This document shows, in pieces, positions 1 to 64,000 of a stretch of 64,000 bases of DNA. The stretch is from Lentzea fradiae. GTDB taxonomy: Bacteria > Actinomycetota > Actinomycetes > Mycobacteriales > Pseudonocardiaceae. How positions within the stretch are numbered: the stretch's first letter is position 1; the number at the start of each line of letters is the position of its first letter. The DNA is taken from positions 806,001 to 870,000 of the forward strand of contig NZ_FNCC01000001.1 in the NCBI RefSeq assembly GCF_900100955.1, read 5' to 3'. Position numbers and translations under genes: made by a program. Below the pieces are notes generated by a model, which worked only from the letters and a program-made list of their open reading frames with translations, was not told where the DNA came from and ran no database searches.

Positions 1-645
1 GACCGAGTGCGCGATCTTGGTGACGGACGTCGACGTCGAGGTGACCTCGTCCATGAACTTGGCCTGGACGCTCTTGTGCTCGTCGAGGACGGCGCGCAGC
101 TTCGTCTCGTCGTGCGTGGACAACACCTTGGTGGTCCACTCCTCGTACTTCTTGATCTGGCTTTCGAGACTGCTCTTCTTGACGTAGAGCGAAAGCGCGT
201 CCTTCTTCGCCGACACCAGTTCCTTGGAGTACGTGATGTGCTCGTGGTCCTGGAGCTTGTCGACGGCCGTCCTCAGCGCGGACAGCAGCTCCTTCTGCGT
301 GGCCAGCACGGCGAGGTTCATGTTGACGACTTGCAGAACCTCTTCGCGTTCCTTTCTGATGGCGGCGGACAACCCTCCCCGCGCTCCGCCGGGGCCCTGG
401 GACGGGACCTGGGCGAGGGCGTTGGCGACGTGCCCCTCGACCTGGGGGCTCACCGCGACGGCGGCCATCATCTGGTTGACCAGGCCGGGGACGTTCGCGG
501 GCTGGGGGGCACCTGCCTCCGCGAGCGCGACCGCGGCCTGGGCCTCGACGGCCTGGCCGATCTGCTCCCTGTTGCGGTGCAGGAAACTGGCGAGGCTCTG
601 GCGCAGCGACTGCTTGGCGCCGGACTTGTCCTTGTTCTCAGGCAT
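1..645 (-). CDS. Unrecognised helical protein, 3' end outside window
   Basis: An open frame reads leftward from ATG at 645 (MPENKDKSGAKQSLRQSLAS...) without a stop to base 1, giving at least 215 residues. A GGGAGGAACC ribosome site lies 3 bases before the ATG. The first 30 residues are polar and basic. The middle is Ala/Gln/Val-rich with a Gly-rich break (about residues 85-97). The rest is strongly charged (many K/E/D heptad-like stretches, about residues 98-205), suggesting helices or coiled coil. There is no signal peptide or membrane segment. It starts 12 bases after the stop of the upstream repeat protein, so the two are almost certainly co-transcribed. I recognise no family. A scaffold or virion-like/secretion-substrate protein is conceivable but unsupported. 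Confidence 0.7.
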   Translation of the reverse strand, partial: MPENKDKSGAKQSLRQSLASFLHRNREQIGQAVEAQAAVALAEAGAPQPANVPGLVNQMMAAVAVSPQVEGHVANALAQVPSQGPGGARGGLSAAIRKEREEVLQVVNMNLAVLATQKELLSALRTAVDKLQDHEHITYSKELVSAKKDALSLYVKKSSLESQIKKYEEWTTKVLSTHDETKLRAVLDEHKSVQAKFMDEVTSTSTSVTKIAHSV

Positions 646-657
646 GGTGGTTCCTCC

Positions 658-1701
658 CTAGGCCGAGGCGTCGTCGGCGGTGAACTGCTCTTCCAGAACC
701 TCCACGAGGATCTGCTGGATCTCCTCGGCGGTGAGCTCGGCCGCGCCGGGCACCTCCGCGATGGCCTCGGCGAGACCGGGCACGATCGTCTCCTCCAACA
801 GGGTCTGGACGATCGTCTCGGTCGCCCCGGTTTCGGTCAGCGTCTGGATCACCTGGGCGTGGTCGTCCGCACCGCCCCCGGCGGCGGTGACGATGCCGTA
901 GGCGGCGAGGAACTCGGTGCGGGCGGGGATGTCCTGGCTTTCGGCGTGGGAGAGGAGCTCTTCGACGCGGCGGGTGAGCTCGGTGGCTCCCGCGGGTTCT
1001 TCGCTTGCCCAGTAGCGCATTCCCTGGGCGAAGTCGGCCCAGGTGGGTTCGGTGCCGTCCCAGCCGCCCGCCCACTTCGTGAGGTAGGCGCCCCAGAGGG
1101 ACTCGTCGAACGGCTCCTCCGCGGCGGCGGTGACGATGCCGTAGGCGGCGAGAAATTCGGTGCGGGCGGGGATGTCCTGGCTTTCGGCGTGGGAGAGGAG
1201 CTCTTCGACGCGGCGGGTGAGCTCGGTGGCTCCCGCGGGTTCTTCGCCTGCCCAGTAGCGCATTCCCTGGGCGAAGTCGGCCCAGGTGGGTTCGGTGCCG
1301 TCCCAGCCGCCCGCCCACTTCGTGAGGTAGGCGCCCCACATCGCCTCGTCGAACGGCTCCTCCGCCGCCTGGGCCACCGGCTGGTTCTCGCGGTACTTCG
1401 TCAGCACCGCCGAGACCACCGCGCCGCGGGAGTCACCCGCGAGGTCGACGACGACCTCCATGGGCGTCATCACCGACCTCATGTACGCCTCGAACGCGTC
1501 GCGCTCGGCGCTGGTGAGGTCGGTGGCCTTGCCCGACAACGAGCTCCAGTAGCCGCTCCAGTCCGGCGGTGACCCCCCGTTGTCGTCGACCGCGTCGTGG
1601 TAGCACTCGCTGATCAGCCGGAACCAGTTCTCCGCCCGGCCCTCCTCGGCGATTCCCGGCGCGATGATCGCGCCCACGGTCACTGCGTCGTCAAGGGACA
1701 T
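658..1701 (-). CDS. Unknown protein with two near-identical 81-residue tandem repeats
   Basis: The protein has 347 residues. I chose ATG 1701 (MSLDDAVTVGAIIAPG...) because GAGAGGAA lies 6 bases upstream; longer in-frame extensions have no plausible start. After an N-terminal domain of about 110 residues come two copies of an 81-residue unit containing WGAYLTKWAGGWDGTEP and WADFAQGMRYWA, each ending in EFLAAYGIVTAA. The C-terminal 75 residues are Glu/Ile/Val-rich and acidic. Each repeat is rich in Trp and looks helical, in size reminiscent of small helical bundle domains, but I recognise no family. There is no signal peptide. It sits directly upstream of the helical protein at the left edge, as a two-gene unit. 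Confidence 0.7.
   Translation of the reverse strand: MSLDDAVTVGAIIAPGIAEEGRAENWFRLISECYHDAVDDNGGSPPDWSGYWSSLSGKATDLTSAERDAFEAYMRSVMTPMEVVVDLAGDSRGAVVSAVLTKYRENQPVAQAAEEPFDEAMWGAYLTKWAGGWDGTEPTWADFAQGMRYWAGEEPAGATELTRRVEELLSHAESQDIPARTEFLAAYGIVTAAAEEPFDESLWGAYLTKWAGGWDGTEPTWADFAQGMRYWASEEPAGATELTRRVEELLSHAESQDIPARTEFLAAYGIVTAAGGGADDHAQVIQTLTETGATETIVQTLLEETIVPGLAEAIAEVPGAAELTAEEIQQILVEVLEEQFTADDASA
888..1373 (-). repeat. Tandem duplication, 2 x 243 bp, in frame
   Basis: Bases 888-1130 and 1131-1373 are copies offset by exactly 243 bp (81 codons). By eye I count about seven mismatches over the first ~230 positions, several of them clustered near the repeat edge where DEAMWG and DESLWG differ. 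Similarity fades in the last ~13 bases. Identity at synonymous positions implies a recent duplication or ongoing gene conversion. Confidence 0.9.
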
Positions 1702-2176
1702 CGTGTTTCCTCTCGGCTCACTCCGGGGGCGGACGGCCTCCCACGGGTGGCGGGGTCGTGCCCCGTCACCTGCCCTGCGGACGCGATACCGGCGTCCGCA
1801 GCCGAAAATAGGGCGAACGGGACGGTGCCGGGAGGCAGCGGCGGACACATCCGCAGCCGGTCGGAAGTGCCCGTGGGGAAAGGGGAAAGCGCATTCGAGG
1901 GCAACCACCCCGTCCCTGGGACTGTCCGCCGTTCGGCTGCGACGCCTCGCCCGGCCGGACGGCGGAAGCCGCCGCACGCTCCCATCCGGGTCCACTGAGG
2001 ACGGTGTCGATGCGTTCGACAGTCCGGAGTTTCCACTGGCCGAGGGCGACGGTGCGTTCGTATGGTGGGCTCGTACGTCGAGAAATCAACCGTGCTGCCG
2101 CTGAATGGGCGACACGAGCCGATGTTGACGTGCGGGACACTTTCCGTGTTCGAACAAACACGGAGAGGACACGAAG
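1702..2176. other. 475-bp intergenic region between divergent genes
   Basis: This stretch separates the leftward repeat-protein gene from the rightward secreted protein. I see no credible gene; frames across it lack ribosome sites and give Arg/Pro-rich nonsense. It should hold two divergent promoters. A TTGACG hexamer at 2125-2130 could be a -35 box for the rightward gene, but no clear -10 follows. Confidence 0.5.
2143..2164 (+). promoter_or_regulatory. Hairpin overlapping the ribosome site of the secreted FnIII protein
   Basis: TCCGTGTT (2143-2150) and AACACGGA (2157-2164) form a perfect 8-bp inverted repeat with a 6-base loop. Its right arm runs into the purine-rich ribosome site (GGAGAGG, 2162-2168) of the TTG-started gene at 2177. 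It could be an operator or an RNA hairpin that limits ribosome access. Confidence 0.45.
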
Positions 2177-3070
2177 TTGCGAAGAATAGGTACACCACCC
2201 CGCATCGCCGCCCTGACGCTGGCATCCGCTCTCCTGGCCGCCGGGGCGCTGGCGGGGGCCGCGACCCCGGCGTCGGCGCAGACGACGGCGGTGCGGATGG
2301 ACTACACCTGCACGACCTCCGCCGGACCGGCCGTCCAGCTGACCGTGTGGGTGGTCGGCGGTCTGCCGGACGACGGCGCGGGCCCGAACTCCGTCGCCCG
2401 CCACGAACCCGCTTTCATCGACGTGGACCTGGACCTGCGCGAGCTGCGCCCGGTCCTCACGATCCCCGGCGGGGTGCGCCTGGACACCGACAGCACCGCG
2501 GTGCTCGACGCGCACATCACCGGACCGGACGGGACGCGGACCACCCAGGCTCCGTTCACCATCTCGCCCACGTGGCTGACGACCACCCAGGGGACCGCGG
2601 TGCGGGCGGCGGGCGCGTTCCCGGTGCAGTACTTCAGCACGCCGGGTGAGTACAGCCTGCACGTGGACGACCTGGCGCTGACGCTGCGCCCCAAGCGCGC
2701 CGACGGCACCTCGCTCGGCACGGTCACCGCGTCCTGCTCGCACGACCCGGCACAGACCGACCTGCTGGGCACCGTGACGTCGCAGGGCGCCATCTTCGAG
2801 CGGCCGCCGCGCCCGGACGGGCTGCGGGTGGTCTCGACGACCCCGACGTCCGTGACGCTGGCCTGGGAGGGCTACTCCTGGTGGTTCCCGGTCTACGGCT
2901 ACGACGTGTACCTGGACAGCGGGCACGCCGGTCTGGTCACCGAGAAGCAGGTCACGCTGACCGGGCTGACGCCTGACAAGCAGCACCGGGCGAAGGTCGT
3001 CAGCAGGGACACCATTGGCGTCCGCTCGGCCACGAGCCAAGGTCTGATCTTCACCCTTCCGCCGGCCTGA
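2177..3070 (+). CDS. Secreted protein with C-terminal fibronectin type III domain
   Basis: The 297-residue protein starts at TTG 2177, 8 bases after GAGAGGAC. Residues 1-35 form a Sec signal peptide (basic MRRIG, hydrophobic core, likely cleavage after ATPASA). Residues ~40-205 are a beta-rich domain with two cysteines (YTCTTS, ASCSHD) that could pair, resembling actinobacterial secreted domains of unknown role. Residues ~210-297 look like one FnIII repeat (PDGLRVVSTTPTSVTLAW, YDVYLDSG, LTGLTPDKQHRAKVVSRD). FnIII modules usually accompany extracellular binding or glycan-active proteins, but no catalytic domain is visible, so the likely role is extracellular binding. It stands alone and is followed by a strong hairpin. 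Confidence 0.8.
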   Translation: MRRIGTPPRIAALTLASALLAAGALAGAATPASAQTTAVRMDYTCTTSAGPAVQLTVWVVGGLPDDGAGPNSVARHEPAFIDVDLDLRELRPVLTIPGGVRLDTDSTAVLDAHITGPDGTRTTQAPFTISPTWLTTTQGTAVRAAGAFPVQYFSTPGEYSLHVDDLALTLRPKRADGTSLGTVTASCSHDPAQTDLLGTVTSQGAIFERPPRPDGLRVVSTTPTSVTLAWEGYSWWFPVYGYDVYLDSGHAGLVTEKQVTLTGLTPDKQHRAKVVSRDTIGVRSATSQGLIFTLPPA

Positions 3071-3116
3071 GGCCGCACGTCCGTCCGTCCTGTGCCGGGC
3101 GACCGGGAACCCTCGC

Positions 3117-3159
3117 GGGGGCAGCGACGCATCCACGCCGAACGGATGCCGCTGCCCCC
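3117..3159 (+). terminator. GC-rich hairpin downstream of the FnIII gene
   Basis: GGGGGCAGCG at 3117-3126 pairs with CGCTGCCCCC at 3150-3159, and the inner CATCC/GGATG extends the stem past a bulge. No T-tract follows, as is common in high-GC actinomycetes. It begins 47 bases after the stop. Confidence 0.55.
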
Positions 3160-3290
3160 GTGCCGTGTGAGGCCACGGACATCCCGCTCCCGCGCCGGAC
3201 TACCGTTGCCCGTGGTGCGTGACAGGACACGGGCTGGACAAACTGGTGAAATGCCGGATTCTGCACCTTCGGACGGTATTTTCGGACGCG

Positions 3291-3320
3291 TTGCACCGCT
3301 AGCCTGTACTCCGGTACACA
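3291..3320 (+). promoter_or_regulatory. Candidate promoter with palindromic operator before the TetR gene
   Basis: TTGCAC (3291-3296) and TACACA (3315-3320) with 18-base spacing could serve as -35 and -10. TGTAC-TCCG-GTACA (3305-3318) is an inverted repeat lying in the spacer, where a TetR-type repressor would block RNA polymerase. Autoregulation is inferred from this position. Confidence 0.4.
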
Positions 3321-3339
3321 CTTAGACGGGAGTTCACGT

Positions 3340-3972
3340 ATGGCGGGGACGCGGCGCGCGGCCGAGCCCGCGGAGCCGGTTCGGGCTGTCGGGCGGCGCG
3401 AGCGGCACAAGCGGGCCATGTACGAACGGCTGTACTCGGCGTCGATCGACCTGTTCACCGGACAGGGCTATGAGGAGACCTCGATCGAGGAGATCACCGA
3501 GCGGGCCGATGTCGCACGAGGCACCTTCTTCAACTACTTCGAGAAGAAGGAGGAGGTCATCGCGGCGTGGGGCGCGCGGCGGCGGGACACGCTGCGGGCG
3601 GAGCTCGGGGCGATCGCGGGTGGCGGCCTGGACGTGCTGACGTGTCTGGAGAACTGCATGCGGGCGCTGGCGAAGATCAACAAGTCGGAGTGGCGCACCA
3701 CGCAGGTCATGCTCACGGCGTGGGTGAAGTGCGGCCACCCCATCTTCGAGGAGCCGTACGCGACGTCGTTGTTCGCGGAGATCGTCGCCGCCGGGAAGCA
3801 GGACGGCGAGATCGCCGCCCACGTCGACCCGACACTGGTCGGCAACATCCTGCGGGACGTCTACCTGGGCACGCTCTACCGGTACGTGGGTCGCGGCAAG
3901 CAGCCGACGACGCTCGCGACCGAGCTGGTCACGACCCTGCGGCTGGTGATGAACGGCGTGCTGGTCAGGTGA
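3340..3972 (+). CDS. TetR/AcrR-family transcriptional regulator
   Basis: The 210-residue protein starts at ATG 3340 with GGGAG 7 bases upstream. The N-terminal HTH (~residues 25-75) shows the family pattern: LFTGQGYEETSIEEITERADVARGTFFNYFEKKEEV. The C-terminal helical domain should bind a ligand that I cannot predict. Its stop overlaps the end of the convergent PKS gene by 8 bp (3965-3972), so the two 3' ends share sequence without room for a terminator. A palindrome in its own promoter suggests autoregulation. Controlling the adjacent PKS is plausible but not shown. Confidence 0.9.
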   Translation: MAGTRRAAEPAEPVRAVGRRERHKRAMYERLYSASIDLFTGQGYEETSIEEITERADVARGTFFNYFEKKEEVIAAWGARRRDTLRAELGAIAGGGLDVLTCLENCMRALAKINKSEWRTTQVMLTAWVKCGHPIFEEPYATSLFAEIVAAGKQDGEIAAHVDPTLVGNILRDVYLGTLYRYVGRGKQPTTLATELVTTLRLVMNGVLVR

Positions 3973-6900
3973 GGCCGTCGGCGAGCGCGCCCACGTCCTC
4001 CGGCCCCAGCAGCTGGGTCGCCGGAACCGTTCTGCCGAGGGACTTCTTCAGCCGGGCGGTGAGCTGCGCGGCCATCAGGGAGTCGAGTCCCAGGTCGCGC
4101 AACGCCCGCCGGGTGTCGAGGCGGTCCGGCGTCGTGCCGAGTACGGCGGCGACGTGGCCCAGCACCACCTCGCGGACGGGCTCGCCGGCGACCACGGGCT
4201 CCTCGCGCGGAGCGGGAGCCGGCACGGACGGCGGTGGTGCGGGCGTCCTGGCGGACCTGAGCAGGTTCGTGACGCCGTTGAGCAGCTCGGTGATGCCACC
4301 GAGGAGCGCCGAGGCGTCGGTCCGCACGGTGATGCCGGTCAGCTCGGCGAAGCAGTCGTACCGGTCGTCGTAGAGACGGACGTCGACGACAGGCTTGCCA
4401 CGCCGCCGCCGTGCCACGGCCCAGAACTCGCCGGTGGCGCGGCCGGTGATCCGCACGCGGTCCACGCCCAGCGGGATCGCCGAGGAGCCCAGCGCGAGCA
4501 TCAGGGCCTGCAACCCGGTCTCCACCACGACCGGTGCGGGTCCCGCCACGCCGAACCGCGCGACGGCCATGTCCTGGCCGCGCCACGCCTGGCGCAACGA
4601 GCGGAACGGGCCCTCGATCTCGTAACCGTGCCGGGTGGCCAGCTCGTGGAAGTCGCTGTCGCGCACGTACTCCCGGCAGCGTTCGAGCGCCCAGTCCAGC
4701 TCGACCGTGCTGATCGACCCGCCGCGTTCGAGCTCACCGCTCGTCAGCAGCGTGCCTTCGCCGGTGTGCACGGTGAACGCCCGCGTCCCGCCGCGTTCCG
4801 GCCGCAGCGTGACCGTCAAGCTGGGCAACGACTCCGGGTCAACGGCGCACAGCTCGTGGAACCGGACGTTCTTCAGCGCGTGCGCCGTGGACGAGCCCGT
4901 GCCGCGGGCGACCGAGAGCACGGCCTCGAACAGCGCCGCGCACGGAAGTGGCGTGAGACCGCGGAAACGCAGTCCTTTCACCGCTTCCGCGATGCCGAGC
5001 GCAGCGGCGTCGACCGCGCGGACGAGCTCGGTGTCCTCGGTGAACGACTCGAACCAGTACTCCTGGTGCTGCCACGGGTAAGCCGGCAGGGGTACGCACT
5101 GGCCGCCACCGAACCAGCTTTCCCAGTCGACCGGCACACCCGCGACGTGCAGGTGTCCGAGGGCTTCGGTGATCGTACGCAGCTCGGGTTCCCCGCGCCG
5201 CAACGACGGCACGGTGACGGCCTCGCCGATCTCGCGGACCGCGGCCAGCAGCACCGGGTGCGGGCTGATCTCCAGCACCACGGTGGGACGGGAGCCGGTG
5301 AGAACGCGGCGCACGGTGTCGGTGAACCGCACGGTGTGCCGGACGTTGTCCGCCCAGTAGCGGGCATCCAGCTCGCGCCGACCGTCATCGACGGTGGAAC
5401 GGAAGTCGATCCGCGGTTCCTGCGGACGCAGCGCGTCGAGCTGTTCGCGCAACGCCACGGCGACCTTGTCCATCAACGGCGAGTGCGACGCCACGTCGAC
5501 GTCCTTGATCGGGCGGTACGCGATACCGCGTGACCCGAGGTCCTCCGCGACGGTCGTCATCAGCTCCACCGGACCGGCCAGGACGCACGTGCCGGGGGAG
5601 TTGTCGGCGGCCACGCACACTTCACCGCGATACCGCTGTAGGAGCTTCTCGGCGTGCTCGGCGGACAGCTCGGCCCACAACATCGCACCGCTGCCCGCGG
5701 TCTCCTGCATCAACGCGCTGCGGCGGCAGATCACCGCGGCCGCGTCCCGGGCGGACAACGCACCGGCGATCTGCGCGGCGGCGACCTCACCCATGCTGTG
5801 CCCGACCACGACGTCGGGGTGCACGCCCCACGACTGCCAGTGGCTGGCCAGCGCGACCTGCACCGCCCAGAGCACCGGCTGGATCACCTGGATGGTCTCC
5901 GGCCACGGCGTAGCGCCGGTCAGCACGTCCACAACGGACCATCCGGCTTCGTCGCGCACCGCGGCGTCGCACTCGTCCAGCGCGGCGCGGAACGCCGGTG
6001 ACACCTCGTACAGCTCGCGGCCCATGCCGCGCCACTGCGAGCCCTGGCCGGGGAACTGGAACACGACCTGCGGCCGTTCGGACGCACGATCCGGTGAGGT
6101 CTCGCCTGCGAGGAACGCCCGCAAACCCGACTGCAACTCGGCGATGTTCGTGCCGGTGACGGCGAGCCGGTGCTCGTGGTGGTCGCGACGCGCTGCGGCG
6201 GTGTAGCAGATGTCATGCACCGCAACGGCATCGTCCAGGCGACTGACGTACGCGGTGGCGGCTTCCCGCAGTGCGGCGGCCGACTTGGCGGACAGCGTGA
6301 GCACACGCGGCCGTCCGTTGTCCTCGGTGGGAACGGCATCTGGCGGCGAGGTGAGCACGACGTGCACGTTGGTGCCGGAGATGCCGAACGAGCTGACGCC
6401 GATGACCGGTTGTCCGGCGGTCAGCGGCTGGTTGCGGGTGACGAGCCGCAACGGCCCGTCCGTCAGGCCCTCGGCGGGCACCTGGCCGTGCAGCGAAGCC
6501 GGAACCGTGCGGTGTTCGGCGATCAGCACGGCTTTGATGAGTCCGGCGACGCCCGCGGCGGCCTCGGTGTGGCCGATGTTGCTCTTCACCGAGCCGAGCA
6601 GCAGCGGCGTGGCACGTCCCTCGCCGGCGACCTCGCGCAGGGCGGCCAGCTCGACCCGGTCGCCGACGCTCGTGCCGGTGCCGTGCGCCTCGATGTAGTC
6701 CACAGTGGAGGGATCGAGGCCCGCGTCCCGGTAGGCGGCCACGAGCATCTCGGCCTGGCCGCGCACGGCGGGCTGCAACAGCAGACCGCTGCCGCGCCCG
6801 TCGTTGCTCACCGCGCTGCCGAGCAGGACGGCGTGCACGCGGTCGCCGTGCTCGACCGCGTCGTCCAGGCGTTCCAGCACCACCGCGCCGATGCCTTCGC

Positions 6901-7639
6901 TGCGCACGAACCCGTCCGCCCGCGCGGAGCCGAACTTGCAGCGGCCGTCGGGAGCGAGCATCGACGCCTGCGAGTAGGCGATCGCGTCGTCGGGCAGCAG
7001 GATCACGTTGACTCCCGCGGCGATCGCGACGTCGCATTCGCCCGTCAGCAGTGACTGCCGGGCGTTGTGCACGGCGACGAGCGACGACGAGCACGCGGTG
7101 TCGACGACGATCGACGGCCCGCGCAGGTCCAGCGCGTAGGAGAGCCGGCCGGAGGTGACGGCGCGGAGCTCCCCGCCCGCCGCGTGCCGCACGTCGTGGT
7201 TGCCCGCGTCGCGGCTCGCCTTGCCGTACTCCGCGGTGGCCTGGCCGACGAACACGCCGACGCGCCGCCCGGCGAGCTCGGACGGCCGGATCCCCGCGTC
7301 CTCCAAGGCTTCCCACGCCACCTCCAGCAGCAGCCGCTGCTGCGGGTCCATCGCGCGGGCCTCGCGCGGGGAGATGCCGAAGAACTCCGCGTCGAAGCCG
7401 CGGACGTCGGCGAGGAACCCGCCGTGCCGCGAGATCGTCCTACCGGGTGAGGGTTTCGTCGAATACCACTCGTCGACGTCGAATCGATCGCGCGGGATCT
7501 CGCTGATGGCGTCGGTGTTGCGGGTCAGCAGGTCCCAGAACGCGGCCACGGACCCGGCGCCGGGGAAGCGACAGGACATGCCCGCCACGGCGACCTCCCC
7601 GCGGGAGACGGATCTGCTGGAGGCATGGCGGCGTGTCAC
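3965..7639 (-). CDS. Type I polyketide synthase, single module KS-AT-DH(inactive)-ACP
   Basis: The protein has 1224 residues; start GTG 7639 follows GGGGGA. KS (~15-430) has Cys183 in DTACSSS, His319 in EAHGTGT and His357 in NIGHTEA, so it looks active. AT (~525-815) has GHSMGE with Ser615 and, near 716-719, VASH rather than the malonyl-type HAFH, hinting at a branched or non-malonyl extender. Residues ~860-1095 follow the DH double-hotdog layout, but the HxxxGxxxxP histidine is absent around 893-899 and the second motif aspartate appears as Glu (VVVETGLQA), so dehydration is unlikely. ACP (~1155-1220) carries Ser1187 in GLDSL. There is no KR, ER, docking domain or thioesterase. One condensation without reduction, or iterative use, is inferred. 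No starter-loading partner lies nearby. Confidence 0.93.
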   Translation of the reverse strand: MTRRHASSRSVSRGEVAVAGMSCRFPGAGSVAAFWDLLTRNTDAISEIPRDRFDVDEWYSTKPSPGRTISRHGGFLADVRGFDAEFFGISPREARAMDPQQRLLLEVAWEALEDAGIRPSELAGRRVGVFVGQATAEYGKASRDAGNHDVRHAAGGELRAVTSGRLSYALDLRGPSIVVDTACSSSLVAVHNARQSLLTGECDVAIAAGVNVILLPDDAIAYSQASMLAPDGRCKFGSARADGFVRSEGIGAVVLERLDDAVEHGDRVHAVLLGSAVSNDGRGSGLLLQPAVRGQAEMLVAAYRDAGLDPSTVDYIEAHGTGTSVGDRVELAALREVAGEGRATPLLLGSVKSNIGHTEAAAGVAGLIKAVLIAEHRTVPASLHGQVPAEGLTDGPLRLVTRNQPLTAGQPVIGVSSFGISGTNVHVVLTSPPDAVPTEDNGRPRVLTLSAKSAAALREAATAYVSRLDDAVAVHDICYTAAARRDHHEHRLAVTGTNIAELQSGLRAFLAGETSPDRASERPQVVFQFPGQGSQWRGMGRELYEVSPAFRAALDECDAAVRDEAGWSVVDVLTGATPWPETIQVIQPVLWAVQVALASHWQSWGVHPDVVVGHSMGEVAAAQIAGALSARDAAAVICRRSALMQETAGSGAMLWAELSAEHAEKLLQRYRGEVCVAADNSPGTCVLAGPVELMTTVAEDLGSRGIAYRPIKDVDVASHSPLMDKVAVALREQLDALRPQEPRIDFRSTVDDGRRELDARYWADNVRHTVRFTDTVRRVLTGSRPTVVLEISPHPVLLAAVREIGEAVTVPSLRRGEPELRTITEALGHLHVAGVPVDWESWFGGGQCVPLPAYPWQHQEYWFESFTEDTELVRAVDAAALGIAEAVKGLRFRGLTPLPCAALFEAVLSVARGTGSSTAHALKNVRFHELCAVDPESLPSLTVTLRPERGGTRAFTVHTGEGTLLTSGELERGGSISTVELDWALERCREYVRDSDFHELATRHGYEIEGPFRSLRQAWRGQDMAVARFGVAGPAPVVVETGLQALMLALGSSAIPLGVDRVRITGRATGEFWAVARRRRGKPVVDVRLYDDRYDCFAELTGITVRTDASALLGGITELLNGVTNLLRSARTPAPPPSVPAPAPREEPVVAGEPVREVVLGHVAAVLGTTPDRLDTRRALRDLGLDSLMAAQLTARLKKSLGRTVPATQLLGPEDVGALADGLT

Positions 7640-7876
7640 GGTTCCCCCGGTGGGTTCAAAGTGGTTCCAAGTACAACTATGTACCCGAAGCCAACTTTAG
7701 TCAGTACGGTGATCCGTTGGAAGCCAAACTACGCAATTGCCGGTTCGACGGAGAGCCCGGTGATGACGGTCTCGCAGGGTGGAACACGACGCCCTACACT
7801 CAAATTCGGTCTTGCGTTCAAGTTTGTACTGGCGTACTCACTACAGCGGTCAACGGTCCGGCAGGGGGAGATCCAC
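7640..7876. promoter_or_regulatory. Divergent promoter region, PKS / YCII-LuxR regulator
   Basis: This 237-bp gap separates the leftward PKS from the rightward regulator and is noticeably richer in A/T than its surroundings (7670-7850). It must carry the promoters of both genes. I cannot assign convincing -35/-10 pairs or an operator. Confidence 0.4.
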
Positions 7877-8461
7877 ATGGCCAGGTTTGTGGTCGAGATG
7901 GTGTTCGAGACAGCGGACGAGCGGTTAGCCGAGGTCAGGCCCTCCCATCGCAGGTACTGGGAGGACCTGGCCGCACGCGGCGTGCTGCTGGGTGGTGGTC
8001 TGTACGCCGACGAGTCGGGCGGGCTGATGCTGTGCGAGGCCGCGGACGAGGCCGCGATGCGCCGTTTGGTCGACGGAGATCCTTACGTGCGGGTGAAACT
8101 GGTGCGCAGCGTCAAGATCCGCGAGTGGCACGTGCTCGTCGGCGGACTGACGTTGCCCTCCGACCGCGATCCTGAGCCGCGACAATTGGGATTCACTATG
8201 GTTTCCGGTGACAACTCGGGTTCACTGGTCGCCCGGATCGAGAGCGGCCCGCGCATCACCCGCGCCGCGGTGGCCGCCGGTCCCGCTCTCACCGCGCACG
8301 AGCAGCGCATCGCCGCACTGATCGTGGGCGGCAAGACCAACCGCGAGATCGCCGACCAGTTCCGGGTCTCGGTCCGCGCGGTCGAGCTGCACATCACCAG
8401 CATCTACCGCAAGCTCGGCATCAACCGCAGGGCGCAGCTCGCCTCCGCGCTGGCCGCCTGA
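7877..8461 (+). CDS. YCII-like domain fused to LuxR-type HTH regulator
   Basis: The 194-residue protein starts at ATG 7877 after GGGGGAG (6-base spacing). Residues 1-90 resemble YCII/EthD-like ferredoxin-fold domains (RPSHRRYWEDLAARGVLLGGGLYAD, later DPYVRVKLVRSVKIREWHVLVG). Residues ~130-194 are a LuxR/GerE HTH (LTAHEQRIAALIVGGKTNREIADQFRVSVRAVELHITSIY written across the helix pair). YCII domains are small enzymes or binding modules, so the fusion suggests a one-component sensor that reads a small molecule. It is divergent from the PKS and 15 bases ahead of the LLM oxidoreductase, which it probably shares a transcript with. Confidence 0.85.
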   Translation: MARFVVEMVFETADERLAEVRPSHRRYWEDLAARGVLLGGGLYADESGGLMLCEAADEAAMRRLVDGDPYVRVKLVRSVKIREWHVLVGGLTLPSDRDPEPRQLGFTMVSGDNSGSLVARIESGPRITRAAVAAGPALTAHEQRIAALIVGGKTNREIADQFRVSVRAVELHITSIYRKLGINRRAQLASALAA

Positions 8462-8476
8462 CTCCGGGAGCACCTG

Positions 8477-9388
8477 ATGAGGTTCGGCGTCAACATCCCC
8501 AACTACGGCGACCGCGCGGAGCCCGCCGAGATCCTGCGCTGGGTCCGGCACGCCGAACAGCTCGGCTACCACCTCGCGATGGTCTCCGACCACGTCGCGC
8601 TCACCGCCGACGTCGAGCGCCTGTTCCCCGCGCCGTTCTACGACCCGTTCGCCACGCTGTCGTGGCTCGCGGGCCAGACCAGCAGCATTGAGCTCGGCAC
8701 GACCGTGATCGTGCTGCCGTACCGGCATCCACTGCTGATGGCGAGGATGGCCGCGGCGATCGACCAGTTCAGCGGCGGACGGCTGGTGCTGGGCGTGGCC
8801 GCGGGCTGGGCGCCGGGCGAGTTCGCCGCGGTCGGCGCCGACTACCGGTCCCGCGGCCGGATCTCGGACGAGTCGCTGCGCGCCATGAAAGCGTTGTGGA
8901 ACAACGACATAGCGAAGTTCGATGGCTCTTTTGTCCGGTTCGGACCGGTTGCGACGGGTCCGCGGCCCGCGCGGTCCATCCCGATCTGGGTCGGTGGGCA
9001 CAGCACGGGTGCGGTGCGACGGGCGGTGCTGCACGGCGACGCGTGGCACCCGACGTCGGTGCCGCCGGGCTACCTGGAGCAGATCGGGATGCCGCAGCTG
9101 CGCCGCGTCGCCGAGCAGAAGGGACGGCCGGTGCCGGCCCTGGTGCCGCGCATCAAGCTGAGGACCACCACGCGGCCGTTGCCCGATCGCGACCGCATCC
9201 TGGGGGAGGGCACGCTCGACCAGCTCCGCGGGGACCTGGCCGCGCTCGCCGGGCTGGGAGCCACCCACGTGGTGCTGGACACGACGTATCCGGGGGAGAC
9301 CGTGCGCAAGCCCGCCGAGCACTATCTGGGGTTGCTCGAACTGGTCGCTTCCGAGATCGTGGACCTCAAGACCGGTGAGCTGCGGTGA
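8477..9388 (+). CDS. LLM-class flavin/F420-dependent oxidoreductase
   Basis: The 303-residue luciferase-like monooxygenase family protein starts at ATG 8477 with GGGAG upstream. Family landmarks are the N-terminal strand MRFGVNIPNYGD, WVRHAEQLGYHLAMVSDHV, IELGTTVIVLPYRHPLLMARMAA, FSGGRLVLGVAAGW and IPIWVGGHS. It resembles the F420-type subfamily with TIM-barrel fold more than bacterial luciferase. The substrate is unknown. It may tailor the product of the neighbouring PKS or of the operon beginning at 11610. Confidence 0.88.
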   Translation: MRFGVNIPNYGDRAEPAEILRWVRHAEQLGYHLAMVSDHVALTADVERLFPAPFYDPFATLSWLAGQTSSIELGTTVIVLPYRHPLLMARMAAAIDQFSGGRLVLGVAAGWAPGEFAAVGADYRSRGRISDESLRAMKALWNNDIAKFDGSFVRFGPVATGPRPARSIPIWVGGHSTGAVRRAVLHGDAWHPTSVPPGYLEQIGMPQLRRVAEQKGRPVPALVPRIKLRTTTRPLPDRDRILGEGTLDQLRGDLAALAGLGATHVVLDTTYPGETVRKPAEHYLGLLELVASEIVDLKTGELR

Positions 9389-9422
9389 ACCGGACGTGCA
9401 CGCCGTGCGCCGAGGGGGCGTG

Positions 9423-10343
9423 ATGGGGGACCTGGACGTCCGCAAGCTGCGGATGCTGCGCGAGCTCGACGAACGCGGCACCGTCGCCGCCGTCGCGCAG
9501 GCTCTGCACCTCACGCCGTCCGCGGTGTCGCAGCAACTCGTGGCGCTGTCGAAGGAAGCGGGCGTCCGCCTGATCGAGCCGGTCGGCCGCCGGGTCCGTC
9601 TCACCGAGGCCGCCCGCGTGCTGTTGCGGCGTGCCAACGACATCTTCGCCGAGCTGGAACGCGTGCAGGCCGATCTCCTCGCCTACTCGGAAGGCTCGGT
9701 GGCCGAGGTGCGTGTCGCGGGGTTCGCCGCCACGCTGTCCGGCCTGGTGCTGCCCGCCGTGCGCGAGCTGCGCGACAGCCATCCCGGTGTCGCGGTGCGG
9801 CTGGTCGAGGCGGACCCGCCGCACTCGTTCGACCAGCTGGTGCGTGGCGACGTGGACGTGGTGCTGAGCCTGGAGTCCAAGGACAGCCCCGCGGCCACCG
9901 ACCGCCGCTTCCACCGGGTCGCGCTGCTGGCCGAACGCTTCGACGTGGCGTTGCCGGTCCACCACCCGCTCGCGCACGCACCGGCCGTGCGGCTGGCGGA
10001 CCTGGCGAACGAGGCGTGGATCTTCTCCAACACGGGGACGTGCCGCGACATCTCGTTCGCCGCGTGCATCGCGGCCGGCTTCACCCCCGAGATCGTGCAC
10101 CACATCGGTGACTGGGAGGCGACCCTGGGCGCCGTCGCGCTCGGACTGGGCCTGGCGCTGGTGCCGAGGCTCATCAACGCGGGACCGCGCGACGACGTGG
10201 TGATCAGGGTGCTCGACGCGGAGCAGCCCACCCGGCACGTGTTCGCGGCCGTGCGCAGCGGAAGTGAGGAGGCGCCGCACCTGGCCGCGGTGCTGGGCGC
10301 CTTGGCGGAGGCGGCCGAGGTGAAGGCCGCCCAGCGCGGCTGA
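9423..10343 (+). CDS. LysR-family transcriptional regulator
   Basis: The protein has 306 residues from ATG 9423; an in-frame GTG one codon earlier sits too close to the AGGGGG ribosome site. The N-terminal winged HTH (LDVRKLRMLRELDERGTVAAVAQ, LHLTPSAVSQQLVALSKEAG) is followed by a substrate-binding-like effector domain (~90-300). It lies 34 bases after the LLM gene on the same strand. LysR proteins usually act on adjacent genes, so targets could be the EamA exporter or the operon starting at 11610. Effector unknown. Confidence 0.9.
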   Translation: MGDLDVRKLRMLRELDERGTVAAVAQALHLTPSAVSQQLVALSKEAGVRLIEPVGRRVRLTEAARVLLRRANDIFAELERVQADLLAYSEGSVAEVRVAGFAATLSGLVLPAVRELRDSHPGVAVRLVEADPPHSFDQLVRGDVDVVLSLESKDSPAATDRRFHRVALLAERFDVALPVHHPLAHAPAVRLADLANEAWIFSNTGTCRDISFAACIAAGFTPEIVHHIGDWEATLGAVALGLGLALVPRLINAGPRDDVVIRVLDAEQPTRHVFAAVRSGSEEAPHLAAVLGALAEAAEVKAAQRG

Positions 10344-10466
10344 CCGTTCAGTTCTGCTGCACGGTCGAGAGCGAAAATTCTCGCTGGAACTTCACGCAGG
10401 CGCGTGTGAAGCTCGTCCCAGAACCACTTCAGTCTGGATTCCCCACATGAGGAACAGGGATTTTCG
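10344..10466 (+). promoter_or_regulatory. LysR-EamA spacer with inverted repeats
   Basis: AGCGA and TCGCT (10370-10385, A/T-rich centre) form one dyad. TTCAC and GTGAA around 10391-10410 form another. Dyads of this size upstream of a gene adjoining a LysR regulator are candidate binding sites; the standard LysR T-N11-A pattern is not clear-cut. Confidence 0.3.
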
Positions 10467-11402
10467 ATGTCTGCTGCCGTGTCCAGGATGAGCCTGGTGA
10501 GGCTGATCGCGCTCGGCCTCATCTGGGGCTCGGTCTTCCTCTTCATCAAAATCGCCGGATACTCCTTCTCCCCGGTGCAGATGGTGTTCGCCCGGCTGGT
10601 GCTCGGGGCGGTCGTGCTGCTGCCGTTCGTCTACAGCCGGGGCGGGAGGCTGCCCAAGGGAAAGGCCATCTGGGGCCACCTCACCGTCGCCGCGCTGCTG
10701 GGCAACGCCATTCCCTGGGTGCTCTTCGCCTGGGGTGAGCAGCACGGCTCGTCGAGCGTCGCGGGCGTGGTCAACTCGACGACGCCGCTGTGGACCATCG
10801 TCGGCGCCTACGTGCTCGGCCAGGACCGCAAGCTGACCGCCACCAAGATCGGCGGTGTGCTGCTCGGCATGATCGGCACGATCATCATCGCGGCGCCGTG
10901 GAACGCGGCGTCGACGGGGAGCACGAGCAGCGTCGTCGCGTTCGTCGTCGGCACGGTCAGCCTCGGCGCGAGCTTCGCCTACATGGGCAGGTTCCTCGCG
11001 GGGCGCGGCATCCCGCCGCTCACGCTGGCCGCGTCCCAGCTCACGGCCGCGAGTGCGTTGCTGCTGGTCGCGATGCCGTTCGCGGGCCTGCAGCCGGTGC
11101 ACCTGCGGACCGACGCGCTGATCGCGATCGTCGTGCTCGGGCCGATCTGCACGGGTATCGCCTACGTCCTGAACTTCCAGCTGATCACCAAGGACGGCCC
11201 GACCGTCGCGTCGACCGTCACCTACCTGTTCCCGATCGTCTCGGTCGCGCTCGGCGCGCTGGTGCTCAGCGAGCCCGCCGGCTGGCCGCTGTACGTCGGC
11301 GCGGTCGCGTCCGTCGCCGGGGTGGTGCTCGTGCGCCGCAAGCCCAAGGCCGCCGCGCAGGCATCCTCTCCCGCCCCGGCACCCGCGGCGGCGAAGGGCT
11401 GA
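10467..11402 (+). CDS. EamA/DMT-family transporter
   Basis: The 311-residue integral membrane protein starts at ATG 10467. About ten hydrophobic segments form two EamA repeats (LIALGLIWGSVFLFIKIAGY in the first; VSLGASFAYMGRFLAGRG in the second). DMT/EamA carriers export or take up small metabolites. Here it lies between a LysR regulator and a metabolic operon and is closed by a strong terminator, so it is probably expressed alone. Export of the operon's product is a reasonable inference. Confidence 0.88.
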   Translation: MSAAVSRMSLVRLIALGLIWGSVFLFIKIAGYSFSPVQMVFARLVLGAVVLLPFVYSRGGRLPKGKAIWGHLTVAALLGNAIPWVLFAWGEQHGSSSVAGVVNSTTPLWTIVGAYVLGQDRKLTATKIGGVLLGMIGTIIIAAPWNAASTGSTSSVVAFVVGTVSLGASFAYMGRFLAGRGIPPLTLAASQLTAASALLLVAMPFAGLQPVHLRTDALIAIVVLGPICTGIAYVLNFQLITKDGPTVASTVTYLFPIVSVALGALVLSEPAGWPLYVGAVASVAGVVLVRRKPKAAAQASSPAPAPAAAKG

Positions 11403-11426
11403 CCCCCACACCCCTCCCGCCCGGCG

Positions 11427-11463
11427 AAGGGCCTCCCGGAATGCGACCCGGGAGGCCCTTTTT
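11427..11463 (+). terminator. Rho-independent terminator after EamA gene
   Basis: AAGGGCCTCCCGG (11427-11439) pairs perfectly with CCGGGAGGCCCTT (11448-11460) around an 8-base loop, and TTTTT follows from 11459. It separates the EamA gene from the downstream operon. Confidence 0.92.
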
Positions 11464-11609
11464 CGTGACGGGAATCGCTTCGGCTTCCCGAAGCCCTTTA
11501 TTCACCGGGCAATTCTGCGGACTCCCGTAGTGAACTTCTCCCGCCCCGTCAATAACGTCTGCGGCAACGCCAACAGCGCCGCATCGGGACGCGAGGAGGA
11601 CATGGGGGA

Positions 11610-12320
11610 ATGGTCAACCCAACCGCTCCACGACTGGGTGTCGTGGTGCCGTCAGGAAATGCGGCGGTCGAACCGGAGATCTCCGCTCTGCTGTCCGGTC
11701 ACGTGCACGTCCACGCCACGCGTTTCCCGTTGTTCACCGAGTTCGAGCAGCGGGAGCGGATCGCCAGGTACAACGAGGCGCTGGCACCGGCGATCGCCTC
11801 GTTCGGCCGCCTCGGCGCACGGGCGGTCGTGGCCGAGTGCAGCGGCTCGCACTACCTGCAAGGGCCGGCGCGTGAACAGGAGTTCTGCGACGACCTGAGC
11901 GCGCGGTTCGGCGTCGAGGTCACGACCGTGACGCGGACCGTGCTGGCGGCCTTGGCGAGCATCGACGCCACCGAGGTCACGCTCGTGTCGCCGTACGCGC
12001 AGTGGCTCACCGACCTCTCGCAGGGGTACTGGGAAGCAGCGGGCATCAAGGTCCGCGACATCGTGAAGGTGCGGTCCAGCAAGGGTTTCTCGCCGTACGA
12101 CGTCTCCACCGACGAGCTGGTCGAGCAGGTCCGCGCGGCCGACCGCCCGAAGGACGAGGTGCTGCTGATGACCGGCACCGGCATGTTCACCCTCGCCGCG
12201 CTCGAAGAGCTCAAGGCGGGCGTCGAGCGCACGATCATCACGTCGAACCTGGCCACCGCCTGGTGGTCGCTGAGCAGGCTCGCGCCGGACGCCGTCGTGA
12301 ACTGGCGGCTGGCGCCGTGA
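11610..12320 (+). CDS. Maleate isomerase / arylmalonate decarboxylase-like protein
   Basis: The 236-residue Asp/Glu racemase-superfamily protein starts at ATG 11610; GAGGAGGA lies 10 bases upstream. The family opening PRLGVVVPSGNAAVEPE is intact. Maleate cis-trans isomerases use two cysteines. The first is present in AECSGSHY (~residue 77), but at the second site the sequence reads LLMTGTGMFTL with no cysteine, so classical two-Cys isomerisation or racemisation is doubtful. It is the first gene of a seven-gene operon that ends at 19937; the next gene overlaps by GTGA. Confidence 0.82.
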   Translation: MVNPTAPRLGVVVPSGNAAVEPEISALLSGHVHVHATRFPLFTEFEQRERIARYNEALAPAIASFGRLGARAVVAECSGSHYLQGPAREQEFCDDLSARFGVEVTTVTRTVLAALASIDATEVTLVSPYAQWLTDLSQGYWEAAGIKVRDIVKVRSSKGFSPYDVSTDELVEQVRAADRPKDEVLLMTGTGMFTLAALEELKAGVERTIITSNLATAWWSLSRLAPDAVVNWRLAP

Positions 12321-13486
12321 TCGCGGTGGTCGGAGCGGGCCCGGTCGGACTCACCGCGGCGCTCGTGCTGGCGCACAACGGAGTTCCGGTGACGCTGCTG
12401 GAACAGGGACCTGCCCTCGGCACGGCCTCGCGCGCCTCGACGTTCCACCCGGCCACGCTCGACCTGCTGGCAGGGCTCGGCGTCGCGGACGAGTTCATCG
12501 CACAGGGCCGCAAGGTCCACGACCTGCAATGGCGCGACCGTTCCGGTGCGCTGCTGACGCGGATGAGCTACCACGCCATCGCCGACCGGACGGCGCACCC
12601 GTTCCGCCTGCACGCCGAGCAGACGGTGCTGACCCCGTTGTTGCTCAAGCGACTCACGGCCGAGGTCCGCTGGAACACGGCGGTCACCGCGGTGCACCAG
12701 GACGACGACGGCGTCGAGCTGGTCACCGGCAACGGCACGCTCCGCGCCGACTACGTGATCGCGGCAGACGGGGCGCACAGCGCGGTCCGCACCGCGCTGG
12801 GCCTGGACTTCCCCGGCAAGGAGTACCCGACCTACGCGCTGCGCGTCATCACGACCACCGAGCTGGACCGGTTGCTGCCGGGCCTTTCGCCGATGACGTA
12901 CTTCCGCGATCCCGTGCAGTCGTGCAGCGTCCTCGGCCTGCCCGACCACTGGCGGGTCATCCTGCGCCTTCCGCACACCGCCGACCCGGCGGACGTGGCG
13001 GTGGAAGAGCTGCTGCACAAGGCTTTGCCGACGTTGGCCGACCGGGTCGAGGTGCGTGAGGCGCACACCTACCGCACCTCGCGCCGCGTGATCGACGACT
13101 ACCGGGCGGGACGCGTCCTGTTCGCGGGCGACGCGGCCCACCTCACCTCCACCGCCGGTGGCATGAACATGAACTGCGGCATCCACGACGCGGTCGACAT
13201 CGCCACGGCACTGTCCCACGTGGTCAACGGCGACCACGGAAGCGCACTGCTCGACGAAGCCGCGCGGCGCCGCCGGAACGTGGTCGTCGACCACGTCATC
13301 CCGGCGAGCGAAGCACGAGTGTCCGGGGTGGACGGACAAGCGGGCTCAGTCGACGCCGCGGTGCGGGAAATCGCTGTCACAGCGAGCAGTCCGATCGAAG
13401 AGGCGCGGTACCTCGTGCGAGCGTCGATGCTCGACACGGCCCCCGGGTACCCGGCGCCCACACTCGAAGGGTCCGTCGCATCGTGA
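12317..13486 (+). CDS. FAD-dependent monooxygenase (class A flavoprotein)
   Basis: The 389-residue protein starts at GTG 12317, overlapping the previous stop by 4 bases. The Rossmann FAD site ([20 protein letters not shown]), the DG motif region ([18 protein letters not shown]) and the GD motif ([20 protein letters not shown]) match PHBH/UbiH-type hydroxylases. No membrane anchor or C-terminal thioredoxin-like domain is visible. It probably hydroxylates an aromatic or heteroaromatic ring using NAD(P)H. Within this operon its substrate may be a pyrrole or an acyl intermediate, but that is speculation. Confidence 0.9.
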
Positions 13487-14283
13487 GAATCTGGTTCCAC
13501 AAGCACACCGTCGAAGGCCGCCTGCCACTGCTCGACGAGTGGTACCGCAAGCACCTGGCCGAAGTCACGTCGCCCGGCACCGAGATCGTCATCAAGACGC
13601 TGCCGGAAGGCACCTACGACACCGAGACCCCGTTCGACCTCGTCAAGTTCGGCGCACTGCAGATCCACTTCAACGCGTACTTCGCCCGTGGCGCGGTCGA
13701 GGCCGAACGTCAGGGCTTCGACGCCTGGGTGATCGCCGCGGGCCAGGACCCCGGCCTGCACGACGGCAGGGCCCAGACGTCGATCCCGACGCTCGGCTAC
13801 GGCGAGACGAGCTTCTTCTACTCGGCCATGCTGGGCTACCGCTTCGGCGTGCTGGGTTTCATGCCGGCGTTGCGCGAGATCATCACCGAGAACATCGAGC
13901 GGTACGGCCTCACCAGCAGGCTCGCGGCCTACGAGCTGGTCGACGACGGCCACGAGGCCGTGCGCCAAGCGCTCGACGGCGACTTCGACCGCTTCATCGA
14001 GGTGTTCGACGTGGCCGCGAAGAAGGCCGTCGCTGCGGGCGCCCAGGTGCTGATCCCCGGCGAGGGCATCCCGGCGGAGATCTTCTGGCACCTCGGCACC
14101 AAGGAGCTGCACGGCGTCCCGGTGATCGACCCCGCCGGGCTGCTCGTGCGGCAGGCGGAGCTCGCGGTGCACCTCAAGAACCTCGGCGTTGTCACGCGTT
14201 CCACGGCGGGCTACTGGTTCCGCCGCCCCGACGGCGCGCTCACCGAGCACGTCGAGAACGTCTTCCTCGGAAAGGCCGTCTGA
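13483..14283 (+). CDS. Asp/Glu/hydantoin-racemase-family protein lacking all cysteines
   Basis: The 266-residue protein starts at GTG 13483, with GTGA overlap. The fold signature is clear: early beta strand [13 protein letters not shown], then [34 protein letters not shown] and [15 protein letters not shown]. In hydantoin and Asp/Glu racemases the two latter strands end in catalytic Cys (G-C-x-G-D-P-G and G-C-A-G types). Here these positions read Ala/Gly and Glu/Gly, and I find no cysteine anywhere in the protein. It is therefore not a conventional racemase; a different lyase, isomerase or hydrolase chemistry or a binding role is likely. It ends in TGATG with hemB. Confidence 0.8.
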
Positions 14284-15275
14284 TGTCCTCCTCCTCGGCA
14301 CAGTTCCCCGCCGCCCGCCCGCGCAGGCTCCGCCGCACACCCGCGTTGCGCAGGCTCGCCACCGAGACGCGGCTGCACCCTGGCAACCTGGTCCAGCCGT
14401 TGTTCCTGCGCGAGGGCCTCGACCAGCCTCGTGAGATCAGCTCCATGCCCGGCGTGTACCAGCACACCCGCGAGTCGCTGCGCAAGGCCGCCGCGGAGGC
14501 CGTGAGCGCCGGTGTCGGCGGCCTGCTGCTGTTCGGCATCCCGGTGGAGAAGGACCCGCTGGGCCTCGGGGCGACCGACCCGGACGGCATCCTCCAGGTG
14601 GCGCTGCGCGACGTCGTGGAGGAGGTCGGTGACTCGACCGTCGTCATCGGCGACGTGAACCTCGACGAGTACACCGACCACGGCCACACCGGCGTGCTCG
14701 GCCCTGACGGCGACGTGGACAACGACGCCAGCATCGAGCGCCTCGCGGACATGGCCGTCGTGCAGGCGCAGGCCGGTGCGCACGTGATCGCGCCCAGCGC
14801 CATGATGGACGGCCAGGTCGGCAGGATCCGCGAGAAGCTCGACGAGGCCGGCTTCCCGAACGTGCCGATCATGGGCTACTCGGCCAAGTACGCCTCGGCG
14901 TTCTACGGCCCGTTCCGCGACGCCGTCGAGTCGTCGCTGACCGGCAACCGCCGCGCCTACCAGCAGGTGCCGGGCAACATCCGCGAGTCGCTGCGCGAGG
15001 TCGACCTCGACCTGGCCGAGGGCGCGGACTTCGTGATGGTCAAGCCCGCGGGGGCCTACCTGGACATCGTGCGGCTCGTCGCCGACCACGTGGACGTACC
15101 GGTCGCGGCGTACCAGGTCTCCGGCGAGTACTCGATGATCGAGGCCGCCGCCGCCAAGGGCTGGCTGGACCGGGATCTGGTCGTGCTGGAGAGCCTCCAC
15201 TCCATCCGGCGCGCCGGCGCGTCGATCATCATCAGCTACTGGGCGACCGAGTTCGCCACACGTCTGGAGCGGTGA
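14283..15275 (+). CDS. hemB: Porphobilinogen synthase (ALA dehydratase), cysteine-free variant
   Basis: The 330-residue protein starts at ATG 14283, sharing one base with the preceding stop. It condenses two 5-aminolevulinates to porphobilinogen. Schiff-base lysines are present: Lys202 in [13 protein letters not shown] and Lys254 in [11 protein letters not shown]. The metal-site loop reads [15 protein letters not shown] (residues 123-137), so Asn126, Asp128 and Thr136 replace the three cysteines of zinc-type enzymes. No cysteine occurs in the whole protein, suggesting a zinc-independent (Mg-type or metal-free) enzyme. hemC and hemD are not adjacent, which is unusual for a housekeeping copy and suggests a specialised paralogue. 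Confidence 0.93.
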
Positions 15276-16564
15276 CCGTGGGAGACGTCAAGCTGACCCT
15301 GCTGGGCATCAGCCACTCGTCGGCGCCGGTGGACGTGCTGGAGCGCGTGGTCATCTCCGGCGAGGAGCTGGACGAGGTCCTCAGCGAGATCAACTCCGCC
15401 GAGGAGTTCGGGGCCGTCTACGCGCTGTCGACGTGCAACCGCATGGAGTTCTACGTCGAGAAGCGGGCGGACGAGGCCGCGTCCCTGTTGCGCGCCAGGC
15501 TGGTCGAACGGCTCGGTCTGTCCGAAGAGGACGCGTCGCGGTTCCTGTACCAGCGTGAGGGCACGGACGCGGTGCGGCACCTGTACTCGGTGTCGAGCGG
15601 CCTGGAGTCGATCGTCATCGGCGAGGACCAGATCCTCGGCCAGGTCAAGGACGCGCTGGACCGGTCGCGCCGCCTCGGCACGGCCGGGCCGCTGGTCAAC
15701 CAGCTGGTGCAGTCCGCGATCCGCCTCGGCAAGCGGGTGCGGACCGAGACCGACATCAACCGGGCGGGCCGCTCGCTCGCCACGGTCGGCCTCTCCGCCC
15801 TGGAGCACGTGGTGGGCGCGATGTCCGGCCGCTCGGCGCTGGTCGTCGGCGCGGGCGCGATGGCGGGCGTGGTCGTGGCGGCGTTGCGCGGCAGCGGGCT
15901 GGCCCGCATCGACGTGGCGAACCGGACGCCGGAGAAGGCCGCCCGGCTCGCGGAGACCACCGGCGGCAGCGGTTTCGGGCTCGACGAGCTGCCGAGGCTG
16001 CTCGCGGACGTGGACCTCGTCGTGACGTGCATCAGCGGCACCGGGGCGTTGATCACCGCCGCGGACGCGGAGGAAGCCGTGCGCCACCGCGACGGTTCGC
16101 CGTTGTTCCTGCTCGACCTCGCCCTGCCGCGCAACATCGCGGGCGACGTGGCCAAGGTCGACGGCGTGTCGCTGGTCGACCTGGAAACGCTGGCGGGCGC
16201 CGGTCCCGACGAGGCGGCACTGTCCAGTGTGGCCTCGGTGCGGGCCCTGATCGACGGCGAGGTCGAGACGTTCCTCGCCGCGCAGCGGGCGGCGAAGGTG
16301 GCGCCGGCGCTGGTGAAGCTGCGGACGGTCGCGTCGACGACGGCGGAGGCCGAGCTGGGCAGGTTGTTCCGGAAGGTGCCGACGTTCGACGAGCAGCACC
16401 GCTCGGAGATCACGCTGTCGGTGCACCGGATCGTGGAGAAGGTGCTGCACGGGCCGACCGTGCGGGCACGGGAGCTGGCGGGTGCCCCGGACGGCTCCAG
16501 GTACGTGGAAGTGCTGGGGAAGTTGTTCGACGTCCCCGGCGAACGGGATGAGGTCGTCGCATGA
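15272..16564 (+). CDS. hemA: Glutamyl-tRNA reductase
   Basis: The 430-residue protein starts at GTG 15272, with GTGA overlap with hemB. It reduces glutamyl-tRNA to glutamate-1-semialdehyde. The catalytic domain has Cys55 in [12 protein letters not shown] and [20 protein letters not shown]. The NADPH domain has [18 protein letters not shown]. The C-terminal dimerisation domain (~320-425) is complete. The usual HRTAPV opening motif reads HSSAPV, a mild divergence. With hemL and hemB it supplies porphobilinogen from charged tRNA-Glu. It overlaps the acyl-CoA synthetase by ATGA. Confidence 0.95.
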
Positions 16565-18603
16565 GTGAGCTGTCGCTGTTGTGGAACGCCGAGTCGGTCG
16601 CCGTCATCGGCGCGACCGAACGCGAGGGCGCGCTGGGCCGCAAGCCCGTCGCGTACCTGCAGCGGTACGGCTATCCCGGCCGGATCCTGCCGATCAACCC
16701 CAAGGGCGGCACGATCCTCGGCTACCAGGCGTACCCGTCGGTCCTCGACGCGCCCGGCCCGATCGACCTCGCCTTCATCGTCGTGTCGGCGGACCGCGTG
16801 CCCGCCGCCGTCGACGACTGCGTGGCCGCCGGGATCAAGGTCGCGATCATCGCGTCCTCCGGGTTCGCCGAGACCGGTGACGAGGGCGCGGCGCTGCAGG
16901 CCGAGACCGTGGCGCGGGCACGGGCGGGCGGGCTGCGCCTCGTCGGCCCGAACTGCATCGGCGCCGTCGGTTTCGGCAACAAGGTGATGGCCACGTTCAG
17001 CCCGCTGTTCTCGGCGGAGGCCGTGGTGTCGCTGGAGCCGGGCGGGCTCGGCATCGTCAGCCAGAGCGGCGCGCTGGGCTTCGGCGCGGCGTCGCTGGGC
17101 ATCGAGCGCGGGATGCGGCCGGGCTGGGTGATCACCACCGGCAACGACGCCGACGTGTCCGCGCTGGAGGTCCTCGCCGAGCTGGCCCAGGAGCCGTCCT
17201 GCACCGGGTTGCTCGGCTACCTGGAGAACGTGCCGGACGTCGACGCCCTGCGGTCGCTCGCGAGCTCGGGCAAGCCGGTGGCGCTGCTGAAGTCCGGCCG
17301 CAGCGAGGAGGGCGGCCGTGCTGCGGCCTCGCACACCGGCGCGCTGGCCACCGACGACAGGGTGCTCGACGCTGCTTTGCGCCAGTTCGGCATCGTGCGC
17401 GCCGGGGACATCGACGAGCTGCTCGACGCCGGTGACGCGTTCACCTCGCCGCGCAGGCCGAAGGGTCCGCGGGTGGCGGTCGTGACGACCTCGGGCGGTT
17501 CGGGCATCCTCGCCGCGGACGACGTGGTGGCGCAGGGTCTCGAGCTCACGCCGCTGAAGGACGAGACGCGGGCGGCGCTGGCGGAGATCATCCCGAGCTT
17601 CGGCTCGGCGGACAACCCGGTCGACATCACCGCCGCCGTCCTGAGCGACCCGTCGCTGTTCGACAGGTCGCTGGACGTCATCGCGGCCGACGACACCGTC
17701 GACATGATCATCGGCTGCTTCTGCGTGATGACCGACGGCGACGTGGACAAGGCCGTGCGGGCGCTGGCGAAGGTGGCGGAGAAGTCCGGCAAGCCGGTGC
17801 TGGTCTCCCGCACCGGAGCGGACTTCCTCGCCCCGAACGCCAGGGCGACGCTGCGGGAGGCCGGCCTGCCGGACTACCCGTCGCCCGCGCGTGCCGTCCG
17901 TGCCGCGGCGGCCCTGTGGCAGGTGAGCCGGCCGCGTGCGACGGACTCGCTGGCGGGCTTGGGAATCGCGACTCCCGCCGCCGAGCTGACCGAGCCGGAG
18001 CTCAAGGCGTTGCTGGCGGACGCCGGTCTGGCCGTTCCGGTCGGGAGGGTCGTGGCGTCGGCCTCCGAGGCCAAGGCCGTGACGGACGAGGTCGGCGGGA
18101 CGGCCGTGTTCAAGGCGGTCGTGCCGGGCCTCGTGCACAAGACCGACGTCGGAGCGGTGAAGGTCGGCGTGGCCTCGGCCGATGCCGCGGACGCGTTCGA
18201 CGAGCTGTCCGCGTTCGGCGGTGCCGTGCTGGTCGAGGAACTGGTCGGCGAGGGCGTCGAGCTGATCATCGGTGTGCGCACGTCCGACCTCGGTCCGGTG
18301 CTGACGCTCGGACTCGGCGGCATCTTCACCGAGGCGCTCGACGACGCGACCTCGCGGCTGCTGCCGCTCGCCCCCGGTGATGCCGAGGCGATGGTCGGCG
18401 AGCTGCGCGGCAAGGCGCTGCTCGACGGTGCGCGGGGCCGTGCCGCCGCGGACGTGCCGTCGCTCGTCCGCACGCTGGAGACCGTCGCGGCACTGGTCTC
18501 GGACTGGGAGGGCGGTTTCGAGCTCGACCTGAACCCCGTGCGGGTCCTGGAGTCGGGCACGAAGGTGCTCGACGCCGCGCACGTGATCGCGAAGGAGGCG
18601 TGA
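16561..18603 (+). CDS. Acyl-CoA synthetase, NDP-forming type (acetate--CoA ligase family)
   Basis: The 680-residue protein starts at ATG 16561, overlapping hemA by 4 bases. The order is an N-terminal CoA-binding Rossmann domain (~5-135: [18 protein letters not shown]), two succinyl-CoA-ligase-like domains (~145-450; [10 protein letters not shown] and the [14 protein letters not shown] histidine loop that carries the phospho-His in relatives), and a C-terminal ATP-grasp domain (~465-675). Such enzymes interconvert an acid, CoA and ATP with acyl-CoA, ADP and phosphate. Insertion between hemA and hemL is unusual and suggests that an acid made or used in this pathway is activated. Substrate unknown. 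Confidence 0.9.
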
Positions 18604-18605
18604 CG

Positions 18606-19937
18606 GTGACTCTGTCCATTGTGGATGCCGATCGCATCGGCGAACCGGCGGAGGCTCCCGCCTCGGACGCGCTGTTCCACCGGGCGCAGAAGATCGTGCC
18701 CGGAGGCGTGAACTCGCCGGTGCGGGCGTTCCGCGCGGTCGGTGGCACGCCGCGGTTCATGAAGAGCGGCAAGGGCGCGTACATCACCGACGCCGACGGC
18801 CGCGAGTACGTCGACCTCATCTGCTCCTGGGGTCCGATGATCCTCGGGCACGCGCACCCCGCCGTCCAGGAGGCCGTGTACGAGGCGATCGGGCAGGGCA
18901 CGTCGTTCGGCACGCCCACGCTGAACGAGGTCCTGCTGGCGGAGGAGATCGTGGCCCGCGTGGACCCGGTCGAGTCGGTGCGGCTGGTCAGCTCGGGCAC
19001 CGAAGCCACGATGTCCGCGATCCGGCTGGCGCGCGGCTTCACCGGCCGCACCAAGGTCATCAAGTTCGCGGGCTGCTACCACGGTCACGTGGACGCGCTG
19101 CTGGCCGCCGCGGGCTCCGGTGTCGCCACGTTCGCACTGCCGGACACCCCGGGTGTCACGGGTGCGCAGGCGAGCGACACCATCGTGTTGCCGTACAACG
19201 ACCTCGACGCGGTGCGGGCGGCCTTCGAGGCCAACCCCGACACGATCGCGTGCGTGATCACCGAGGCGTCGCCGGGCAACATGGGCGTCATCCCGCCCGC
19301 ACCCGGCTTCACCGCGGGGCTGCGCGAGCTGACGTCCGCGCACGGCGCCCTGCTGATCTCGGACGAGGTCATGACCGGGTTCCGCCTCTCCCGCGCCGGC
19401 TGGTACGGGCGAGAGGGCGTGGCCGCGGACCTCTTCACGTTCGGCAAGGTCATGGGCGGCGGCTTCCCGGCGGCGGCGTTCGGCGGGCGCGCGGACGTGA
19501 TGGCGCACCTCGCCCCGGCCGGCCCGGTGTACCAGGCGGGCACGCTGTCCGGGAACCCCGTCGCCACGGCGGCGGGCCTGGCCACCCTGCGGCACTGCAC
19601 GCCCGAGGTGTACACGCACCTCGACGCCGCGGCGGTGGTCGTCGGCGGCATGATCTCCGACGCGCTGGCCCGCGAAGGCGTGGCGCACCAGGTGCAGCAC
19701 AGCGGGAACATGTTCTCGGTGTTCTTCGCCGAGGAGCCCGTCACGGACTTCGACTCGGCGAAGGCCAGTGAGACGTTCCGGTACAACGCGTTCTTCCACG
19801 CGATGCTGAACCAGGGCGTCTACCTGCCGCCGTCGGCGCTGGAGTCGTGGTTCCTGTCGGCCGCGCACGACGAGAGCGTGCTGGACCGGATCGCCTCGGC
19901 GCTGCCGCTGGCGGCGAAGGCCGCGGCTTCGGCCTGA
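18606..19937 (+). CDS. hemL: Glutamate-1-semialdehyde 2,1-aminomutase
   Basis: The protein has 443 residues. I prefer GTG 18606 because AAGGAGG (18592-18598) stands 7 bases away; the in-frame GTG at 18600 would leave only one base of spacing. It is a PLP enzyme converting glutamate-1-semialdehyde to 5-aminolevulinate. Landmarks are [60 protein letters not shown] and the PLP lysine in [15 protein letters not shown]. It is the last gene of the operon, with a terminator 9 bases after the stop. Class III aminotransferases can look similar, but the GVNSPVRAF and GSGVAT-type motifs fit HemL well. Confidence 0.94.
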
Positions 19938-19945
19938 CGGAAGCG

Positions 19946-19978
19946 AAAAGGGGGATGCCGACCGGCATCCCCCTTTTT
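19946..19978. terminator. Bidirectional terminator between hemL and ohr
   Basis: AAAAGGGGGATGCCG (19946-19960) pairs with CGGCATCCCCCTTTTT (19963-19978). The A-run and T-run on either side let it work for the rightward hem operon and the leftward ohr gene. Confidence 0.93.
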
Positions 19979-19989
19979 CCCTTCCGTGC

Positions 19990-20406
19990 TCACACCTTCG
20001 CGGTGACCTCGACGTCGATGTTGCCGCGGGTGGCCTTCGAGTAGGGGCACCGCTGGTGCGCCTGGCCGACCAGGTCGTCCGCCTGCTCCTGGCCGAGACC
20101 GGGCAGCACGGCGACGATCCGCGCGCCGAGGTGGTAGCCGTCGTCGCCCTTCACCAGGTCCACCGAGACCGTCACGGTGCTGTCGGTGAGGTCGGCCCCG
20201 GCGTTGCGGGCGACCAGCCGCAGCGCCGAGTGGAAGCACGCGCCCCAGCCCGCGGCGAAGAGCTGCTCGGGGTTCGTGCCCGCACCGCTGCCGCCCACCT
20301 CCTTCGGGCTCGCCAGTGCCAGGTCGAGCACGCCGTCGGCGGACCTCGCCGTGCCCTTCCGGCCGTCGCCGCTCGACGTCACGTCCGCCGTGTAGACCAC
20401 AGACAT
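19990..20406 (-). CDS. ohr: Organic hydroperoxide resistance protein (Ohr/OsmC family)
   Basis: The 138-residue protein starts at ATG 20406 after AGGAGCTACGAGG. It is a thiol peroxidase that reduces organic hydroperoxides. Both redox cysteines are present: Cys57 in GWGACFHSAL and Cys120 in HQRCPYSKATRGN. Motif NPEQLFAAGW and length fit Ohr rather than the longer OsmC. It is monocistronic, reading toward the terminator shared with hemL. No OhrR/MarR regulator is adjacent. Confidence 0.93.
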   Translation of the reverse strand: MSVVYTADVTSSGDGRKGTARSADGVLDLALASPKEVGGSGAGTNPEQLFAAGWGACFHSALRLVARNAGADLTDSTVTVSVDLVKGDDGYHLGARIVAVLPGLGQEQADDLVGQAHQRCPYSKATRGNIDVEVTAKV

Positions 20407-20550
20407 CCTCGTAGCTCCTCAGAGGTTCGTGTTTGGGGCCGACGCTAGGAGCGGTTTCGGCGGCAGGTCACTACGGGACCTCGTAGGGACATCGCGCGCC
20501 CGCGCGGGAAAGGTGGGCGGCGTTGACGTTCTCGACCTGATGGAGGGGCC

Positions 20551-21657
20551 GTGCCTGGTCCGTTGGAAGGCGTGCGGGTGCTGGAGATCGGCGGGTCGGT
20601 CGCCGCGGCGTTCGCCGCGACCGTGCTCGCCGACCTCGGTGCCGACGTGCTGCGCATCGACCGCGCGGCGCAGGTGCCGGACGCTCCGGTGGAGCCGCTG
20701 CCGGACCCGCTGGCCCGTGGCCGCCGGTCCGTGGCCGTGGACCTGAAGCACGCGGACGGCCCCGCGGTCGTCCTGGACCTGGTGGCACGGGCCGACGTGC
20801 TGATCGAGGGCGGACGGCCGGGCAGCGCGGAGAAGCTCGGCATCGGCCCGGAGATCTGCCTGCAGCGCAACCCAGGACTCGTCTACGGCCGGGTCACCGG
20901 CTGGGGCCAGGACGGCCCGCTGGCCAGGCGGGCGGGCCACGACATCACGTTCCTCGGCGTCACGGGCGCGTTGTCGGTGCCCGGCCAGGCGCCCGCCACG
21001 CCGCCGCCGTACTACCTGTCGAGCTTCGCGGGTGGCGCGCTCCAGCTGGTGATCGGCGTCCAGGCGGCGTTGCTGGAACGGGCCAGGTCCGGTCAGGGCC
21101 AGGTGGTCGACGCGGCGATGGTCGAGGGCACGGCGCTGCTGTCGGTGCTGGTCGACCAGTGGCGCAAGACGCCCGGTCGCGTCACGGTCGTCGACGCGCC
21201 GTTCTACACGACCTACGAGTGCGCGGACGGCCGCTTCCTGTCGGTCGGCTCGGTCGAGCCGCACTTCTACCGCGAGCTGCTGGACAAGCTCGGCCTGGGC
21301 GATCTCGACCTGCCCGGCCAGTACGACGAGTCCGGCTGGCCGCTGCTGACCGAGAAGATCGGGGAGGCGTTCCGGTCCAGGGACAGCACCGAGTGGGAGA
21401 AGGTCTTCGCCGACTCCGACGCCTGCGTGGCACCGGTCCTGGCACCGGACGAGGTCGCGGGCCACCCGCACCTCCAGGCGCGTGAGTCCTTTGTGGACGT
21501 CGGTGGTCAGCACCAGCCCGCACCCGCGCCGCGCTTCTCCCGTTCGGAGCGCGTGACTCCGGCACCCGCCCCCTACGCGGGACAGCACACCGCGTCGGCG
21601 CTGGGGGACTGGGGAGTGGACGGCTGGACGGACAGCGGCGCGGTCCGAGGCGTCTGA
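20551..21657 (+). CDS. CaiB/BaiF family protein, alpha-methylacyl-CoA racemase-like
   Basis: The 368-residue protein starts at GTG 20551 after GGAGGGG. It shows the family III CoA-transferase fold: LEGVRVLEIGGSVAAAFAATVLADLGADVLRID, the substrate-loop motif GRVTGWGQDGPLARRAGHDITFL and DAAMVEGTALLSVL. The GHDITF motif is typical of alpha-methylacyl-CoA racemase rather than formyl- or succinyl-CoA transferases. It may epimerise 2-methyl-branched acyl-CoA, which would match a non-malonyl PKS extender, but that link is inferred. It shares TGATG with the MFS gene. Confidence 0.87.
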   Translation: MPGPLEGVRVLEIGGSVAAAFAATVLADLGADVLRIDRAAQVPDAPVEPLPDPLARGRRSVAVDLKHADGPAVVLDLVARADVLIEGGRPGSAEKLGIGPEICLQRNPGLVYGRVTGWGQDGPLARRAGHDITFLGVTGALSVPGQAPATPPPYYLSSFAGGALQLVIGVQAALLERARSGQGQVVDAAMVEGTALLSVLVDQWRKTPGRVTVVDAPFYTTYECADGRFLSVGSVEPHFYRELLDKLGLGDLDLPGQYDESGWPLLTEKIGEAFRSRDSTEWEKVFADSDACVAPVLAPDEVAGHPHLQARESFVDVGGQHQPAPAPRFSRSERVTPAPAPYAGQHTASALGDWGVDGWTDSGAVRGV

Positions 21658-22778
21658 TGCCGCGGGTGCTTCCGCTCCTGCCCGGCATGGTGGCGCTGGG
21701 ACTGGACGCGTACGTCGTGGCCGGCGTGCTGCCCCAGCTCAGCGCCTCCCTGAACCAGCCGGTGCCCGCGGTGGGCCAGCTCGTCACCGTCTTCACGCTG
21801 TCGTACGCGCTCCTGTCACCGATCGCCGCGACACTGCTGACCGGCAAACCGATGCGCGCGGTGCTCCTCACGGCCTTGGCCGTCTTCACCCTCGGCAACG
21901 CGCTGAGCGCCGTCGCGGGCACCTTGACGTTCCTGTTGCTGTCACGGGTGATCGCGGGCTTCGGCGCGGGCCTCTACTCGCCGATGTCCGCCGCCACCGC
22001 AGCCGCGCTCGTGCCGCCAGAACGCCGCGGCCGGGCCCTCGCGCTCATCACCATCGGCCTGAGCTCCGGCACGGTCGCGGGTGTCCCGCTCGGCCTGCTG
22101 CTCGCCGACCACGTCGGCTGGCGCGGCACCTTCTGGCTCGTCACCGCACTAGGGCTGGTGGCGATCGGCGGGGTGGCGGTGGTGCTGCCCGCCATCCCGC
22201 CCGCGGCACCACCGTCGCTCAAGGCGCGCCTGGGCGTGCTGGCCGACCGCAACGTCCTGTCGATCGTGCTGGTGACCGTGTTCTCGACGCTCACCAGCCT
22301 CGGCACCTACACCTACATCGCCCCGATCCTGGGTCGCGACGACGTGGTGGTGTACCTGGTGATCTGGGGCGTCGGCGGCTTGCTCGGCAACCTCCTGACC
22401 GGCGCGGTGATCGACCGGTGGCGGGACACGAGAACGCTGATGGGCGTGCTCCTCACCGTGATGGGCGTGAGCCTGGCCCTGCTCCCCGTCGGCCCACCCG
22501 CCCTGCTGGTCTTCCTGTGGGGCGCGAGCGCGTGGAGCTGCCCGGCCACCCAGCAGCACCGGGTGATGTCCGCGAGGCCCGCCGAGGGGCCGGTCGCCGT
22601 GTCGCTCAACGCCTCCGCGATCTACCTCGGCTCGTCGCTGGGCGCCGGTCTGGGCGGCATGGTGCTCGCGAGCGGGGGAGCGCCGGCCGTGCTCGCGTAC
22701 GTGTTCGGCGGGCTGGCGGTGTTCGCGGCGGTGCTCAACCACCTGGTCACCGCCAAGCCGGTGCTCAGCGACGCCTGA
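21657..22778 (+). CDS. Major facilitator superfamily transporter (DHA1-like)
   Basis: The 373-residue protein has about 12 hydrophobic segments and starts at ATG 21657, overlapping the CoA-racemase stop by one base. MFS traits are VFTLSYALLSPIAATLLTG, the motif C-like stretch VIAGFGAGLYSPMSAATAAAL and PPERRGRALALITIG. The layout resembles AraJ/Cmx-type exporters. It probably exports a small molecule and is translationally coupled to the upstream gene. Its end overlaps the convergent membrane-protein gene by 14 bp. Confidence 0.88.
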   Translation: MPRVLPLLPGMVALGLDAYVVAGVLPQLSASLNQPVPAVGQLVTVFTLSYALLSPIAATLLTGKPMRAVLLTALAVFTLGNALSAVAGTLTFLLLSRVIAGFGAGLYSPMSAATAAALVPPERRGRALALITIGLSSGTVAGVPLGLLLADHVGWRGTFWLVTALGLVAIGGVAVVLPAIPPAAPPSLKARLGVLADRNVLSIVLVTVFSTLTSLGTYTYIAPILGRDDVVVYLVIWGVGGLLGNLLTGAVIDRWRDTRTLMGVLLTVMGVSLALLPVGPPALLVFLWGASAWSCPATQQHRVMSARPAEGPVAVSLNASAIYLGSSLGAGLGGMVLASGGAPAVLAYVFGGLAVFAAVLNHLVTAKPVLSDA

Positions 22779-23253
22779 GGTCGCGAGCCAGGTGGGAACG
22801 CGGCCAGCTGCCCGGCTTCAGGACCGTCGTCCACGGCCGACCGGCGGGTGAGATCTGGCGGTGGAAGTAGTTGACGTGCTCGACGGCGCCGAACACCGTG
22901 AGCACCAGCCCGGGATACACCCCGAGACCGGGCTCGACGGCGAGCTGCCAGGCGGACGCGACCAGGCCGCCCGCGATGAGCAGCACGCCCAGCACCCGCG
23001 CGACCCGGAAGATCGCCGCGCCCGGCAGCGCCGGTCCGGGAACGGCGAGCCGCCGCCACTTCAGCGCCCAGTAGGAGGCGCCGACGATCAGGGGAAAGGC
23101 GGTCGCCGCATATCCCAGCGCGTTGGCAGGCGTCGCGGGTGCGTCCAAGGCGGCGAACAGCACCACGAAGAACACGACGACACTCGCCAGCTCTCCGAGC
23201 GCCAGCTCCATGAGCTTGCGTCGCAGCGCCGTGCGCCCTGAACGAGGGTTCAT
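22765..23253 (-). CDS. Small integral membrane protein of unknown role
   Basis: The 162-residue protein starts at ATG 23253 (MNPRSGRTALRRKLMEL); an alternative ATG at 23265 also lacks a ribosome site. Four hydrophobic spans are visible (LASVVVFFVVLFAAL, ANALGYAATAFPLIVGASY, VLGVLLIAGGLVASAW, GLVLTVFGAVEHV), with basic loops and a basic tail. I recognise no named family. Convergent with the MFS gene. Confidence 0.7.
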   Translation of the reverse strand: MNPRSGRTALRRKLMELALGELASVVVFFVVLFAALDAPATPANALGYAATAFPLIVGASYWALKWRRLAVPGPALPGAAIFRVARVLGVLLIAGGLVASAWQLAVEPGLGVYPGLVLTVFGAVEHVNYFHRQISPAGRPWTTVLKPGSWPRSHLARDLRRR

Positions 23254-23289
23254 GGCCAAGATCATGTCAGCCGCACGGGACCGCTCCGG

Positions 23290-23530
23290 TCAGCCGGTGA
23301 AGCCGGCGGCGTAGGCGGCCGACGGCTCGATCTCGATGATCACGTCGACGAGCACGCCCGCCGGGTCGGTCACGATGAGGTGCCGCTGACCGAACTCCTC
23401 GCTGCGCAGCGGCAGGACCACGGGAAGACCGGCCTCCTCGACCAGCCGCCGGTGCTCGACGCCACCGCCTCGACGCGGCACCTCGCCGAGGCGCTGACCC
23501 GGTTGGTCGAGTCCATGAAGGCGTGGTGAC
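23290..23530 (-). pseudogene. Remnant of a VOC/glyoxalase-like gene
   Basis: The last ~55 codons give [38 protein letters not shown] and YAAGFTG*, a typical C-terminal VOC half-domain. Just upstream a matching piece (AFMDSTN) lies in a different frame, and the strand that normally links them is missing. No start or ribosome site fits. I read this as a gene broken by a frameshift and an internal deletion, with the N-terminal half lost. Confidence 0.55.
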
Positions 23531-23701
23531 GGCCGGAGCCCCCGGTCGTCCGGTGTAGACGGCAGGTCGTTCGCGGGTGCCGGTCTCCCACGTCGGAGGA
23601 TGTCGATACGGTCGTCGGCCTTGACACGACCAGGGGCCAACATAAGACACTAATCGTCACGGCCGTAATACAAGTGTGGTTCTATTGAGGGCGGAGCACC
23701 G

Positions 23702-24604
23702 ATGCTCAAGTCTCGTAGATCTCTTCTCGCGGTACTGGCAGTGGTGCTCCTCGCCACGCCCGGTTGTGGCGGTGGGTCGCCGGACGGTGCGCTCAGCTCC
23801 GCCGGAAGCTCGGGCACCGGTCACCACGACGAGCTTCCCCAGCAGTTCAAGGACTCCGGCGTGATCCGCTTCGCCGGCGACTCCCACCCGCCGTACCGGG
23901 TCGTCAGTCCGGACGGGCGCACCGTCACCGGCCTCGACCGCGACCTCCAGGAGGCCCTCGGCAAGGTGCTGGGCGTGCGCACGGAGACCACGATCGTCCC
24001 CGGTCTGCCCGCCGCGCTGTCCGGCATGCTGTCAGGCCGCTACGACGCGTTCAACGGCCCGGTCAAGGACACCGCGGAGCGGGAGAAGCAGTTCGACGCC
24101 ATCGTCTGGATGGTCACGCGGACCGCCTACCTCGTCCCGAAGTCCGGCGGTCAGGGCATCGGCAGCAGCGACGACCTGTGCGGCAAACGGGTCGCCGCCA
24201 TCCAGGGCAGCATCATCCAGGACCAGGTCGTCCGGCTGACCGACTGGTGCGTGAAGGCCGGCAAACCGGCCGTGGAGTTCATCGGCCTCGCCGACACCAA
24301 CGGCACGATCCTGGCCGCGAAGTCCGGCCGTGCCGACGCGGCCGGGATGACCGAGAGCGCCGCGATCGACGCGTTGCAGACGGCGAAGGACGACTTCACC
24401 TACGTCAAGCAGACCGACGAGCAGGGCGCGGGCGTCGACAAGCTGGCCCTGCTGGTGCCGAAGGCGAGCGGTCTCGGACCGGTGGTGCACAAGGCGTTCC
24501 AGGAGATCTTCGCCAACGGCCAGTACGCGGAGATCATGTCCCGGTACGGCCTCGACGACGTCAAGGTCGACCAGCCGGAGCTCAACACGGCGGCCGGCCG
24601 GTGA
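23702..24604 (+). CDS. Amino-acid ABC transporter substrate-binding lipoprotein
   Basis: The 300-residue protein starts at ATG 23702. Residues 1-22 are a lipoprotein signal peptide with Cys in LLATPGC. The rest is a PBPb/SBP_bac_3 (family 3) fold: VIRFAGDSHPPYRVV, GLDRDLQEALGKVLGV, ALSGMLSGRYDAFNGPVKDTAER and AAIQGSIIQDQV. Such proteins bind polar or charged amino acids and related compounds outside the membrane. It is followed by permease and ATPase genes in overlapping frames (GTGA at 24601). Confidence 0.92.
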   Translation: MLKSRRSLLAVLAVVLLATPGCGGGSPDGALSSAGSSGTGHHDELPQQFKDSGVIRFAGDSHPPYRVVSPDGRTVTGLDRDLQEALGKVLGVRTETTIVPGLPAALSGMLSGRYDAFNGPVKDTAEREKQFDAIVWMVTRTAYLVPKSGGQGIGSSDDLCGKRVAAIQGSIIQDQVVRLTDWCVKAGKPAVEFIGLADTNGTILAAKSGRADAAGMTESAAIDALQTAKDDFTYVKQTDEQGAGVDKLALLVPKASGLGPVVHKAFQEIFANGQYAEIMSRYGLDDVKVDQPELNTAAGR

Positions 24605-25491
24605 CGGCGACCGCCGCTGCGGCGACCGGGGAGCTGCCGGACGTCGACGTCGCCACCGCGCGGCACCGGTTCAGGCCGTGGCGCTGGCTGTCCGGCGCGG
24701 TCATCGCCGTCCTGACGTTCCAGGTCGCGTGGTTCGTCACGCACAACGACCGGTTCGAGTGGCCGGTGGTCGCCGAGTACCTGTTCGACCCGAACGTGCT
24801 GGCGGGCCTGGGCATGTCGGTGCTCCTCACGGTGCTCGCCATGCTCGCCGGGTCGGCGCTCGGCGTGCTGCTCGCGCTCGGCAGGCTGGCGGACTTCGGT
24901 CCGGTGCGGTGGGCGTGCGGCCTCTACATCGGACTGTTCCGGGGCATCCCGCCGCTGGTGCAGCTGCTGTTCTGGTTCAACCTGGCCTACCTGCTGCCCA
25001 GGCTGTCGTTCGGCGTCCCGTTCGGACCGACGCTCGGATCGTGGTCCACCAACGACCTGATCACGCCACTGACGGCCGCGTTGATCGGGCTCACGCTGCA
25101 CGAGGCCGCGTACATGGCGGAGATCGTCCGCGCGGGCATCCTCTCGGTCGACCCCGGCCAGCGCGACGCGGCGATGGCGATGGGCTTCACCGGCGGCCAG
25201 ACGTTCTTCCGCGTGGTGCTGCCCCAGGCCATGCGGGTGATCATCCCGCCGACCGGCAGCCAGTTCATCTCGCTGCTCAAGGGGACGTCGCTGGTGAGCG
25301 TGATCGCCATGACCGACCTGCTGCACGCGGTGCAGACGGTCTACAACCAGACCTACCAGATCGTCCCGATGCTGATCGTGGCGTGCTTCTGGTACCTGGT
25401 CGTGGTCACCGCGTTGTCCTTCGCGCAGTCCCGCCTCGAACGCCGCTTCGGCCGGGGCCAGCGGTCGTCACGGGGGGAGTGGCTCGCATGA
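24601..25491 (+). CDS. Amino-acid ABC transporter permease
   Basis: The 296-residue protein starts at GTG 24601. After a cytoplasmic N-terminus come a first membrane helix (~30-50) and then the HisMQ-type core: GLGMSVLLTVLAMLAGSALGVLLALGR, GLFRGIPPLVQLLFWF, LHEAAYMAEIVRAGILSVDPGQRDAAMAMG (EAA loop that docks the ATPase) and TSLVSVIAMTDLL. A single permease gene implies a homodimeric channel. Coupled to the binding protein and ATPase by 4-base overlaps. Confidence 0.93.
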   Translation: MTATAAAATGELPDVDVATARHRFRPWRWLSGAVIAVLTFQVAWFVTHNDRFEWPVVAEYLFDPNVLAGLGMSVLLTVLAMLAGSALGVLLALGRLADFGPVRWACGLYIGLFRGIPPLVQLLFWFNLAYLLPRLSFGVPFGPTLGSWSTNDLITPLTAALIGLTLHEAAYMAEIVRAGILSVDPGQRDAAMAMGFTGGQTFFRVVLPQAMRVIIPPTGSQFISLLKGTSLVSVIAMTDLLHAVQTVYNQTYQIVPMLIVACFWYLVVVTALSFAQSRLERRFGRGQRSSRGEWLA

Positions 25492-26285
25492 CGGACGTCC
25501 CGGTGCTGAGCGTGCGGAACATCCGGCGCAGCTTCGGTGAGCACGCGGCGCTCGACGGGGTCAGCCTCGACGTGGCGCAGGGGGAGGTCGTCGCCGTCAT
25601 CGGGCCGTCGGGCTCCGGCAAGTCCACGCTCGTGCGGTGCGTGCACCAGCTGGAGCCGATCGACAGCGGGGCCATGTACCTCGACGGCGAGCTGCTCGGC
25701 TTCGAGCACGCCGGGAACCGGCTGCGGCCGTTGCCGCCCAAGCGGGTCGCGCAGCAGCGACGCCGGATGGGCATGGTCTTCCAGCAGTTCCAGCTCTTCC
25801 CGCACTGGACGGTGGCGCGCAACATCACCGAGGCGCAGGTGCGGGTGCACGGCCGCAGCCGCGAGCAGGCCGGGGAACGGACCGCCGAGCTGCTCGGCAA
25901 GGTCGGGCTGACCGACAAGGCGGAGGCTCATCCGCGGCAGCTCTCCGGAGGGCAGCAGCAACGGGTGGCGATCGCCAGGGCCCTGGCGACCCGGCCGCGC
26001 GTCATGCTGCTCGACGAGCCGACCAGCGCGTTGGACCCAGAGCTGGTCGACGAGGTGCTGGCCGTGGTCAGGGACCTGGCCGCCGCCGGTCTGACCATGG
26101 TCATCGTGACGCACGAGATCTCCTTCGCGATGGAGGTCGCCGACCGGTTCGTGTTCATGGACCAGGGCAGGATCGTCGAACAGGGACCCGTCGCCGACGT
26201 GCTCGCGGACGGCCGGTCGGACCGGTTGCGCGCGTTCCTGTCCCGCTACGCCCAGACGCGTGACACCAGGAGCGCCCATGTCTGA
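25488..26285 (+). CDS. Amino-acid ABC transporter ATP-binding protein
   Basis: The 265-residue protein starts at ATG 25488, with ATGA overlap. Walker A GPSGSGKST, Q-loop VFQQFQLFP, signature LSGGQQQRVAIARAL, Walker B RVMLLDEP and the H-loop VTHE are all intact, matching the GlnQ/HisP polar amino-acid group. It powers the permease encoded just upstream. Its end overlaps the CapA-like gene by 8 bp. Confidence 0.95.
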   Translation: MTDVPVLSVRNIRRSFGEHAALDGVSLDVAQGEVVAVIGPSGSGKSTLVRCVHQLEPIDSGAMYLDGELLGFEHAGNRLRPLPPKRVAQQRRRMGMVFQQFQLFPHWTVARNITEAQVRVHGRSREQAGERTAELLGKVGLTDKAEAHPRQLSGGQQQRVAIARALATRPRVMLLDEPTSALDPELVDEVLAVVRDLAAAGLTMVIVTHEISFAMEVADRFVFMDQGRIVEQGPVADVLADGRSDRLRAFLSRYAQTRDTRSAHV

Positions 26286-27435
26286 CGCGGTGACCGTGCT
26301 GTCGGTCGGCGACCTGGTGCTCGACGAACCCGACCCGGCGTCCTTCCTCGCCCCGGTCCGCTCCGCGCTGGCGCGAGGCGACCTGGTGATCGGTCACGTC
26401 GAGGTGCCGCACAGCACGGCCGACGTCCAGGTCAGCACGGACGTCCCCGCACCGCCCGCCGACCCGGCCGGGCTCGCGGCGCTGGCGGACGCCGGTTTCC
26501 ACGTGGTGACCCTCGCGGGCAACCACGTGTACGACGCGGGCGAGGTCGGCGTGGCGGACACGATCGCCCACGCGCGTGCCGCCGGGCTCGTGACAGCGGG
26601 CGCGGGACCGGACCTGAGCGCTGCCCGGCGCCCGGCCGTGGTGGAGCGCGGGGGCCTGCGGATCGGGGTGCTGAGCTACAACCTCGTCGGCCCCCGCGAG
26701 TCGTGGGCCACCTCTCGCAAGGCGGGCTGCGCCCACGTCCGGGTGCTCACGCACTACGAGCTGGACCACGCCACGCCCGGTGGGCCACCGAGCGTGTACA
26801 CGTTCGCCGAACCGGCGAGCTTGGCGGCCATGACCGACGACATCCGGGCGCTGGCGTCCGAAGTGGACGTCGTCACCGTGTCCATGCACAAGGGCGTGGG
26901 ACACACGCCCGCCGTTCTCGCCATGTACGAGCAACCGGTCGCGCGGGCCGCCATCGACGCGGGGGCGCACGCCGTGTTCGGCCACCACGCCCACATCATG
27001 CGCGGTGTCGAGGTCTACCGAGGCCGTCCGATCTTCCACGGTCTCGGCAACTTCGTGACCGTCACCCGCGCGCTCACGCCGACGGGCAACGACAACGCGG
27101 AACGGGCCGAGTGGGCCAGAAGACGCGTCGAGCTCTACGGTTTCGCGCCGGACCCGGACATGCCGTTCTACCCGTTCCACCCGGAGAGCAGGAACACGGT
27201 CATCGCCGTCTGCCGCTTCGACCGCGCCGGCATCACCTCGGCGGGGTTCGTGCCCTGCCGGATCGACGAACGGGGCAGGCCGGTGCCGGTGCCGCGATCG
27301 GACGGCGGGGAGGCCGTCGCCGAGTACGTCCGGCGGATCGGGGAGAAGGCGGGCCTGACGGCGGAGTTCGACTGGGACGGTGACGAGGTCGTGCTGCCGC
27401 GCGTGGGCCGCGGGCTCCGCGCTCAGCCCGCGTAG
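26278..27435 (+). CDS. CapA/PgsA-like metallophosphatase-fold protein
   Basis: The protein has 385 residues. ATG 26278 is preferred because AGGAG precedes it by 5 bases; GTG 26260 lies inside the ATPase gene. The CapA family signature is clear: VLSVGDLVLDEPDP, FHVVTLAGNHVYDAG, DVVTVSMHKGVGH, GAHAVFGHHAHIMRGVEVYRG and IFHGLGNFV. CapA/PgsA proteins are linked to poly-gamma-glutamate synthesis, but most are membrane-anchored; no signal or membrane segment is visible here. Coupling to an amino-acid importer suggests a cytoplasmic hydrolase acting on the imported compound or a conjugate of it. The 3' end overlaps the convergent PaaX gene by 13 bp. Confidence 0.88.
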   Translation: MSDAVTVLSVGDLVLDEPDPASFLAPVRSALARGDLVIGHVEVPHSTADVQVSTDVPAPPADPAGLAALADAGFHVVTLAGNHVYDAGEVGVADTIAHARAAGLVTAGAGPDLSAARRPAVVERGGLRIGVLSYNLVGPRESWATSRKAGCAHVRVLTHYELDHATPGGPPSVYTFAEPASLAAMTDDIRALASEVDVVTVSMHKGVGHTPAVLAMYEQPVARAAIDAGAHAVFGHHAHIMRGVEVYRGRPIFHGLGNFVTVTRALTPTGNDNAERAEWARRRVELYGFAPDPDMPFYPFHPESRNTVIAVCRFDRAGITSAGFVPCRIDERGRPVPVPRSDGGEAVAEYVRRIGEKAGLTAEFDWDGDEVVLPRVGRGLRAQPA

Positions 27436-28337
27436 TCGCTGCCGTGTCCGCGCACCAGAGCGGCCACATCCCTGTCGTAACGGCCGATCACCTGCTTCAC
27501 GCGCTGTTCGGCCAGCAGTGCGAGGGCGTCGTAGAGCTCGGTGAACAGCTCCCTGGCCCGTGCTCTCGGCCACGGCTGCGGCAGCAGGACGGACGGCAGG
27601 CCGGGGTCGAGGCCGGGGAACCGGTTCCAGGCGTCCATGAGCGCGGTGCGCACCACGAGAGCCTCGGCCGTGCCGATCGACCCCTCCGCCAGCCGCGTCC
27701 GCACGGGCGAGTACTCGTCGATCAGCGCGTCGTACCGTGCGCGCAGGGCGTCGAGGTCCCAGGCGGTGAGGGGGTCGCCGCCGAGAGGGCTGCCCTCCGC
27801 CACCTCCGCGCGCAGGACCGTGGCGGAGTCGATGCCCAGCTCGGACAGCACCCCGGTGATCTCGGCGACCCGCTCGTGCGGGCAGACCCACACGCCGTCG
27901 AACAGGGACGCGAACCCGAGCCAGCTCAGCCGGGTGCGCAGGGCGTGGCGCAGGTCCCGCTGCTCCTCCGGCACCGAGAACACCGCGACCGTCCAGCTGC
28001 CCGACCACGGCTGTTCCGTCGCGCCGAACGCCACGATGTGGCGCAGCCCGTCCTCCAGGACCCGCGCCGCACGCCCGCTCAGCGCGTAGTAGGTGTTCCG
28101 GCCCACCCGCGACAGCGTCAGCAGTCCCCGGCGGGAGAGCCTGCTCAGCGTCGCCCGCGCGCTGATCTCGGTGATGCCGAACTCGCCCAGCAACGCCACG
28201 AGCGCGGCGGAGGGCAGGGGCGCGGGCTGGCCGTACCAGTAGTCGCCGAGCAGGGTGAGGAGCAGGTGCTGAGGGCTGCCGCCGGACTGCGACCTCGGCA
28301 GCGCGGGAACCTCGGGAGCGGCGGCCACGAAAATCAT
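27423..28337 (-). CDS. PaaX-family transcriptional repressor (copy 1)
   Basis: The protein has about 304 residues from ATG 28337; a GTG three codons in is an alternative. The N-terminal winged helix (~25-90: SPQHLLLTLLGDYWYG, ALLGEFGITEISARATLSRLSRRGLL), central PaaX domain (WTVAVFSVPEEQRDLRHALRTRLSWLGF) and C-terminal domain fit PaaX, the phenylacetyl-CoA-responsive repressor. It is about 45% alike by eye to the second PaaX protein next door. The likely ligand is an acyl-CoA made by the adjacent CoA-transferase/dehydratase genes. A 12-bp palindrome lies 14 bases upstream of the start. Confidence 0.88.
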   Translation of the reverse strand: MIFVAAAPEVPALPRSQSGGSPQHLLLTLLGDYWYGQPAPLPSAALVALLGEFGITEISARATLSRLSRRGLLTLSRVGRNTYYALSGRAARVLEDGLRHIVAFGATEQPWSGSWTVAVFSVPEEQRDLRHALRTRLSWLGFASLFDGVWVCPHERVAEITGVLSELGIDSATVLRAEVAEGSPLGGDPLTAWDLDALRARYDALIDEYSPVRTRLAEGSIGTAEALVVRTALMDAWNRFPGLDPGLPSVLLPQPWPRARARELFTELYDALALLAEQRVKQVIGRYDRDVAALVRGHGSDYAG

Positions 28338-28350
28338 CCTACATTTTTCC

Positions 28351-28362
28351 TGTCGATCGACA
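28351..28362. promoter_or_regulatory. Perfect 12-bp palindrome upstream of PaaX copy 1
   Basis: TGTCGATCGACA is a perfect dyad 14-25 bases before ATG 28337. Position and symmetry suggest an autoregulatory operator. A related but imperfect GGGACATCGACC occurs near 29493-29504 in front of PaaX copy 2. Confidence 0.4.
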
Positions 28363-28553
28363 TAGAAACCGGCCCGTGGTTTCACGCTTTCGTTGCTGTG
28401 TGGTGGATGTCAGCGACGGCTCCGCAGACAATCCGAACGGGACCAATCGAGATAGTTGACACTTTGGCTCGCGAATGGTGCGCTGGGTGTCTAGCAAGTT
28501 GCGACCACGTTCAGGGGGCGGCGCGCATGCGGCGGATCTCTCGGCGCCGGACG

Positions 28554-29474
28554 TCAGGGCATCCGGCCGGTCGTGTGGTGGCGCACCAAGTCGGCGTCGT
28601 CGGGGTCCGACTCGAGCACGATCTGCCGGACGCGGTGCTCCGCCAGCGGTCCGAGCCCGTCGTAGACCTCGGCGAACAGGGCGCGCGCGGTGTCGCGGGG
28701 CCAGTCGTGCGGCAGCAGCGCGGGCGGGAGACCAGGGTCCTTCCAGCGGAACGTGCGCCACTCGTCCATCACCCGCGTGCGGGCCACGAGGGCCTCGGCG
28801 GACGTGACCGCACCCGCACGGACCCGTTCCGCGAGCGGGGACGTGGCGGCGATGAACTCCTCGTAGAGACCGCGCACCTCGTCCAGGTCCCACGCCTCGG
28901 TCAGCGGACGTCCCCCGGCCGAACCGTCGGTGCGCAGCACCACCGCGCTGGTCACGCCGAGGACGTCCAGCTCGTGGACGGCGTCGCCCGCGGAGGCGGT
29001 GGGCGAGATCCAGAATCCGTCGAAGAGGGGCGCGAACCCCAGCCAGCGCAGCCGCGTGCGCAGCTGGTGGCGGACCTCGCGCTGCTCCTCGGGAACGGAG
29101 AACGCCACGGTCGTCCACGTGCCGTCCCACAGCTCGGTCGTCACGCCGAACGACAGGACCTTGCGGACCGAGTCGGCGAGCGTCGCCGCGGCGGCACCCT
29201 CGACGCCGTAGAAGGTGCGGCGGCCGTTGCGGTGCACATTCATCATGCCGCGGCGGGACAACCGGCTCAGCGCGGCCCGTCCGCTGGTCCCGGTGATGCC
29301 GAACTCGGCCAGCAGGCGGACCAGCGCGGCCGACGACGCCCAGCCCGCGCTGGAGAGCCAGTAGTCCGCGTAGAGGGTCATGAGCAGGTGCTGCGGCGCG
29401 CCACCGTGCTGCTGCCGGGGCAGCAGGTCGGAGCGCGGGCCGCGCGGGGCGGCGGATCGCGGCGAGGCCGTCAC
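28554..29474 (-). CDS. PaaX-family transcriptional repressor (copy 2)
   Basis: The protein has about 306 residues. GTG 29474 is given; TTG 29483 is also possible and neither has a ribosome site. TATACA lies just upstream, so a leaderless transcript is plausible. The winged helix (APQHLLMTLYADYWLS, LLAEFGITGTSGRAALSRLSRRGMM) and PaaX core (FSVPEEQREVRHQLRTRLRWLGFAPLFDGFW) are intact. It is divergent from the CoA-transferase gene across ~70 bp, a typical arrangement for a repressor and its target. Together with copy 1 it is a tandem pair from duplication. Confidence 0.88.
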   Translation of the reverse strand: MTASPRSAAPRGPRSDLLPRQQHGGAPQHLLMTLYADYWLSSAGWASSAALVRLLAEFGITGTSGRAALSRLSRRGMMNVHRNGRRTFYGVEGAAAATLADSVRKVLSFGVTTELWDGTWTTVAFSVPEEQREVRHQLRTRLRWLGFAPLFDGFWISPTASAGDAVHELDVLGVTSAVVLRTDGSAGGRPLTEAWDLDEVRGLYEEFIAATSPLAERVRAGAVTSAEALVARTRVMDEWRTFRWKDPGLPPALLPHDWPRDTARALFAEVYDGLGPLAEHRVRQIVLESDPDDADLVRHHTTGRMP

Positions 29475-29544
29475 GATCGTCAAGTGTATAGGTGGGACAT
29501 CGACCGTCACCGAATGTGCCGGTCGTGACCGAGGAGGTGTGCTG

Positions 29545-30777
29545 GTGGCAGAGCAACCGCTCGCCGGGCGGACGGTCGTCGACCTCACGACGGCGCTGGC
29601 CGGACCGTACGCCACCCTGGTGCTCGGGGGCTTGGGCGCACGGGTGATCAAGGTGGAGAACCCGCGCACCGGCGGCGACTCGTCGCGAGGCAACTCCCCG
29701 TACCTCGGCAAGGACGGCCTCGGGCTGAGGCGGGTCCACCCCGACGACATGTCGGTGTCGATGCTGTTGCGGGGCCGCAACAAGGAGAGCGTCACGCTCG
29801 ACCTCAAGCACCCGGAGGGGCGCGGCGTCCTGGCCGACCTGGTGCGGCACGCCGACGTGCTGGTCGAGAACTACAGCGCGGGCGTGACGGACCGGCTCGG
29901 CATCGGTCCCGCGGCGATGCTGGCGGTGAACCCCCGGCTGGTCTACACGTCGATCAGTGGGTTCGGGGCGCAGGGCGGCCCCGCCAAGGCGATGGACACG
30001 ATCGTCCAGGCGCTGTCCGGGATCATGGCCACCGCCGGGGAGGAGGGCGACGACCCGGTCCGCAACGGCCTGCCGGTCGGCGACCTGGTCGCGCCGCTGT
30101 TCGCGGTGATCGGCACGCTGGCCGCCCTCGTGCAGGCCGACCGCACGGGTGCGGGACAACACGTGGACGTCTCGATGCTGGGCGCGCTGACGTCTTTGGT
30201 CGCGTGTGAGCCGTTCGACGCCTACGCGGCGGTGGGCCTGGCGCAGCGCACCGGGTCGTTCGTGCCGAGGCTCGCGCCGTTCGGGCTGTTCGAGGCGGCG
30301 GACGGCTGGCTCGCCCTGTGCGGGCCGACCGACCGGTTCGCCGAGGGCGTGTTCCGGGCGATGGGGGAGCCCGCGCTGGCGACGGACCCCCGTTTCGCCA
30401 CCAGGGACGCGCGGGTCGCGAACGCGGCCGTGCTGCACAAGCTCATCGGCGAGTGGGCGGCCGGTCGGCGGCGGGCCGAGGCGGTGGCGCTGCTCGTCGG
30501 CAACGGCGTGCCCGCGGCCGAGGTGCGCGAACCCGCCGAGGCCGTGCGGGACCCGCTGGTCCGCGCCCGCCACGAGGTGGTCGCGCTGACGCACCCCGCC
30601 CACGGCGCCACCGCGGACATCTCCGGCACCGGCGTGCCGATCGTCTTCTCCGGCGCCGAGGTCGGGTTCGACCGGCCCGCGCCGGCACTCGGCGAGCACA
30701 ACGACGCGGTGTACGGGGACCTCCTCGGGTACAGCGGCGACCGGCTCGCCTCGCTGCGCGCGGACGGGGTCGTCTGA
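29545..30777 (+). CDS. Class III CoA-transferase (CaiB/BaiF family)
   Basis: The 410-residue protein starts at GTG 29545, 7 bases after GAGGAGG; GTG 29539 has unsuitable spacing. The family fold is evident: LAGRTVVDLTTALAGPYATLVLGGLGARVIKVE, RGRNKESVTLDLKHPEGRGVL, VYTSISGFGAQGGPAKAMDTIVQALSG and QHVDVSMLGALTSLV. The catalytic Asp should lie in KAMDTIVQ. It moves CoA between carboxylic acids, for example from a donor acyl-CoA to a 2-hydroxy acid. It precedes the dehydratase-like subunits by 2 bases, as expected for fermentative 2-hydroxyacyl-CoA pathways. Confidence 0.92.
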   Translation: MAEQPLAGRTVVDLTTALAGPYATLVLGGLGARVIKVENPRTGGDSSRGNSPYLGKDGLGLRRVHPDDMSVSMLLRGRNKESVTLDLKHPEGRGVLADLVRHADVLVENYSAGVTDRLGIGPAAMLAVNPRLVYTSISGFGAQGGPAKAMDTIVQALSGIMATAGEEGDDPVRNGLPVGDLVAPLFAVIGTLAALVQADRTGAGQHVDVSMLGALTSLVACEPFDAYAAVGLAQRTGSFVPRLAPFGLFEAADGWLALCGPTDRFAEGVFRAMGEPALATDPRFATRDARVANAAVLHKLIGEWAAGRRRAEAVALLVGNGVPAAEVREPAEAVRDPLVRARHEVVALTHPAHGATADISGTGVPIVFSGAEVGFDRPAPALGEHNDAVYGDLLGYSGDRLASLRADGVV

Positions 30778-30779
30778 CC

Positions 30780-31844
30780 ATGAGATCTCCATTGCGCCGC
30801 CTCGTCGACCACTACGAACGGCGATATCCGGTCGACGTGGACGGCCCGGTGATCGGCTGCGTCGGCCAGGACGTCCCGGTCGAGCTCGTGACCGCCGCGG
30901 GCGCGCTCCCGGTGCGGCTGGCGGGCAGGCCCGGCCTGGACGTCGCGGAGGGGGAGAAGTACCTGGGCCGCGGCGTGGACCCCGCGACTCTCTCGGTGCT
31001 GACCCGGTTGCTGAACGGGGAGTACGGCCGGCTCGACCGGCTGCTGGTGTCGCGGGACTGCGAGGGCTCGCTGCGCCTGTTCTACGCGGTGCGGGAGCTG
31101 CGCAGGCTCGAACCGGGCCTGGGACTGCCCGAGACGCACCTCGTCGACGTGCTGCACCTGCCGCACTGGACGACCGCGCGGTACAACCAGGTCCGCTTCG
31201 CCGAACTGGTCGCGGTGCTGGAGCGGTGGACGGGAACCCGCCTCACGGCGCCGAAGATCGCCTCGGCGATCATGCTGCACGACGCGCGCCGCGACCTGTG
31301 GCGCGCGGTCTCCGCCCTGCGGCGCGACCTCCGGCTGACCGGTGCGCAGGCGCTGGCCGCGTTCGGCGCCGTCCTCCCCGTGGCGGAGCACAACCGCTTG
31401 CTGCGCGAGCTGCTCAAGTCCGATTTGGACGTCCATCGAGGACGGAGAGTCTTCTTCACGGGTAGCTCGCACGACAATCCGAACGTGTACTGGTTGCTGG
31501 AGGAGATGGGCAGCGTCGTGGTCGGTGAGGACCACGACTGGGGAGACCTCCTCGCCACCCGGCTCGTCGGCGAACCCACGCTCGCCGCGCTGGTCGAGCG
31601 CTACCAGTACAACGGCCCCACCGCCGCCCGCGCGTCCATCGCGGCACGCGCCGCCCACACGGCACAGGCAGCGGCCGAAAGCGGTGCCGAGCTGGTCGTG
31701 TCCTACGTCCGGCGCAACGACGACGCCCCGCCGTGGGACTTCCCGGCGCAACGAGAAGCCCTGCGCCCGCACGGGATTCCGGCCGTGCTGTTCGACCGCC
31801 AGGAATACGGCCTGATCGACCTGTCGGAGGTGTTCGTTGGCTGA
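30780..31844 (+). CDS. 2-hydroxyacyl-CoA dehydratase-family subunit (HgdB/BcrC-like) with reduced cysteine set
   Basis: The 354-residue protein starts at ATG 30780. The layout matches one subunit of 2-hydroxyacyl-CoA dehydratase or benzoyl-CoA reductase component D. Cys27 (VIGCVGQDVPVEL) and Cys94 (SRDCEGSLRLF) occupy two expected [4Fe-4S] ligand positions. The third expected site near residue 320 reads YVRRNDD without Cys, and I see only two cysteines. No activator ATPase gene is present in the window. The oxygen-sensitive radical reaction of the classical enzymes is therefore uncertain. Confidence 0.8.
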   Translation: MRSPLRRLVDHYERRYPVDVDGPVIGCVGQDVPVELVTAAGALPVRLAGRPGLDVAEGEKYLGRGVDPATLSVLTRLLNGEYGRLDRLLVSRDCEGSLRLFYAVRELRRLEPGLGLPETHLVDVLHLPHWTTARYNQVRFAELVAVLERWTGTRLTAPKIASAIMLHDARRDLWRAVSALRRDLRLTGAQALAAFGAVLPVAEHNRLLRELLKSDLDVHRGRRVFFTGSSHDNPNVYWLLEEMGSVVVGEDHDWGDLLATRLVGEPTLAALVERYQYNGPTAARASIAARAAHTAQAAAESGAELVVSYVRRNDDAPPWDFPAQREALRPHGIPAVLFDRQEYGLIDLSEVFVG

Positions 31845-33093
31845 GAAACTGCTCGCCTCGGCCACCGAGGCGACCCGCTACCAGCGCGAGTGGTTCCGCG
31901 ACCTGCGGAAGTCCGCCGCCGCGGGAGGCCCGCTGGCCCTGGTGAACGCCGACGCCCCGCAGGAGATCTTCCGCGCGATGGGCATCCCGTACGTGGTCAA
32001 CCAGTGGTGGGCGTCCGTGGTGGCCGCCAAGCAGCGCGCACCGCACCACCTGGACCTGTTGCGAGAGCAGGGTTATCCCGACCACACCGAGCAGTACAGC
32101 TCGATCTCGCTCGCGTCGCTGTTCGACCCCGATCCGCATCTGGCGCCGTGGGGCGGCCTGCCGCGGCCCACGATCGTGCTCGCCGAGACCGTGGGGGACG
32201 GCGGGCGCAAGATCTTCGACGTCTGGGGCAGCCAGCCCGGCATCACCTACTACGCCCTGGAGAGCGCCGCCGAGAACACGGTCCCGGTCAACTGGTGGGA
32301 CCTGATGCCCCACGACTGGGAGAAGGCGGTCGGCAAGGCGAGGCTCGACCTCATGGAGGCCGAGCTGTGCAACCTGGTCCGGTTCCTGGAGACGACGACC
32401 GGCCAGGTGTTCAGCGAACGCGCGTTGCGCCGGGTCCTCGACCTGGTCAACGAGCAGGCGGAGTGGAACAGGCGCACCCGCGACCTCATCGCCCGCACCA
32501 CCCCGAGCCCGCTGGCCGTCACCGACAGCATCCCGAGCGTCATGATCCCCCAGTGGCACCGGGGCACCGAATGGGCGCGTGACGCCGCGCAACGCTTCTA
32601 CGAGGAGGTCGAGGCACGCGTCCGTTCGGGTGCGGCGGTGTGCGAGGGCGAGCGTGCCCGGCTCATGTGGATCGGCCGCGGCCTCTGGTACGACATGGAC
32701 TTCTACCGCAGGTTCGAGGAGCGCCACGGAGCCGTCTTCGTGTGGTCGATGTACCTCGCCATCGCGGCCGACGGCTACCCGCGCTACGGCGACAATCCAC
32801 TGAGGACGATCGCAGCCCGTTTCGCGGCCTTCAACGACCAGCTCTACACCCCGCCGTGGTCGAGCGAGTGGTACGTCAAGGAAGCAAGGCTGCACGGCGT
32901 GGACGGCGTGGTGCACCTGGTGTCCGACGACGCGAGGGGCAGCTACTTCACCAACCGCGCACTACGTGCCGCGGGCATCCCGGTCTACGAACTGCACGCT
33001 GACAACGTCGACACCCGGTCGTTGCGCGACTCGACCGAACGAGACGTGGAGGAGTGGCTGGAACGCGAGGTCCTCGCCCGCCGGGCTGGGTGA
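31837..33093 (+). CDS. Second 2-hydroxyacyl-CoA dehydratase-family subunit, non-canonical cysteines
   Basis: The 418-residue protein starts at TTG 31837, 6 bases after GGAGG and overlapping the previous gene by 8 bp. Family features are LVNADAPQEIFRAMGIPYVVN, RFLETTTGQVFSERALRRVLDLVNEQ and the C-terminal ARLHGVDGVVHLVSDDARG. Only two cysteines are apparent (AELCNLV, AAVCEGE), not at the N-terminal or C-terminal cluster positions. It probably pairs with the preceding subunit. A cluster-free partner could be structural, as one subunit in some relatives is less active. Confidence 0.8.
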   Translation: MAEKLLASATEATRYQREWFRDLRKSAAAGGPLALVNADAPQEIFRAMGIPYVVNQWWASVVAAKQRAPHHLDLLREQGYPDHTEQYSSISLASLFDPDPHLAPWGGLPRPTIVLAETVGDGGRKIFDVWGSQPGITYYALESAAENTVPVNWWDLMPHDWEKAVGKARLDLMEAELCNLVRFLETTTGQVFSERALRRVLDLVNEQAEWNRRTRDLIARTTPSPLAVTDSIPSVMIPQWHRGTEWARDAAQRFYEEVEARVRSGAAVCEGERARLMWIGRGLWYDMDFYRRFEERHGAVFVWSMYLAIAADGYPRYGDNPLRTIAARFAAFNDQLYTPPWSSEWYVKEARLHGVDGVVHLVSDDARGSYFTNRALRAAGIPVYELHADNVDTRSLRDSTERDVEEWLEREVLARRAG

Positions 33094-33099
33094 CCGGGT

Positions 33100-33591
33100 T
33101 CAGGGTGGCGGCCCGCTGTCGGTCTGCTCGAGGTCGGAGATCCACAGGGCGAGCGCCGCCCGTGCGTCCCGCAGCGTGCGCGCCGGCTCGCCGAGCCCGC
33201 GCAACGCCAGCCGCCGCTGTTCGAGCCGAGGGGTCCGGAACCTCGGGAAGGCGAGCCGGATGCACGTGTCGACCATCTCGGAGTGGTAGTGCAGCAGCTG
33301 GGCCACCCGGCACTCCAGCGACCCGCGGTCGGCGTCGCCGATGATGTCCAGCGCCCACCCGTGCAGCCTGCTGTAGTCGGACGCGACCTTGCTGCCCCGG
33401 CGAGCCACCTGCGTCGGTACCTCGCCGGGCCGCGCGCAGTCGTCGATGACCTGCTCGGCGCTGGGCTGGAGCTCGACCGCGCGGTCGGCCACCTCCAGCA
33501 ACGACCGCAACGCGAACAGCCGAGCGGCGGTGGAGTCCCGCACAGCCGCCACTTCCGCGCCTCGCCGTGGGCGTCGTCCCGGAATCCGCAT
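33100..33591 (-). CDS. Unknown helical protein
   Basis: The 163-residue protein starts at ATG 33591; GTG 33600 is an alternative and neither has a strong ribosome site. It is predicted almost wholly helical, Arg/Ala/Leu-rich, with a basic N-terminus (MRIPGRRPRRG) and helices such as ARLFALRSLLEVADRAVEL and CRVAQLLHYHSEMVDTCIRL. No family recognised. It is convergent with the dehydratase operon, 6 bases from its stop. Confidence 0.65.
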   Translation of the reverse strand: MRIPGRRPRRGAEVAAVRDSTAARLFALRSLLEVADRAVELQPSAEQVIDDCARPGEVPTQVARRGSKVASDYSRLHGWALDIIGDADRGSLECRVAQLLHYHSEMVDTCIRLAFPRFRTPRLEQRRLALRGLGEPARTLRDARAALALWISDLEQTDSGPPP

Positions 33592-33713
33592 GTGCTTCAC
33601 CAACCTCGATGAGCCAGCCCGGAAACATCCAGTATGAACCGCCACCGGGCGCGCCGCGAGGTGCCGAAGAGTGGCCGGGCTTCCCGGTCGCGGGTCGCGC
33701 CGGCCGGTGCGGG

Positions 33714-34268
33714 TCAGCGGACGTCGGGGAACAGCGCTCGCCGGTCGAACGTGTCGACTTCGGTGCGATAGCCGCCGGTGCTCGTCTCCGGGTTGATCAG
33801 CAGCGTGAAGTCCGGCAGAGCAGTCGGAGCCGGCCGCCCGCCGACATCCTCCTGCCCGGGTTCGGCATCCCAGTCGATCAACGCGACGGTCACGCTCCAC
33901 CGCCCCGGTGCCAGCGCGACGTCCAGACCGTCGTCCGGCTCCGCTCCGACGTGCTCGATGCCGCTGATCTTCGCGCCGCCCGCGGTGACGAACAGGTACG
34001 GTTCCGAAGCCACGAAGAGGTACCGGCGTTCTCGTTCTGTCAGGCCGGCCGTGGCCGACGCCGAGCCCACGCGGGCGAGCACCCGGAACGCTCCGTCGCT
34101 GTAGATGTTCACCGGGACGAACGCGCCGGCGGTGATGTGCCGCTTGATGTCGTCGTCTTCCAGCAACGCCGACTCCCACGTGTCGTAGTCGACGACGTCG
34201 CCGAACGATGCCGGGGACCACAGGCAGAACATCCCGGCGTCAGTGGCGATCACGCCGGTGGCTTCCAT
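33714..34268 (-). CDS. Unknown beta-rich protein
   Basis: The 184-residue protein: ATG 34268 is 7 bases after AAGGGG; ATG 34274 is too close to that site. Sequence is acidic, with strands like GAFRVLARVG, RYLFVASEPYLFVTAG and RWSVTVALIDWDAEPG, resembling small immunity- or nucleotide-binding-like proteins of actinomycetes, but I cannot name a family. No signal peptide. It faces the small secreted protein gene across a ~200-bp promoter region that contains the 34381 palindrome. Confidence 0.7.
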   Translation of the reverse strand: MEATGVIATDAGMFCLWSPASFGDVVDYDTWESALLEDDDIKRHITAGAFVPVNIYSDGAFRVLARVGSASATAGLTERERRYLFVASEPYLFVTAGGAKISGIEHVGAEPDDGLDVALAPGRWSVTVALIDWDAEPGQEDVGGRPAPTALPDFTLLINPETSTGGYRTEVDTFDRRALFPDVR

Positions 34269-34380
34269 CGTCATGCCCCTTGCTTCGTGGTCCGGGATGA
34301 CGCGGACCGTATCACCGCCACCGGGTGTGGTTCCCCGGGTTCGGCACGATGTCCCAGGTAGACGGCTCGTGAGCGTCTCA

Positions 34381-34417
34381 TTTGACGCTAGTGTCAAATT
34401 TCTTATTGACACGTCAA
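34381..34417. promoter_or_regulatory. Palindromic operator-like sites TTTGAC...GTCAAA
   Basis: TTTGACGCTAGTGTCAAA (34381-34398) has perfect 6-base half-sites. A second dyad, TTGACACGTCAA (34406-34417), follows at once. It matches 15 of 18 bases with the site at 37802. TTGACA could also be a -35 hexamer for the gene at 34476, so operator and promoter may overlap. Confidence 0.5.
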
Positions 34418-34475
34418 CCAGTCTCCGGGAGTCTGGCGGAGGAAGTGATCTTCCGACGTTTTCGAAGGGACAACG

Positions 34476-34829
34476 ATGCGCTTCAACACCAAACGAGCCG
34501 CCCTCGGTCTCACCGCGGTCCTCGCCACCTCGATGGCCGCGGCCCTGTCGGCGTCGCCCGCAGTGGCCGGCGAGCCGTTCCAGAACCCGGACACTGGCTT
34601 GGTCTTCTACGCCTCCAACCCGCTCGAGGTGGTCGGCAGGCAGGCCGCGCCCGACGACGTGTGCCGCCCGATCCCGGCTCGTGCGACGTGGACGATCGAC
34701 TGGAACAACGTGTTCCCGAAGGGCGTCGACGGGTACACCTCCCCTGACTGCAGTGGCGAGCCGCGCTACCTGATCGACACCTTCCACAGCTGGCCGGAGG
34801 GCTACCTGCTGTCCTACAAGTCCCGCTGA
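34476..34829 (+). CDS. Small secreted protein with one likely disulfide
   Basis: The 117-residue protein starts at ATG 34476 with GAAGGGA upstream. Residues 1-31 form a Sec signal peptide (MRFNTKRAALGLTAVLATS, cleavage near SPAVAG). The mature ~86 residues contain two cysteines (DDVCRPIP, SPDCSGEP) and many aromatic residues and prolines, consistent with a compact beta fold. Function unknown; small secreted proteins of this kind in actinomycetes include protease inhibitors and surface-active factors. Single gene with a strong terminator after it. Confidence 0.82.
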   Translation: MRFNTKRAALGLTAVLATSMAAALSASPAVAGEPFQNPDTGLVFYASNPLEVVGRQAAPDDVCRPIPARATWTIDWNNVFPKGVDGYTSPDCSGEPRYLIDTFHSWPEGYLLSYKSR

Positions 34830-34879
34830 CGACGGGAGCCGGTGGTCGCTCGCGGGTGACCACCGGCACCGCCGTGACG

Positions 34880-34913
34880 AGGAGGGTGTGCGGATCAGTC
34901 CGCACACCCTCCT
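34880..34913. terminator. Bidirectional terminator hairpin
   Basis: AGGAGGGTGTGCGGA (34880-34894) pairs with TCCGCACACCCTCCT (34899-34913), loop TCAG, followed by a T-rich TCTGTCT. It serves the small secreted protein gene and, from the other side, the hydrolase ending at 34957. Confidence 0.88.
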
Positions 34914-34956
34914 TCTGTCTCCTCGGAAAGCTCTCGAACCGGTGGACGGGACCTCG

Positions 34957-36123
34957 TCAGACGCGGTCCGCGAGCCACTTGCGGATCTGCTCGGCCGCCA
35001 GCTCGATGCCCGTCGGAGCGCCGGGCTCGATCGCCTGGCCGAAGTGCTGCCCGGCCACCCGCACGTGCGTGCGGTCGGTTGCCGCCAACGCCGTGTGCAT
35101 CGCCCGTGCGTCGGCGGGGAAGCACGCCTGGTCGCCGGTGAGCTCGATGAGCAGCGTCGGCGTCACCACCCCGGCGGCGTTGCGCACGAAGTTCGCGCGC
35201 GAGTGGTTGGCCGACCAGGTCGACAGCCAGGACGCCGGCGTGACGACCCTGGCGAAGCCCGGCAGCCGGTAGTTCCCGCGATGCGGGCGGCGGCCGAACA
35301 GGGAGCCGTACAGCCGGTCGTTCGGGTCGATCGAGAGGTCGACCGAGCGGAGGTCGGCGTCCGTGCGGTAGACCGGGATGACCGGGACGGTGTCGGCGGC
35401 GCGCCGGCTCCCCTGGTCGTCCCCCGCCGCCTGTTGGGCGTCCACGTGGGCCAGTGCCACCGCGTCGATGCGCCGGACTCGCGCTTGTTGTCCTTCGCGA
35501 TAGCGCTCGACGAACTCCGGGGAGTAGCGCGCCTGTTCCGGTGGCTCCCGGAACCCGTTGGCGGGGTCGAACGGGTCCAGGGCGGGGTCGACCGACAGCG
35601 GGTCGCTCTCGTCGGTGACGGACGGGTCGATCAGACGCTCCAGCAGCACCCCCTGACCGGGATGAGGGGCCAGGAAGATGGTCAGGTCGGGGACCGGCAT
35701 GGTGGCGCCGGGCAGGTCGACGGGCACGCCGGAGGGCGACGCGGCGTGCCGCTCCGCCGGTGGGGTCAGCGCCTGTTCCTGGTAGAAGGCGTACAGCGTT
35801 GCGCCGCCTGAGTGCCCGAGGGTGATCGTGGTTCCGAAGTCCCGCTTGGCGACGAAGGTCTGCCCGGCCGCGACGTCGAGCAGGGTCTGCTCGTGCACCA
35901 GCGCGATGTCGTTGTTCACCGAGCGGGATCCCTGCGTCCACACGGAGATGCCCGCCGCCAGCAACGCGGGGATCAACGGGTGGTGGGTCACGTCCTGTCG
36001 TGGATGCATGATCGAGACGACGGCGCCGCGGCCGTTGCCGACGGTGTGCAGAACTCCTGCGATCCGCGCGCCGTCCGACGTCTTCAGCTCGTGCGTCGTG
36101 GTCCGCACGTCCGGGGTGCTCAT
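34957..36123 (-). CDS. Alpha/beta hydrolase
   Basis: The 388-residue protein starts at ATG 36123, overlapping the upstream 81-residue gene by ATGA. The nucleophile elbow is GHSGGA in TITLGHSGGATLYAFYQ (~residue 100), and a late histidine occurs in GQHFGQAIEP. The middle holds a long insertion (cap, ~150-270). No signal peptide. Last gene of a leftward set (maleate isomerase, VOC protein, small protein, hydrolase) that resembles ring-cleavage followed by hydrolysis. The substrate is inferred to be a ring-fission product. Confidence 0.83.
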   Translation of the reverse strand: MSTPDVRTTTHELKTSDGARIAGVLHTVGNGRGAVVSIMHPRQDVTHHPLIPALLAAGISVWTQGSRSVNNDIALVHEQTLLDVAAGQTFVAKRDFGTTITLGHSGGATLYAFYQEQALTPPAERHAASPSGVPVDLPGATMPVPDLTIFLAPHPGQGVLLERLIDPSVTDESDPLSVDPALDPFDPANGFREPPEQARYSPEFVERYREGQQARVRRIDAVALAHVDAQQAAGDDQGSRRAADTVPVIPVYRTDADLRSVDLSIDPNDRLYGSLFGRRPHRGNYRLPGFARVVTPASWLSTWSANHSRANFVRNAAGVVTPTLLIELTGDQACFPADARAMHTALAATDRTHVRVAGQHFGQAIEPGAPTGIELAAEQIRKWLADRV

Positions 36124-36365
36124 GCCGCCTCGATTCGCAGGGCGTTCTTGTCCCACTGCACGATGCGGCTCGCGGACAGGCCCGCGAGGCAGCTGTACCA
36201 GACCGCGTGGCGGCACCCGGTGGCGCGGCGGTCGATGACGATCGGCTCGCTGCTGGACAGCTCCACGTACGGGCCGACCGCCTGGACGGCGACGTGGCTG
36301 TGACGGGACGCGACCTCGACGATCGTCGTGTTCTCCGGGACGTCCAGGACGTAGATGGTCGGCAT
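36120..36365 (-). CDS. 81-residue conserved-looking small protein in catabolic operon
   Basis: The 81-residue protein starts at ATG 36365, sharing TGATG with the VOC gene, and ends inside the hydrolase start (ATGA). Sequence MPTIYVLDVPENTTIVEVAS, then CRHAVWYSCLAGLSASRIVQWDKNALRIEAA. Two cysteines, no signal peptide. Overlaps on both sides argue that it is a real gene. No function recognised; it may be a small subunit of one of its neighbours. Confidence 0.7.
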   Translation of the reverse strand: MPTIYVLDVPENTTIVEVASRHSHVAVQAVGPYVELSSSEPIVIDRRATGCRHAVWYSCLAGLSASRIVQWDKNALRIEAA

Positions 36366-37009
36366 CAGCGGACTTCCTCGGGGATCGTCAGCTGCTCCCA
36401 CTCCTCGGCGTGCGCGAGGATCAGCTCGGCCTTGCGCTGCAGCAGCGCGTCGAGGGTGAGGGTGCCGGCGTCGGCGATGTCGAGGAGCGCCTGGACGGAG
36501 ATCGCGGCGTCCTGGTCCTCCTGCGGCGTCACCGGACGCAGCGCGCGGGTGATCTCCAGCATGTAGCCGTTCGGGTCGTGGGTGTAGATGGACTCGATCG
36601 TCTCGTGCTGGACGCGCATCTCCGTCGGCCAGTCGCTCTCGTCGAGCCTGCGCTGGTACTCGGTGAGGTGCTCCTCGGACTCCACGTGGATGGCCAGGTG
36701 GCGGGACGTGATGTAGAAGCCGGGCATCTCGTCGTTGAAGCGGGCGAACGCGTCGCCGCGCTCGGAGACCATCGGCGGCTCGAAGCCGAAGTAGTGGAAG
36801 AACGCGATCCGGTCGTTGTTGCCGATGTCGAAGAAGAAGTGCACGAAGTCGGGGTGTTTCTCCGGTCCCCACCCGGCGGCGCAGATGGAGTGGACGACCG
36901 GGAAGCCGAGCACGTCGCGGTAGAAGCGGATGGTTGCGGCCGGGTCGAGGGTCGGGAAGGCCGCGTGGTCCACGCCTCTGGCGAGGTGGGGCAGCGGTGT
37001 GGCGGACAT
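36365..37009 (-). CDS. VOC-superfamily protein (ring-cleavage dioxygenase/glyoxalase-like)
   Basis: The 214-residue protein starts at ATG 37009. The VOC fold is plain: ARGVDHAAFPTLDPAATIRFYRDVLGFPVV, SRHLAIHVESEEHL and HDPNGYMLEITRALRP. The likely metal ligands are the His of DHAAF, the His of LAIHV and the Glu of MLEIT, the triad of type I extradiol dioxygenases. C-terminal ~50 residues form an extra helical tail. It sits between maleate isomerase and hydrolase genes, which suggests an aromatic ring-opening role. Confidence 0.83.
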   Translation of the reverse strand: MSATPLPHLARGVDHAAFPTLDPAATIRFYRDVLGFPVVHSICAAGWGPEKHPDFVHFFFDIGNNDRIAFFHYFGFEPPMVSERGDAFARFNDEMPGFYITSRHLAIHVESEEHLTEYQRRLDESDWPTEMRVQHETIESIYTHDPNGYMLEITRALRPVTPQEDQDAAISVQALLDIADAGTLTLDALLQRKAELILAHAEEWEQLTIPEEVR

Positions 37010-37037
37010 GGTGGAGCTCCTTTCGTCGGTGCGACGG

Positions 37038-37781
37038 TCAGCGGTACGACCCCGACAGCAGGCTTCCGGCGCCGGGCACCCCGGTGCCGAGGCCGAGGCC
37101 GCGCAGGATGCTGAAGGCGCCTGCCGTCGCGGCGGAGAGAACGGGGACTCCCAGCTCCTGCTCGGCCGGGGCGATGAGGGAGAGCGAGGGCATCTGCACG
37201 CAGGCGGACAGCACGACCGCGTCCACCCCCGTCAGGTCGAGGTCACGGGCGGACTCCATGACCCGGTCACCGGGGATGCACCCGACCGCGTGGTTGTCGC
37301 CCACCTCGAGCGCCCGCCAGTCGGAGACCTCGAAGTCCTCGGCGGTCAGGTAGTCGACGACCTTCTGGGCCAGCGGACGCAGGTACGGCGTCACCAGTGC
37401 GATCCGGCGAGCTCCGAGCGCCCGTAGCGCCTCGACCAGCGCGCCGGCGCTCGACCGGACCTTGGCCGCCGACTCGCCGGTGGCGAGCTGCTCGGCGATC
37501 AGGCCCTCCGCGCGCCGGTGCTCTCCCGGCTCGCCGGCCATGAGGGCGACCAGGCACGCGTAGAGGATGACGTCCGGCGACGCGTCGGCGATCTCGATGA
37601 CGCAGCGTTCGCGCTGGACGTTCATGGCCCGCAGCCCCGCGGGGGTCACCGCGGTCATCCGCATGCGGGACGAGTGGAACGTGAACTCGGCGTCCGCGGC
37701 GGCCCCGAGCAGGGCCGGCATCTCCGTTTCGACGGTGACGTTGGAGCTCGGAACGATCAGCCCGATCCTGTGCGACTTCAT
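37038..37781 (-). CDS. Maleate cis-trans isomerase
   Basis: The 247-residue Asp/Glu racemase-superfamily protein starts at ATG 37781. Opening HRIGLIVPSSNVTVETEMPAL is characteristic. Both catalytic cysteines are visible: ILYACLVALMAG (~residue 78) and VVLSACVQMPSL (~residue 193), unlike the paralogue at 11610. It should convert maleate to fumarate, the final step when gentisate- or pyridine-type rings are degraded through maleyl intermediates. First gene of the leftward set, divergent from the ligase at 37904. Confidence 0.88.
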   Translation of the reverse strand: MKSHRIGLIVPSSNVTVETEMPALLGAAADAEFTFHSSRMRMTAVTPAGLRAMNVQRERCVIEIADASPDVILYACLVALMAGEPGEHRRAEGLIAEQLATGESAAKVRSSAGALVEALRALGARRIALVTPYLRPLAQKVVDYLTAEDFEVSDWRALEVGDNHAVGCIPGDRVMESARDLDLTGVDAVVLSACVQMPSLSLIAPAEQELGVPVLSAATAGAFSILRGLGLGTGVPGAGSLLSGSYR

Positions 37782-37801
37782 CCCGGTGCCGTTCCTCTCG
37801 G

Positions 37802-37850
37802 TTTGACGCTCGTGTCGATCATCCGACGTTGACTCTAACTCATTCGTCAA
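37802..37850. promoter_or_regulatory. Operator-like repeats in the isomerase/ligase divergent promoter
   Basis: TTTGACGCTCGTGTCGAT (37802-37819) matches 15 of 18 bases of the palindrome at 34381. A TTGAC at 37829-37833 and GTCAA at 37846-37850 form a second, wider dyad. The region separates the maleate isomerase (leftward) from the EntE-like ligase (rightward). Confidence 0.5.
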
Positions 37851-37903
37851 ATAATCGTCGTTACGGTAGAATTCCAGGACGTCCGAACGAGGTGGAGGTA
37901 GCC

Positions 37904-39568
37904 GTGCCAGACCTGCTGGACCCACGCATCCCGATCCACGACCGCGAGCGAGCGGCGCGGTACCTGGCGAGTGGGTCGTGGTCGGACAGGACGACCGTCC
38001 AGCGCCTGCGCGAGGTGTGCGGCCTGCACGCGGAACGCGACGCGGTCGCCGGGCCGGACGGGACGTTCACCTACCGCGAGCTCGACGAACGCACCGACCG
38101 GATGGCCGCGGGACTGGTCGCGCTCGGCCTCCCGCGCGGCGCCCCCGTCGTGGTGCAGGCCGGCAACTCGGCGGAGTCGGTCCTCGCCTTCTACGCGCTG
38201 CTCAAGTGCGGGGCGGTGCCGGTGGCCGCGCTCCCGGCCCACCGCGCCAACGAGATCGGTCCGATCAGCAGCGCCGTGGGCGCGGTCGCGCACCTCGTCG
38301 ACTCCGCCGTCTCGGACGGTGCCCTGGTCCGGCTCGCCCGCGACAACGCCGCGGACAAGCCCTTCCCGGTGCGCCTGCTCACGGTCGGCCCCGCACCCGA
38401 GGGCTTCACACGCGTCTCGGAGCTGGGCGGGGACGTGTCGCTCGAACGCGCGCGTGCCGAGGTCGACGCGGTCCAAGACCGGATCCACCACGAGGACGTG
38501 GCGGTCTTCCAGCTCTCCGGTGGCACCACGGGCACGCCCAAGCTCATCCCGCGCCTCCACGCCGAGTACTGGAACAACGCCGTGGCCAACTCGCGGGCAT
38601 TGGGGCGAACCCCGGACTCCCGCATCGCGCACGTCCTGCCGCTCCTGCACAACGCCGGTGTCGTCAACGCCCTGTTCGGCGCACACGTCGTCGGCGGCTG
38701 CGTGGTGGCCGTGCCGTTCGGGAAAGCACCCGAGACGGTGCGGATGCTGGCCGAGCACCGGGTGAACGACATGATGATCGGCGGCTTCATGGCCTCATGG
38801 CTCGACGAGGACTCGTGGGGCGACCTGGCCGCCGGCCTGAAGGTGATCATCTTCTCCGGTTCGAAGCCGCCGGGGGCGCTCTTCGACGCGTGCACGGCGC
38901 AGGGCATCTGGATGGGCCAGACGTGGGGCATGGCCGAAGGCCCCTACACCTCCACGTACCGCGCCGCCCCGCCCGAGATCCGTTCGGCGACGGTCGGCAG
39001 CCCGGTCCACGGGGACGACGAGCTGGCGGTCGTCGACCCGGTGACACATGAGCCCTTGCCCGCCGGGGAGACGGGCGTGCTCGTCTACCGCGGCCCCAGC
39101 ACCCTGGCGGGCTACTTCGACGCGCCGGCGCACGACAAGGCCGCGTTCACCGCGGACGGGATGCTGCTGACCGGCGACCTGGTCAGGCTGGTCGAGCGAG
39201 ACGGCGTGCGACACCTCTCGATCGAGGGGCGGGTCAAGGACGTCGTCAGTCGCGGCGGCGAGAAGTTCAGCACCGAGGAGGTCGAGAAGCTGCTCCTCCA
39301 GCACCCCTCCATCCGCGAGGCGGCCGTCGTGGCCATGCCGGACGAACGGCTCGGCGAACGGGCGTGCGCCTACGTCGTCGCCGTGGGCTCCACGGCGCCC
39401 TCGCTCGGCGACGTGCGGCAGCACCTGGAAGGGCTCGGAGTCGCGAAGTACAAGTGGCCGGAGCGGCTGGAGCTGCTGCCCGCCCTGCCGCGGACCGCGA
39501 CCTACAAGGTGGACAAGGTGCTGCTGCGCGCCCTCGCCGCCGGTGACGCGGAGGTTCGCGATGCCTGA
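37904..39568 (+). CDS. EntE/DhbE-like acyl-adenylate-forming ligase (copy 1)
   Basis: The 554-residue protein starts at GTG 37904, 5 bases after GGAGG. ANL-superfamily motifs: FQLSGGTTGTPKLIPRLHAEYWNN (A3), QTWGMAEGPYTSTY (A5), LLTGDLVRL (A7) and GRVKDVVSRGGEKFSTEEVEKL (A8), with Lys in AKYKWPERLELLPALPRT and a late TYKVDKVLLR. LPLLHNAGV keeps the His-Asn pair that contacts the aryl acid in DhbE. No carrier protein or NRPS is near, so it probably forms an acyl/aryl-CoA rather than loading a siderophore synthetase. It overlaps the MaoC gene by 8 bp. Confidence 0.88.
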   Translation: MPDLLDPRIPIHDRERAARYLASGSWSDRTTVQRLREVCGLHAERDAVAGPDGTFTYRELDERTDRMAAGLVALGLPRGAPVVVQAGNSAESVLAFYALLKCGAVPVAALPAHRANEIGPISSAVGAVAHLVDSAVSDGALVRLARDNAADKPFPVRLLTVGPAPEGFTRVSELGGDVSLERARAEVDAVQDRIHHEDVAVFQLSGGTTGTPKLIPRLHAEYWNNAVANSRALGRTPDSRIAHVLPLLHNAGVVNALFGAHVVGGCVVAVPFGKAPETVRMLAEHRVNDMMIGGFMASWLDEDSWGDLAAGLKVIIFSGSKPPGALFDACTAQGIWMGQTWGMAEGPYTSTYRAAPPEIRSATVGSPVHGDDELAVVDPVTHEPLPAGETGVLVYRGPSTLAGYFDAPAHDKAAFTADGMLLTGDLVRLVERDGVRHLSIEGRVKDVVSRGGEKFSTEEVEKLLLQHPSIREAAVVAMPDERLGERACAYVVAVGSTAPSLGDVRQHLEGLGVAKYKWPERLELLPALPRTATYKVDKVLLRALAAGDAEVRDA

Positions 39569-40055
39569 CCGTGAACCCGGACCGGACGGCGTCGTGTGGC
39601 CGGAGGACCTCGTCGCCGGGACCGTCATCGACCTGGGCGGCCACACCGTCACCAAGGAGGAGATCGTGCGGTTCGCCGCGGACTGGGACCCGCAGCCGAT
39701 CCACCTCGACGACGACTACGCCGCCACACGCGAGTTCGGCGAGATCATCGCGAGCGGGGTGCACACGCTCGGCGTCTTCCAGCGGCTCGCGGTCCTCGGC
39801 GCCTACCGGCGGTGGCCGGTCATCGCGGGCCGGGCCATCCGCGACGTCCAGCTGACGCACGCGGTGCGGGCGGGTGCGACGTTGCGCGGGGAGATCGAGA
39901 TCGCGGCCGTGCGCCTGACCGATGAGGCGCGGGCGTTGCTCACCACGCACGGGCGGCTCTTCGTCGGCGACCGGCAGGCGCTGCGGATCACCACCGACGC
40001 CTACCTGCGCAGGCGGCCTCCGGAAGCCGCTCCCGCCGTGCGCGGCGCGGAGTAA
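39561..40055 (+). CDS. MaoC-like hotdog dehydratase
   Basis: The 164-residue protein starts at ATG 39561 inside the ligase end. The MaoC/enoyl hydratase 2 signature is present: IVRFAADWDPQPIHLDDDYA with the catalytic Asp/His, then FGEIIASGVHTLGVFQRLAV. It would hydrate or dehydrate enoyl/3-hydroxyacyl-CoA made after the upstream ligase. Followed by the TetR gene after 10 bases. Confidence 0.88.
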   Translation: MPDREPGPDGVVWPEDLVAGTVIDLGGHTVTKEEIVRFAADWDPQPIHLDDDYAATREFGEIIASGVHTLGVFQRLAVLGAYRRWPVIAGRAIRDVQLTHAVRAGATLRGEIEIAAVRLTDEARALLTTHGRLFVGDRQALRITTDAYLRRRPPEAAPAVRGAE

Positions 40056-40065
40056 GATCCGTCCG

Positions 40066-41019
40066 ATGTCAGCCCCGACGCCGCGTTCCCGCGCGAAGGC
40101 CAAGGCCACGACCGACCGAGAGGCTCCGGACTCGCGGGCGAGCACACGCCGACCGGCCGCCGCGAAGAAGACCACCGCGAAGAAGAACGCCGTGGAAAAG
40201 TCCACTGTGGAAAAGACCGCCGTGGAGAAGACCGGCCAGGAGAAGTCCACTGTGGAGAAGGCCGGCGCGACGAGGACGGGAGCGGAGAAGGCGGGCGAGG
40301 GGTCCGCTGCCGCCGCGACGCCACGCCGTCGTTCGAGCGGGGCCCGCAAGGAGCTGGTCGAGCGCCAGATCCTGGACAGGGCGACGGCGCTGTTCGCCGA
40401 GCGTGGCTTCGCAGGCACCAGCCTGCAGGACATCGCCGAGGCGTCCGGCCTCACCCGGCCCGCGCTGTACTACTACTTCTCCAGCAAGGAGGAGCTGCTC
40501 GTCCGCCTGGTGCGCGAGACGACCATGGACGTCGCCGAGCAGCTGGAGGCACTGGCGGCCGAGCACCCGGATCTCGCGCCGGACGCGCACCTGCGTGCGC
40601 TCGTGCGCACCTCGACGGCGTTCCAGGCCCGGCACCGCGACCAGTTCCGGCTGCTGCTGCGGTCCGAGGCCGAGCTGCCGGACGACGTCACGGAGCTCTA
40701 CACCGACGGCCGCCGCCGGGTGCTCCGCGCCTACCAGGCGGTCATCGAGCGCGGGATCTCCGCCGGGCTCTTCCGCCCGGTGAACAGCCGGACGGCCACC
40801 CTCGGCCTGATCGGGATGGTCAACTGGATGACCTGGTGGAGCCAGCCGGACGACGACGTCTCCGCCATCGCCGACGAGTTCGCCGAGCTCGCCGTGGCCT
40901 CCGTACTGCTGCACTGCGGCCGTGACGAGGCTCCGGCCTCCGTCCACGCGGTCCTGGCGATGCTCAAGGACGACATCTCGCTGCTCGAACACCGCCTCGG
41001 CGAGATCGACCCCTCCTGA
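40066..41019 (+). CDS. TetR-family regulator with long basic N-terminal tail
   Basis: The 317-residue protein starts at ATG 40066. The TetR HTH (~110-150: ALFAERGFAGTSLQDIAEAS, LTRPALYYYFSSKEELLVRL) is preceded by a ~95-residue Lys/Ala/Glu/Thr-rich low-complexity tail with repeats of STVEK, TAVEK and GAEKAG and a KKTTAKK core like histone H1. The typical family length is ~200, so the tail is the oddity. C-terminal ligand domain ~165-310. It is co-directional with the ligase and MaoC genes and is a good candidate to bind the TTGAC/GTCAA palindromes of this region. Confidence 0.9.
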   Translation: MSAPTPRSRAKAKATTDREAPDSRASTRRPAAAKKTTAKKNAVEKSTVEKTAVEKTGQEKSTVEKAGATRTGAEKAGEGSAAAATPRRRSSGARKELVERQILDRATALFAERGFAGTSLQDIAEASGLTRPALYYYFSSKEELLVRLVRETTMDVAEQLEALAAEHPDLAPDAHLRALVRTSTAFQARHRDQFRLLLRSEAELPDDVTELYTDGRRRVLRAYQAVIERGISAGLFRPVNSRTATLGLIGMVNWMTWWSQPDDDVSAIADEFAELAVASVLLHCGRDEAPASVHAVLAMLKDDISLLEHRLGEIDPS

Positions 41020-41020
41020 G

Positions 41021-41043
41021 CAGGCGCGGTCGTTCCGCGCCTG
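41021..41043. terminator. Perfect GC hairpin between convergent genes
   Basis: CAGGCGCGG (41021-41029) and CCGCGCCTG (41035-41043), loop TCGTT, fill the 37-bp gap between the TetR gene and the convergent ligase. No T-tract, but the position suits a bidirectional terminator. Confidence 0.7.
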
Positions 41044-41056
41044 CCCAGGAGGCTCT

Positions 41057-42736
41057 TCAGCGGGACGACAGCGTGCCCGCAGACAGCTTGGCGCCGATGT
41101 CGTCGCGCAGCGCCCGCTTGTCGACCTTGCCCACCTGGGTGCGCGGCAGGCCGCCGACCACCTCGACCCGCTCCGGCCACTTGTACTTCGCGACCCCCAG
41201 CGACTCCAGATGCCGCCGCAGCGCCGGCACGTCGAGGGGCGCTCCGGTCGTCACGACGTAGGCGCACACCCGTTCGCCGAGCACGGGGTCCGGCATCGCC
41301 ACCACGGCGGCCTCCAGCACGGCGTCGTGCCGGTGCAGGAGCTGTTCGAGCTCTTCGGCGTTGATCTTCTCGCCGCCCCGGTTGACGATGTCCTTGATGC
41401 GGCCCTCGATGGACAGGTAGCGGCTTCCGTCCGCGGTGACCGTCACCGCTGCGAGGTCACCGGTGCGGTAGAAGCCGTCGGACGTGAACGCGCGGGAGTT
41501 GTGTTCCGGGGCGTCGAAGTAGCCGGGGATGGTGTACCAGCCGCGGCACGCGAGCTCGCCGATCTCACCGTCGGGCAGCTCGCGTTCGCTGCCGGGGTCG
41601 AGGACGCGGAACTCGTCGTCGGCGGTGAGCGGGGGCCCGACCGTGGTGGCACGAAGCTCCCGTGGCGCGGTCAGCGGCGTCAGGGTGAACAGGCCCTCGC
41701 CCATGCCGAACGTCTGGGCGGCCCGCGCGCCGAAGCTCTCCACGCGCGCGAAGACCTCCGGGGGCACCTTCGCACCGGCGAGGACGACGGTGCGCAGGTG
41801 GGCGGCGGCGGCCTCGTACTCCTCGGACAGAATCCAGCCGAACATGCCGTGGCCGAAGAGCGTGTCGTCGACCTGGTGGGCCGCCATCAGCGCCAGCGCG
41901 ACGTCCTTGACCGGTGGCGGCAGGACCAGGCAGCCACCCAGCGCGTGGGTGGCGTGCAGGCCGCACGAGACACCGGCGTTGTGGAGGAGCGGCGCGGCGT
42001 GCGCCGCCACCGTCGACTCGGTCCTGCCGAGCGCGAGTCCCCACGCCAGCCCGTTGTTCCAGTACTCGCCGTGCAGGCGCGGAATGATCTTCGGAGAACC
42101 GGTCGTGCCGCCGGAAAGCTGGAAGACGGCGATGTCACGTGGGTCGAGTCCGGCTTGGACGCCCTCGACGACCCGGCGTGCCGTCGCCGGGTCGATGCCG
42201 GTGCCGAGGTCCTCCAGGCGCCGGGTCGCGTCCCGTTCTGCTCCGTGCACCGTCCACAGGTACCGCAGCGAGGGTGTCAGCTCCGCCTGTTCCCTCGCGA
42301 ACGCGACCAGGTCGAACTTCGCTCCCGGCGTGGCGTCGACCAGGTGGCCCACCGCGCCGACCTGCCGCGCGACGTGGCCGATCTCGTGACTCCGGTGGCC
42401 CGCGAGGGTGGCCACTGGCACGGCCCCAGCCTTGAGCACCGCGTACCACGCGACGACGGTGGCGATGCTGTTGCCGAGCTGGAACAGGACGGGGTCGCCG
42501 GGGGCCAGGCCGCCCTCGACGAGCGCGGCGGCCACCTGGTCGGTGCGGAGGTCCAGTTCCGCGTAGGTGATCGACCCGTGCTGGTCCACGACCGCCGTGC
42601 GGTCACCGTGGCGGACGGCGGCCTGGTGGAAGCGTTCGGCGGTGGGCACGTCGCTCCAGGCGCCGGACCGCAGGTACCGCTCCACCCTTTTCTCGTCGTA
42701 CCGCACCACCCGCGGGTCGGCCGATCGTCCTGTCAT
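41057..42736 (-). CDS. EntE/DhbE-like acyl-adenylate-forming ligase (copy 2)
   Basis: The 559-residue protein starts at ATG 42736, overlapping HyuB by ATGA. Motifs: FQLSGGTTGSPKIIPRLHGEYWNN, QTFGMGEGLFTLTP, FYRTGDLAAV, GRIKDIVNRGGEKINAEELEQLL and TQVGKVDKRALR with the catalytic Lys. His-Asn is kept in APLLHNAGV. It is about half identical by eye to copy 1. As the last gene behind the HyuA/HyuB carboxylase it plausibly converts the carboxylated ketone (a beta-keto acid) to a CoA thioester, like benzoylacetate-CoA ligase behind acetophenone carboxylase. Confidence 0.88.
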   Translation of the reverse strand: MTGRSADPRVVRYDEKRVERYLRSGAWSDVPTAERFHQAAVRHGDRTAVVDQHGSITYAELDLRTDQVAAALVEGGLAPGDPVLFQLGNSIATVVAWYAVLKAGAVPVATLAGHRSHEIGHVARQVGAVGHLVDATPGAKFDLVAFAREQAELTPSLRYLWTVHGAERDATRRLEDLGTGIDPATARRVVEGVQAGLDPRDIAVFQLSGGTTGSPKIIPRLHGEYWNNGLAWGLALGRTESTVAAHAAPLLHNAGVSCGLHATHALGGCLVLPPPVKDVALALMAAHQVDDTLFGHGMFGWILSEEYEAAAAHLRTVVLAGAKVPPEVFARVESFGARAAQTFGMGEGLFTLTPLTAPRELRATTVGPPLTADDEFRVLDPGSERELPDGEIGELACRGWYTIPGYFDAPEHNSRAFTSDGFYRTGDLAAVTVTADGSRYLSIEGRIKDIVNRGGEKINAEELEQLLHRHDAVLEAAVVAMPDPVLGERVCAYVVTTGAPLDVPALRRHLESLGVAKYKWPERVEVVGGLPRTQVGKVDKRALRDDIGAKLSAGTLSSR

Positions 42737-45072
42737 GCCGAGGTCCTTCGCGTGGGGGAGTGCTCGGACCCACGGGTGGGGCCCAGCAGGTGCCCGAGGT
42801 CGGCGGCGTGGTCGGGGTGGCCCACCGGAACGATGCCGCTGTAGACAGCCGTCCAGCAGCCGGGGCAGCACAGCTGCCGGAACACCACCGGGGCGTCGAC
42901 GTAGTCGCCGGGGTCCGAGAGGACCTGCGGACCGGCGGCGCTCGACGGTCCCTCGAAGCGGGCCAGCTCCAGTGCCTCGCTGCCGGCACCGGCCAGCCTC
43001 CGGCCGCAGTGCGCGCAGGCCACCTGCGTCTCGCCGCCGACGGTGACCTCGACCAGGTTGTCGTTGAGGCGGCGGGACCCGGTGAGGTCGAGGACCGGCG
43101 CGTCCGGCACCGCGGTGGAGCGCTCCCGCCGCTCCTCGCGCAGGCGCACGCGCAGCTCCTCGGTGCGGGTGAGGTCGACGGTCCCGGACGCGTCGACGAC
43201 GACGCCGTAGTTCTCGGCGGCACCGTGCGGGGTCACCTTGTCCTCATGGACGTCGTGCGCCACCGCGTCGGCCGGACGGGTCAGAGGGTCGCCGTACCCG
43301 CCGCCTCCCTGCCACTGCAGGACGAAGACGTCGTTCACGCCCATCCCGGTGTCCGCGTAGCACTGCTGGAGGTCGAGGTTCGGCCCGAGATCGGCGAGCG
43401 AGGCGGGCACGGTCCCGGCGGCGAAGGCGCGTGCCACGTCCACGTCACGGGCGATGACCCCGCGTGCCGTGTTGCCCGGATAGCCGCCCGCCAGGCCGTT
43501 GTTCTGCGACACCGCCTTGCCCGAGGCGGCCAGCGTGACACCGAACGGCGACCCGCTCCCGTGCGGGACGATCGCGGTCGACCCGCTGACGCCGCCGCGG
43601 TGCCGTCCCGGGCCTCCGGTGTCGGGCTCCTCGCGGCGCCACAGCGCCAGGACGGGGTAGAGGAACTCGCTCATCTCCACGTCCGGAATCCGGCCCATCG
43701 GGATGCACGCCAGCCCGCCGGTGTCCATGCCGTCCGCGTCGGGCCTGCCGCCGTACCCGCCTGCCATGACCTCCATCAGCACGTTGATGAAGGGGGCAGG
43801 CCGCTCCCCTCGGGTGTCGAGCCCCGAGAGGAGGGCCGCGTCGTGGGTGCCGCAGCAGCCGGCCTGGACGTTGCCGCCCAGGGTGAGGGAGCGGTCGAGC
43901 ATCTGGGCCAGGCACTCGGCGACCAGGGTGCCCGTCATCCAGGCCGGTCCGATGGGGCCGCGTGCCACGGCCGCCGGGAAGGTGGCGTTGTTCAGCGTCC
44001 CCGGCTCGGAGACGAGGTCGAAGCAGCGCATGAGCCCGCCCGCCGACCAGGGGATGTCGGCGGCCAGGATCGGGAGCAGCGCCAGCATGACGCCCCCGCG
44101 CATCCCGGCGTACGTGCAGTTGATGATGCCGGTCTGCGGGTCGGTCCCGGTGAAGTCGAAGGTGAGGTGGTCGCCGGACTTCGTCATGGCGACGGCCATC
44201 TTGTGCAGGCCGCGGTCACCGGCACCGGACTGGTCCTGGTAGCCGGTCGCGTTCCAGGTGCCGTCGGGCAGGTCGGCGAGCTTCGTGCGCAGGCGCGACT
44301 CCGCGTCGGTCATCATCCGCTTCATCACGGCCTTGACGGTGTCGGCGCCGTACTGCTCGATGACGGCCAGCAGCCGTTCGCGGCCCACCGTGCTGGCGCC
44401 GATCTTCGCGCGCAGGTCGAGGCCCACCAGCATGGGCAGGCGGGACCGGCGCACCCACAGGTCGGCGATGTCCTCCTGGAGCTCGAAGTCGCGCACGACC
44501 CGCACCGGAGGCGTCGGCACGGACTCGGAGAAGACGTCCTGGGCGTGCACGGAGAACGAACCGAGGCCCATGCCGCCGAGGTCGGGCTCGTGGCAGATGG
44601 CACTGGTCCAGCCGAAGAGCTTCCCGTCGTGGAAGATCGGCTGGAAGACGATCACGTCGTTCTGGTGCAGGCCGCCGCCGACCCACGGGTCGTTGCAGAG
44701 GAACATGTCGCCCTCGCGCACCTCCCGGTGCTGGAGCGTCCAGTAGATCGCCAGGTCGACCGCGCCCACCAGCATCGTGTTGTAGAGGCCGACCTGCACC
44801 TCCTGCCCCAGCTCGTCGCTGATGGCGAAGTCGAAGTCGTTGGCGTCGATGACGATCGGCGAGCCCGACATGCGTTTGAGGGCCTCACCCATCTCGTCGG
44901 TGACGGACCACAGCCGGTGGCGGACGACCTCGTAGGTCAGCGGGTCGAGGCCGTCGATCTGCTCCTGCGTCACGTCGTGCACCGCGAGCGAGGCCGGTAA
45001 CCGGCGCCGCAGCTCGCCGGGGTCGATCGGGCGGCTCTCGAACATCTCCGAGCCGGGGACGGGAAGCGCCAT
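42733..45072 (-). CDS. HyuB-type carboxylase/hydantoinase B with acetone-carboxylase-gamma-like C-terminal zinc ribbon
   Basis: The 779-residue protein starts at ATG 45072, 9 bases after HyuA. Residues ~35-570 are hydantoinase B: LDPLTYEVVRHRLWSVTDEMG, DMFLCNDPWVGGGLHQNDV, FDFTGTDPQTGIINCTYAG and LQWQGGGGYGDPLTRP. After a linker (~600-670) comes a domain with CAHC (VACAHCGRRL) and CCPGC (FRQLCCPGCWTAVYSGIVPVG), the pattern of the acetone carboxylase gamma subunit's zinc site. Beta+gamma fusion with a neighbouring HyuA suggests an ATP-dependent ketone carboxylase (acetone/acetophenone carboxylase type) rather than a hydantoinase. No signal peptide. Confidence 0.87.
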   Translation of the reverse strand: MALPVPGSEMFESRPIDPGELRRRLPASLAVHDVTQEQIDGLDPLTYEVVRHRLWSVTDEMGEALKRMSGSPIVIDANDFDFAISDELGQEVQVGLYNTMLVGAVDLAIYWTLQHREVREGDMFLCNDPWVGGGLHQNDVIVFQPIFHDGKLFGWTSAICHEPDLGGMGLGSFSVHAQDVFSESVPTPPVRVVRDFELQEDIADLWVRRSRLPMLVGLDLRAKIGASTVGRERLLAVIEQYGADTVKAVMKRMMTDAESRLRTKLADLPDGTWNATGYQDQSGAGDRGLHKMAVAMTKSGDHLTFDFTGTDPQTGIINCTYAGMRGGVMLALLPILAADIPWSAGGLMRCFDLVSEPGTLNNATFPAAVARGPIGPAWMTGTLVAECLAQMLDRSLTLGGNVQAGCCGTHDAALLSGLDTRGERPAPFINVLMEVMAGGYGGRPDADGMDTGGLACIPMGRIPDVEMSEFLYPVLALWRREEPDTGGPGRHRGGVSGSTAIVPHGSGSPFGVTLAASGKAVSQNNGLAGGYPGNTARGVIARDVDVARAFAAGTVPASLADLGPNLDLQQCYADTGMGVNDVFVLQWQGGGGYGDPLTRPADAVAHDVHEDKVTPHGAAENYGVVVDASGTVDLTRTEELRVRLREERRERSTAVPDAPVLDLTGSRRLNDNLVEVTVGGETQVACAHCGRRLAGAGSEALELARFEGPSSAAGPQVLSDPGDYVDAPVVFRQLCCPGCWTAVYSGIVPVGHPDHAADLGHLLGPTRGSEHSPTRRTSA

Positions 45073-45081
45073 GGCGGTCTC

Positions 45082-47175
45082 CTAGCCTGCGTTGATCGCG
45101 AGGTTGCCGAGGGCGTCGATCCGGCCGGTGCTGCCGGCGGGGATCACGGCGGTGGTCGTGGGCAGCTCGATGACGGCAGGGCCCGCGATGACGTGGCCCG
45201 ACCTCAGGCCGCGGTAGTCGTGGACGGCGGTGTCGACGTAGCCGAGCCGTCCGTCCAGGCAGATCGGCCGGGTACCGGAGGGCACCGCGCCCGACTCGGC
45301 GGGCTCGACCTCGGGCAGCTTTGAGGAGAACGGCAGCACGCCGGTCGCGCGGACCCGGTAGGTGATGGCCTGGACACCGGCCGCGCTGAACCCGGAGCCC
45401 GGCCCGTACAGGTCGGCGTAGCGCTGCTCGAACGCCGTCACGACCTCGTCGAGCGCCTCCCGCGTGAGCGGGCCGCCGGGCACCGGGGTGGTCACCTCGG
45501 CCAGCTGCGCGGTGTAGCGCAGGTCCAGCTCTCGTTCCACGACCGTCGAGGCGTACGTCAGCCCCTGCCGTTCCAGCGCCCGCACGACCGTCCTTTCCAG
45601 ACGCTCGAACCCGGCCGTCGCCCGGTCCGGGTCGAGCGGCACGGGGCCGGGGTCGGAGAGCTCGGCGGCGACGACGACGTCGGAGGTGGCCAGCCCGTAC
45701 GCGGAGAACGCGGACGCGACCTGGCCCAGCGGGATCACCACCTCGCCCACCCCGACCTCGGCGGCGTACATCGCGGCGTGCGCGGGGCCCGCGCCGCCGA
45801 AGGCGTAGAGCACGAAGTCGCGCGGGTCGTGCCCGGTCTCCACGACGGTCTTGCGCAGCAGGTCACCGGTCTGGGAGTTCTGGACCGCGTAGATCGCGGC
45901 AGCGGCCTCCTCCACGGACAGGCCCAGGGGTTCGGCGATCTTGGTCCTGATCGCCTGGCGGGCCGCCTCCACCGAGAGCGGCTTGCGGCCACCGATGAGG
46001 CCGCGGTCGCTGAGAATGCCGAGGACCAGGTTGGCGTCGGTGTTGGTCGGGTGCTCGCCACCCTGTTCGTAGCAGGCGGGACCGGGGACGGCTCCCGCGC
46101 TGTGCGGACCGACCTGGAGGTTGCCGCCCGCGTCCAGCCAGGCGACGGCGCCGCCACCGGAGCCGATGGCGTGCACCTCCAGCGTGGGGACGTTGACGGG
46201 GTGGTGGTTGATGATGGTGGTGCTCGACCGCACGGGTTCCCCGTCGACGATCAGGCCGACGAGGAACGTCGTGCCGCCCACGTCGGTGGCGATCACGTTG
46301 CGGTGGCCGAGCTGACGGCCGAGGGCGACGGCGCCGACGACGCCACCGGTCAGCACGGAGCCGACGGTGCTGATGGCCGTCCTGGGCGCCTCCGCCGCCG
46401 CGACCGCGCCGCCGTTGCTCTGCATGACGAGCAACGGCCCACGCAGCCCGTGCTCGCGCAAGGTGGTCTCCAGCGACCCGAGGTAGGTGCGCAGGCCGGG
46501 ACCGATCTGCGCGCTCATGATCGTGGTCGCGCTCCTGGCGAACTCCCGGATGCGCGGGCTGACCTCGCTGGAGAGCGCCACGAACAGGCCGGGTGCGATC
46601 TCGTGCACCAGCTCGCGGACGCGCTCCTCGTGCACCGGGTTGCGGAACGACCACAGCAAGGACACCGCGATCGCCTGGACACCGGCGTCGACCAGTGCGC
46701 GGATCGACGCGCGGGCCGCCTCTTCGTTCAGGGGGACGACGACGTTGCCGTCACGGTCGATGCGCTCGACCACCTCCAGCGCCAGCTTCTTGGGCAGCAG
46801 CGCGTGCGCCTTGCTCTGCCCCAGTACGTCCTGCAGCTCCTCCGGCGAACGGCCGAGATAGCGACCCTCGACGTTCATGATGAAGATGGAGTCGCGGTGG
46901 CCGACGGTCGTCAGGTAGCCCACCTTCGGGACGTTGCCGGTGACGAGCGCGTTCAGCGACGACGTCGTGCCGTGCGCGAGGTGGTGCACCTCGGCCAGCA
47001 TCGACTCCAGCGGCTGGCCCCGCTCCCCGGCGAGCACGCGCAGGACGTCGAGCACACCGGTCGAGTAGTCCGGGGGTGTCGACGGCATCTTCGCCGCGAC
47101 CACCCCGCCTTCGTCGTCGATGAGCACCGCGTCCGTGAACGTCCCGCCCACGTCGACACCGATCACCACGGACAT
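45082..47175 (-). CDS. HyuA-type ATPase subunit (hydantoinase A / ketone carboxylase alpha-like)
   Basis: The 697-residue protein starts at ATG 47175 with AAGGCAGG upstream. The ASKHA nucleotide-binding fold is clear: VVIGVDVGGTFTDAVLIDDEG, VHHLAHGTTSSLNALVTGN, NVIATDVGGTTFLVGL and LYAFGGAGPAHAAMYAAEVG. In acetophenone and acetone carboxylases this subunit uses ATP to phosphorylate the substrate enolate or carbonate before carboxylation. Works with the adjacent HyuB-gamma fusion. A TTGACG-type repeat lies 25-41 bases upstream of the start, in the gap after the aldehyde dehydrogenase gene. Confidence 0.9.
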   Translation of the reverse strand: MSVVIGVDVGGTFTDAVLIDDEGGVVAAKMPSTPPDYSTGVLDVLRVLAGERGQPLESMLAEVHHLAHGTTSSLNALVTGNVPKVGYLTTVGHRDSIFIMNVEGRYLGRSPEELQDVLGQSKAHALLPKKLALEVVERIDRDGNVVVPLNEEAARASIRALVDAGVQAIAVSLLWSFRNPVHEERVRELVHEIAPGLFVALSSEVSPRIREFARSATTIMSAQIGPGLRTYLGSLETTLREHGLRGPLLVMQSNGGAVAAAEAPRTAISTVGSVLTGGVVGAVALGRQLGHRNVIATDVGGTTFLVGLIVDGEPVRSSTTIINHHPVNVPTLEVHAIGSGGGAVAWLDAGGNLQVGPHSAGAVPGPACYEQGGEHPTNTDANLVLGILSDRGLIGGRKPLSVEAARQAIRTKIAEPLGLSVEEAAAAIYAVQNSQTGDLLRKTVVETGHDPRDFVLYAFGGAGPAHAAMYAAEVGVGEVVIPLGQVASAFSAYGLATSDVVVAAELSDPGPVPLDPDRATAGFERLERTVVRALERQGLTYASTVVERELDLRYTAQLAEVTTPVPGGPLTREALDEVVTAFEQRYADLYGPGSGFSAAGVQAITYRVRATGVLPFSSKLPEVEPAESGAVPSGTRPICLDGRLGYVDTAVHDYRGLRSGHVIAGPAVIELPTTTAVIPAGSTGRIDALGNLAINAG

Positions 47176-47199
47176 CGGACCTGCCTTCCGCCATGCGTG

Positions 47200-47216
47200 T
47201 TCGTCACGCTCGTCAA
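47200..47216. promoter_or_regulatory. Weak TTGACG-type repeat upstream of HyuA
   Basis: TTCGTCACGCTCGTCAA shares the ACGCTCGT core with the site at 37802 and the TTGACG half-site on the opposite strand. The dyad is imperfect. It would allow internal regulation of the HyuA-HyuB-ligase segment. Confidence 0.3.
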
Positions 47217-47298
47217 GGACCTGTCTGGTGTGCAGAGGCTCGAAGCCGCCGGGCGCGCGCCACCCACGAGCGGGCGAAGCCGCAGCGACCGGTGGTGG

Positions 47299-48768
47299 CT
47301 AGGCGGGCGGAGGCACCGACTCGACGAAGACCCGCAGGCTCTGGAACTCCTTGATGGCCTCGGGACCGCACAGGTAGCCGTAACCGCTCTGCTTGAGCCC
47401 GCCCTGCTCGAACTTCTCGGACAGCACCGCCCAGCAGTTGCTCCAGACCATGCCGGACTCGATGCGCCGGGCGACCCGCTGGGCCCGCAGGGAGCTCTGC
47501 GTGAAGACGGACGCACCCAGCCCGTACGGCGTGGCGTTGGCACGCCGGACCGCGTCGTCGTCGTCGTCGAAGATCTCGAAGGTCTGCACCGGCCCGAAGA
47601 CCTCCTCCTGCACCAGCGGCACGTCCAGGCGCTCCACCTCGACGAGGCTGGGCCGGTAGTACGCGCCTCCCGGCCGGCGCTCGTCGGCGAACTGGCCACC
47701 GCGGACCAGCACCGTGCCGTAGGACTCGGCCTCGGCCACCAGCGCGTCGACGCGCGCGGCACTGGCGGCGTCGATGAGCGGTCCCAGGTCGCTCGCGGGG
47801 TCGTCGCTCGGTCCGGGCTCCAACGACGAGATGGCCGGGACCAGGGCCTCGCGCAGACGGTCGGCGATCGAGCGGTGCACCAGGACCCGCGAGCCCGTCA
47901 CGCAGAACTGGCCGTTCATCACGGTGAGCGCCGCGAGGATGGTCGGCACCGCGATGCCGAGGTCGGCGTCCTCGAAGACGACCAGGGGGGTCTTGCCGCC
48001 GAGCTCGAGACCGACCCGCTTGAGCGTCGCGCTCGCCTCCCTGGCGATGACGCGGCCGACGGTGGTGCTGCCGGTGTAGTTCACGACGTCGACCTGGGGC
48101 GAGCTGACCAGCAGCGGCGCGCCGACGTTGGCGGACTCCGAGAAGATGCTGATGACGCCCTCGGGGAAGCCCGCCGCCGCCACGATGTCCGAGAAGATGG
48201 CGTTGGTCAGCCCCGTCTGGCCGGGGAGCTTGACCACCACGGTGCACCCGGCGGCCAGCGCGGGACCGATGGCGCGGACGGTGAGGATCACCGGCGAGTT
48301 CCAGGGCGAGATGATCCCGGCGACACCGGTGGCGGCCGGGGCCGAGCGGAAGAACACGCCCGGCTCCACCTCCTCGGCGATGCCGTGGCTCGCGGTCAGC
48401 GCGGTGCCGGCGGAGTAGCGCAGCCACTCCGCGGCGGTGGCGGCCTCCCACATCGTCTCGCGCTCCAGCTTGCCGTTCTCCCGAGACAGCATCGCGCCGA
48501 TCTCGGGGGCGCGGAGGGCGAGCTGGTCGGCGAGCCGGCTCAGCAGCTCTGCTCTCTTGCGGGAGTTCGTGGACCAGTCGGTGGTGTCGAACGCGTGGCG
48601 TGCGGCGGCGATGGCGCGTTCGACCTCGGCGCGGCCGGCTTGGACGAACTGGCCGATCACCTGACCGGTGGAGGGGTTGATCGAGTCGACCAACGTCCCC
48701 GCCTCCGAGAGATCGCCCGCGATGAGGTTCGCCCTGAGCAGGGTCTCGTTGCGTACGCCGGTCGTCAT
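47299..48768 (-). CDS. NAD(P)-dependent aldehyde dehydrogenase
   Basis: The 489-residue protein starts at ATG 48768. Family motifs: NPSTGQVIGQFVQAG, IISPWNSPVILTVRAIGPALAAG, general-base Glu in GLELGGKTPLVVFEDAD and catalytic Cys in NGQFCVTGSRVLVH, plus EEVFGPVQTFE. It resembles benzaldehyde/aryl-aldehyde or semialdehyde dehydrogenases. Between the SnoaL-like and HyuA genes on the same strand, it may oxidise an aldehyde formed in the same degradation route. Confidence 0.93.
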   Translation of the reverse strand: MTTGVRNETLLRANLIAGDLSEAGTLVDSINPSTGQVIGQFVQAGRAEVERAIAAARHAFDTTDWSTNSRKRAELLSRLADQLALRAPEIGAMLSRENGKLERETMWEAATAAEWLRYSAGTALTASHGIAEEVEPGVFFRSAPAATGVAGIISPWNSPVILTVRAIGPALAAGCTVVVKLPGQTGLTNAIFSDIVAAAGFPEGVISIFSESANVGAPLLVSSPQVDVVNYTGSTTVGRVIAREASATLKRVGLELGGKTPLVVFEDADLGIAVPTILAALTVMNGQFCVTGSRVLVHRSIADRLREALVPAISSLEPGPSDDPASDLGPLIDAASAARVDALVAEAESYGTVLVRGGQFADERRPGGAYYRPSLVEVERLDVPLVQEEVFGPVQTFEIFDDDDDAVRRANATPYGLGASVFTQSSLRAQRVARRIESGMVWSNCWAVLSEKFEQGGLKQSGYGYLCGPEAIKEFQSLRVFVESVPPPA

Positions 48769-48860
48769 GGTGGTGCTCCGTTTCAGAACGAGGTGGTGGT
48801 CACCGGGGTGGGAGGGAGGCGCGCATCGGTTCGGTGGCACGCCGCGGGGCCGGACCGTCT

Positions 48861-49217
48861 TCAGGCGTACAGCGGGGCCAGGTCCAGGTAGATGCGCACG
48901 GTGTCGACGAGGTCTCCGGACCGGGTCACGACCGTGGCGCCCGGGATCTCGACCGTCTTGCCGTCGTGGCGCTCGTAGGTGACGACTCCCTCAAGGATCG
49001 CCGTGTCGTCCACCTCCCAGGTGTTGGTGAACTGATGGCGCAGCGAGCGGAACGACTCCATGAACTCGCGCTGCTCGGCCATCGCCACGTCGCGGCCCAC
49101 CGCCGGTGGATTGCCCGCCAGGGTCACGACGACGTCCTCGGTGAAGCGCGCTTCCAGGCTTTCGAAGCGCTTGTTGTCGATGTCGTCGTACATGGCCTGC
49201 CACCACGTGCTGCTCAT
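48861..49217 (-). CDS. SnoaL/NTF2-like small protein
   Basis: The 118-residue protein starts at ATG 49217 after GAGGAGGACCC. A cone-shaped NTF2-like fold is suggested by WWQAMYDDIDNKRFESLEARF, FTEDVVVTLAGNPPAVGRD and LVDTVRIYLDLAPLYA. Such proteins act as hydratases, isomerases or hydrolases on small ring compounds. First gene of the leftward carboxylase set and divergent from the thiolase across a promoter with an inverted repeat. Confidence 0.8.
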   Translation of the reverse strand: MSSTWWQAMYDDIDNKRFESLEARFTEDVVVTLAGNPPAVGRDVAMAEQREFMESFRSLRHQFTNTWEVDDTAILEGVVTYERHDGKTVEIPGATVVTRSGDLVDTVRIYLDLAPLYA

Positions 49218-49293
49218 GGGTCCTCCTCGGAAGCGGTGCGGTCGTCGTCGCGCTCGGGGCGACCCGGTCGAAGGTAGTGGCGGTCGTCGCACT

Positions 49294-49309
49294 CGTCAAC
49301 TATTTGACG
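49294..49309. promoter_or_regulatory. Inverted repeat in SnoaL-like/thiolase divergent promoter
   Basis: CGTCAACTATTTGACG has perfect CGTCAA/TTGACG half-sites separated by 4 bases, midway between the two start codons. The half-site matches that of the palindromes at 34381 and 37802, though the spacing and orientation differ. Confidence 0.5.
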
Positions 49310-49375
49310 ATGTAGTAGAACTGGAAGGGCGCTTCCCCCGGACGACCCGCCGGTCACGACAGAGGAGTCCCGAAC

Positions 49376-50590
49376 ATGCCCGAGGCAGTCATCGTCAGCG
49401 CCGCCCGCACCCCGATCGGCCGGGCCGGCAAGGGCTCGCTGGCCGAGTTCCGTCCCGACGACCTGGCGGCGTTCGCCGTGAGGACCGCGCTGGACAAGAT
49501 CCCCGAGCTGGACCCGAACACGATCGACGACCACTACCTGGGCTGCGGGCTACCGGGCGGCGAGGCGGGCAACAACATGGCCCGCGTCGTCAACGTGCTC
49601 AACGGCCTCGACGACGTCCCGGGCGCCACCATCACCCGCTACTGCTCCTCGTCGGTGCAGACCACCCGGATGGCCTTCCACGCGATCAAGGCGGGGGAGG
49701 GCGACGTCTTCATCTCCGCGGGCGTCGAAACCGTGTCCCGGTTCGCGAAGGGCACCTCCGACCACGCCCCCGGCACGCTGAACCCGGTCTTCGAGGAAGC
49801 CGGGACCCGCAGCGGCGAGATCGCCGAGGGCGGCCACGACTGGCGCGACCCGCGCGAGGACGGCCTGCTGCCCGACATCTACATCGCCATGGGACAGACC
49901 GCCGAGAACGTCGCCAGGCTGCGCGGACTCAGCCGCCGGGAGCTCGACGAGTTCGCGGTCCGGTCGCAGAACCTGGCCGAGCAGGCGATCGCCGACGGCT
50001 TCTGGGAACGCGAGATCACCCCCGTGACGACGCCCGGCGGCACCGTCGTCGCCAAGGACGACGGTCCTCGTCCCGGCGTCACCTACGACGGCGTCGAGCA
50101 GCTCAAGCCGGTCTTCCGCCCGGACGGTGTCGTGACCGCGGGCAACTGCTGCGGCCTCAACGACGGCGCCGCCGCCGTCATCGTCATGTCCGACACCAAA
50201 GCCGCCGAGCTCGGCATCACCCCGCTGGCCCGCATCGTCTCCACGGGAGTGTCCGGGCTCTCCCCGGAGATCATGGGCCTCGGCCCGGTCGAGGCGACCA
50301 AGCGGGCGCTCGCCAACGCCCGCATGAGCATCGGCGACATCGACCTGGTCGAGATCAACGAGGCGTTCGCGGCCCAGGTCGTCCCGTCGTACCAGGACCT
50401 CGGCATCGACATCGACCGCCTGAACGTCAACGGCGGTGCGATCGCCGTCGGCCACCCGTACGGCATGACCGGCGCCCGGCTCCAGAACACCATGCTCAAC
50501 AGCTTCGACTGGCACGACAAGACCACCGGCCTGATCACCATGTGCGTGGGAGGCGGACAGGGCATGGCCCTCATCCTCGAACGCCTCTGA
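49376..50590 (+). CDS. Thiolase (acetyl-CoA C-acyltransferase)
   Basis: The 404-residue protein starts at ATG 49376. Catalytic residues: nucleophile Cys in TITRYCSSSVQTTRMAFHAI (~residue 90), His in GGAIAVGHPYGMTGARL and Cys in TMCVGGGQGMALI. Degradative thiolases cleave 3-ketoacyl-CoA with CoA. With HyuA/HyuB carboxylase and ligase it would complete conversion of a ketone to acetyl-CoA and a shorter acyl-CoA. Divergent from the carboxylase set. Confidence 0.93.
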   Translation: MPEAVIVSAARTPIGRAGKGSLAEFRPDDLAAFAVRTALDKIPELDPNTIDDHYLGCGLPGGEAGNNMARVVNVLNGLDDVPGATITRYCSSSVQTTRMAFHAIKAGEGDVFISAGVETVSRFAKGTSDHAPGTLNPVFEEAGTRSGEIAEGGHDWRDPREDGLLPDIYIAMGQTAENVARLRGLSRRELDEFAVRSQNLAEQAIADGFWEREITPVTTPGGTVVAKDDGPRPGVTYDGVEQLKPVFRPDGVVTAGNCCGLNDGAAAVIVMSDTKAAELGITPLARIVSTGVSGLSPEIMGLGPVEATKRALANARMSIGDIDLVEINEAFAAQVVPSYQDLGIDIDRLNVNGGAIAVGHPYGMTGARLQNTMLNSFDWHDKTTGLITMCVGGGQGMALILERL

Positions 50591-50968
50591 CAGAGCCGGG
50601 CGGCGAGCACTCGACCCGCGGTGCGGCCTGGGAACGGGCCCACCGCACCACAGCTACCACCCGGGGCATTCCGCACCGCATCGCGGCCATCAAGATGAGC
50701 GCCGACCTGTCGACCGGCCGCGTGGTGCGCGAGGTGACCGACTCCCGCTTCGACGTGCCGACGTCGAACACCCTGTGGCGGCAAGGACTTTACGTCCTCA
50801 ACTCGCGCGTCCTGACGCCGCTCACCCCGGCTGCGCCGTACTCGGTCCTGCGCTTCGAGCTGTCCTGAAAGGACAGCCGGCGCGCGGCGATCACCGGCCC
50901 ACTCGCCCCTCGGTCCGGCGACGTGGCCCGGCCAGGTTCGCGCAGGTCTCGGGGGCGCTCCTGGCCGG
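50591..50968. other. 378-bp stretch between thiolase and whiE-type locus
   Basis: It contains no full gene. It holds a short rightward coding remnant (50695-50868, described separately). The rest, 50869-50968, is the 3' flank of the leftward pigment operon with no obvious T-rich terminator. Confidence 0.5.
50695..50868 (+). pseudogene. C-terminal remnant of a secreted beta-propeller-like protein
   Basis: Fifty-seven codons end in a stop at 50868 and read MSADLSTGRVVREVTDSRF, DVPTSNTLWRQGLYVLNSRV and PYSVLRFELS. This is the style of the last blade of SMP-30/NHL-like actinobacterial secreted proteins, where a phrase like LYVVNARFGTP...YDVVRV is typical. No ribosome site or upstream domain is present, so it looks like a deletion remnant. 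The similarity is from memory of the family and short. Confidence 0.4.
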
Positions 50969-51634
50969 TCACTCCACCACTCCCGCCGAACGGTCGGTCA
51001 CCAGGGTCATCGGCTGCGCCACCCTGGCGAACGGCGCGACCAGGCCGACCAGCGGCACGGGCGGTGTCTCGTCGTCCGACTCGATCAGGTGCACGACCAG
51101 GTCCCGGCGCCGGAACACGGTGGTTCCACCGCAGGCGACCGTGATGCCGGCGAGCCGCCTGGCCAGTTCCCCGGCGTGCCCGGGAAGTGACTCGTACAGG
51201 ACGGCCCTGCGCGGCAACCGCCCGGTGCGGCCGTTGCCGGACGCCACTCGCATCACGGTGGCCGCCACGAACCGGCGGAGGCTCGCCTCGTCGGTCGGAT
51301 CGCGGTCGTCGAGCAGGTACGGCTGAAGCCGTTGCTCCAGCGCCTGGACGTGGGGTTGCCTCGCCAGGTACCGGACGGCTTCCGAAGGAGGGCAGGTGAT
51401 GTCCACGACGCGCACCACCACACGCCCTGCCATGAACACCGACGTGCGTTCCAGCAGCGACCACTCCGCGCCGTGCTCGGGGAGGACCGCGTACCGGGAC
51501 AGGATCTCGGCCACGACCTCTTCCGATCCGGTGCGCACCGGGAACGTCAGCGCGTAGCGGTCCACGATGCGGTCCCGGGTCATCGTGACCGCCGGAAAGC
51601 CGCCGCAGTGACCGCTGAGAAGCTGCTCGCTCAT
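50969..51634 (-). CDS. SchA/CurD-like domain protein (second copy)
   Basis: The 221-residue protein starts at ATG 51634, with ATGA overlap with the hydroxylase. Core [64 protein letters not shown] and FRRRDLVVHLIESDDE match the SchA/CurD (WhiE ORFI) family of spore pigment loci, comprising two dimeric alpha/beta-barrel-like halves. The N-terminal ~20 residues are an extension not found in the paralogue at 57058. Last gene of the operon. Probably assists cyclisation or oxidation of the polyketide. Confidence 0.85.
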   Translation of the reverse strand: MSEQLLSGHCGGFPAVTMTRDRIVDRYALTFPVRTGSEEVVAEILSRYAVLPEHGAEWSLLERTSVFMAGRVVVRVVDITCPPSEAVRYLARQPHVQALEQRLQPYLLDDRDPTDEASLRRFVAATVMRVASGNGRTGRLPRRAVLYESLPGHAGELARRLAGITVACGGTTVFRRRDLVVHLIESDDETPPVPLVGLVAPFARVAQPMTLVTDRSAGVVE

Positions 51635-53161
51635 CGGAACAGCACTTGGTCGACCACGGTCCGCAGGACGTCGGGACTGGGCGCGGCCGGGCTGCGCCAC
51701 GCGATGAACCCGTCCGGGCGGATCAGGACGGCGCCCTCGTCGGTGATGCCGTAGCGGCGGGTGAAGTCGCCGGTGGGGTCGTGGAGGGTGTCGCCGACGC
51801 GGTGGTGCTCGATCCGGGGGTCCGAGAGGTTCCGGCAAGCGGGACCGGTGACGAGGACCAGGCCGCGGCCCATGAAATCCACAGTGGACACTTCGGTGCC
51901 GTTGTGCTCCAGGGTGATGTGGGGTGCGCGGCAGCCGGGTGCGGCGGTGGGGTGGTCGGGGTCTTCCACGAGGGCGGGGGTGCTGTCCGCGACGATGGCG
52001 CCTTCGGCGTAGGTGTAGCCGAACATCGTGGCCCGCTGGCGGACGGCGCTGTCGCGTGCGTCGCCCGGTTTGCCGTTGACCAAGCCGTACCGTTCCACGG
52101 TCAGCGTGGTGGTGTGGCGGGCCACGGGGAGGCGTTCGGGCTCGTAGGTGGCCAGCAGGTCCGGTCCTGCCACGCCGCGGTGGTGCAGGGCGATCTTCCA
52201 CGCCAGGTTGAAGGCGTCCTGGACGGCGGTCGCCACGCCGAAGGTGCCCACGGGCGGCATGACGTGGGCGGCGTCGCCCGCGATGAACGCACGGCCGACG
52301 TGCATGCGGTGGGCGACCTGGCCGGAGATCTCCCACGGCGTCTCGGACACGCGGTCGATCACGACCGGCAGGTCGTCGACGCCGATGGCCGTGCGCAGCA
52401 GGTGCACGCACCGCTCTTCGGTGAAGTCGGCGACGTCGTCGCCCGGTCGCAGGGAGACGGCGAACCGCCACCGCTTCGCGCCGTCGATGGACGTGAGGAA
52501 CCCGTGCACGGCGGGGTTGCGCACGGTCAGCGCGACGATCTTGCGATCGTGCAACACGTCGCGGAGGTCGGCGTCGAAGTAGATGTTGACCTTGCGGGCC
52601 AGCAGGTCCGAGCTGTCCTGCCCCACGTCGAGCATGCGGCGGACGGGGCTGTGCGCGCCGTCCGCCACGATGAGGTGGTCGGCGCGGACGCGCTCGTCCT
52701 GTCCGGTGCGGTGGTCGCGCACCACCGCGACAACGCCGTCGGGTTTGTTGTCCACTGCCACGACCTCGTGGTGGTAGCGCACGTCCGCGCCGGTCTGGAC
52801 CGCGTGGGCGCGCAGCAGTGGTTCGAGCTGGTTCTGGTCGATCGCGGCCCACTGGCACGGGCTCAGCGGGTCGGTGCCGGTGTCGAGGCGGTTGGGCAGC
52901 CTCAGCAGCTCCGGGCCCGCCACGGTCTCGGCGTGGGCGACGACGGTGTGGTCGGCGATCGGTGAGCGCACCTGCCTGATGGCCTGTTCCAGGCCCACGG
53001 CGCGGTACAGCTCCATCGTGCGCGGGTTGAGCGCGCGGGCCCTGGGGTCGGCCGACGGTTCGGGGTGGCGCTCCACCAGCAGGGACGGCACGCCGTACCA
53101 GGAGAGGAACACGGCGGTGGACAGGCCGGTGACGCCGCCGCCCGCGATCAGCACCGGGGTT

Positions 53162-53169
<8 letters not shown>
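51631..53169 (-). CDS. FAD-dependent polyketide hydroxylase (WhiE ORFVIII-like)
   Basis: The 512-residue protein starts at ATG 53169, overlapping the cyclase by 8 bp. FAD site VLIAGGGVTGLSTAVFLSWYG, DG motif ADHLIVADGAHSPVRRML, GD motif AFIAGDAAHVMPPVGTFGVATAVQDAFNLAWK, then a C-terminal thioredoxin-like domain (~400-512) as in aromatic polyketide hydroxylases. It would oxidise the aromatic pigment precursor. Order in the operon corresponds to whiE ORFVIII / schC. Confidence 0.92.
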
Positions 53170-54178
<1,009 letters not shown>

Positions 54179-54180
54179 AG

Positions 54181-55422
54181 TCAGTTACCTCCGGTGATCG
54201 GTGATTCCGGGTGGCGCAGCACGAGCGCCGAGTTCCCGCCGTACACGCCGCGGGAGAGCACCAGGACGGTGCGCAGGTCCGCCGGGCGAGCGGCGCCGGT
54301 GACCAGGTCGAGGTCGAACAGGCAGTCGCGCACGCCGGGGGTGGGCGGCACGAGACCGTGTTCGAGGGCCAGCACGGCGGCGGCGACGTCGAGCACGGCC
54401 GCGGCGGCGTAGCAGCGTCCGTAGCCCGCTTTCGGTGCTGTCACCGGAACTCGGCTCGCGCGCTCGCCCAGCAGCAGGCGCACCGCCTCTGCTTCGGCGG
54501 CGTCGGCGCTCGGGTCGGCCATCGCGTCGAGGAACACCGCGTCCACGCCGTCCGGAGTCAGACCGGCCTCCGCCAACGCGTCCGTCGCGGCGCGCAGCAG
54601 TCCCTGCGCCGACTGGTCGAACTGCCGCCGACCCGTGTAGGTGGCGCCGTGTCCCGCCACCACCGCCTTCACTGCGGCGCCGCGGCTGCGCGCGGCGTCG
54701 GCGTCCTCCACGACGAGCATGGCGCCGCCCTCGGCCGGCGCGAACCCGCCCGCCTGCCCGGTGAACGGCTGGTAGGCCGTGGCGGGGTCGCGGGACGTGC
54801 TCAGCAGTCCCAGCCCGAGCTGGCAGCACATCGCGTACGGGCAGAAGGGGGCTTCCGCACCGCCGACCAGCATGGCCCGCGCACCCCGGCGCAGCTCGCC
54901 CCCGGCGGCGGCGAGAGCGTCCAGGCCACCCGCCTCGTCGGCGACCAGCACGCCGGACGGGCCGCGCAAGCCGTTGCCGATGGAGACCTGGCCGGAGCAC
55001 GCGGCGTAGAACCAGGCGATCGACTGGTAGGGGCCGACGTGCTCGGGTCCGTTCCGCCACAGCCGTTCGATCTCGCGCTGGCCGAACTCCACGCCGCCGC
55101 TGTAGCTGGCCGTCATCACCCCGAACTCGAACGGGCCGACCGCGGCCGGTTCCAGCGCGGCGTCCTCCAGCGCCAGGTCGGCGGCGGCGAGGGCGAAGTG
55201 GGTGAACCGGTCGGTCTGCACGGTGATCCGCGGGTCGACCCACCCGTCCGGTGCGAACGCGGCCACCTCGCCCGCCACGGTGACGGGGTAGGGGTTGGGG
55301 TCGATCCGCCCGATCGGCGCGAGCGCCAGGTGCCCGTCGCGCACGGCGGGCCAGAACTCGCCGACCCCGAGACCGCTCGGGGCGACCACGCCGAGACCGG
55401 TCACGACGGCCGCGGGACTCAC
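54181..55422 (-). CDS. Ketosynthase beta / chain length factor
   Basis: The 413-residue protein starts at GTG 55422, GTGA overlap with KS alpha. The thiolase fold is intact but the active-site Cys is absent: the nucleophile loop reads [17 protein letters not shown], as in CLFs. [19 protein letters not shown] and [20 protein letters not shown] are typical. It pairs with KS alpha and sets chain length; a spore-pigment CLF usually gives a long (C24-range) chain, inferred here from locus type only. Confidence 0.94.
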
Positions 55423-56675
55423 GGCCGTCCCGCCTTCGTCAGCACCACCGCGGACTGGAACCCGCCGAAGCCGCTGCCGACCGACAGCACCACGTCGAGC
55501 GGGCGTTCCCTGGCGGTGTGCGGCACGTAGTCCAGGTCGCACTCCGGGTCCGGTGTGTCCAGGTTCGCGGTCGGCGGGACCACGCCGTGGACGAGGGCCA
55601 GCGCGCAGGCGGCCAGCTCGATGGAACCGATCGCGCCCAGCGAGTGGCCGATCATCGACTTGATCGAGCTGACCGGCACGTGGTGCGCGCGCTCGCCCAG
55701 GAGCCGGTGGAACGCGGCGGTCTCGTGGCGGTCGTTCTGCCGGGTGCCCGAGCCGTGCGCGTTGATGTAGCCGACCTCGTCCGGCGCCACCCCGGCGTGG
55801 TCCAGCGCGCGCCCGGCGGCCTCGGCCATCTCGACACCCTCCGTCGTCAGACCCGTCATGTGGTGGGCGTTGCTGCGGGTGGCGAAGCCCTCGACCCGCG
55901 CCAGCACCTCCGCGCCCCGGCGACGGGCGTGGCCGAGCTCCTCCAGCACCAGCACGGCCGCGCCCTCGCCGAGCACGAAGCCGTCCCGGTCGCGGTCGAA
56001 CGGACGAGCCGCGTGCGCCGGATCGTCGTTGCGCGCCGAGGTCGCGCGGATCGCGTCGAAGCAGGCCACCGTGATCGGTGAGATCGGCGACTCCGAGGCC
56101 CCCGCCACCACCACGTCGGCCTTGCCGTCCTCGATGAGGCGGGCGCCGTGGCCCACCGCGTCCAGCCCGGCCGTGCAGCCGGTGGACACCGTCCGCACGG
56201 GCCCGCGGGCACCGACCCGGTCGGCGACCTCCGCGGCCAGCGTGGCGGGGGACAGGGCGCAGTGCAGGAACGGCGAGGCCGCGTCCGCGTCGACCAGCCA
56301 CTGCCGCCCGCGGCGCGAGGTGGCCACGTAGTCCTGCTCCAGCAGCGTCGTGCCGCCGACCGCGGAACCCATGCACACCCCCAGCCGCCACGGGTCCGCG
56401 ACGGCCACCTGCGCCTGCCGCCACGCCTCGTCGGCCGCGACGGCGGCGAACTGGACGTAGCGGTCCATCCGGGTGATCTCCGCGGTGGTCAGGCCCTCGT
56501 GCACCGGGTCGAAGTCGCACTCCGCGGCGATCCTCGACCGGAACCCCTCCGGGTCGAAGAGCGTGATCGGCCGGGTGGTGGTGCGTCCGGAGGTGATCAG
56601 CTCCCAGAAGGTCTTCGTCCCGATGCCGCCCGGTGCCACCACTCCCAGGCCGGTGACCGCCACCCGGCGCGTCAC
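55419..56675 (-). CDS. Ketosynthase alpha of type II PKS
   Basis: The 418-residue protein starts at GTG 56675, overlapping the cupin gene by GTGA. Catalytic Cys167 in [14 protein letters not shown], His in [13 protein letters not shown] and His in [14 protein letters not shown] are intact. It extends malonyl units with the CLF. Corresponds to whiE ORFIII. Confidence 0.95.
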
Positions 56676-57061
56676 GACACCTGCTCCGTGTCCACGTGCC
56701 CCAGGTCCGGCCGCGGGGCCAGCGGGCACAGCTGGAACAGCACGCGCGCCGGTGACGTCCCGGTGTTGCGCACGCGGTGCCGCACCCCGATCGGCACGAG
56801 GACCGCCTGGTCCGTGCCCACCTCGTGCGGCACGTCGTCGAGGTCCACCACCACCGAACCCTCGACGACGTAGAGGAACTCCTCGGAGTACGGGTGGTAG
56901 TGCTCGTTCACCCGGTCGCCGGGCGCGATCAGCACGACTCCCATGAACCCGGAGGTGGCGCCGACCGTGGCCGGGCCGAGCACGACCCGGATGTCGCCGC
57001 CGCGGCCGGTGTTGGGGGCGACGTCGTCCGGGCTCATCACGTGGTGCAGCTGGCCGGTCAT
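56672..57061 (-). CDS. Cupin-domain protein (WhiE ORFII-like)
   Basis: The 129-residue protein starts at ATG 57061, ATGA overlap with the SchA/CurD gene. Cupin motif 1 is [21 protein letters not shown], and motif 2 [13 protein letters not shown]. His/Glu ligands suggest a bound metal. In whiE loci the cupin is ORFII and probably takes part in polyketide tailoring. Confidence 0.9.
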
Positions 57062-57669
57062 GCCACCACCGCCCCCACCACGCGGTCGGTCACCAGCGAC
57101 ATCGGGCGCGCCGTGTGCACCAGCGGCGCCAGCGTTTGCGCGAGCGGTACGGCGGGCTCGTCGCCGAAGGACTCCACCAAGTGCACGATCATGTCCCTTC
57201 GTCGGAAAATCGTTGTGCCGCAACCGGAGTCCCGGCTCTCGGCGGCCAGCAGCCGCACCACCTCGGCGGCCTGGCCCGGCAACGCCCGGTAGAACGCCGC
57301 CGCACGGGGCGGGTGGCCGGGCTGGTCGTTGCGGGAGGCGACCACCCGCATCACCGAGCCGGCCAGGAACCGCCGCCTGCTGTCGTCGTCGGACAGGTCG
57401 CGGTCCTGCACCAGGTGCGGGCGCAGCCGTTCCTCCACGGACCGGATCTGGGGCTGCGCGGCCAGGTGCCGGATCGCCTCCTGCGGCGGGCAGGTGATGT
57501 CCACGACCCGCACCACGACCGGTCCCGCCATGAAGACCGACGTGCGGTCCAGCAACGGGCGGGCGGCCTGCGGGCGGCCGGGCGGGGGCCCGGCGTAGCC
57601 GGAGAGGATCTCGGCCACCGCCGCCTCCGACTCGGGCCGCACCGGGAAGGTCAACGCATACCGGTTCAC
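57058..57669 (-). CDS. SchA/CurD-like domain protein (WhiE ORFI-like)
   Basis: The 203-residue protein starts at GTG 57669, GTGA-type overlap with the upstream monooxygenase. Core [40 protein letters not shown] and [18 protein letters not shown] is colinear with the protein at 50969, to which it is roughly 50% identical by eye. In front of cupin-KS-CLF it occupies the classical whiE ORFI position. Confidence 0.9.
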
Positions 57670-58040
57670 GACTTGGCCTCCAGCAGTTCTCGATCGGCTT
57701 CGGTGCCCGGCGCGGTGGTCAGGCGGACGTGGTAGCGCAGGGACTCGCGCGCCGTCGTGGCCGCGACCAGCGGGGCCGCGAGCCGCCGGTGGTCCGCGCC
57801 GCGCTCCCAGGCGTGGAAGTGCGCCGGGCTGGACCACTCGCTGGTGAGCACCCAGTCCTCGGGGTCGCCCTCCGACTGGCACAGCTGGTCGCCGAGGTAA
57901 CCCTCCACTCGCGACACCTGGTGCCTGATCCGCCGGTAGGCGTCGAGGAAGCGGTCCCGCTCCGCGTCCGGCACGCGCAGGCGGAAGATCACCCGCAGCC
58001 GCCCTCGCTCCGACGTGTCGTGCTCCGCCGTCGATGCCAT
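57666..58040 (-). CDS. Antibiotic biosynthesis monooxygenase-like (ABM) protein
   Basis: The 124-residue protein starts at ATG 58040 after AGGAGACGAG. Ferredoxin-like ABM features: [51 protein letters not shown] and [13 protein letters not shown]. Cofactor-free quinone-forming monooxygenases belong here. First gene of the pigment operon; not part of the basic whiE set of eight. Confidence 0.87.
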
Positions 58041-58170
58041 CTCGTCTCCTCCGGGTGTGCACGGGTGATCTCGTAGTGACCGAGGGTCGATTTGCTCGCG
58101 CCCGCCAGCAAGTCGAGTCCGGCGGGCAGGTTGAAGATCCACCCGATCGGGAGAAGAACCCGGTGCCAGG

Positions 58171-58461
58171 TCAGGAAGACCTGTCCGGCTGGGAGGCGAT
58201 CCGGCAGGCGTGCGAAGCCACCTCGCGCCGCACGCCCTCCCGGCGCAGCATCCGCTGGCACGTGCTGACATCGGCCTTGTCGCCCGTTTTCGCGATCTTG
58301 CACGCTTTGAGCACGGTTTCGGTCGCTTTGTACCCGTTCTCCATCACGTGGTCGATGCAGATCCCGGGATCGGCCTGGGCGAGCGGTCCCGTGAACGAGA
58401 ACAGGGCCGTGGCGGTGAGCACCATGCCGGTCAGACCGGCCAGACGGGACAAACGCGACAT
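58171..58461 (-). CDS. Small secreted cysteine-containing protein
   Basis: The 96-residue protein starts at ATG 58461; AGGAGAGGA is upstream. Signal peptide 1-30 (MSRLSRLAGLTGMVLTATAL, cleavage after PLAQA). The mature part has four cysteines (GICIDHV, LKACKIA, STCQRML, HACRIA) and many Lys/Arg, consistent with two disulfides. Function unknown; may be surface-located. Stands alone between two operons. A GC hairpin (GCCCGCC 58100-58106 / GGCGGGC 58121-58127) lies downstream of it. Confidence 0.8.
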   Translation of the reverse strand: MSRLSRLAGLTGMVLTATALFSFTGPLAQADPGICIDHVMENGYKATETVLKACKIAKTGDKADVSTCQRMLRREGVRREVASHACRIASQPDRSS

Positions 58462-58821
58462 CGAATCGTCCTCTCCTGATCACGCCGGACCCGGCGCTGC
58501 GCCGTGCCCGGCCGGGCGTCCTTCGTTCAGTACCTCAGGATGCGTGCGCCAAGCCGATCCGGCTGACTCAAGCCCCGATCGAGCACAATGCCGCCCGGTA
58601 AGGGGGAAAAAGCATGTCACCGTGTGCGCGGCGCAGTGGAAGACACCACAATGGACTGTCCGATTTGGCCTGTATGGGTACGCCTGCGCACTGGCTGGCG
58701 GATCACTCCGTGCCGGTGTCCGACTGATCAGGTGAACCGCGAGTTTCCGGTAGCGGCCCCACGTCCGGCGGCGGCTCTTGTAGCCTCGTCACGTCGTTGA
58801 ACGATCTGCGGGGGAAGTGCC
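58462..58821. other. 360-bp promoter region of the ESX-like operon
   Basis: No gene seen. GC-rich repeats occur at 58485-58525 (CCGG/GGCC arms, imperfect hairpin). The region must carry promoters for the leftward secreted protein and the rightward YbaB-like operon. No unambiguous -35/-10 found. Confidence 0.45.
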
Positions 58822-59325
58822 GTGACAGACCGCCAGGAGCGGATGCAGTCGCTCATGCGCTCGTTCGAGGAGCAGGCGAAGAAGGCCGGTGAGCTGCAGC
58901 AGGCCATGAAGGACCTGCGCGGCGTCGGGCGCAGCCCGGACGGGGCGGTCACGGTGACCGCGGCGTCCTCGGGCGCCGTGCTGGGGCTGCGGCTGACGCC
59001 GAACGCCGTGAACCGGTCGCACGTCCAGCTGCAGCAGGAGATCCTCGACGCGATCCGGATGGCCACCCAGAACGCCGCCCAGCAGCTGGAACAGGCGGTG
59101 GCGCCGATCCTGGGCGACCGGCTGCAGCAGTTCAAGGACGGCATGGCCGCCTCGGGCGTGGAGCCGATCATGCCCTCGGCTCCGCCACCGCCGGGCGCCC
59201 AGGACTCCGCCCCGCCGCCCCTGGCGCCGGCTCGTCCTCCGGCCGCACCGCAGACCACCGCGCGGAACCGCCCGGTGCGCGACGAGGTCGAAGACGAAGA
59301 ACCGCCGAGCACGTACCTGAGGTAG
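58822..59325 (+). CDS. YbaB/EbfC-family-like protein
   Basis: The 167-residue protein starts at GTG 58822 after GCGGGGGA. Residues 1-105 resemble YbaB: coiled N-terminus (MQSLMRSFEEQAKKAGELQQ), VTVTAASSGAVLGLRLTPNA and LQQEILDAIRMATQNAAQQLEQ. The C-terminal tail (~115-167) is Pro/Ala-rich and disordered. YbaB proteins bind DNA, but copies beside ESX/WXG genes in actinobacteria are common and may act in secretion instead. First gene of a seven-gene rightward operon. Confidence 0.8.
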   Translation: MTDRQERMQSLMRSFEEQAKKAGELQQAMKDLRGVGRSPDGAVTVTAASSGAVLGLRLTPNAVNRSHVQLQQEILDAIRMATQNAAQQLEQAVAPILGDRLQQFKDGMAASGVEPIMPSAPPPPGAQDSAPPPLAPARPPAAPQTTARNRPVRDEVEDEEPPSTYLR

Positions 59326-59336
59326 GGGGAGATCAG

Positions 59337-59663
59337 GTGAAGTTCCAGGTCCAGCCGGAGGCGCTGACGGCGTTCGCCGAGGGGAGCGACAGCCTCGCGG
59401 AGAAGTTCGGCGCGCTGGCGAAGCTGCTCGAGCAGGCGAGGGTCGACGACCAGTGCTTCGGCCCGATCGGTGACGCGGTCGGGTTGAGCAGCGGCTACCT
59501 CAAGAGCTTGCAGGAGTGCCAGCAGCTCGCGACCGATGCGCAGAAGTTCCTGAAGCAGACCGGTGAGCAGCTGCAGGAGAGCTTCGAGGTCTACCGCGGG
59601 GTGGACGACGGGATCTCGAAGGCGTTCGGGCAGATCGGCCGGGGACTGGGGAGCGGTGCCTGA
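59337..59663 (+). CDS. ESX/type VII-type small helical protein (EspC-like)
   Basis: The 108-residue protein starts at GTG 59337 with AGGGGGAG upstream. It is a two-helix WXG100-like layout: FQVQPEALTAFAEGSDSLAEK, then LSSGYLKSLQECQQLATDAQKFL and QLQESFEVYRGVDDG. The Trp is missing at the turn, fitting the EspC/"type VII secretion target" group more than EsxA. Overlaps the next gene by TGATGA. No EccC or other secretion core genes in the window. Confidence 0.78.
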   Translation: MKFQVQPEALTAFAEGSDSLAEKFGALAKLLEQARVDDQCFGPIGDAVGLSSGYLKSLQECQQLATDAQKFLKQTGEQLQESFEVYRGVDDGISKAFGQIGRGLGSGA

Positions 59664-60799
59664 TGACCGGTCCCGGTACGTTCGCCGACCTCAACGACGC
59701 CGGCCAGAAGAACTGGTTCGAGCAGGCGGCCGGTCGTGGCAGCTCCGCCTACAGCGCGGTCTCCGACCTGGCCGACGCCACCTCGCCGCCGCAGATGACC
59801 GCCGCCACCATCTCCGGCCGCCTGGAGCTGTTGCAGACGCTGGCGAGCCCGGGACAGGCGTTGCTGGACAACGGCCTGGGCTTCCTGGTCTCCATCGTGC
59901 TGAGCCCGTTGATCGAGCTGGCCGAGTGGGCGGTCGGCGACCCCGAGCAGATGCGCGCCACCGGCAAGGGCTGGGAGGAGGTCGCGCGGTGGCTCGACGA
60001 GGTCGCCGAGTCGGAGAAGAAGCGCGCCGCGGCCACCACCGGTCTGTGGCGGGGCGACGCGGGTGACGGCTTCCGCAAGCAGGTCACCGAGTTCGCCGGC
60101 GGCGTCGAGGCGCTCGCCGAGGACATCCGCGGCCTGAAGCAGACGCTCGACACGATCGCCGAGCTCTTCGACCTGTTCGTCGAGTTCGTGATCGACGTCA
60201 TCACCGAGCTGATCATCGGCTTGATCGTGCAGTGGCTGGCGGCGCTGGCGGCCTCGTGGATCACGGCGGGCGGCTCCGTCGCGGCGGCGGGCGCGACGAC
60301 GACCGTGCAGGTCGGCAGCACCGGTGTGCGGATCTCGATGCGCGTGTCGAAGCTGCAGATGAAGCTGTTCCAGGCGGTCAAGAAGATCGAGGAGATGCTG
60401 GTGCGCCTGCGCGGCCCGCTGCGCCAGGTCATCAACCGGATGAACGGCCTGCGCGGCGGCAACATGGCCCAGCAGTTCGCCGGCCGCCACCTCGGCTCGA
60501 ACCCGATCGTCAACATCGTCACCAGGGCCGACGGCACGACGCTCGCCTCGACCACCGCGAACAGGTTCATGCAGGGGGTGACCGGGGAGGGCGCGCTCGC
60601 GGGCAACATCGCGCAGACCGTGCTCACCGGCGCGCTCGGCGGCCAGACCAGGATCACCGGCGCCCTGTTCGACGCCGGTGCGAGCGCCGCGGTCGACGGC
60701 GCCATCACGTTCGGCAGCCAGGAGGCGTACGACGCCGCGCAGAACACACCGTCGGAAGAGGAGCGCCGCGACGCTCAGGAACGCGGGTTCACCTGGTGA
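59663..60799 (+). CDS. WXG-type N-terminal domain protein, putative type VII substrate
   Basis: The 378-residue protein starts at ATG 59663. Residues ~85-175 look like a WXG100 helical hairpin, with LWRGDAGDGFRKQVTEFAGGV at the turn. A long hydrophobic stretch follows (~170-205: FDLFVEFVIDVITELIIGL, IVQWLAALAASWITAGG), then a helical/Gly-rich C-terminal region. Toxins of this architecture (LXG/WXG) often end in a variable toxic domain, but I recognise no toxin motif. The two genes after it may be its partners, including an immunity protein, which is speculative. Confidence 0.78.
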   Translation: MTGPGTFADLNDAGQKNWFEQAAGRGSSAYSAVSDLADATSPPQMTAATISGRLELLQTLASPGQALLDNGLGFLVSIVLSPLIELAEWAVGDPEQMRATGKGWEEVARWLDEVAESEKKRAAATTGLWRGDAGDGFRKQVTEFAGGVEALAEDIRGLKQTLDTIAELFDLFVEFVIDVITELIIGLIVQWLAALAASWITAGGSVAAAGATTTVQVGSTGVRISMRVSKLQMKLFQAVKKIEEMLVRLRGPLRQVINRMNGLRGGNMAQQFAGRHLGSNPIVNIVTRADGTTLASTTANRFMQGVTGEGALAGNIAQTVLTGALGGQTRITGALFDAGASAAVDGAITFGSQEAYDAAQNTPSEEERRDAQERGFTW

Positions 60800-61476
60800 A
60801 GCTCCACGGCGTTCTCGCGGTCCGGCAGTCCTGGTGCCGGCCCGGCGAGCCCATCCTGCTGTGCGCCGGCACCGGCAGCCTCGGGTTCGACCTCGCGGGC
60901 CTGGACTGGCGGGGCCGCCCCGAGCGGGGTGGCCTGGGAAAGGTTGCCGGTGCCCTCGGCAACGTGGCCGCGGGCGTGGTGGACGCCGCGCTCGCGGGCA
61001 GCGGCCCCGAGGACGGAGGAGCGGACACGCCGCACGTCGTGGCGTGGGGGCCGCGTGCCGACGGGATCGCGACCCGGCTGTGCCAGCCGGTGGCCGGCGT
61101 CTCCTGGCTGGTGCTCACACCGCACCGGCTGGGCAGGGTCGCGCTCGTGGAGGAACCCGCCGAGCCGGAACCGGAGAAGAGCCTCCTCGGCCGCGTGAGC
61201 GGCCTCGCGAAGAGCGCCCGCGACATCTTCGGCGGGAAGAGCCCGTACCCGCCCCATCAGCCGATCGCGACCGCCGAGGTCACGACGGTGGCCGAGGTGG
61301 GGCGGGAGCACATCGGCGGAGTTGCTCCGGCTGAACGAAAACTGCCGAGGCAGTACCAGACGCGCGACGTCCACGCCCTGCGGGTGTCGTTCGTGGACGG
61401 CTCCGGAGTCGACGTGCTCACGTCGTCCCCCGAGAACGCGCGGCGGTTGCTCGTCTTGGCCAACGGACAGGGGTGA
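60796..61476 (+). CDS. Unknown protein A of ESX-like operon
   Basis: The 226-residue protein starts at GTG 60796 (GTGA overlap). N-terminal half has LHGVLAVRQSWCRPGEPILLC and SWLVLTPHRLGRVALVEEP. The end has HALRVSFVDGSGVDVLTSSPE, NARRLLVLANG. The pattern of short strands with a terminal helix resembles PH-like domains. Related in layout to the next protein (both open with a WVRPGEQI-like phrase and end with SVR-FADGS). Function unknown. Confidence 0.7.
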   Translation: MKLHGVLAVRQSWCRPGEPILLCAGTGSLGFDLAGLDWRGRPERGGLGKVAGALGNVAAGVVDAALAGSGPEDGGADTPHVVAWGPRADGIATRLCQPVAGVSWLVLTPHRLGRVALVEEPAEPEPEKSLLGRVSGLAKSARDIFGGKSPYPPHQPIATAEVTTVAEVGREHIGGVAPAERKLPRQYQTRDVHALRVSFVDGSGVDVLTSSPENARRLLVLANGQG

Positions 61477-62108
61477 CCGTGCCCAGGGACAGGTTCAAGC
61501 TCGCGGAGATCGCCCAGAAGCACTGGGTCCGCCCCGGCGAGCAGATCGTGTGGGCGGTGGAGCGCAAGGGACACGTCGGTTCGGCGGGCAAGGCACCGCA
61601 CGCGCTCGTCGGCGGTGTGCCGCAGGCCGGCCTCCCCGAGCCCGAGTGGCCGCTGCCGACCACCGCGGTGAGCACCGGCCGGTTCAGCATGGACGAGTGG
61701 GCGCACGACCCGGCCGTCTGGGGCTGGGCGCACGCCCAAAGCCCTGACCAGATCGCCGTGCGGTGGGCCGACCTGTTCACCGCCGGACGGGACGAGTGCT
61801 GGCTGCTGCTCAGCGACCAGCGCCTCGGGCTCGTGGTGGAAGGCGAGGTGCTCGAACCCGGGCGCGGCGGTCTGTTCACGCGCTCACGTGAGCCGAAGCG
61901 CGAGGTCGCGCCGTTGGTCACGTGGTGGGAGGCGCCCGTCGGCGCTGCCCGGCGGTTCGTGGCGGTGCCGTTGGGCAGGGCGGTGGAGCCGGAGTGGTTC
62001 GTGCGGGTGGAGTTCGCGGACGGCTCCGCGTTCGACTTCCGCGACCCGCGGGCCGAGCAGTCCGTCCGGACGGCCTACGCCAACCTGGGCGGCCACGCCG
62101 CGACCTGA
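61473..62108 (+). CDS. Unknown protein B of ESX-like operon, related to protein A
   Basis: The 211-residue protein starts at GTG 61473 (GTGA overlap). Features: QKHWVRPGEQIVWAVERKGH, WLLLSDQRLGLVVEGEVLEP and WFVRVEFADGSAFDFRDPRA, EQSVRTAYANLGGHA. Strand-rich with a C-terminal helix; similarity to protein A suggests an old duplication. Family unknown; could be a DUF found with WXG-type genes. Confidence 0.7.
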   Translation: MTVPRDRFKLAEIAQKHWVRPGEQIVWAVERKGHVGSAGKAPHALVGGVPQAGLPEPEWPLPTTAVSTGRFSMDEWAHDPAVWGWAHAQSPDQIAVRWADLFTAGRDECWLLLSDQRLGLVVEGEVLEPGRGGLFTRSREPKREVAPLVTWWEAPVGAARRFVAVPLGRAVEPEWFVRVEFADGSAFDFRDPRAEQSVRTAYANLGGHAAT

Positions 62109-62139
62109 CTCGCTGCCGGAGGAGTGGCAGGATCATCTG

Positions 62140-62940
62140 GTGGACGTCGTCAGCAGGAACAACGTGGTCGTGACCGGCAACGAGGCGGGACCGGTCGTTC
62201 TGCTGGCGCACGGGTTCGGCTGCGACCAGAACCTGTGGAGACTGGTCGTGCCCTTGCTGGCCGAGACCTACCGGGTGGTGTTGTTCGACCACGTCGGGGC
62301 CGGTCTGTCGGACGTGGCGGCGTGGACGGCGGAGCGGTACAGCAGCCTCGACGCGTACGCCGACGACGTGCTGACGATCTGCCGCGAGCTGGACCTGCGC
62401 GACGTCGTGCTGGTCGGGCACTCGGTCAGCGCGATGATCGCGGTCCTCGCGGCCAACAGGGAGCCGGAGCGGTTCGCGAAGCTGGTGCTGCTGACGCCGT
62501 CACCGCGCTACGTGGACGACGGCGACTACCGGGGCGGGTTCAGCCGCGCGGACATCGACGAGCTGCTCGACGCGCTGGAGGCGAACTACCTGGGCTGGTC
62601 GGCGGTGATGGCGCCGGTGATCATGGACAACCCCGGCCGACCTGAGCTCGGGCAGGAGCTGACGAACAGCTTCTGCCGGACCGATCCGGAGATCGCGCGG
62701 GTGTTCGCCCGCGTGACGTTCCTGTCGGACAACAGGAGCGACCTGGCGAAGGTCACCGTGCCGACCCTGGTGGTCCAGTGCGCACGGGACGCCATCGCGC
62801 CGCGGGAGGTCGGGCAGTTCGTCCACGACCAGGTCCGTGGCAGTGAGCTCGTGACGCTGGACGCCGTCGGGCACTGCCCGCAGCTCAGCGCGCCAGAGGC
62901 GACCGCCGCGGCGATCGCGGAGTTCGCGGGAGGCCGGTGA
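62140..62940 (+). CDS. RsbQ-like alpha/beta hydrolase
   Basis: The 266-residue protein starts at GTG 62140, 7 bases after AGGA. Opens RNNVVVTGNEAGPVVLLAHGFGCDQNLWR; nucleophile Ser in VLVGHSVSAMIAVLAAN; Asp in VVQCARDAIAPREVG; His in DAVGHCPQLSAPE. This set and the GHSVS elbow match RsbQ, the B. subtilis hydrolase that, with RsbP, senses energy stress and activates sigma-B. It also resembles strigolactone/karrikin receptor hydrolases. Stop and next ATG share TGATG, so RsbQ and the RsbP-like phosphatase are coupled as in Bacillus. Confidence 0.92.
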   Translation: MDVVSRNNVVVTGNEAGPVVLLAHGFGCDQNLWRLVVPLLAETYRVVLFDHVGAGLSDVAAWTAERYSSLDAYADDVLTICRELDLRDVVLVGHSVSAMIAVLAANREPERFAKLVLLTPSPRYVDDGDYRGGFSRADIDELLDALEANYLGWSAVMAPVIMDNPGRPELGQELTNSFCRTDPEIARVFARVTFLSDNRSDLAKVTVPTLVVQCARDAIAPREVGQFVHDQVRGSELVTLDAVGHCPQLSAPEATAAAIAEFAGGR

Positions 62941-64000
62941 TGAGCGGGTCCGGCGGCATCGAGCCGGAGCTGTCGGCCCTGCTGGAGGACAGCGTCGAGG
63001 ACCTCTACGACAACGCGCCGTGCGGGTACGTGTCGACGTTGCTCGACGGGACCATCGTGAAGATCAACGCGACGCTGCTGCGCTGGCTCGGCCTGGAGCG
63101 GGACGCGGTGGTGGGCCGGACGAGCTTCCCCGACCTGCTCACGGTCGGCGGCCGGATCTACTACGAGACGCACTTCGCCCCGCTGCTGCACATGCAGGGC
63201 GAGGTCGGTGGCGTCGCGCTGGAGCTCAGGGCCGCCGAGGGCACGCGGTTGCCGGTGCTGCTGACGTCGGCCGTCAAGACCGATGCCGGTGGCAAGGCGC
63301 AGCTGATCCGGACCACGGTGTTCGCCGCGCGCGACCGCCGCACGTACGAGGAGGAGCTGCTCCGGGCACGCGAACAGGCGGAGCGCGAACGGGACCGGGC
63401 GCAGCGGCTCGCGAGGGTGTTGCAGCAGACCCTCCTGCCCCCTGTCCTGCCGGAGGTGCCCGGCATGCAGGCCGCCGCCTACTACCACCCGGCTTCGCGT
63501 GACCAGGTCGGTGGCGACTTCTACGACCTCTTCCCGCTGCCCGGCGACACCTGGGGCTTCTTCCTCGGGGACGTGTCCGGCAAGGGGGAGAACGCGGCCG
63601 TGGTGACGTCACTGATCCGGTACACGTTGCGCGGGGCCGCGGTCTTCGACCCGGACCCCGTGAGCGTGCTCGCCCACCTCAACTCCGTGCTCTACCAGGC
63701 GTCAGAGGGCAGGTACCCGCGGTTCTGCACGGTCATCTGCGGCAGCGTCCGCCCCGACGGCGACGGCGCCGTGCTGACGCTGGCGGGCGGCGGTCACACG
63801 CCCGCCTTGGTGTTCAGGGCGGACGGGACGTCGTCGTTGCTGCACCTGCGAGGCGGGCAGCTCGTCGGTGCGCTGCCCGAGGCGCGCTTCGTGACGGCGG
63901 AGATCCGCCTGGGGCCGGGCGACGCCGTCCTGCTCTACACCGACGGCCTGACCGAGGCGCGGACCGGCGCGGACAGCTGGTACAGCGAGGAGGACCTCCG
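62940..64000 (+). CDS. RsbP-like PAS domain PP2C-type phosphatase, truncated by window edge
   Basis: ATG 62940; at least 353 residues before base 64000. N-terminal PAS (~15-140): DNAPCGYVSTLLDGTIVKIN, TLLRWLGLERDAVVGRTSF, VLLTSAVKTDAGGKAQLIR. A coiled-coil linker (~140-170: RTYEEELLRAREQAERERDR) leads to a SpoIIE/PP2C domain with the metal Asp residues in QVGGDFYDLFPL, FFLGDVSGKGENAAVVTSL and VLLYTDGLTEAR. It would dephosphorylate an anti-sigma antagonist (RsbV-like). No RsbV/RsbW in the window; they may lie to the right. Confidence 0.93.
   Translation, partial: MSGSGGIEPELSALLEDSVEDLYDNAPCGYVSTLLDGTIVKINATLLRWLGLERDAVVGRTSFPDLLTVGGRIYYETHFAPLLHMQGEVGGVALELRAAEGTRLPVLLTSAVKTDAGGKAQLIRTTVFAARDRRTYEEELLRAREQAERERDRAQRLARVLQQTLLPPVLPEVPGMQAAAYYHPASRDQVGGDFYDLFPLPGDTWGFFLGDVSGKGENAAVVTSLIRYTLRGAAVFDPDPVSVLAHLNSVLYQASEGRYPRFCTVICGSVRPDGDGAVLTLAGGGHTPALVFRADGTSSLLHLRGGQLVGALPEARFVTAEIRLGPGDAVLLYTDGLTEARTGADSWYSEEDL

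Follow-up and report, generated by a model that had tools for sequence, protein, structure and literature searches.

Structure of the locus

Seven open reading frames on the plus strand, taken from the ORF list of the window (the whole stretch of 64,000 nucleotides that was analysed), make up a core operon at 11610-19937 (Table 1). The first six genes, coding for R1, FMO, R2, HemB2, HemA2 and ACS, overlap by 4 bases at each junction; the most likely start of HemL2 is the GTG at 18606 behind AAGGAGG, two bases past the preceding stop. The seven-gene operon with short overlaps and a 2-base gap before hemL that had been predicted was thus borne out, and profile searches agree with the predicted families of HemA, HemL, HemB, the flavin monooxygenase and the acyl-CoA synthetase.

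While the operon is real, the conserved unit exceeds it and covers about 7877-22778 of the window; the limits drawn originally leave out the acyl-CoA-racemase homologue, the peroxiredoxin, the MFS transporter, the F420-type oxidoreductase and the regulators. A strong terminator hairpin sits between the EamA gene and the operon and is not among the sites of a pattern-based terminator scan. The promoter scan found none, which is uninformative, and three terminator-like sites were not above shuffles. At 7000-23000 of the window no Rfam RNA, riboswitches included, reached the gathering score.

Table 1. Features of the cluster in the window, with predicted products; loci are counted with the window.
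Feature	Position	Strand	Match	Loci
YCII + LuxR-type HTH regulator	7877-8461 (ORF open from 7625)	+	Pfam YCII 1.5e-11, GerE 4.4e-13	homologue in 28/28
F420-dependent LLM-class oxidoreductase	8477-9388	+	TIGR03619 215 bits, cut-off 166.9	26/28 (missing in L053, L060; a contig end cuts that flank in both)
LysR-family regulator	9375-10343	+	Pfam	25/28 (missing in L049, L053, L060)
EamA/DMT exporter	10467-11402	+	Pfam	26/28 (missing in L053, L060)
Intrinsic terminator hairpin	11426-11461	+	MFE -30.5 kcal/mol, z -6.22, then T run	
R1: maleate-isomerase/arylmalonate-decarboxylase fold, N-terminal catalytic Cys only	11610-12320	+	Pfam Amdase	
FMO: class A FAD monooxygenase	12317-13486	+	FAD_binding_3; nearest solved PnpA, HspB	
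R2: hydantoin/allantoin-racemase relative without conserved Cys	13483-14283	+	Pfam Asp_Glu_race 2.4e-21	
HemB2: porphobilinogen synthase without zinc cysteines	14280-15275	+	ALAD	
HemA2: glutamyl-tRNA reductase, divergent	15272-16564	+	GlutR_N/Shikimate_DH/GlutR_dimer	
ACS: NDP-forming acyl-CoA synthetase, alpha-beta fusion	16561-18603	+	ATP-grasp_5 + Succ_CoA_lig	
HemL2: glutamate-1-semialdehyde aminomutase	18606-19937	+	TIGR00713 596 bits	
Ohr-type organic hydroperoxide peroxiredoxin	19990-20406	-	TIGR03561 161.5 bits, cut-off 88.85	26/28 (missing in L040, L060; no match in L035 either)
Alpha-methylacyl-CoA racemase homologue (CaiB family)	20551-21657	+	MCR 1x74 match	25/28
MFS efflux transporter	21657-22778	+	Cmx/CmrA-like, below that model's cut-off	24/28 (missing in L040, L049, L053, L060)

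A second set of heme-precursor enzymes

As the original prediction of a secondary operon implies, the same genome holds a separate housekeeping hemA-hemC-hemD-hemB set and a hemL, away from the operon. HemB2, HemA2 and HemL2 share 65, 37 and 68% identity with this set and are, because it lies elsewhere in the genome, second copies; that the operon carries the housekeeping genes was therefore rejected. The predicted absence of hemC and hemD also held: tblastn (E 1e-3, Lentzea queries), which a very divergent HemD could escape, gave no match for either in the window or in 33 loci. These loci correspond to 29 distinct places, since the two members of four pairs coincide (L016/L039, L017/L040, L030/L041 and L034/L078).

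HemB2 matches the ALAD domain with 437 bits (cut-off 24.6), and its SAKYAS and MVKPA motifs, whose lysines we take to be the Schiff-base lysines, align to solved enzymes and are identical in the housekeeping copy, which suggests a porphobilinogen (PBG) synthase. HemA2 gave a three-domain match and 321.5 bits against TIGR01035 (cut-off 209.55), with the narrower model PRK00045.1-3 below its cut-off (406 of 429). Its STCNR motif with the nucleophilic Cys is invariant in 25/25 aligned rows (such counts omit six of 31 loci: L016, L034 and L035 because they are near-duplicates or were treated separately, L049, L060 and L064 because they are broken or cut), and it is probably a glutamyl-tRNA reductase. 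HemL2, above the TIGR00713 cut-off of 527.3, is predicted to be a glutamate-1-semialdehyde aminomutase; DEVMTGFR, whose Met is presumably the residue changed in gabaculine-resistant mutants, is found in 29 of its 31 rows and unmatched in the other two.

The zinc loop of HemB (DxCLDEFTxHGHCG) contains no Cys in 31/31 cluster rows, two of which (L016, L039) come from one place; the loop has 2 or 3 Cys in 10/10 other actinomycete HemBs. HemB2 thus does not look like a zinc-dependent enzyme. One could imagine that it substitutes for the zinc-dependent HemB under Zur control when zinc is scarce, and a Pseudomonas putida paralogue without zinc cysteines, putatively under Zur, is mentioned in part of PMC2770081. 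However, the other cluster genes have no zinc logic, and a scan with a palindromic consensus found no Zur-box-like site (up to 3 mismatches, strand scanned) in the window or in 24 cluster loci. Zur control was rejected on this ground, and we regard such a role as extremely improbable.

In the streptomycete loci with an upstream flank, a gene for a glutamyl-tRNA synthetase (GluRS) is added in 24/24. In the one protein scanned, the catalytic domain PF00749 was found with 2.3e-60, the anticodon domain was partly matched and TIGR00464 stayed below its cut-off (260 of 290); HIGH-like and KMSKS-like motif patterns occur in 23 called proteins of the 24 rows. Catalytic domain and motifs together argue for a GluRS, and this gene completes a private route from glutamate to PBG. 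The Lentzea and Saccharothrix loci have no GluRS in the cluster; a linked GluRS in Lentzea was rejected, as a related gene is present in 24/24 Lentzea genomes, cluster or not. ARAGORN found no dedicated tRNA-Glu in the window or in 26 loci. It gave three other calls, for Lys in L056, for Val in L058 and an unassigned one in L059.

Potentially, HemA2, HemL2 and HemB2 (with GluRS) could be inhibitor-tolerant copies that shield the producer, the other enzymes making an inhibitor of the tetrapyrrole pathway, which was one of two readings in the original prediction. Streptomyces that make such inhibitors exist, alaremycin targets PBG synthase (as far as part of PMC12670364 describes it), the metal loop of HemB2 is altered in all rows and there are two exporters in the cluster. 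On the other hand, four consecutive enzymes are not one target, HemL2 mostly keeps DEVMTGFR, and the cluster products scanned include no ALA-synthase-like or N-acetyltransferase gene. Because one target needs one resistant enzyme and not three or four consecutive ones, we consider this reading unlikely, and less likely than a building-block role of 5-aminolevulinate (ALA) or PBG.

In a phylogenetic tree, the cluster HemAs form one clade and the cluster HemBs another, apart from the sampled housekeeping copies (support 100/100). The tree is unrooted and contains 16 cluster copies, the short row L115 having been dropped. Housekeeping rows were the window's own HemA and those of 19 Streptomyces genomes that do not carry the cluster; for HemB they came from Lentzea (the three carriers included) and one Streptomyces. 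The housekeeping HemA of G850 (L133) is mislabelled as "second set", and a long-branch warning applies to the Lentzea housekeeping HemA, placed with second sets; the cluster group is untouched by it. Since cluster copies from several genera form one group, recent local duplication was rejected.

Racemase-fold proteins and the acyl-CoA synthetase

Asp/Glu/hydantoin racemases use two catalytic cysteines. R1 has one of the two, at the N-terminal site, in 25/25 aligned rows, which sets it apart from the maleate isomerase/arylmalonate decarboxylase family. It matches Pfam Amdase (53.6, cut-off 25.9) and stays far below the cut-off of NCBIfam arylmal_decarb (53 of 225). The catalytic residue of arylmalonate decarboxylase is Cys188; the corresponding region of R1 reads TGTGMFT, so that R1 is probably no such decarboxylase, and as it lacks one of the Cys76/Cys194 equivalents it does not qualify as a maleate cis-trans isomerase. 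R2 has GQDPG and (G/A)EGIP at the positions of the hydantoin racemase cysteines and no Cys at either catalytic site in 25/25 aligned rows; its total Cys count is 0 in 25 of 32 rows and 1 in seven. Neither protein is thus likely to be a two-cysteine racemase: of the two "racemase-like" proteins predicted, the fold stands, whereas only one catalytic Cys is left in R1 and none in R2.

A third racemase-type protein, unlisted in the original prediction, is the alpha-methylacyl-CoA racemase (MCR) homologue, closer to M. tuberculosis MCR 1x74 (E 2.6e-93) than to formyl-CoA transferase (1.6e-29). The catalytic residues of this racemase are His126 and Asp156. In 24 aligned rows of the homologue the His is kept and the Asp is replaced by Ser (17) or Thr (7), which argues against alpha-methylacyl-CoA racemase activity. 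Since R1, R2 and the MCR homologue all miss part or all of the two-base machinery, racemisation by them seems unlikely.

ACS has CoA-binding, ligase and ATP-grasp domains and an ASHTGA motif in 25/25 aligned rows, whose His in SHTGA we take to be catalytic; it is probably an NDP-forming acyl-CoA synthetase.

We also looked at distant relatives of R2 (about 30-43%; L018, L031-L033, L036-L038), from whose neighbourhoods no substrate could be deduced. There are no hem matches beside them. An OsmC match lies near that of L018, an FMO-like one in L036 (34%) and CaiB-like ones in L033 and L038 (33%); read by eye, the L018 and L031 neighbourhoods look catabolic. A 144-aa gene in 16 loci begins with Met-Pro, and its assignment as a tautomerase is unproven: a putative tautomerase with E 0.48 is its sole relative among solved structures, and Pfam and NCBIfam gave no match.

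Distribution and conservation of the cluster

The cluster recurs in 27 loci of Lentzea, Saccharothrix, Actinacidiphila and Streptomyces, none of them with a HemC or HemD match, and is thus syntenic over at least four genera. For gene calls in these loci we relied on our own codon-score caller, whose training set was 12 genes of the window. In 25/28 loci, window counted, the seven core genes stand side by side, and this order is therefore not due to chance. FMO, R1, R2, ACS and HemB2 are present in 28/28. A PKS at 3965-7588 was rejected as a member, since among the loci compared it lies beside the cluster in Lentzea only, and the conserved unit holds no scaffold enzyme (PKS, NRPS).

The operon might only boost the supply of PBG for heme, corrin or porphyrins through the housekeeping HemC and HemD of the same genome, all the more as two Streptomyces genomes (L132, L134) have another, porphyrin-directed second hem set. 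Those sets, however, include hemC, whereas no locus examined here has a HemC or HemD match, and FMO, R1, R2 and ACS accompany the operon everywhere; we find this quite improbable.

R2 and a second HemB mark exactly the same 3 of 24 Lentzea genomes, so the operon is not shared by all relatives with hemC and hemD nearby. Among Streptomyces genomes, R2 is found in 11/14 with a second HemA versus 0/20 with one HemA (20 of 280, taken by handle order). In Streptomyces sp. NBC_00704 the cluster sits on a 90-kb linear plasmid, typed as non-mobilizable. Eleven genes could be compared with L040; their dN/dS of 0.06-0.29 indicates purifying selection. Constraint is weakest for the OsmC gene (0.51 vs L039).

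The branch metabolite could also be ALA, for example as ALA-CoA made by ACS and then cyclised, with HemB2 draining or detoxifying the excess. ACS could activate ALA, FMO resembles HspB and R1 resembles Iso, and both HspB and Iso belong to hydroxypyridine degradation. Furthermore, C5N-unit biosynthesis takes three enzymes, among them an aminolevulinate-CoA ligase (part of PMC4525017). Against this, HemB2 is never missing and has a dN/dS of 0.07 (vs L040), and a Pfam scan of 14 window cluster products found no cyclising ALA synthase and no amide synthase. We hold a branch at ALA to be rather improbable.

Proposed pathway

We propose, with a probability of roughly two in three, that this is a patchily distributed specialised-metabolite cluster in which a private C5 route makes PBG that is diverted to a predicted exported compound. 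The building-block reading of the original prediction is best supported because a complete route (with its own GluRS in streptomycetes) travels with tailoring, regulatory and export genes; what it says of product and tailoring is inferred. Also counted in its favour is that ACS shares the cluster with an acyl-CoA racemase homologue; counted against it are that the housekeeping HemC could channel cluster PBG into heme, that the conserved unit has no scaffold enzyme and that the Lentzea and Saccharothrix clusters have no GluRS.

Glutamyl-tRNA would come from the cluster GluRS in streptomycetes and from the host enzyme in Lentzea and Saccharothrix. Judging from intact families and motifs, HemA2 would reduce it, HemL2 would form ALA and HemB2 would join two ALA to PBG, which, with no HemC in the cluster, would pass to the tailoring enzymes. 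FMO may oxidise the electron-rich pyrrole to a pyrrolinone- or maleimide-like compound, and R2 and R1, cofactor-free racemase/isomerase folds, may open, isomerise or decarboxylate this product, with R1 adding its Cys to an unsaturated acid in the manner of maleate isomerase. ACS would turn a side-chain acid into a CoA thioester, on whose alpha carbon the MCR homologue would act and which the F420 enzyme would reduce. EamA and MFS would export the product, the peroxiredoxin would handle oxidative by-products, and LysR and YCII-LuxR would be the regulators. For FMO, R1, R2, ACS, MCR and LLM, both the sequence of steps and the substrates are guesses.

In its stronger form, towards which we lean slightly, the proposal makes PBG the committed starting unit of a family of non-tetrapyrrole natural products that has spread horizontally among actinomycetes. 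These would be made by a private pathway covering every step from glutamate to PBG, including a zinc-independent PBG synthase, and tailored by racemase folds turned into one-base or no-cysteine catalysts. Several carriers are culture-collection Streptomyces, which makes the cluster directly testable.

Comparison with known systems

The alaremycin pathway of Streptomyces uses an ALA-synthase-like enzyme and an N-acetyltransferase, neither of which was found in the cluster here. What it has in common with the cluster is ALA-like chemistry against PBG synthase (part of PMC12670364).

The C5N-unit clusters of actinomycetes likewise recruit a heme-precursor step to specialised metabolism and have an acyl-CoA-forming enzyme. 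They use the C4 enzyme ALA synthase (part of PMC4525017), whereas here a second C5 route leads onward to PBG, and the three adjacent genes that define them, for a cyclising ALA synthase, a ligase and an amide synthase, are not found as a set. In the example described in that study of actinomycete ALA synthases, primary metabolism relies on the C5 route and secondary metabolism on C4; our cluster would be an exception to this division.

The tolyporphin cluster of the cyanobacterium HT-58-2 is similar in that additional hemA, hemL and hemB are clustered with tailoring genes without hemD. As far as the excerpted PMC10459692 goes, it has no gltX, whereas the streptomycete loci carry a GluRS gene, and its genes include hemC, hemE and a pair of hemF, its products being tetrapyrroles. 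With no HemC or HemD match, the locus here is not of this type. The second heme sets of Streptomyces L132 and L134 resemble the cluster in adding a further hemA and hemB to a genome; they differ in that BLAST finds hemC in them besides hemA and hemB, and reading by eye adds hemE, hemF and subsequent genes.

PBG is a tetrapyrrole building block, and in the open-licence literature we found neither a non-tetrapyrrole pathway from PBG nor a description of this cluster. If our proposal is true, it would point to a new family of pyrrole-derived metabolites and provide a handle for genome mining, namely R2 together with a HemB without zinc cysteines. It would also offer three natural "half-racemases" for study and possibly a zinc-independent PBG route for bioproduction.

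A second set of heme-precursor genes

The core of the cluster consists of seven closely coupled genes in the order R1 (a maleate-isomerase/arylmalonate-decarboxylase-fold enzyme), FMO (a class A FAD monooxygenase), R2 (a hydantoin/allantoin-racemase relative), HemB, HemA, ACS (an NDP-forming acyl-CoA synthetase) and HemL. Five of the six junctions are 4-base overlaps and one is a 2-base gap preceding HemL; families and junctions agree with the original prediction of a seven-gene operon. A strong terminator hairpin lies between the upstream EamA gene and this operon.

HemB is encoded twice in the window's genome (8.5 Mb, 43 contigs). A hem set elsewhere in the genome, which had been named as a check, was found on contig C31, where housekeeping rex, hemA, hemC, a cobA-hemD fusion, hemB and hemL are located, and the window genes are second copies (identity to their counterparts: HemB 65%, HemA 37%, HemL 68%).

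Coordinates of the features discussed, in the window or in loci from other contigs and genomes
Sequence	Position	Feature	Details
Window	3965-7588	Type I PKS with a single module	KS-AT-DH-ACP
Window	about 7877-22778	Conserved cluster	
Window	11426-11461	Terminator hairpin	-30.5 kcal/mol, z -6.2
Window	11610-19937	Core operon	plus strand
Window	18606	Likely HemL start	GTG
L042	7144-7575	Example of the ~140-160 aa protein	
L075	9168-10814	Lentzea GluRS relative	548 aa, window's genome
L078	1-9088	Biosynthetic-looking set	NBC_00704 plasmid
L132	5044-13424	Other heme set	
L134	7365-15836	Other heme set	
L135	9930-11020	Broken extra HemA copy	one Streptomyces genome, no hem neighbours

Extent and distribution of the cluster

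The same genes recur around R2, namely YCII-LuxR, LLM (an F420-dependent oxidoreductase), LysR, EamA, the seven core genes, OsmC (an Ohr-type peroxiredoxin, on the opposite strand relative to the others), a CaiB-type gene and MFS, and the outer flanks vary from one group of loci to another. The conserved cluster is therefore larger than the operon first described: the seven-gene core is real, but its extent was drawn too small.

Scanning genome contigs with an R2 alignment gave 27 loci; they come from Lentzea, Saccharothrix, Actinacidiphila and Streptomyces, apart from a single record labelled Streptosporangium. With the window added, the seven core genes lie side by side in 25 of 28 loci; of the others, L060 is cut by a contig end and L049 and L064 have broken frames. 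R2 is 94-97% identical in two more genomes among 24 Lentzea, 76% in a Saccharothrix and 55-62% in streptomycetes. Compared with the window, two streptomycete genomes (L034 and L035) are least similar in YCII-LuxR (38%) and MFS (45-46%) and most similar in HemB (79%); OsmC had no match in L035.

In Streptomyces sp. NBC_00704 the cluster is on a linear 90-kb plasmid, typed as non-mobilizable, where it is adjoined by a further group of genes that looks biosynthetic, with products resembling TrpB, an adenylate-forming enzyme, a type III PLP enzyme, an acyl carrier protein, acyl-CoA dehydrogenases and a phosphopantetheinyl transferase. The PKS adjoins the cluster in the three Lentzea carriers and is absent beside the other loci compared (31-locus set). 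Sixteen loci have a protein of ~140-160 aa between YCII-LuxR and R1; it gave no family match in Pfam and NCBIfam scans, and an N-terminal Met-Pro in the one protein sequence inspected may hint at a tautomerase. R2 relatives of about 40% identity occur in another genus of the same family (L031, L032, L033); in L031 the neighbours, named by eye, are old-yellow-enzyme- and M20-peptidase-like genes, a different setting and probably a catabolic one.

The predicted C5 route to porphobilinogen

A divergent gene for a glutamyl-tRNA synthetase (GluRS) was found in all 24 streptomycete-type loci whose upstream flank was in hand (among 31 loci). Both catalytic motif patterns matched in 23 rows and the anticodon domain matched poorly; the family assignment by domain scan refers to one protein. 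In two streptomycete genomes examined, this gene is extra to another GluRS (34-35% identity). The Lentzea and Saccharothrix clusters contain no GluRS gene. A relative of the streptomycete enzyme (52-53% identity) lies outside the cluster in Lentzea; since all 24 genomes have it, we rejected it as a cluster-linked gene. The window's genome has one further GluRS-like match besides it.

As originally predicted, hemC and hemD appear to be absent: tblastn (E 1e-3) gave no match in the window or in 33 loci (29 distinct places). Judged by sequence, the predicted enzyme set from glutamyl-tRNA to porphobilinogen (PBG) is complete, and in streptomycetes it would begin at glutamate.

History and possible function

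In trees built from 39 HemA rows and 26 HemB rows, all 16 included cluster copies fall on one side of a fully supported branch, separate from the sampled housekeeping copies, and form the same three subgroups in both. The housekeeping rows were the window's own and 19 Streptomyces for HemA, and mainly Lentzea, including its three carriers, for HemB; the sampling left out those of streptomycete carriers. Between the window and L. aerocolonigenes dN/dS is 0.06-0.29 (11 comparable genes), and between the window and L. jiangxiensis 0.09-0.51 (14 genes, OsmC highest).

Sequence comparison shows the PBG enzymes to be co-inherited with FMO, R1, R2, ACS, LLM, the peroxiredoxin, two exporters and two regulators. 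Two readings had been offered: that 5-aminolevulinate or PBG is a building block of a natural product, or that the Hem enzymes are inhibitor-resistant copies. We favour the building block and regard the resistant copies as less likely; PBG from a private enzyme set would then feed FMO, R1, R2, ACS and the other co-inherited enzymes. As a working proposal, PBG might be processed by FMO, R2, R1, ACS, the CaiB-type (MCR) homologue and LLM before export, an order of steps that we regard as doubtful.

We found no description of the cluster in the open-licence papers that we searched, a scope that could miss a report in a subscription journal. The system is of high interest: it is conserved but patchy in its distribution, none of those papers describes it, and it lends itself to direct tests.

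Comparison with other second heme sets

A second HemB occurs in exactly 3 of 24 Lentzea genomes, the same three that have R2. The operon is thus not one shared by all relatives with hemC and hemD nearby. Of 295 Streptomyces genomes, 14 yielded a second HemA match. Eleven of these 14 contain R2 (E up to 1e-20), vs 0 of 20 single-HemA genomes, which were chosen by order of handle. The three exceptions comprise two genomes with another heme set and one with a broken HemA copy.

The other heme sets, L132 and L134, contain hemA, hemC and hemB by BLAST; hemE-, hemF-, ferrochelatase- and oxidase-like genes were named by eye, with MMPL-like transporters nearby. Whereas the window's cluster type has no HemC match, these second sets carry hemC, and the contrast shows what a porphyrin-directed second set looks like.
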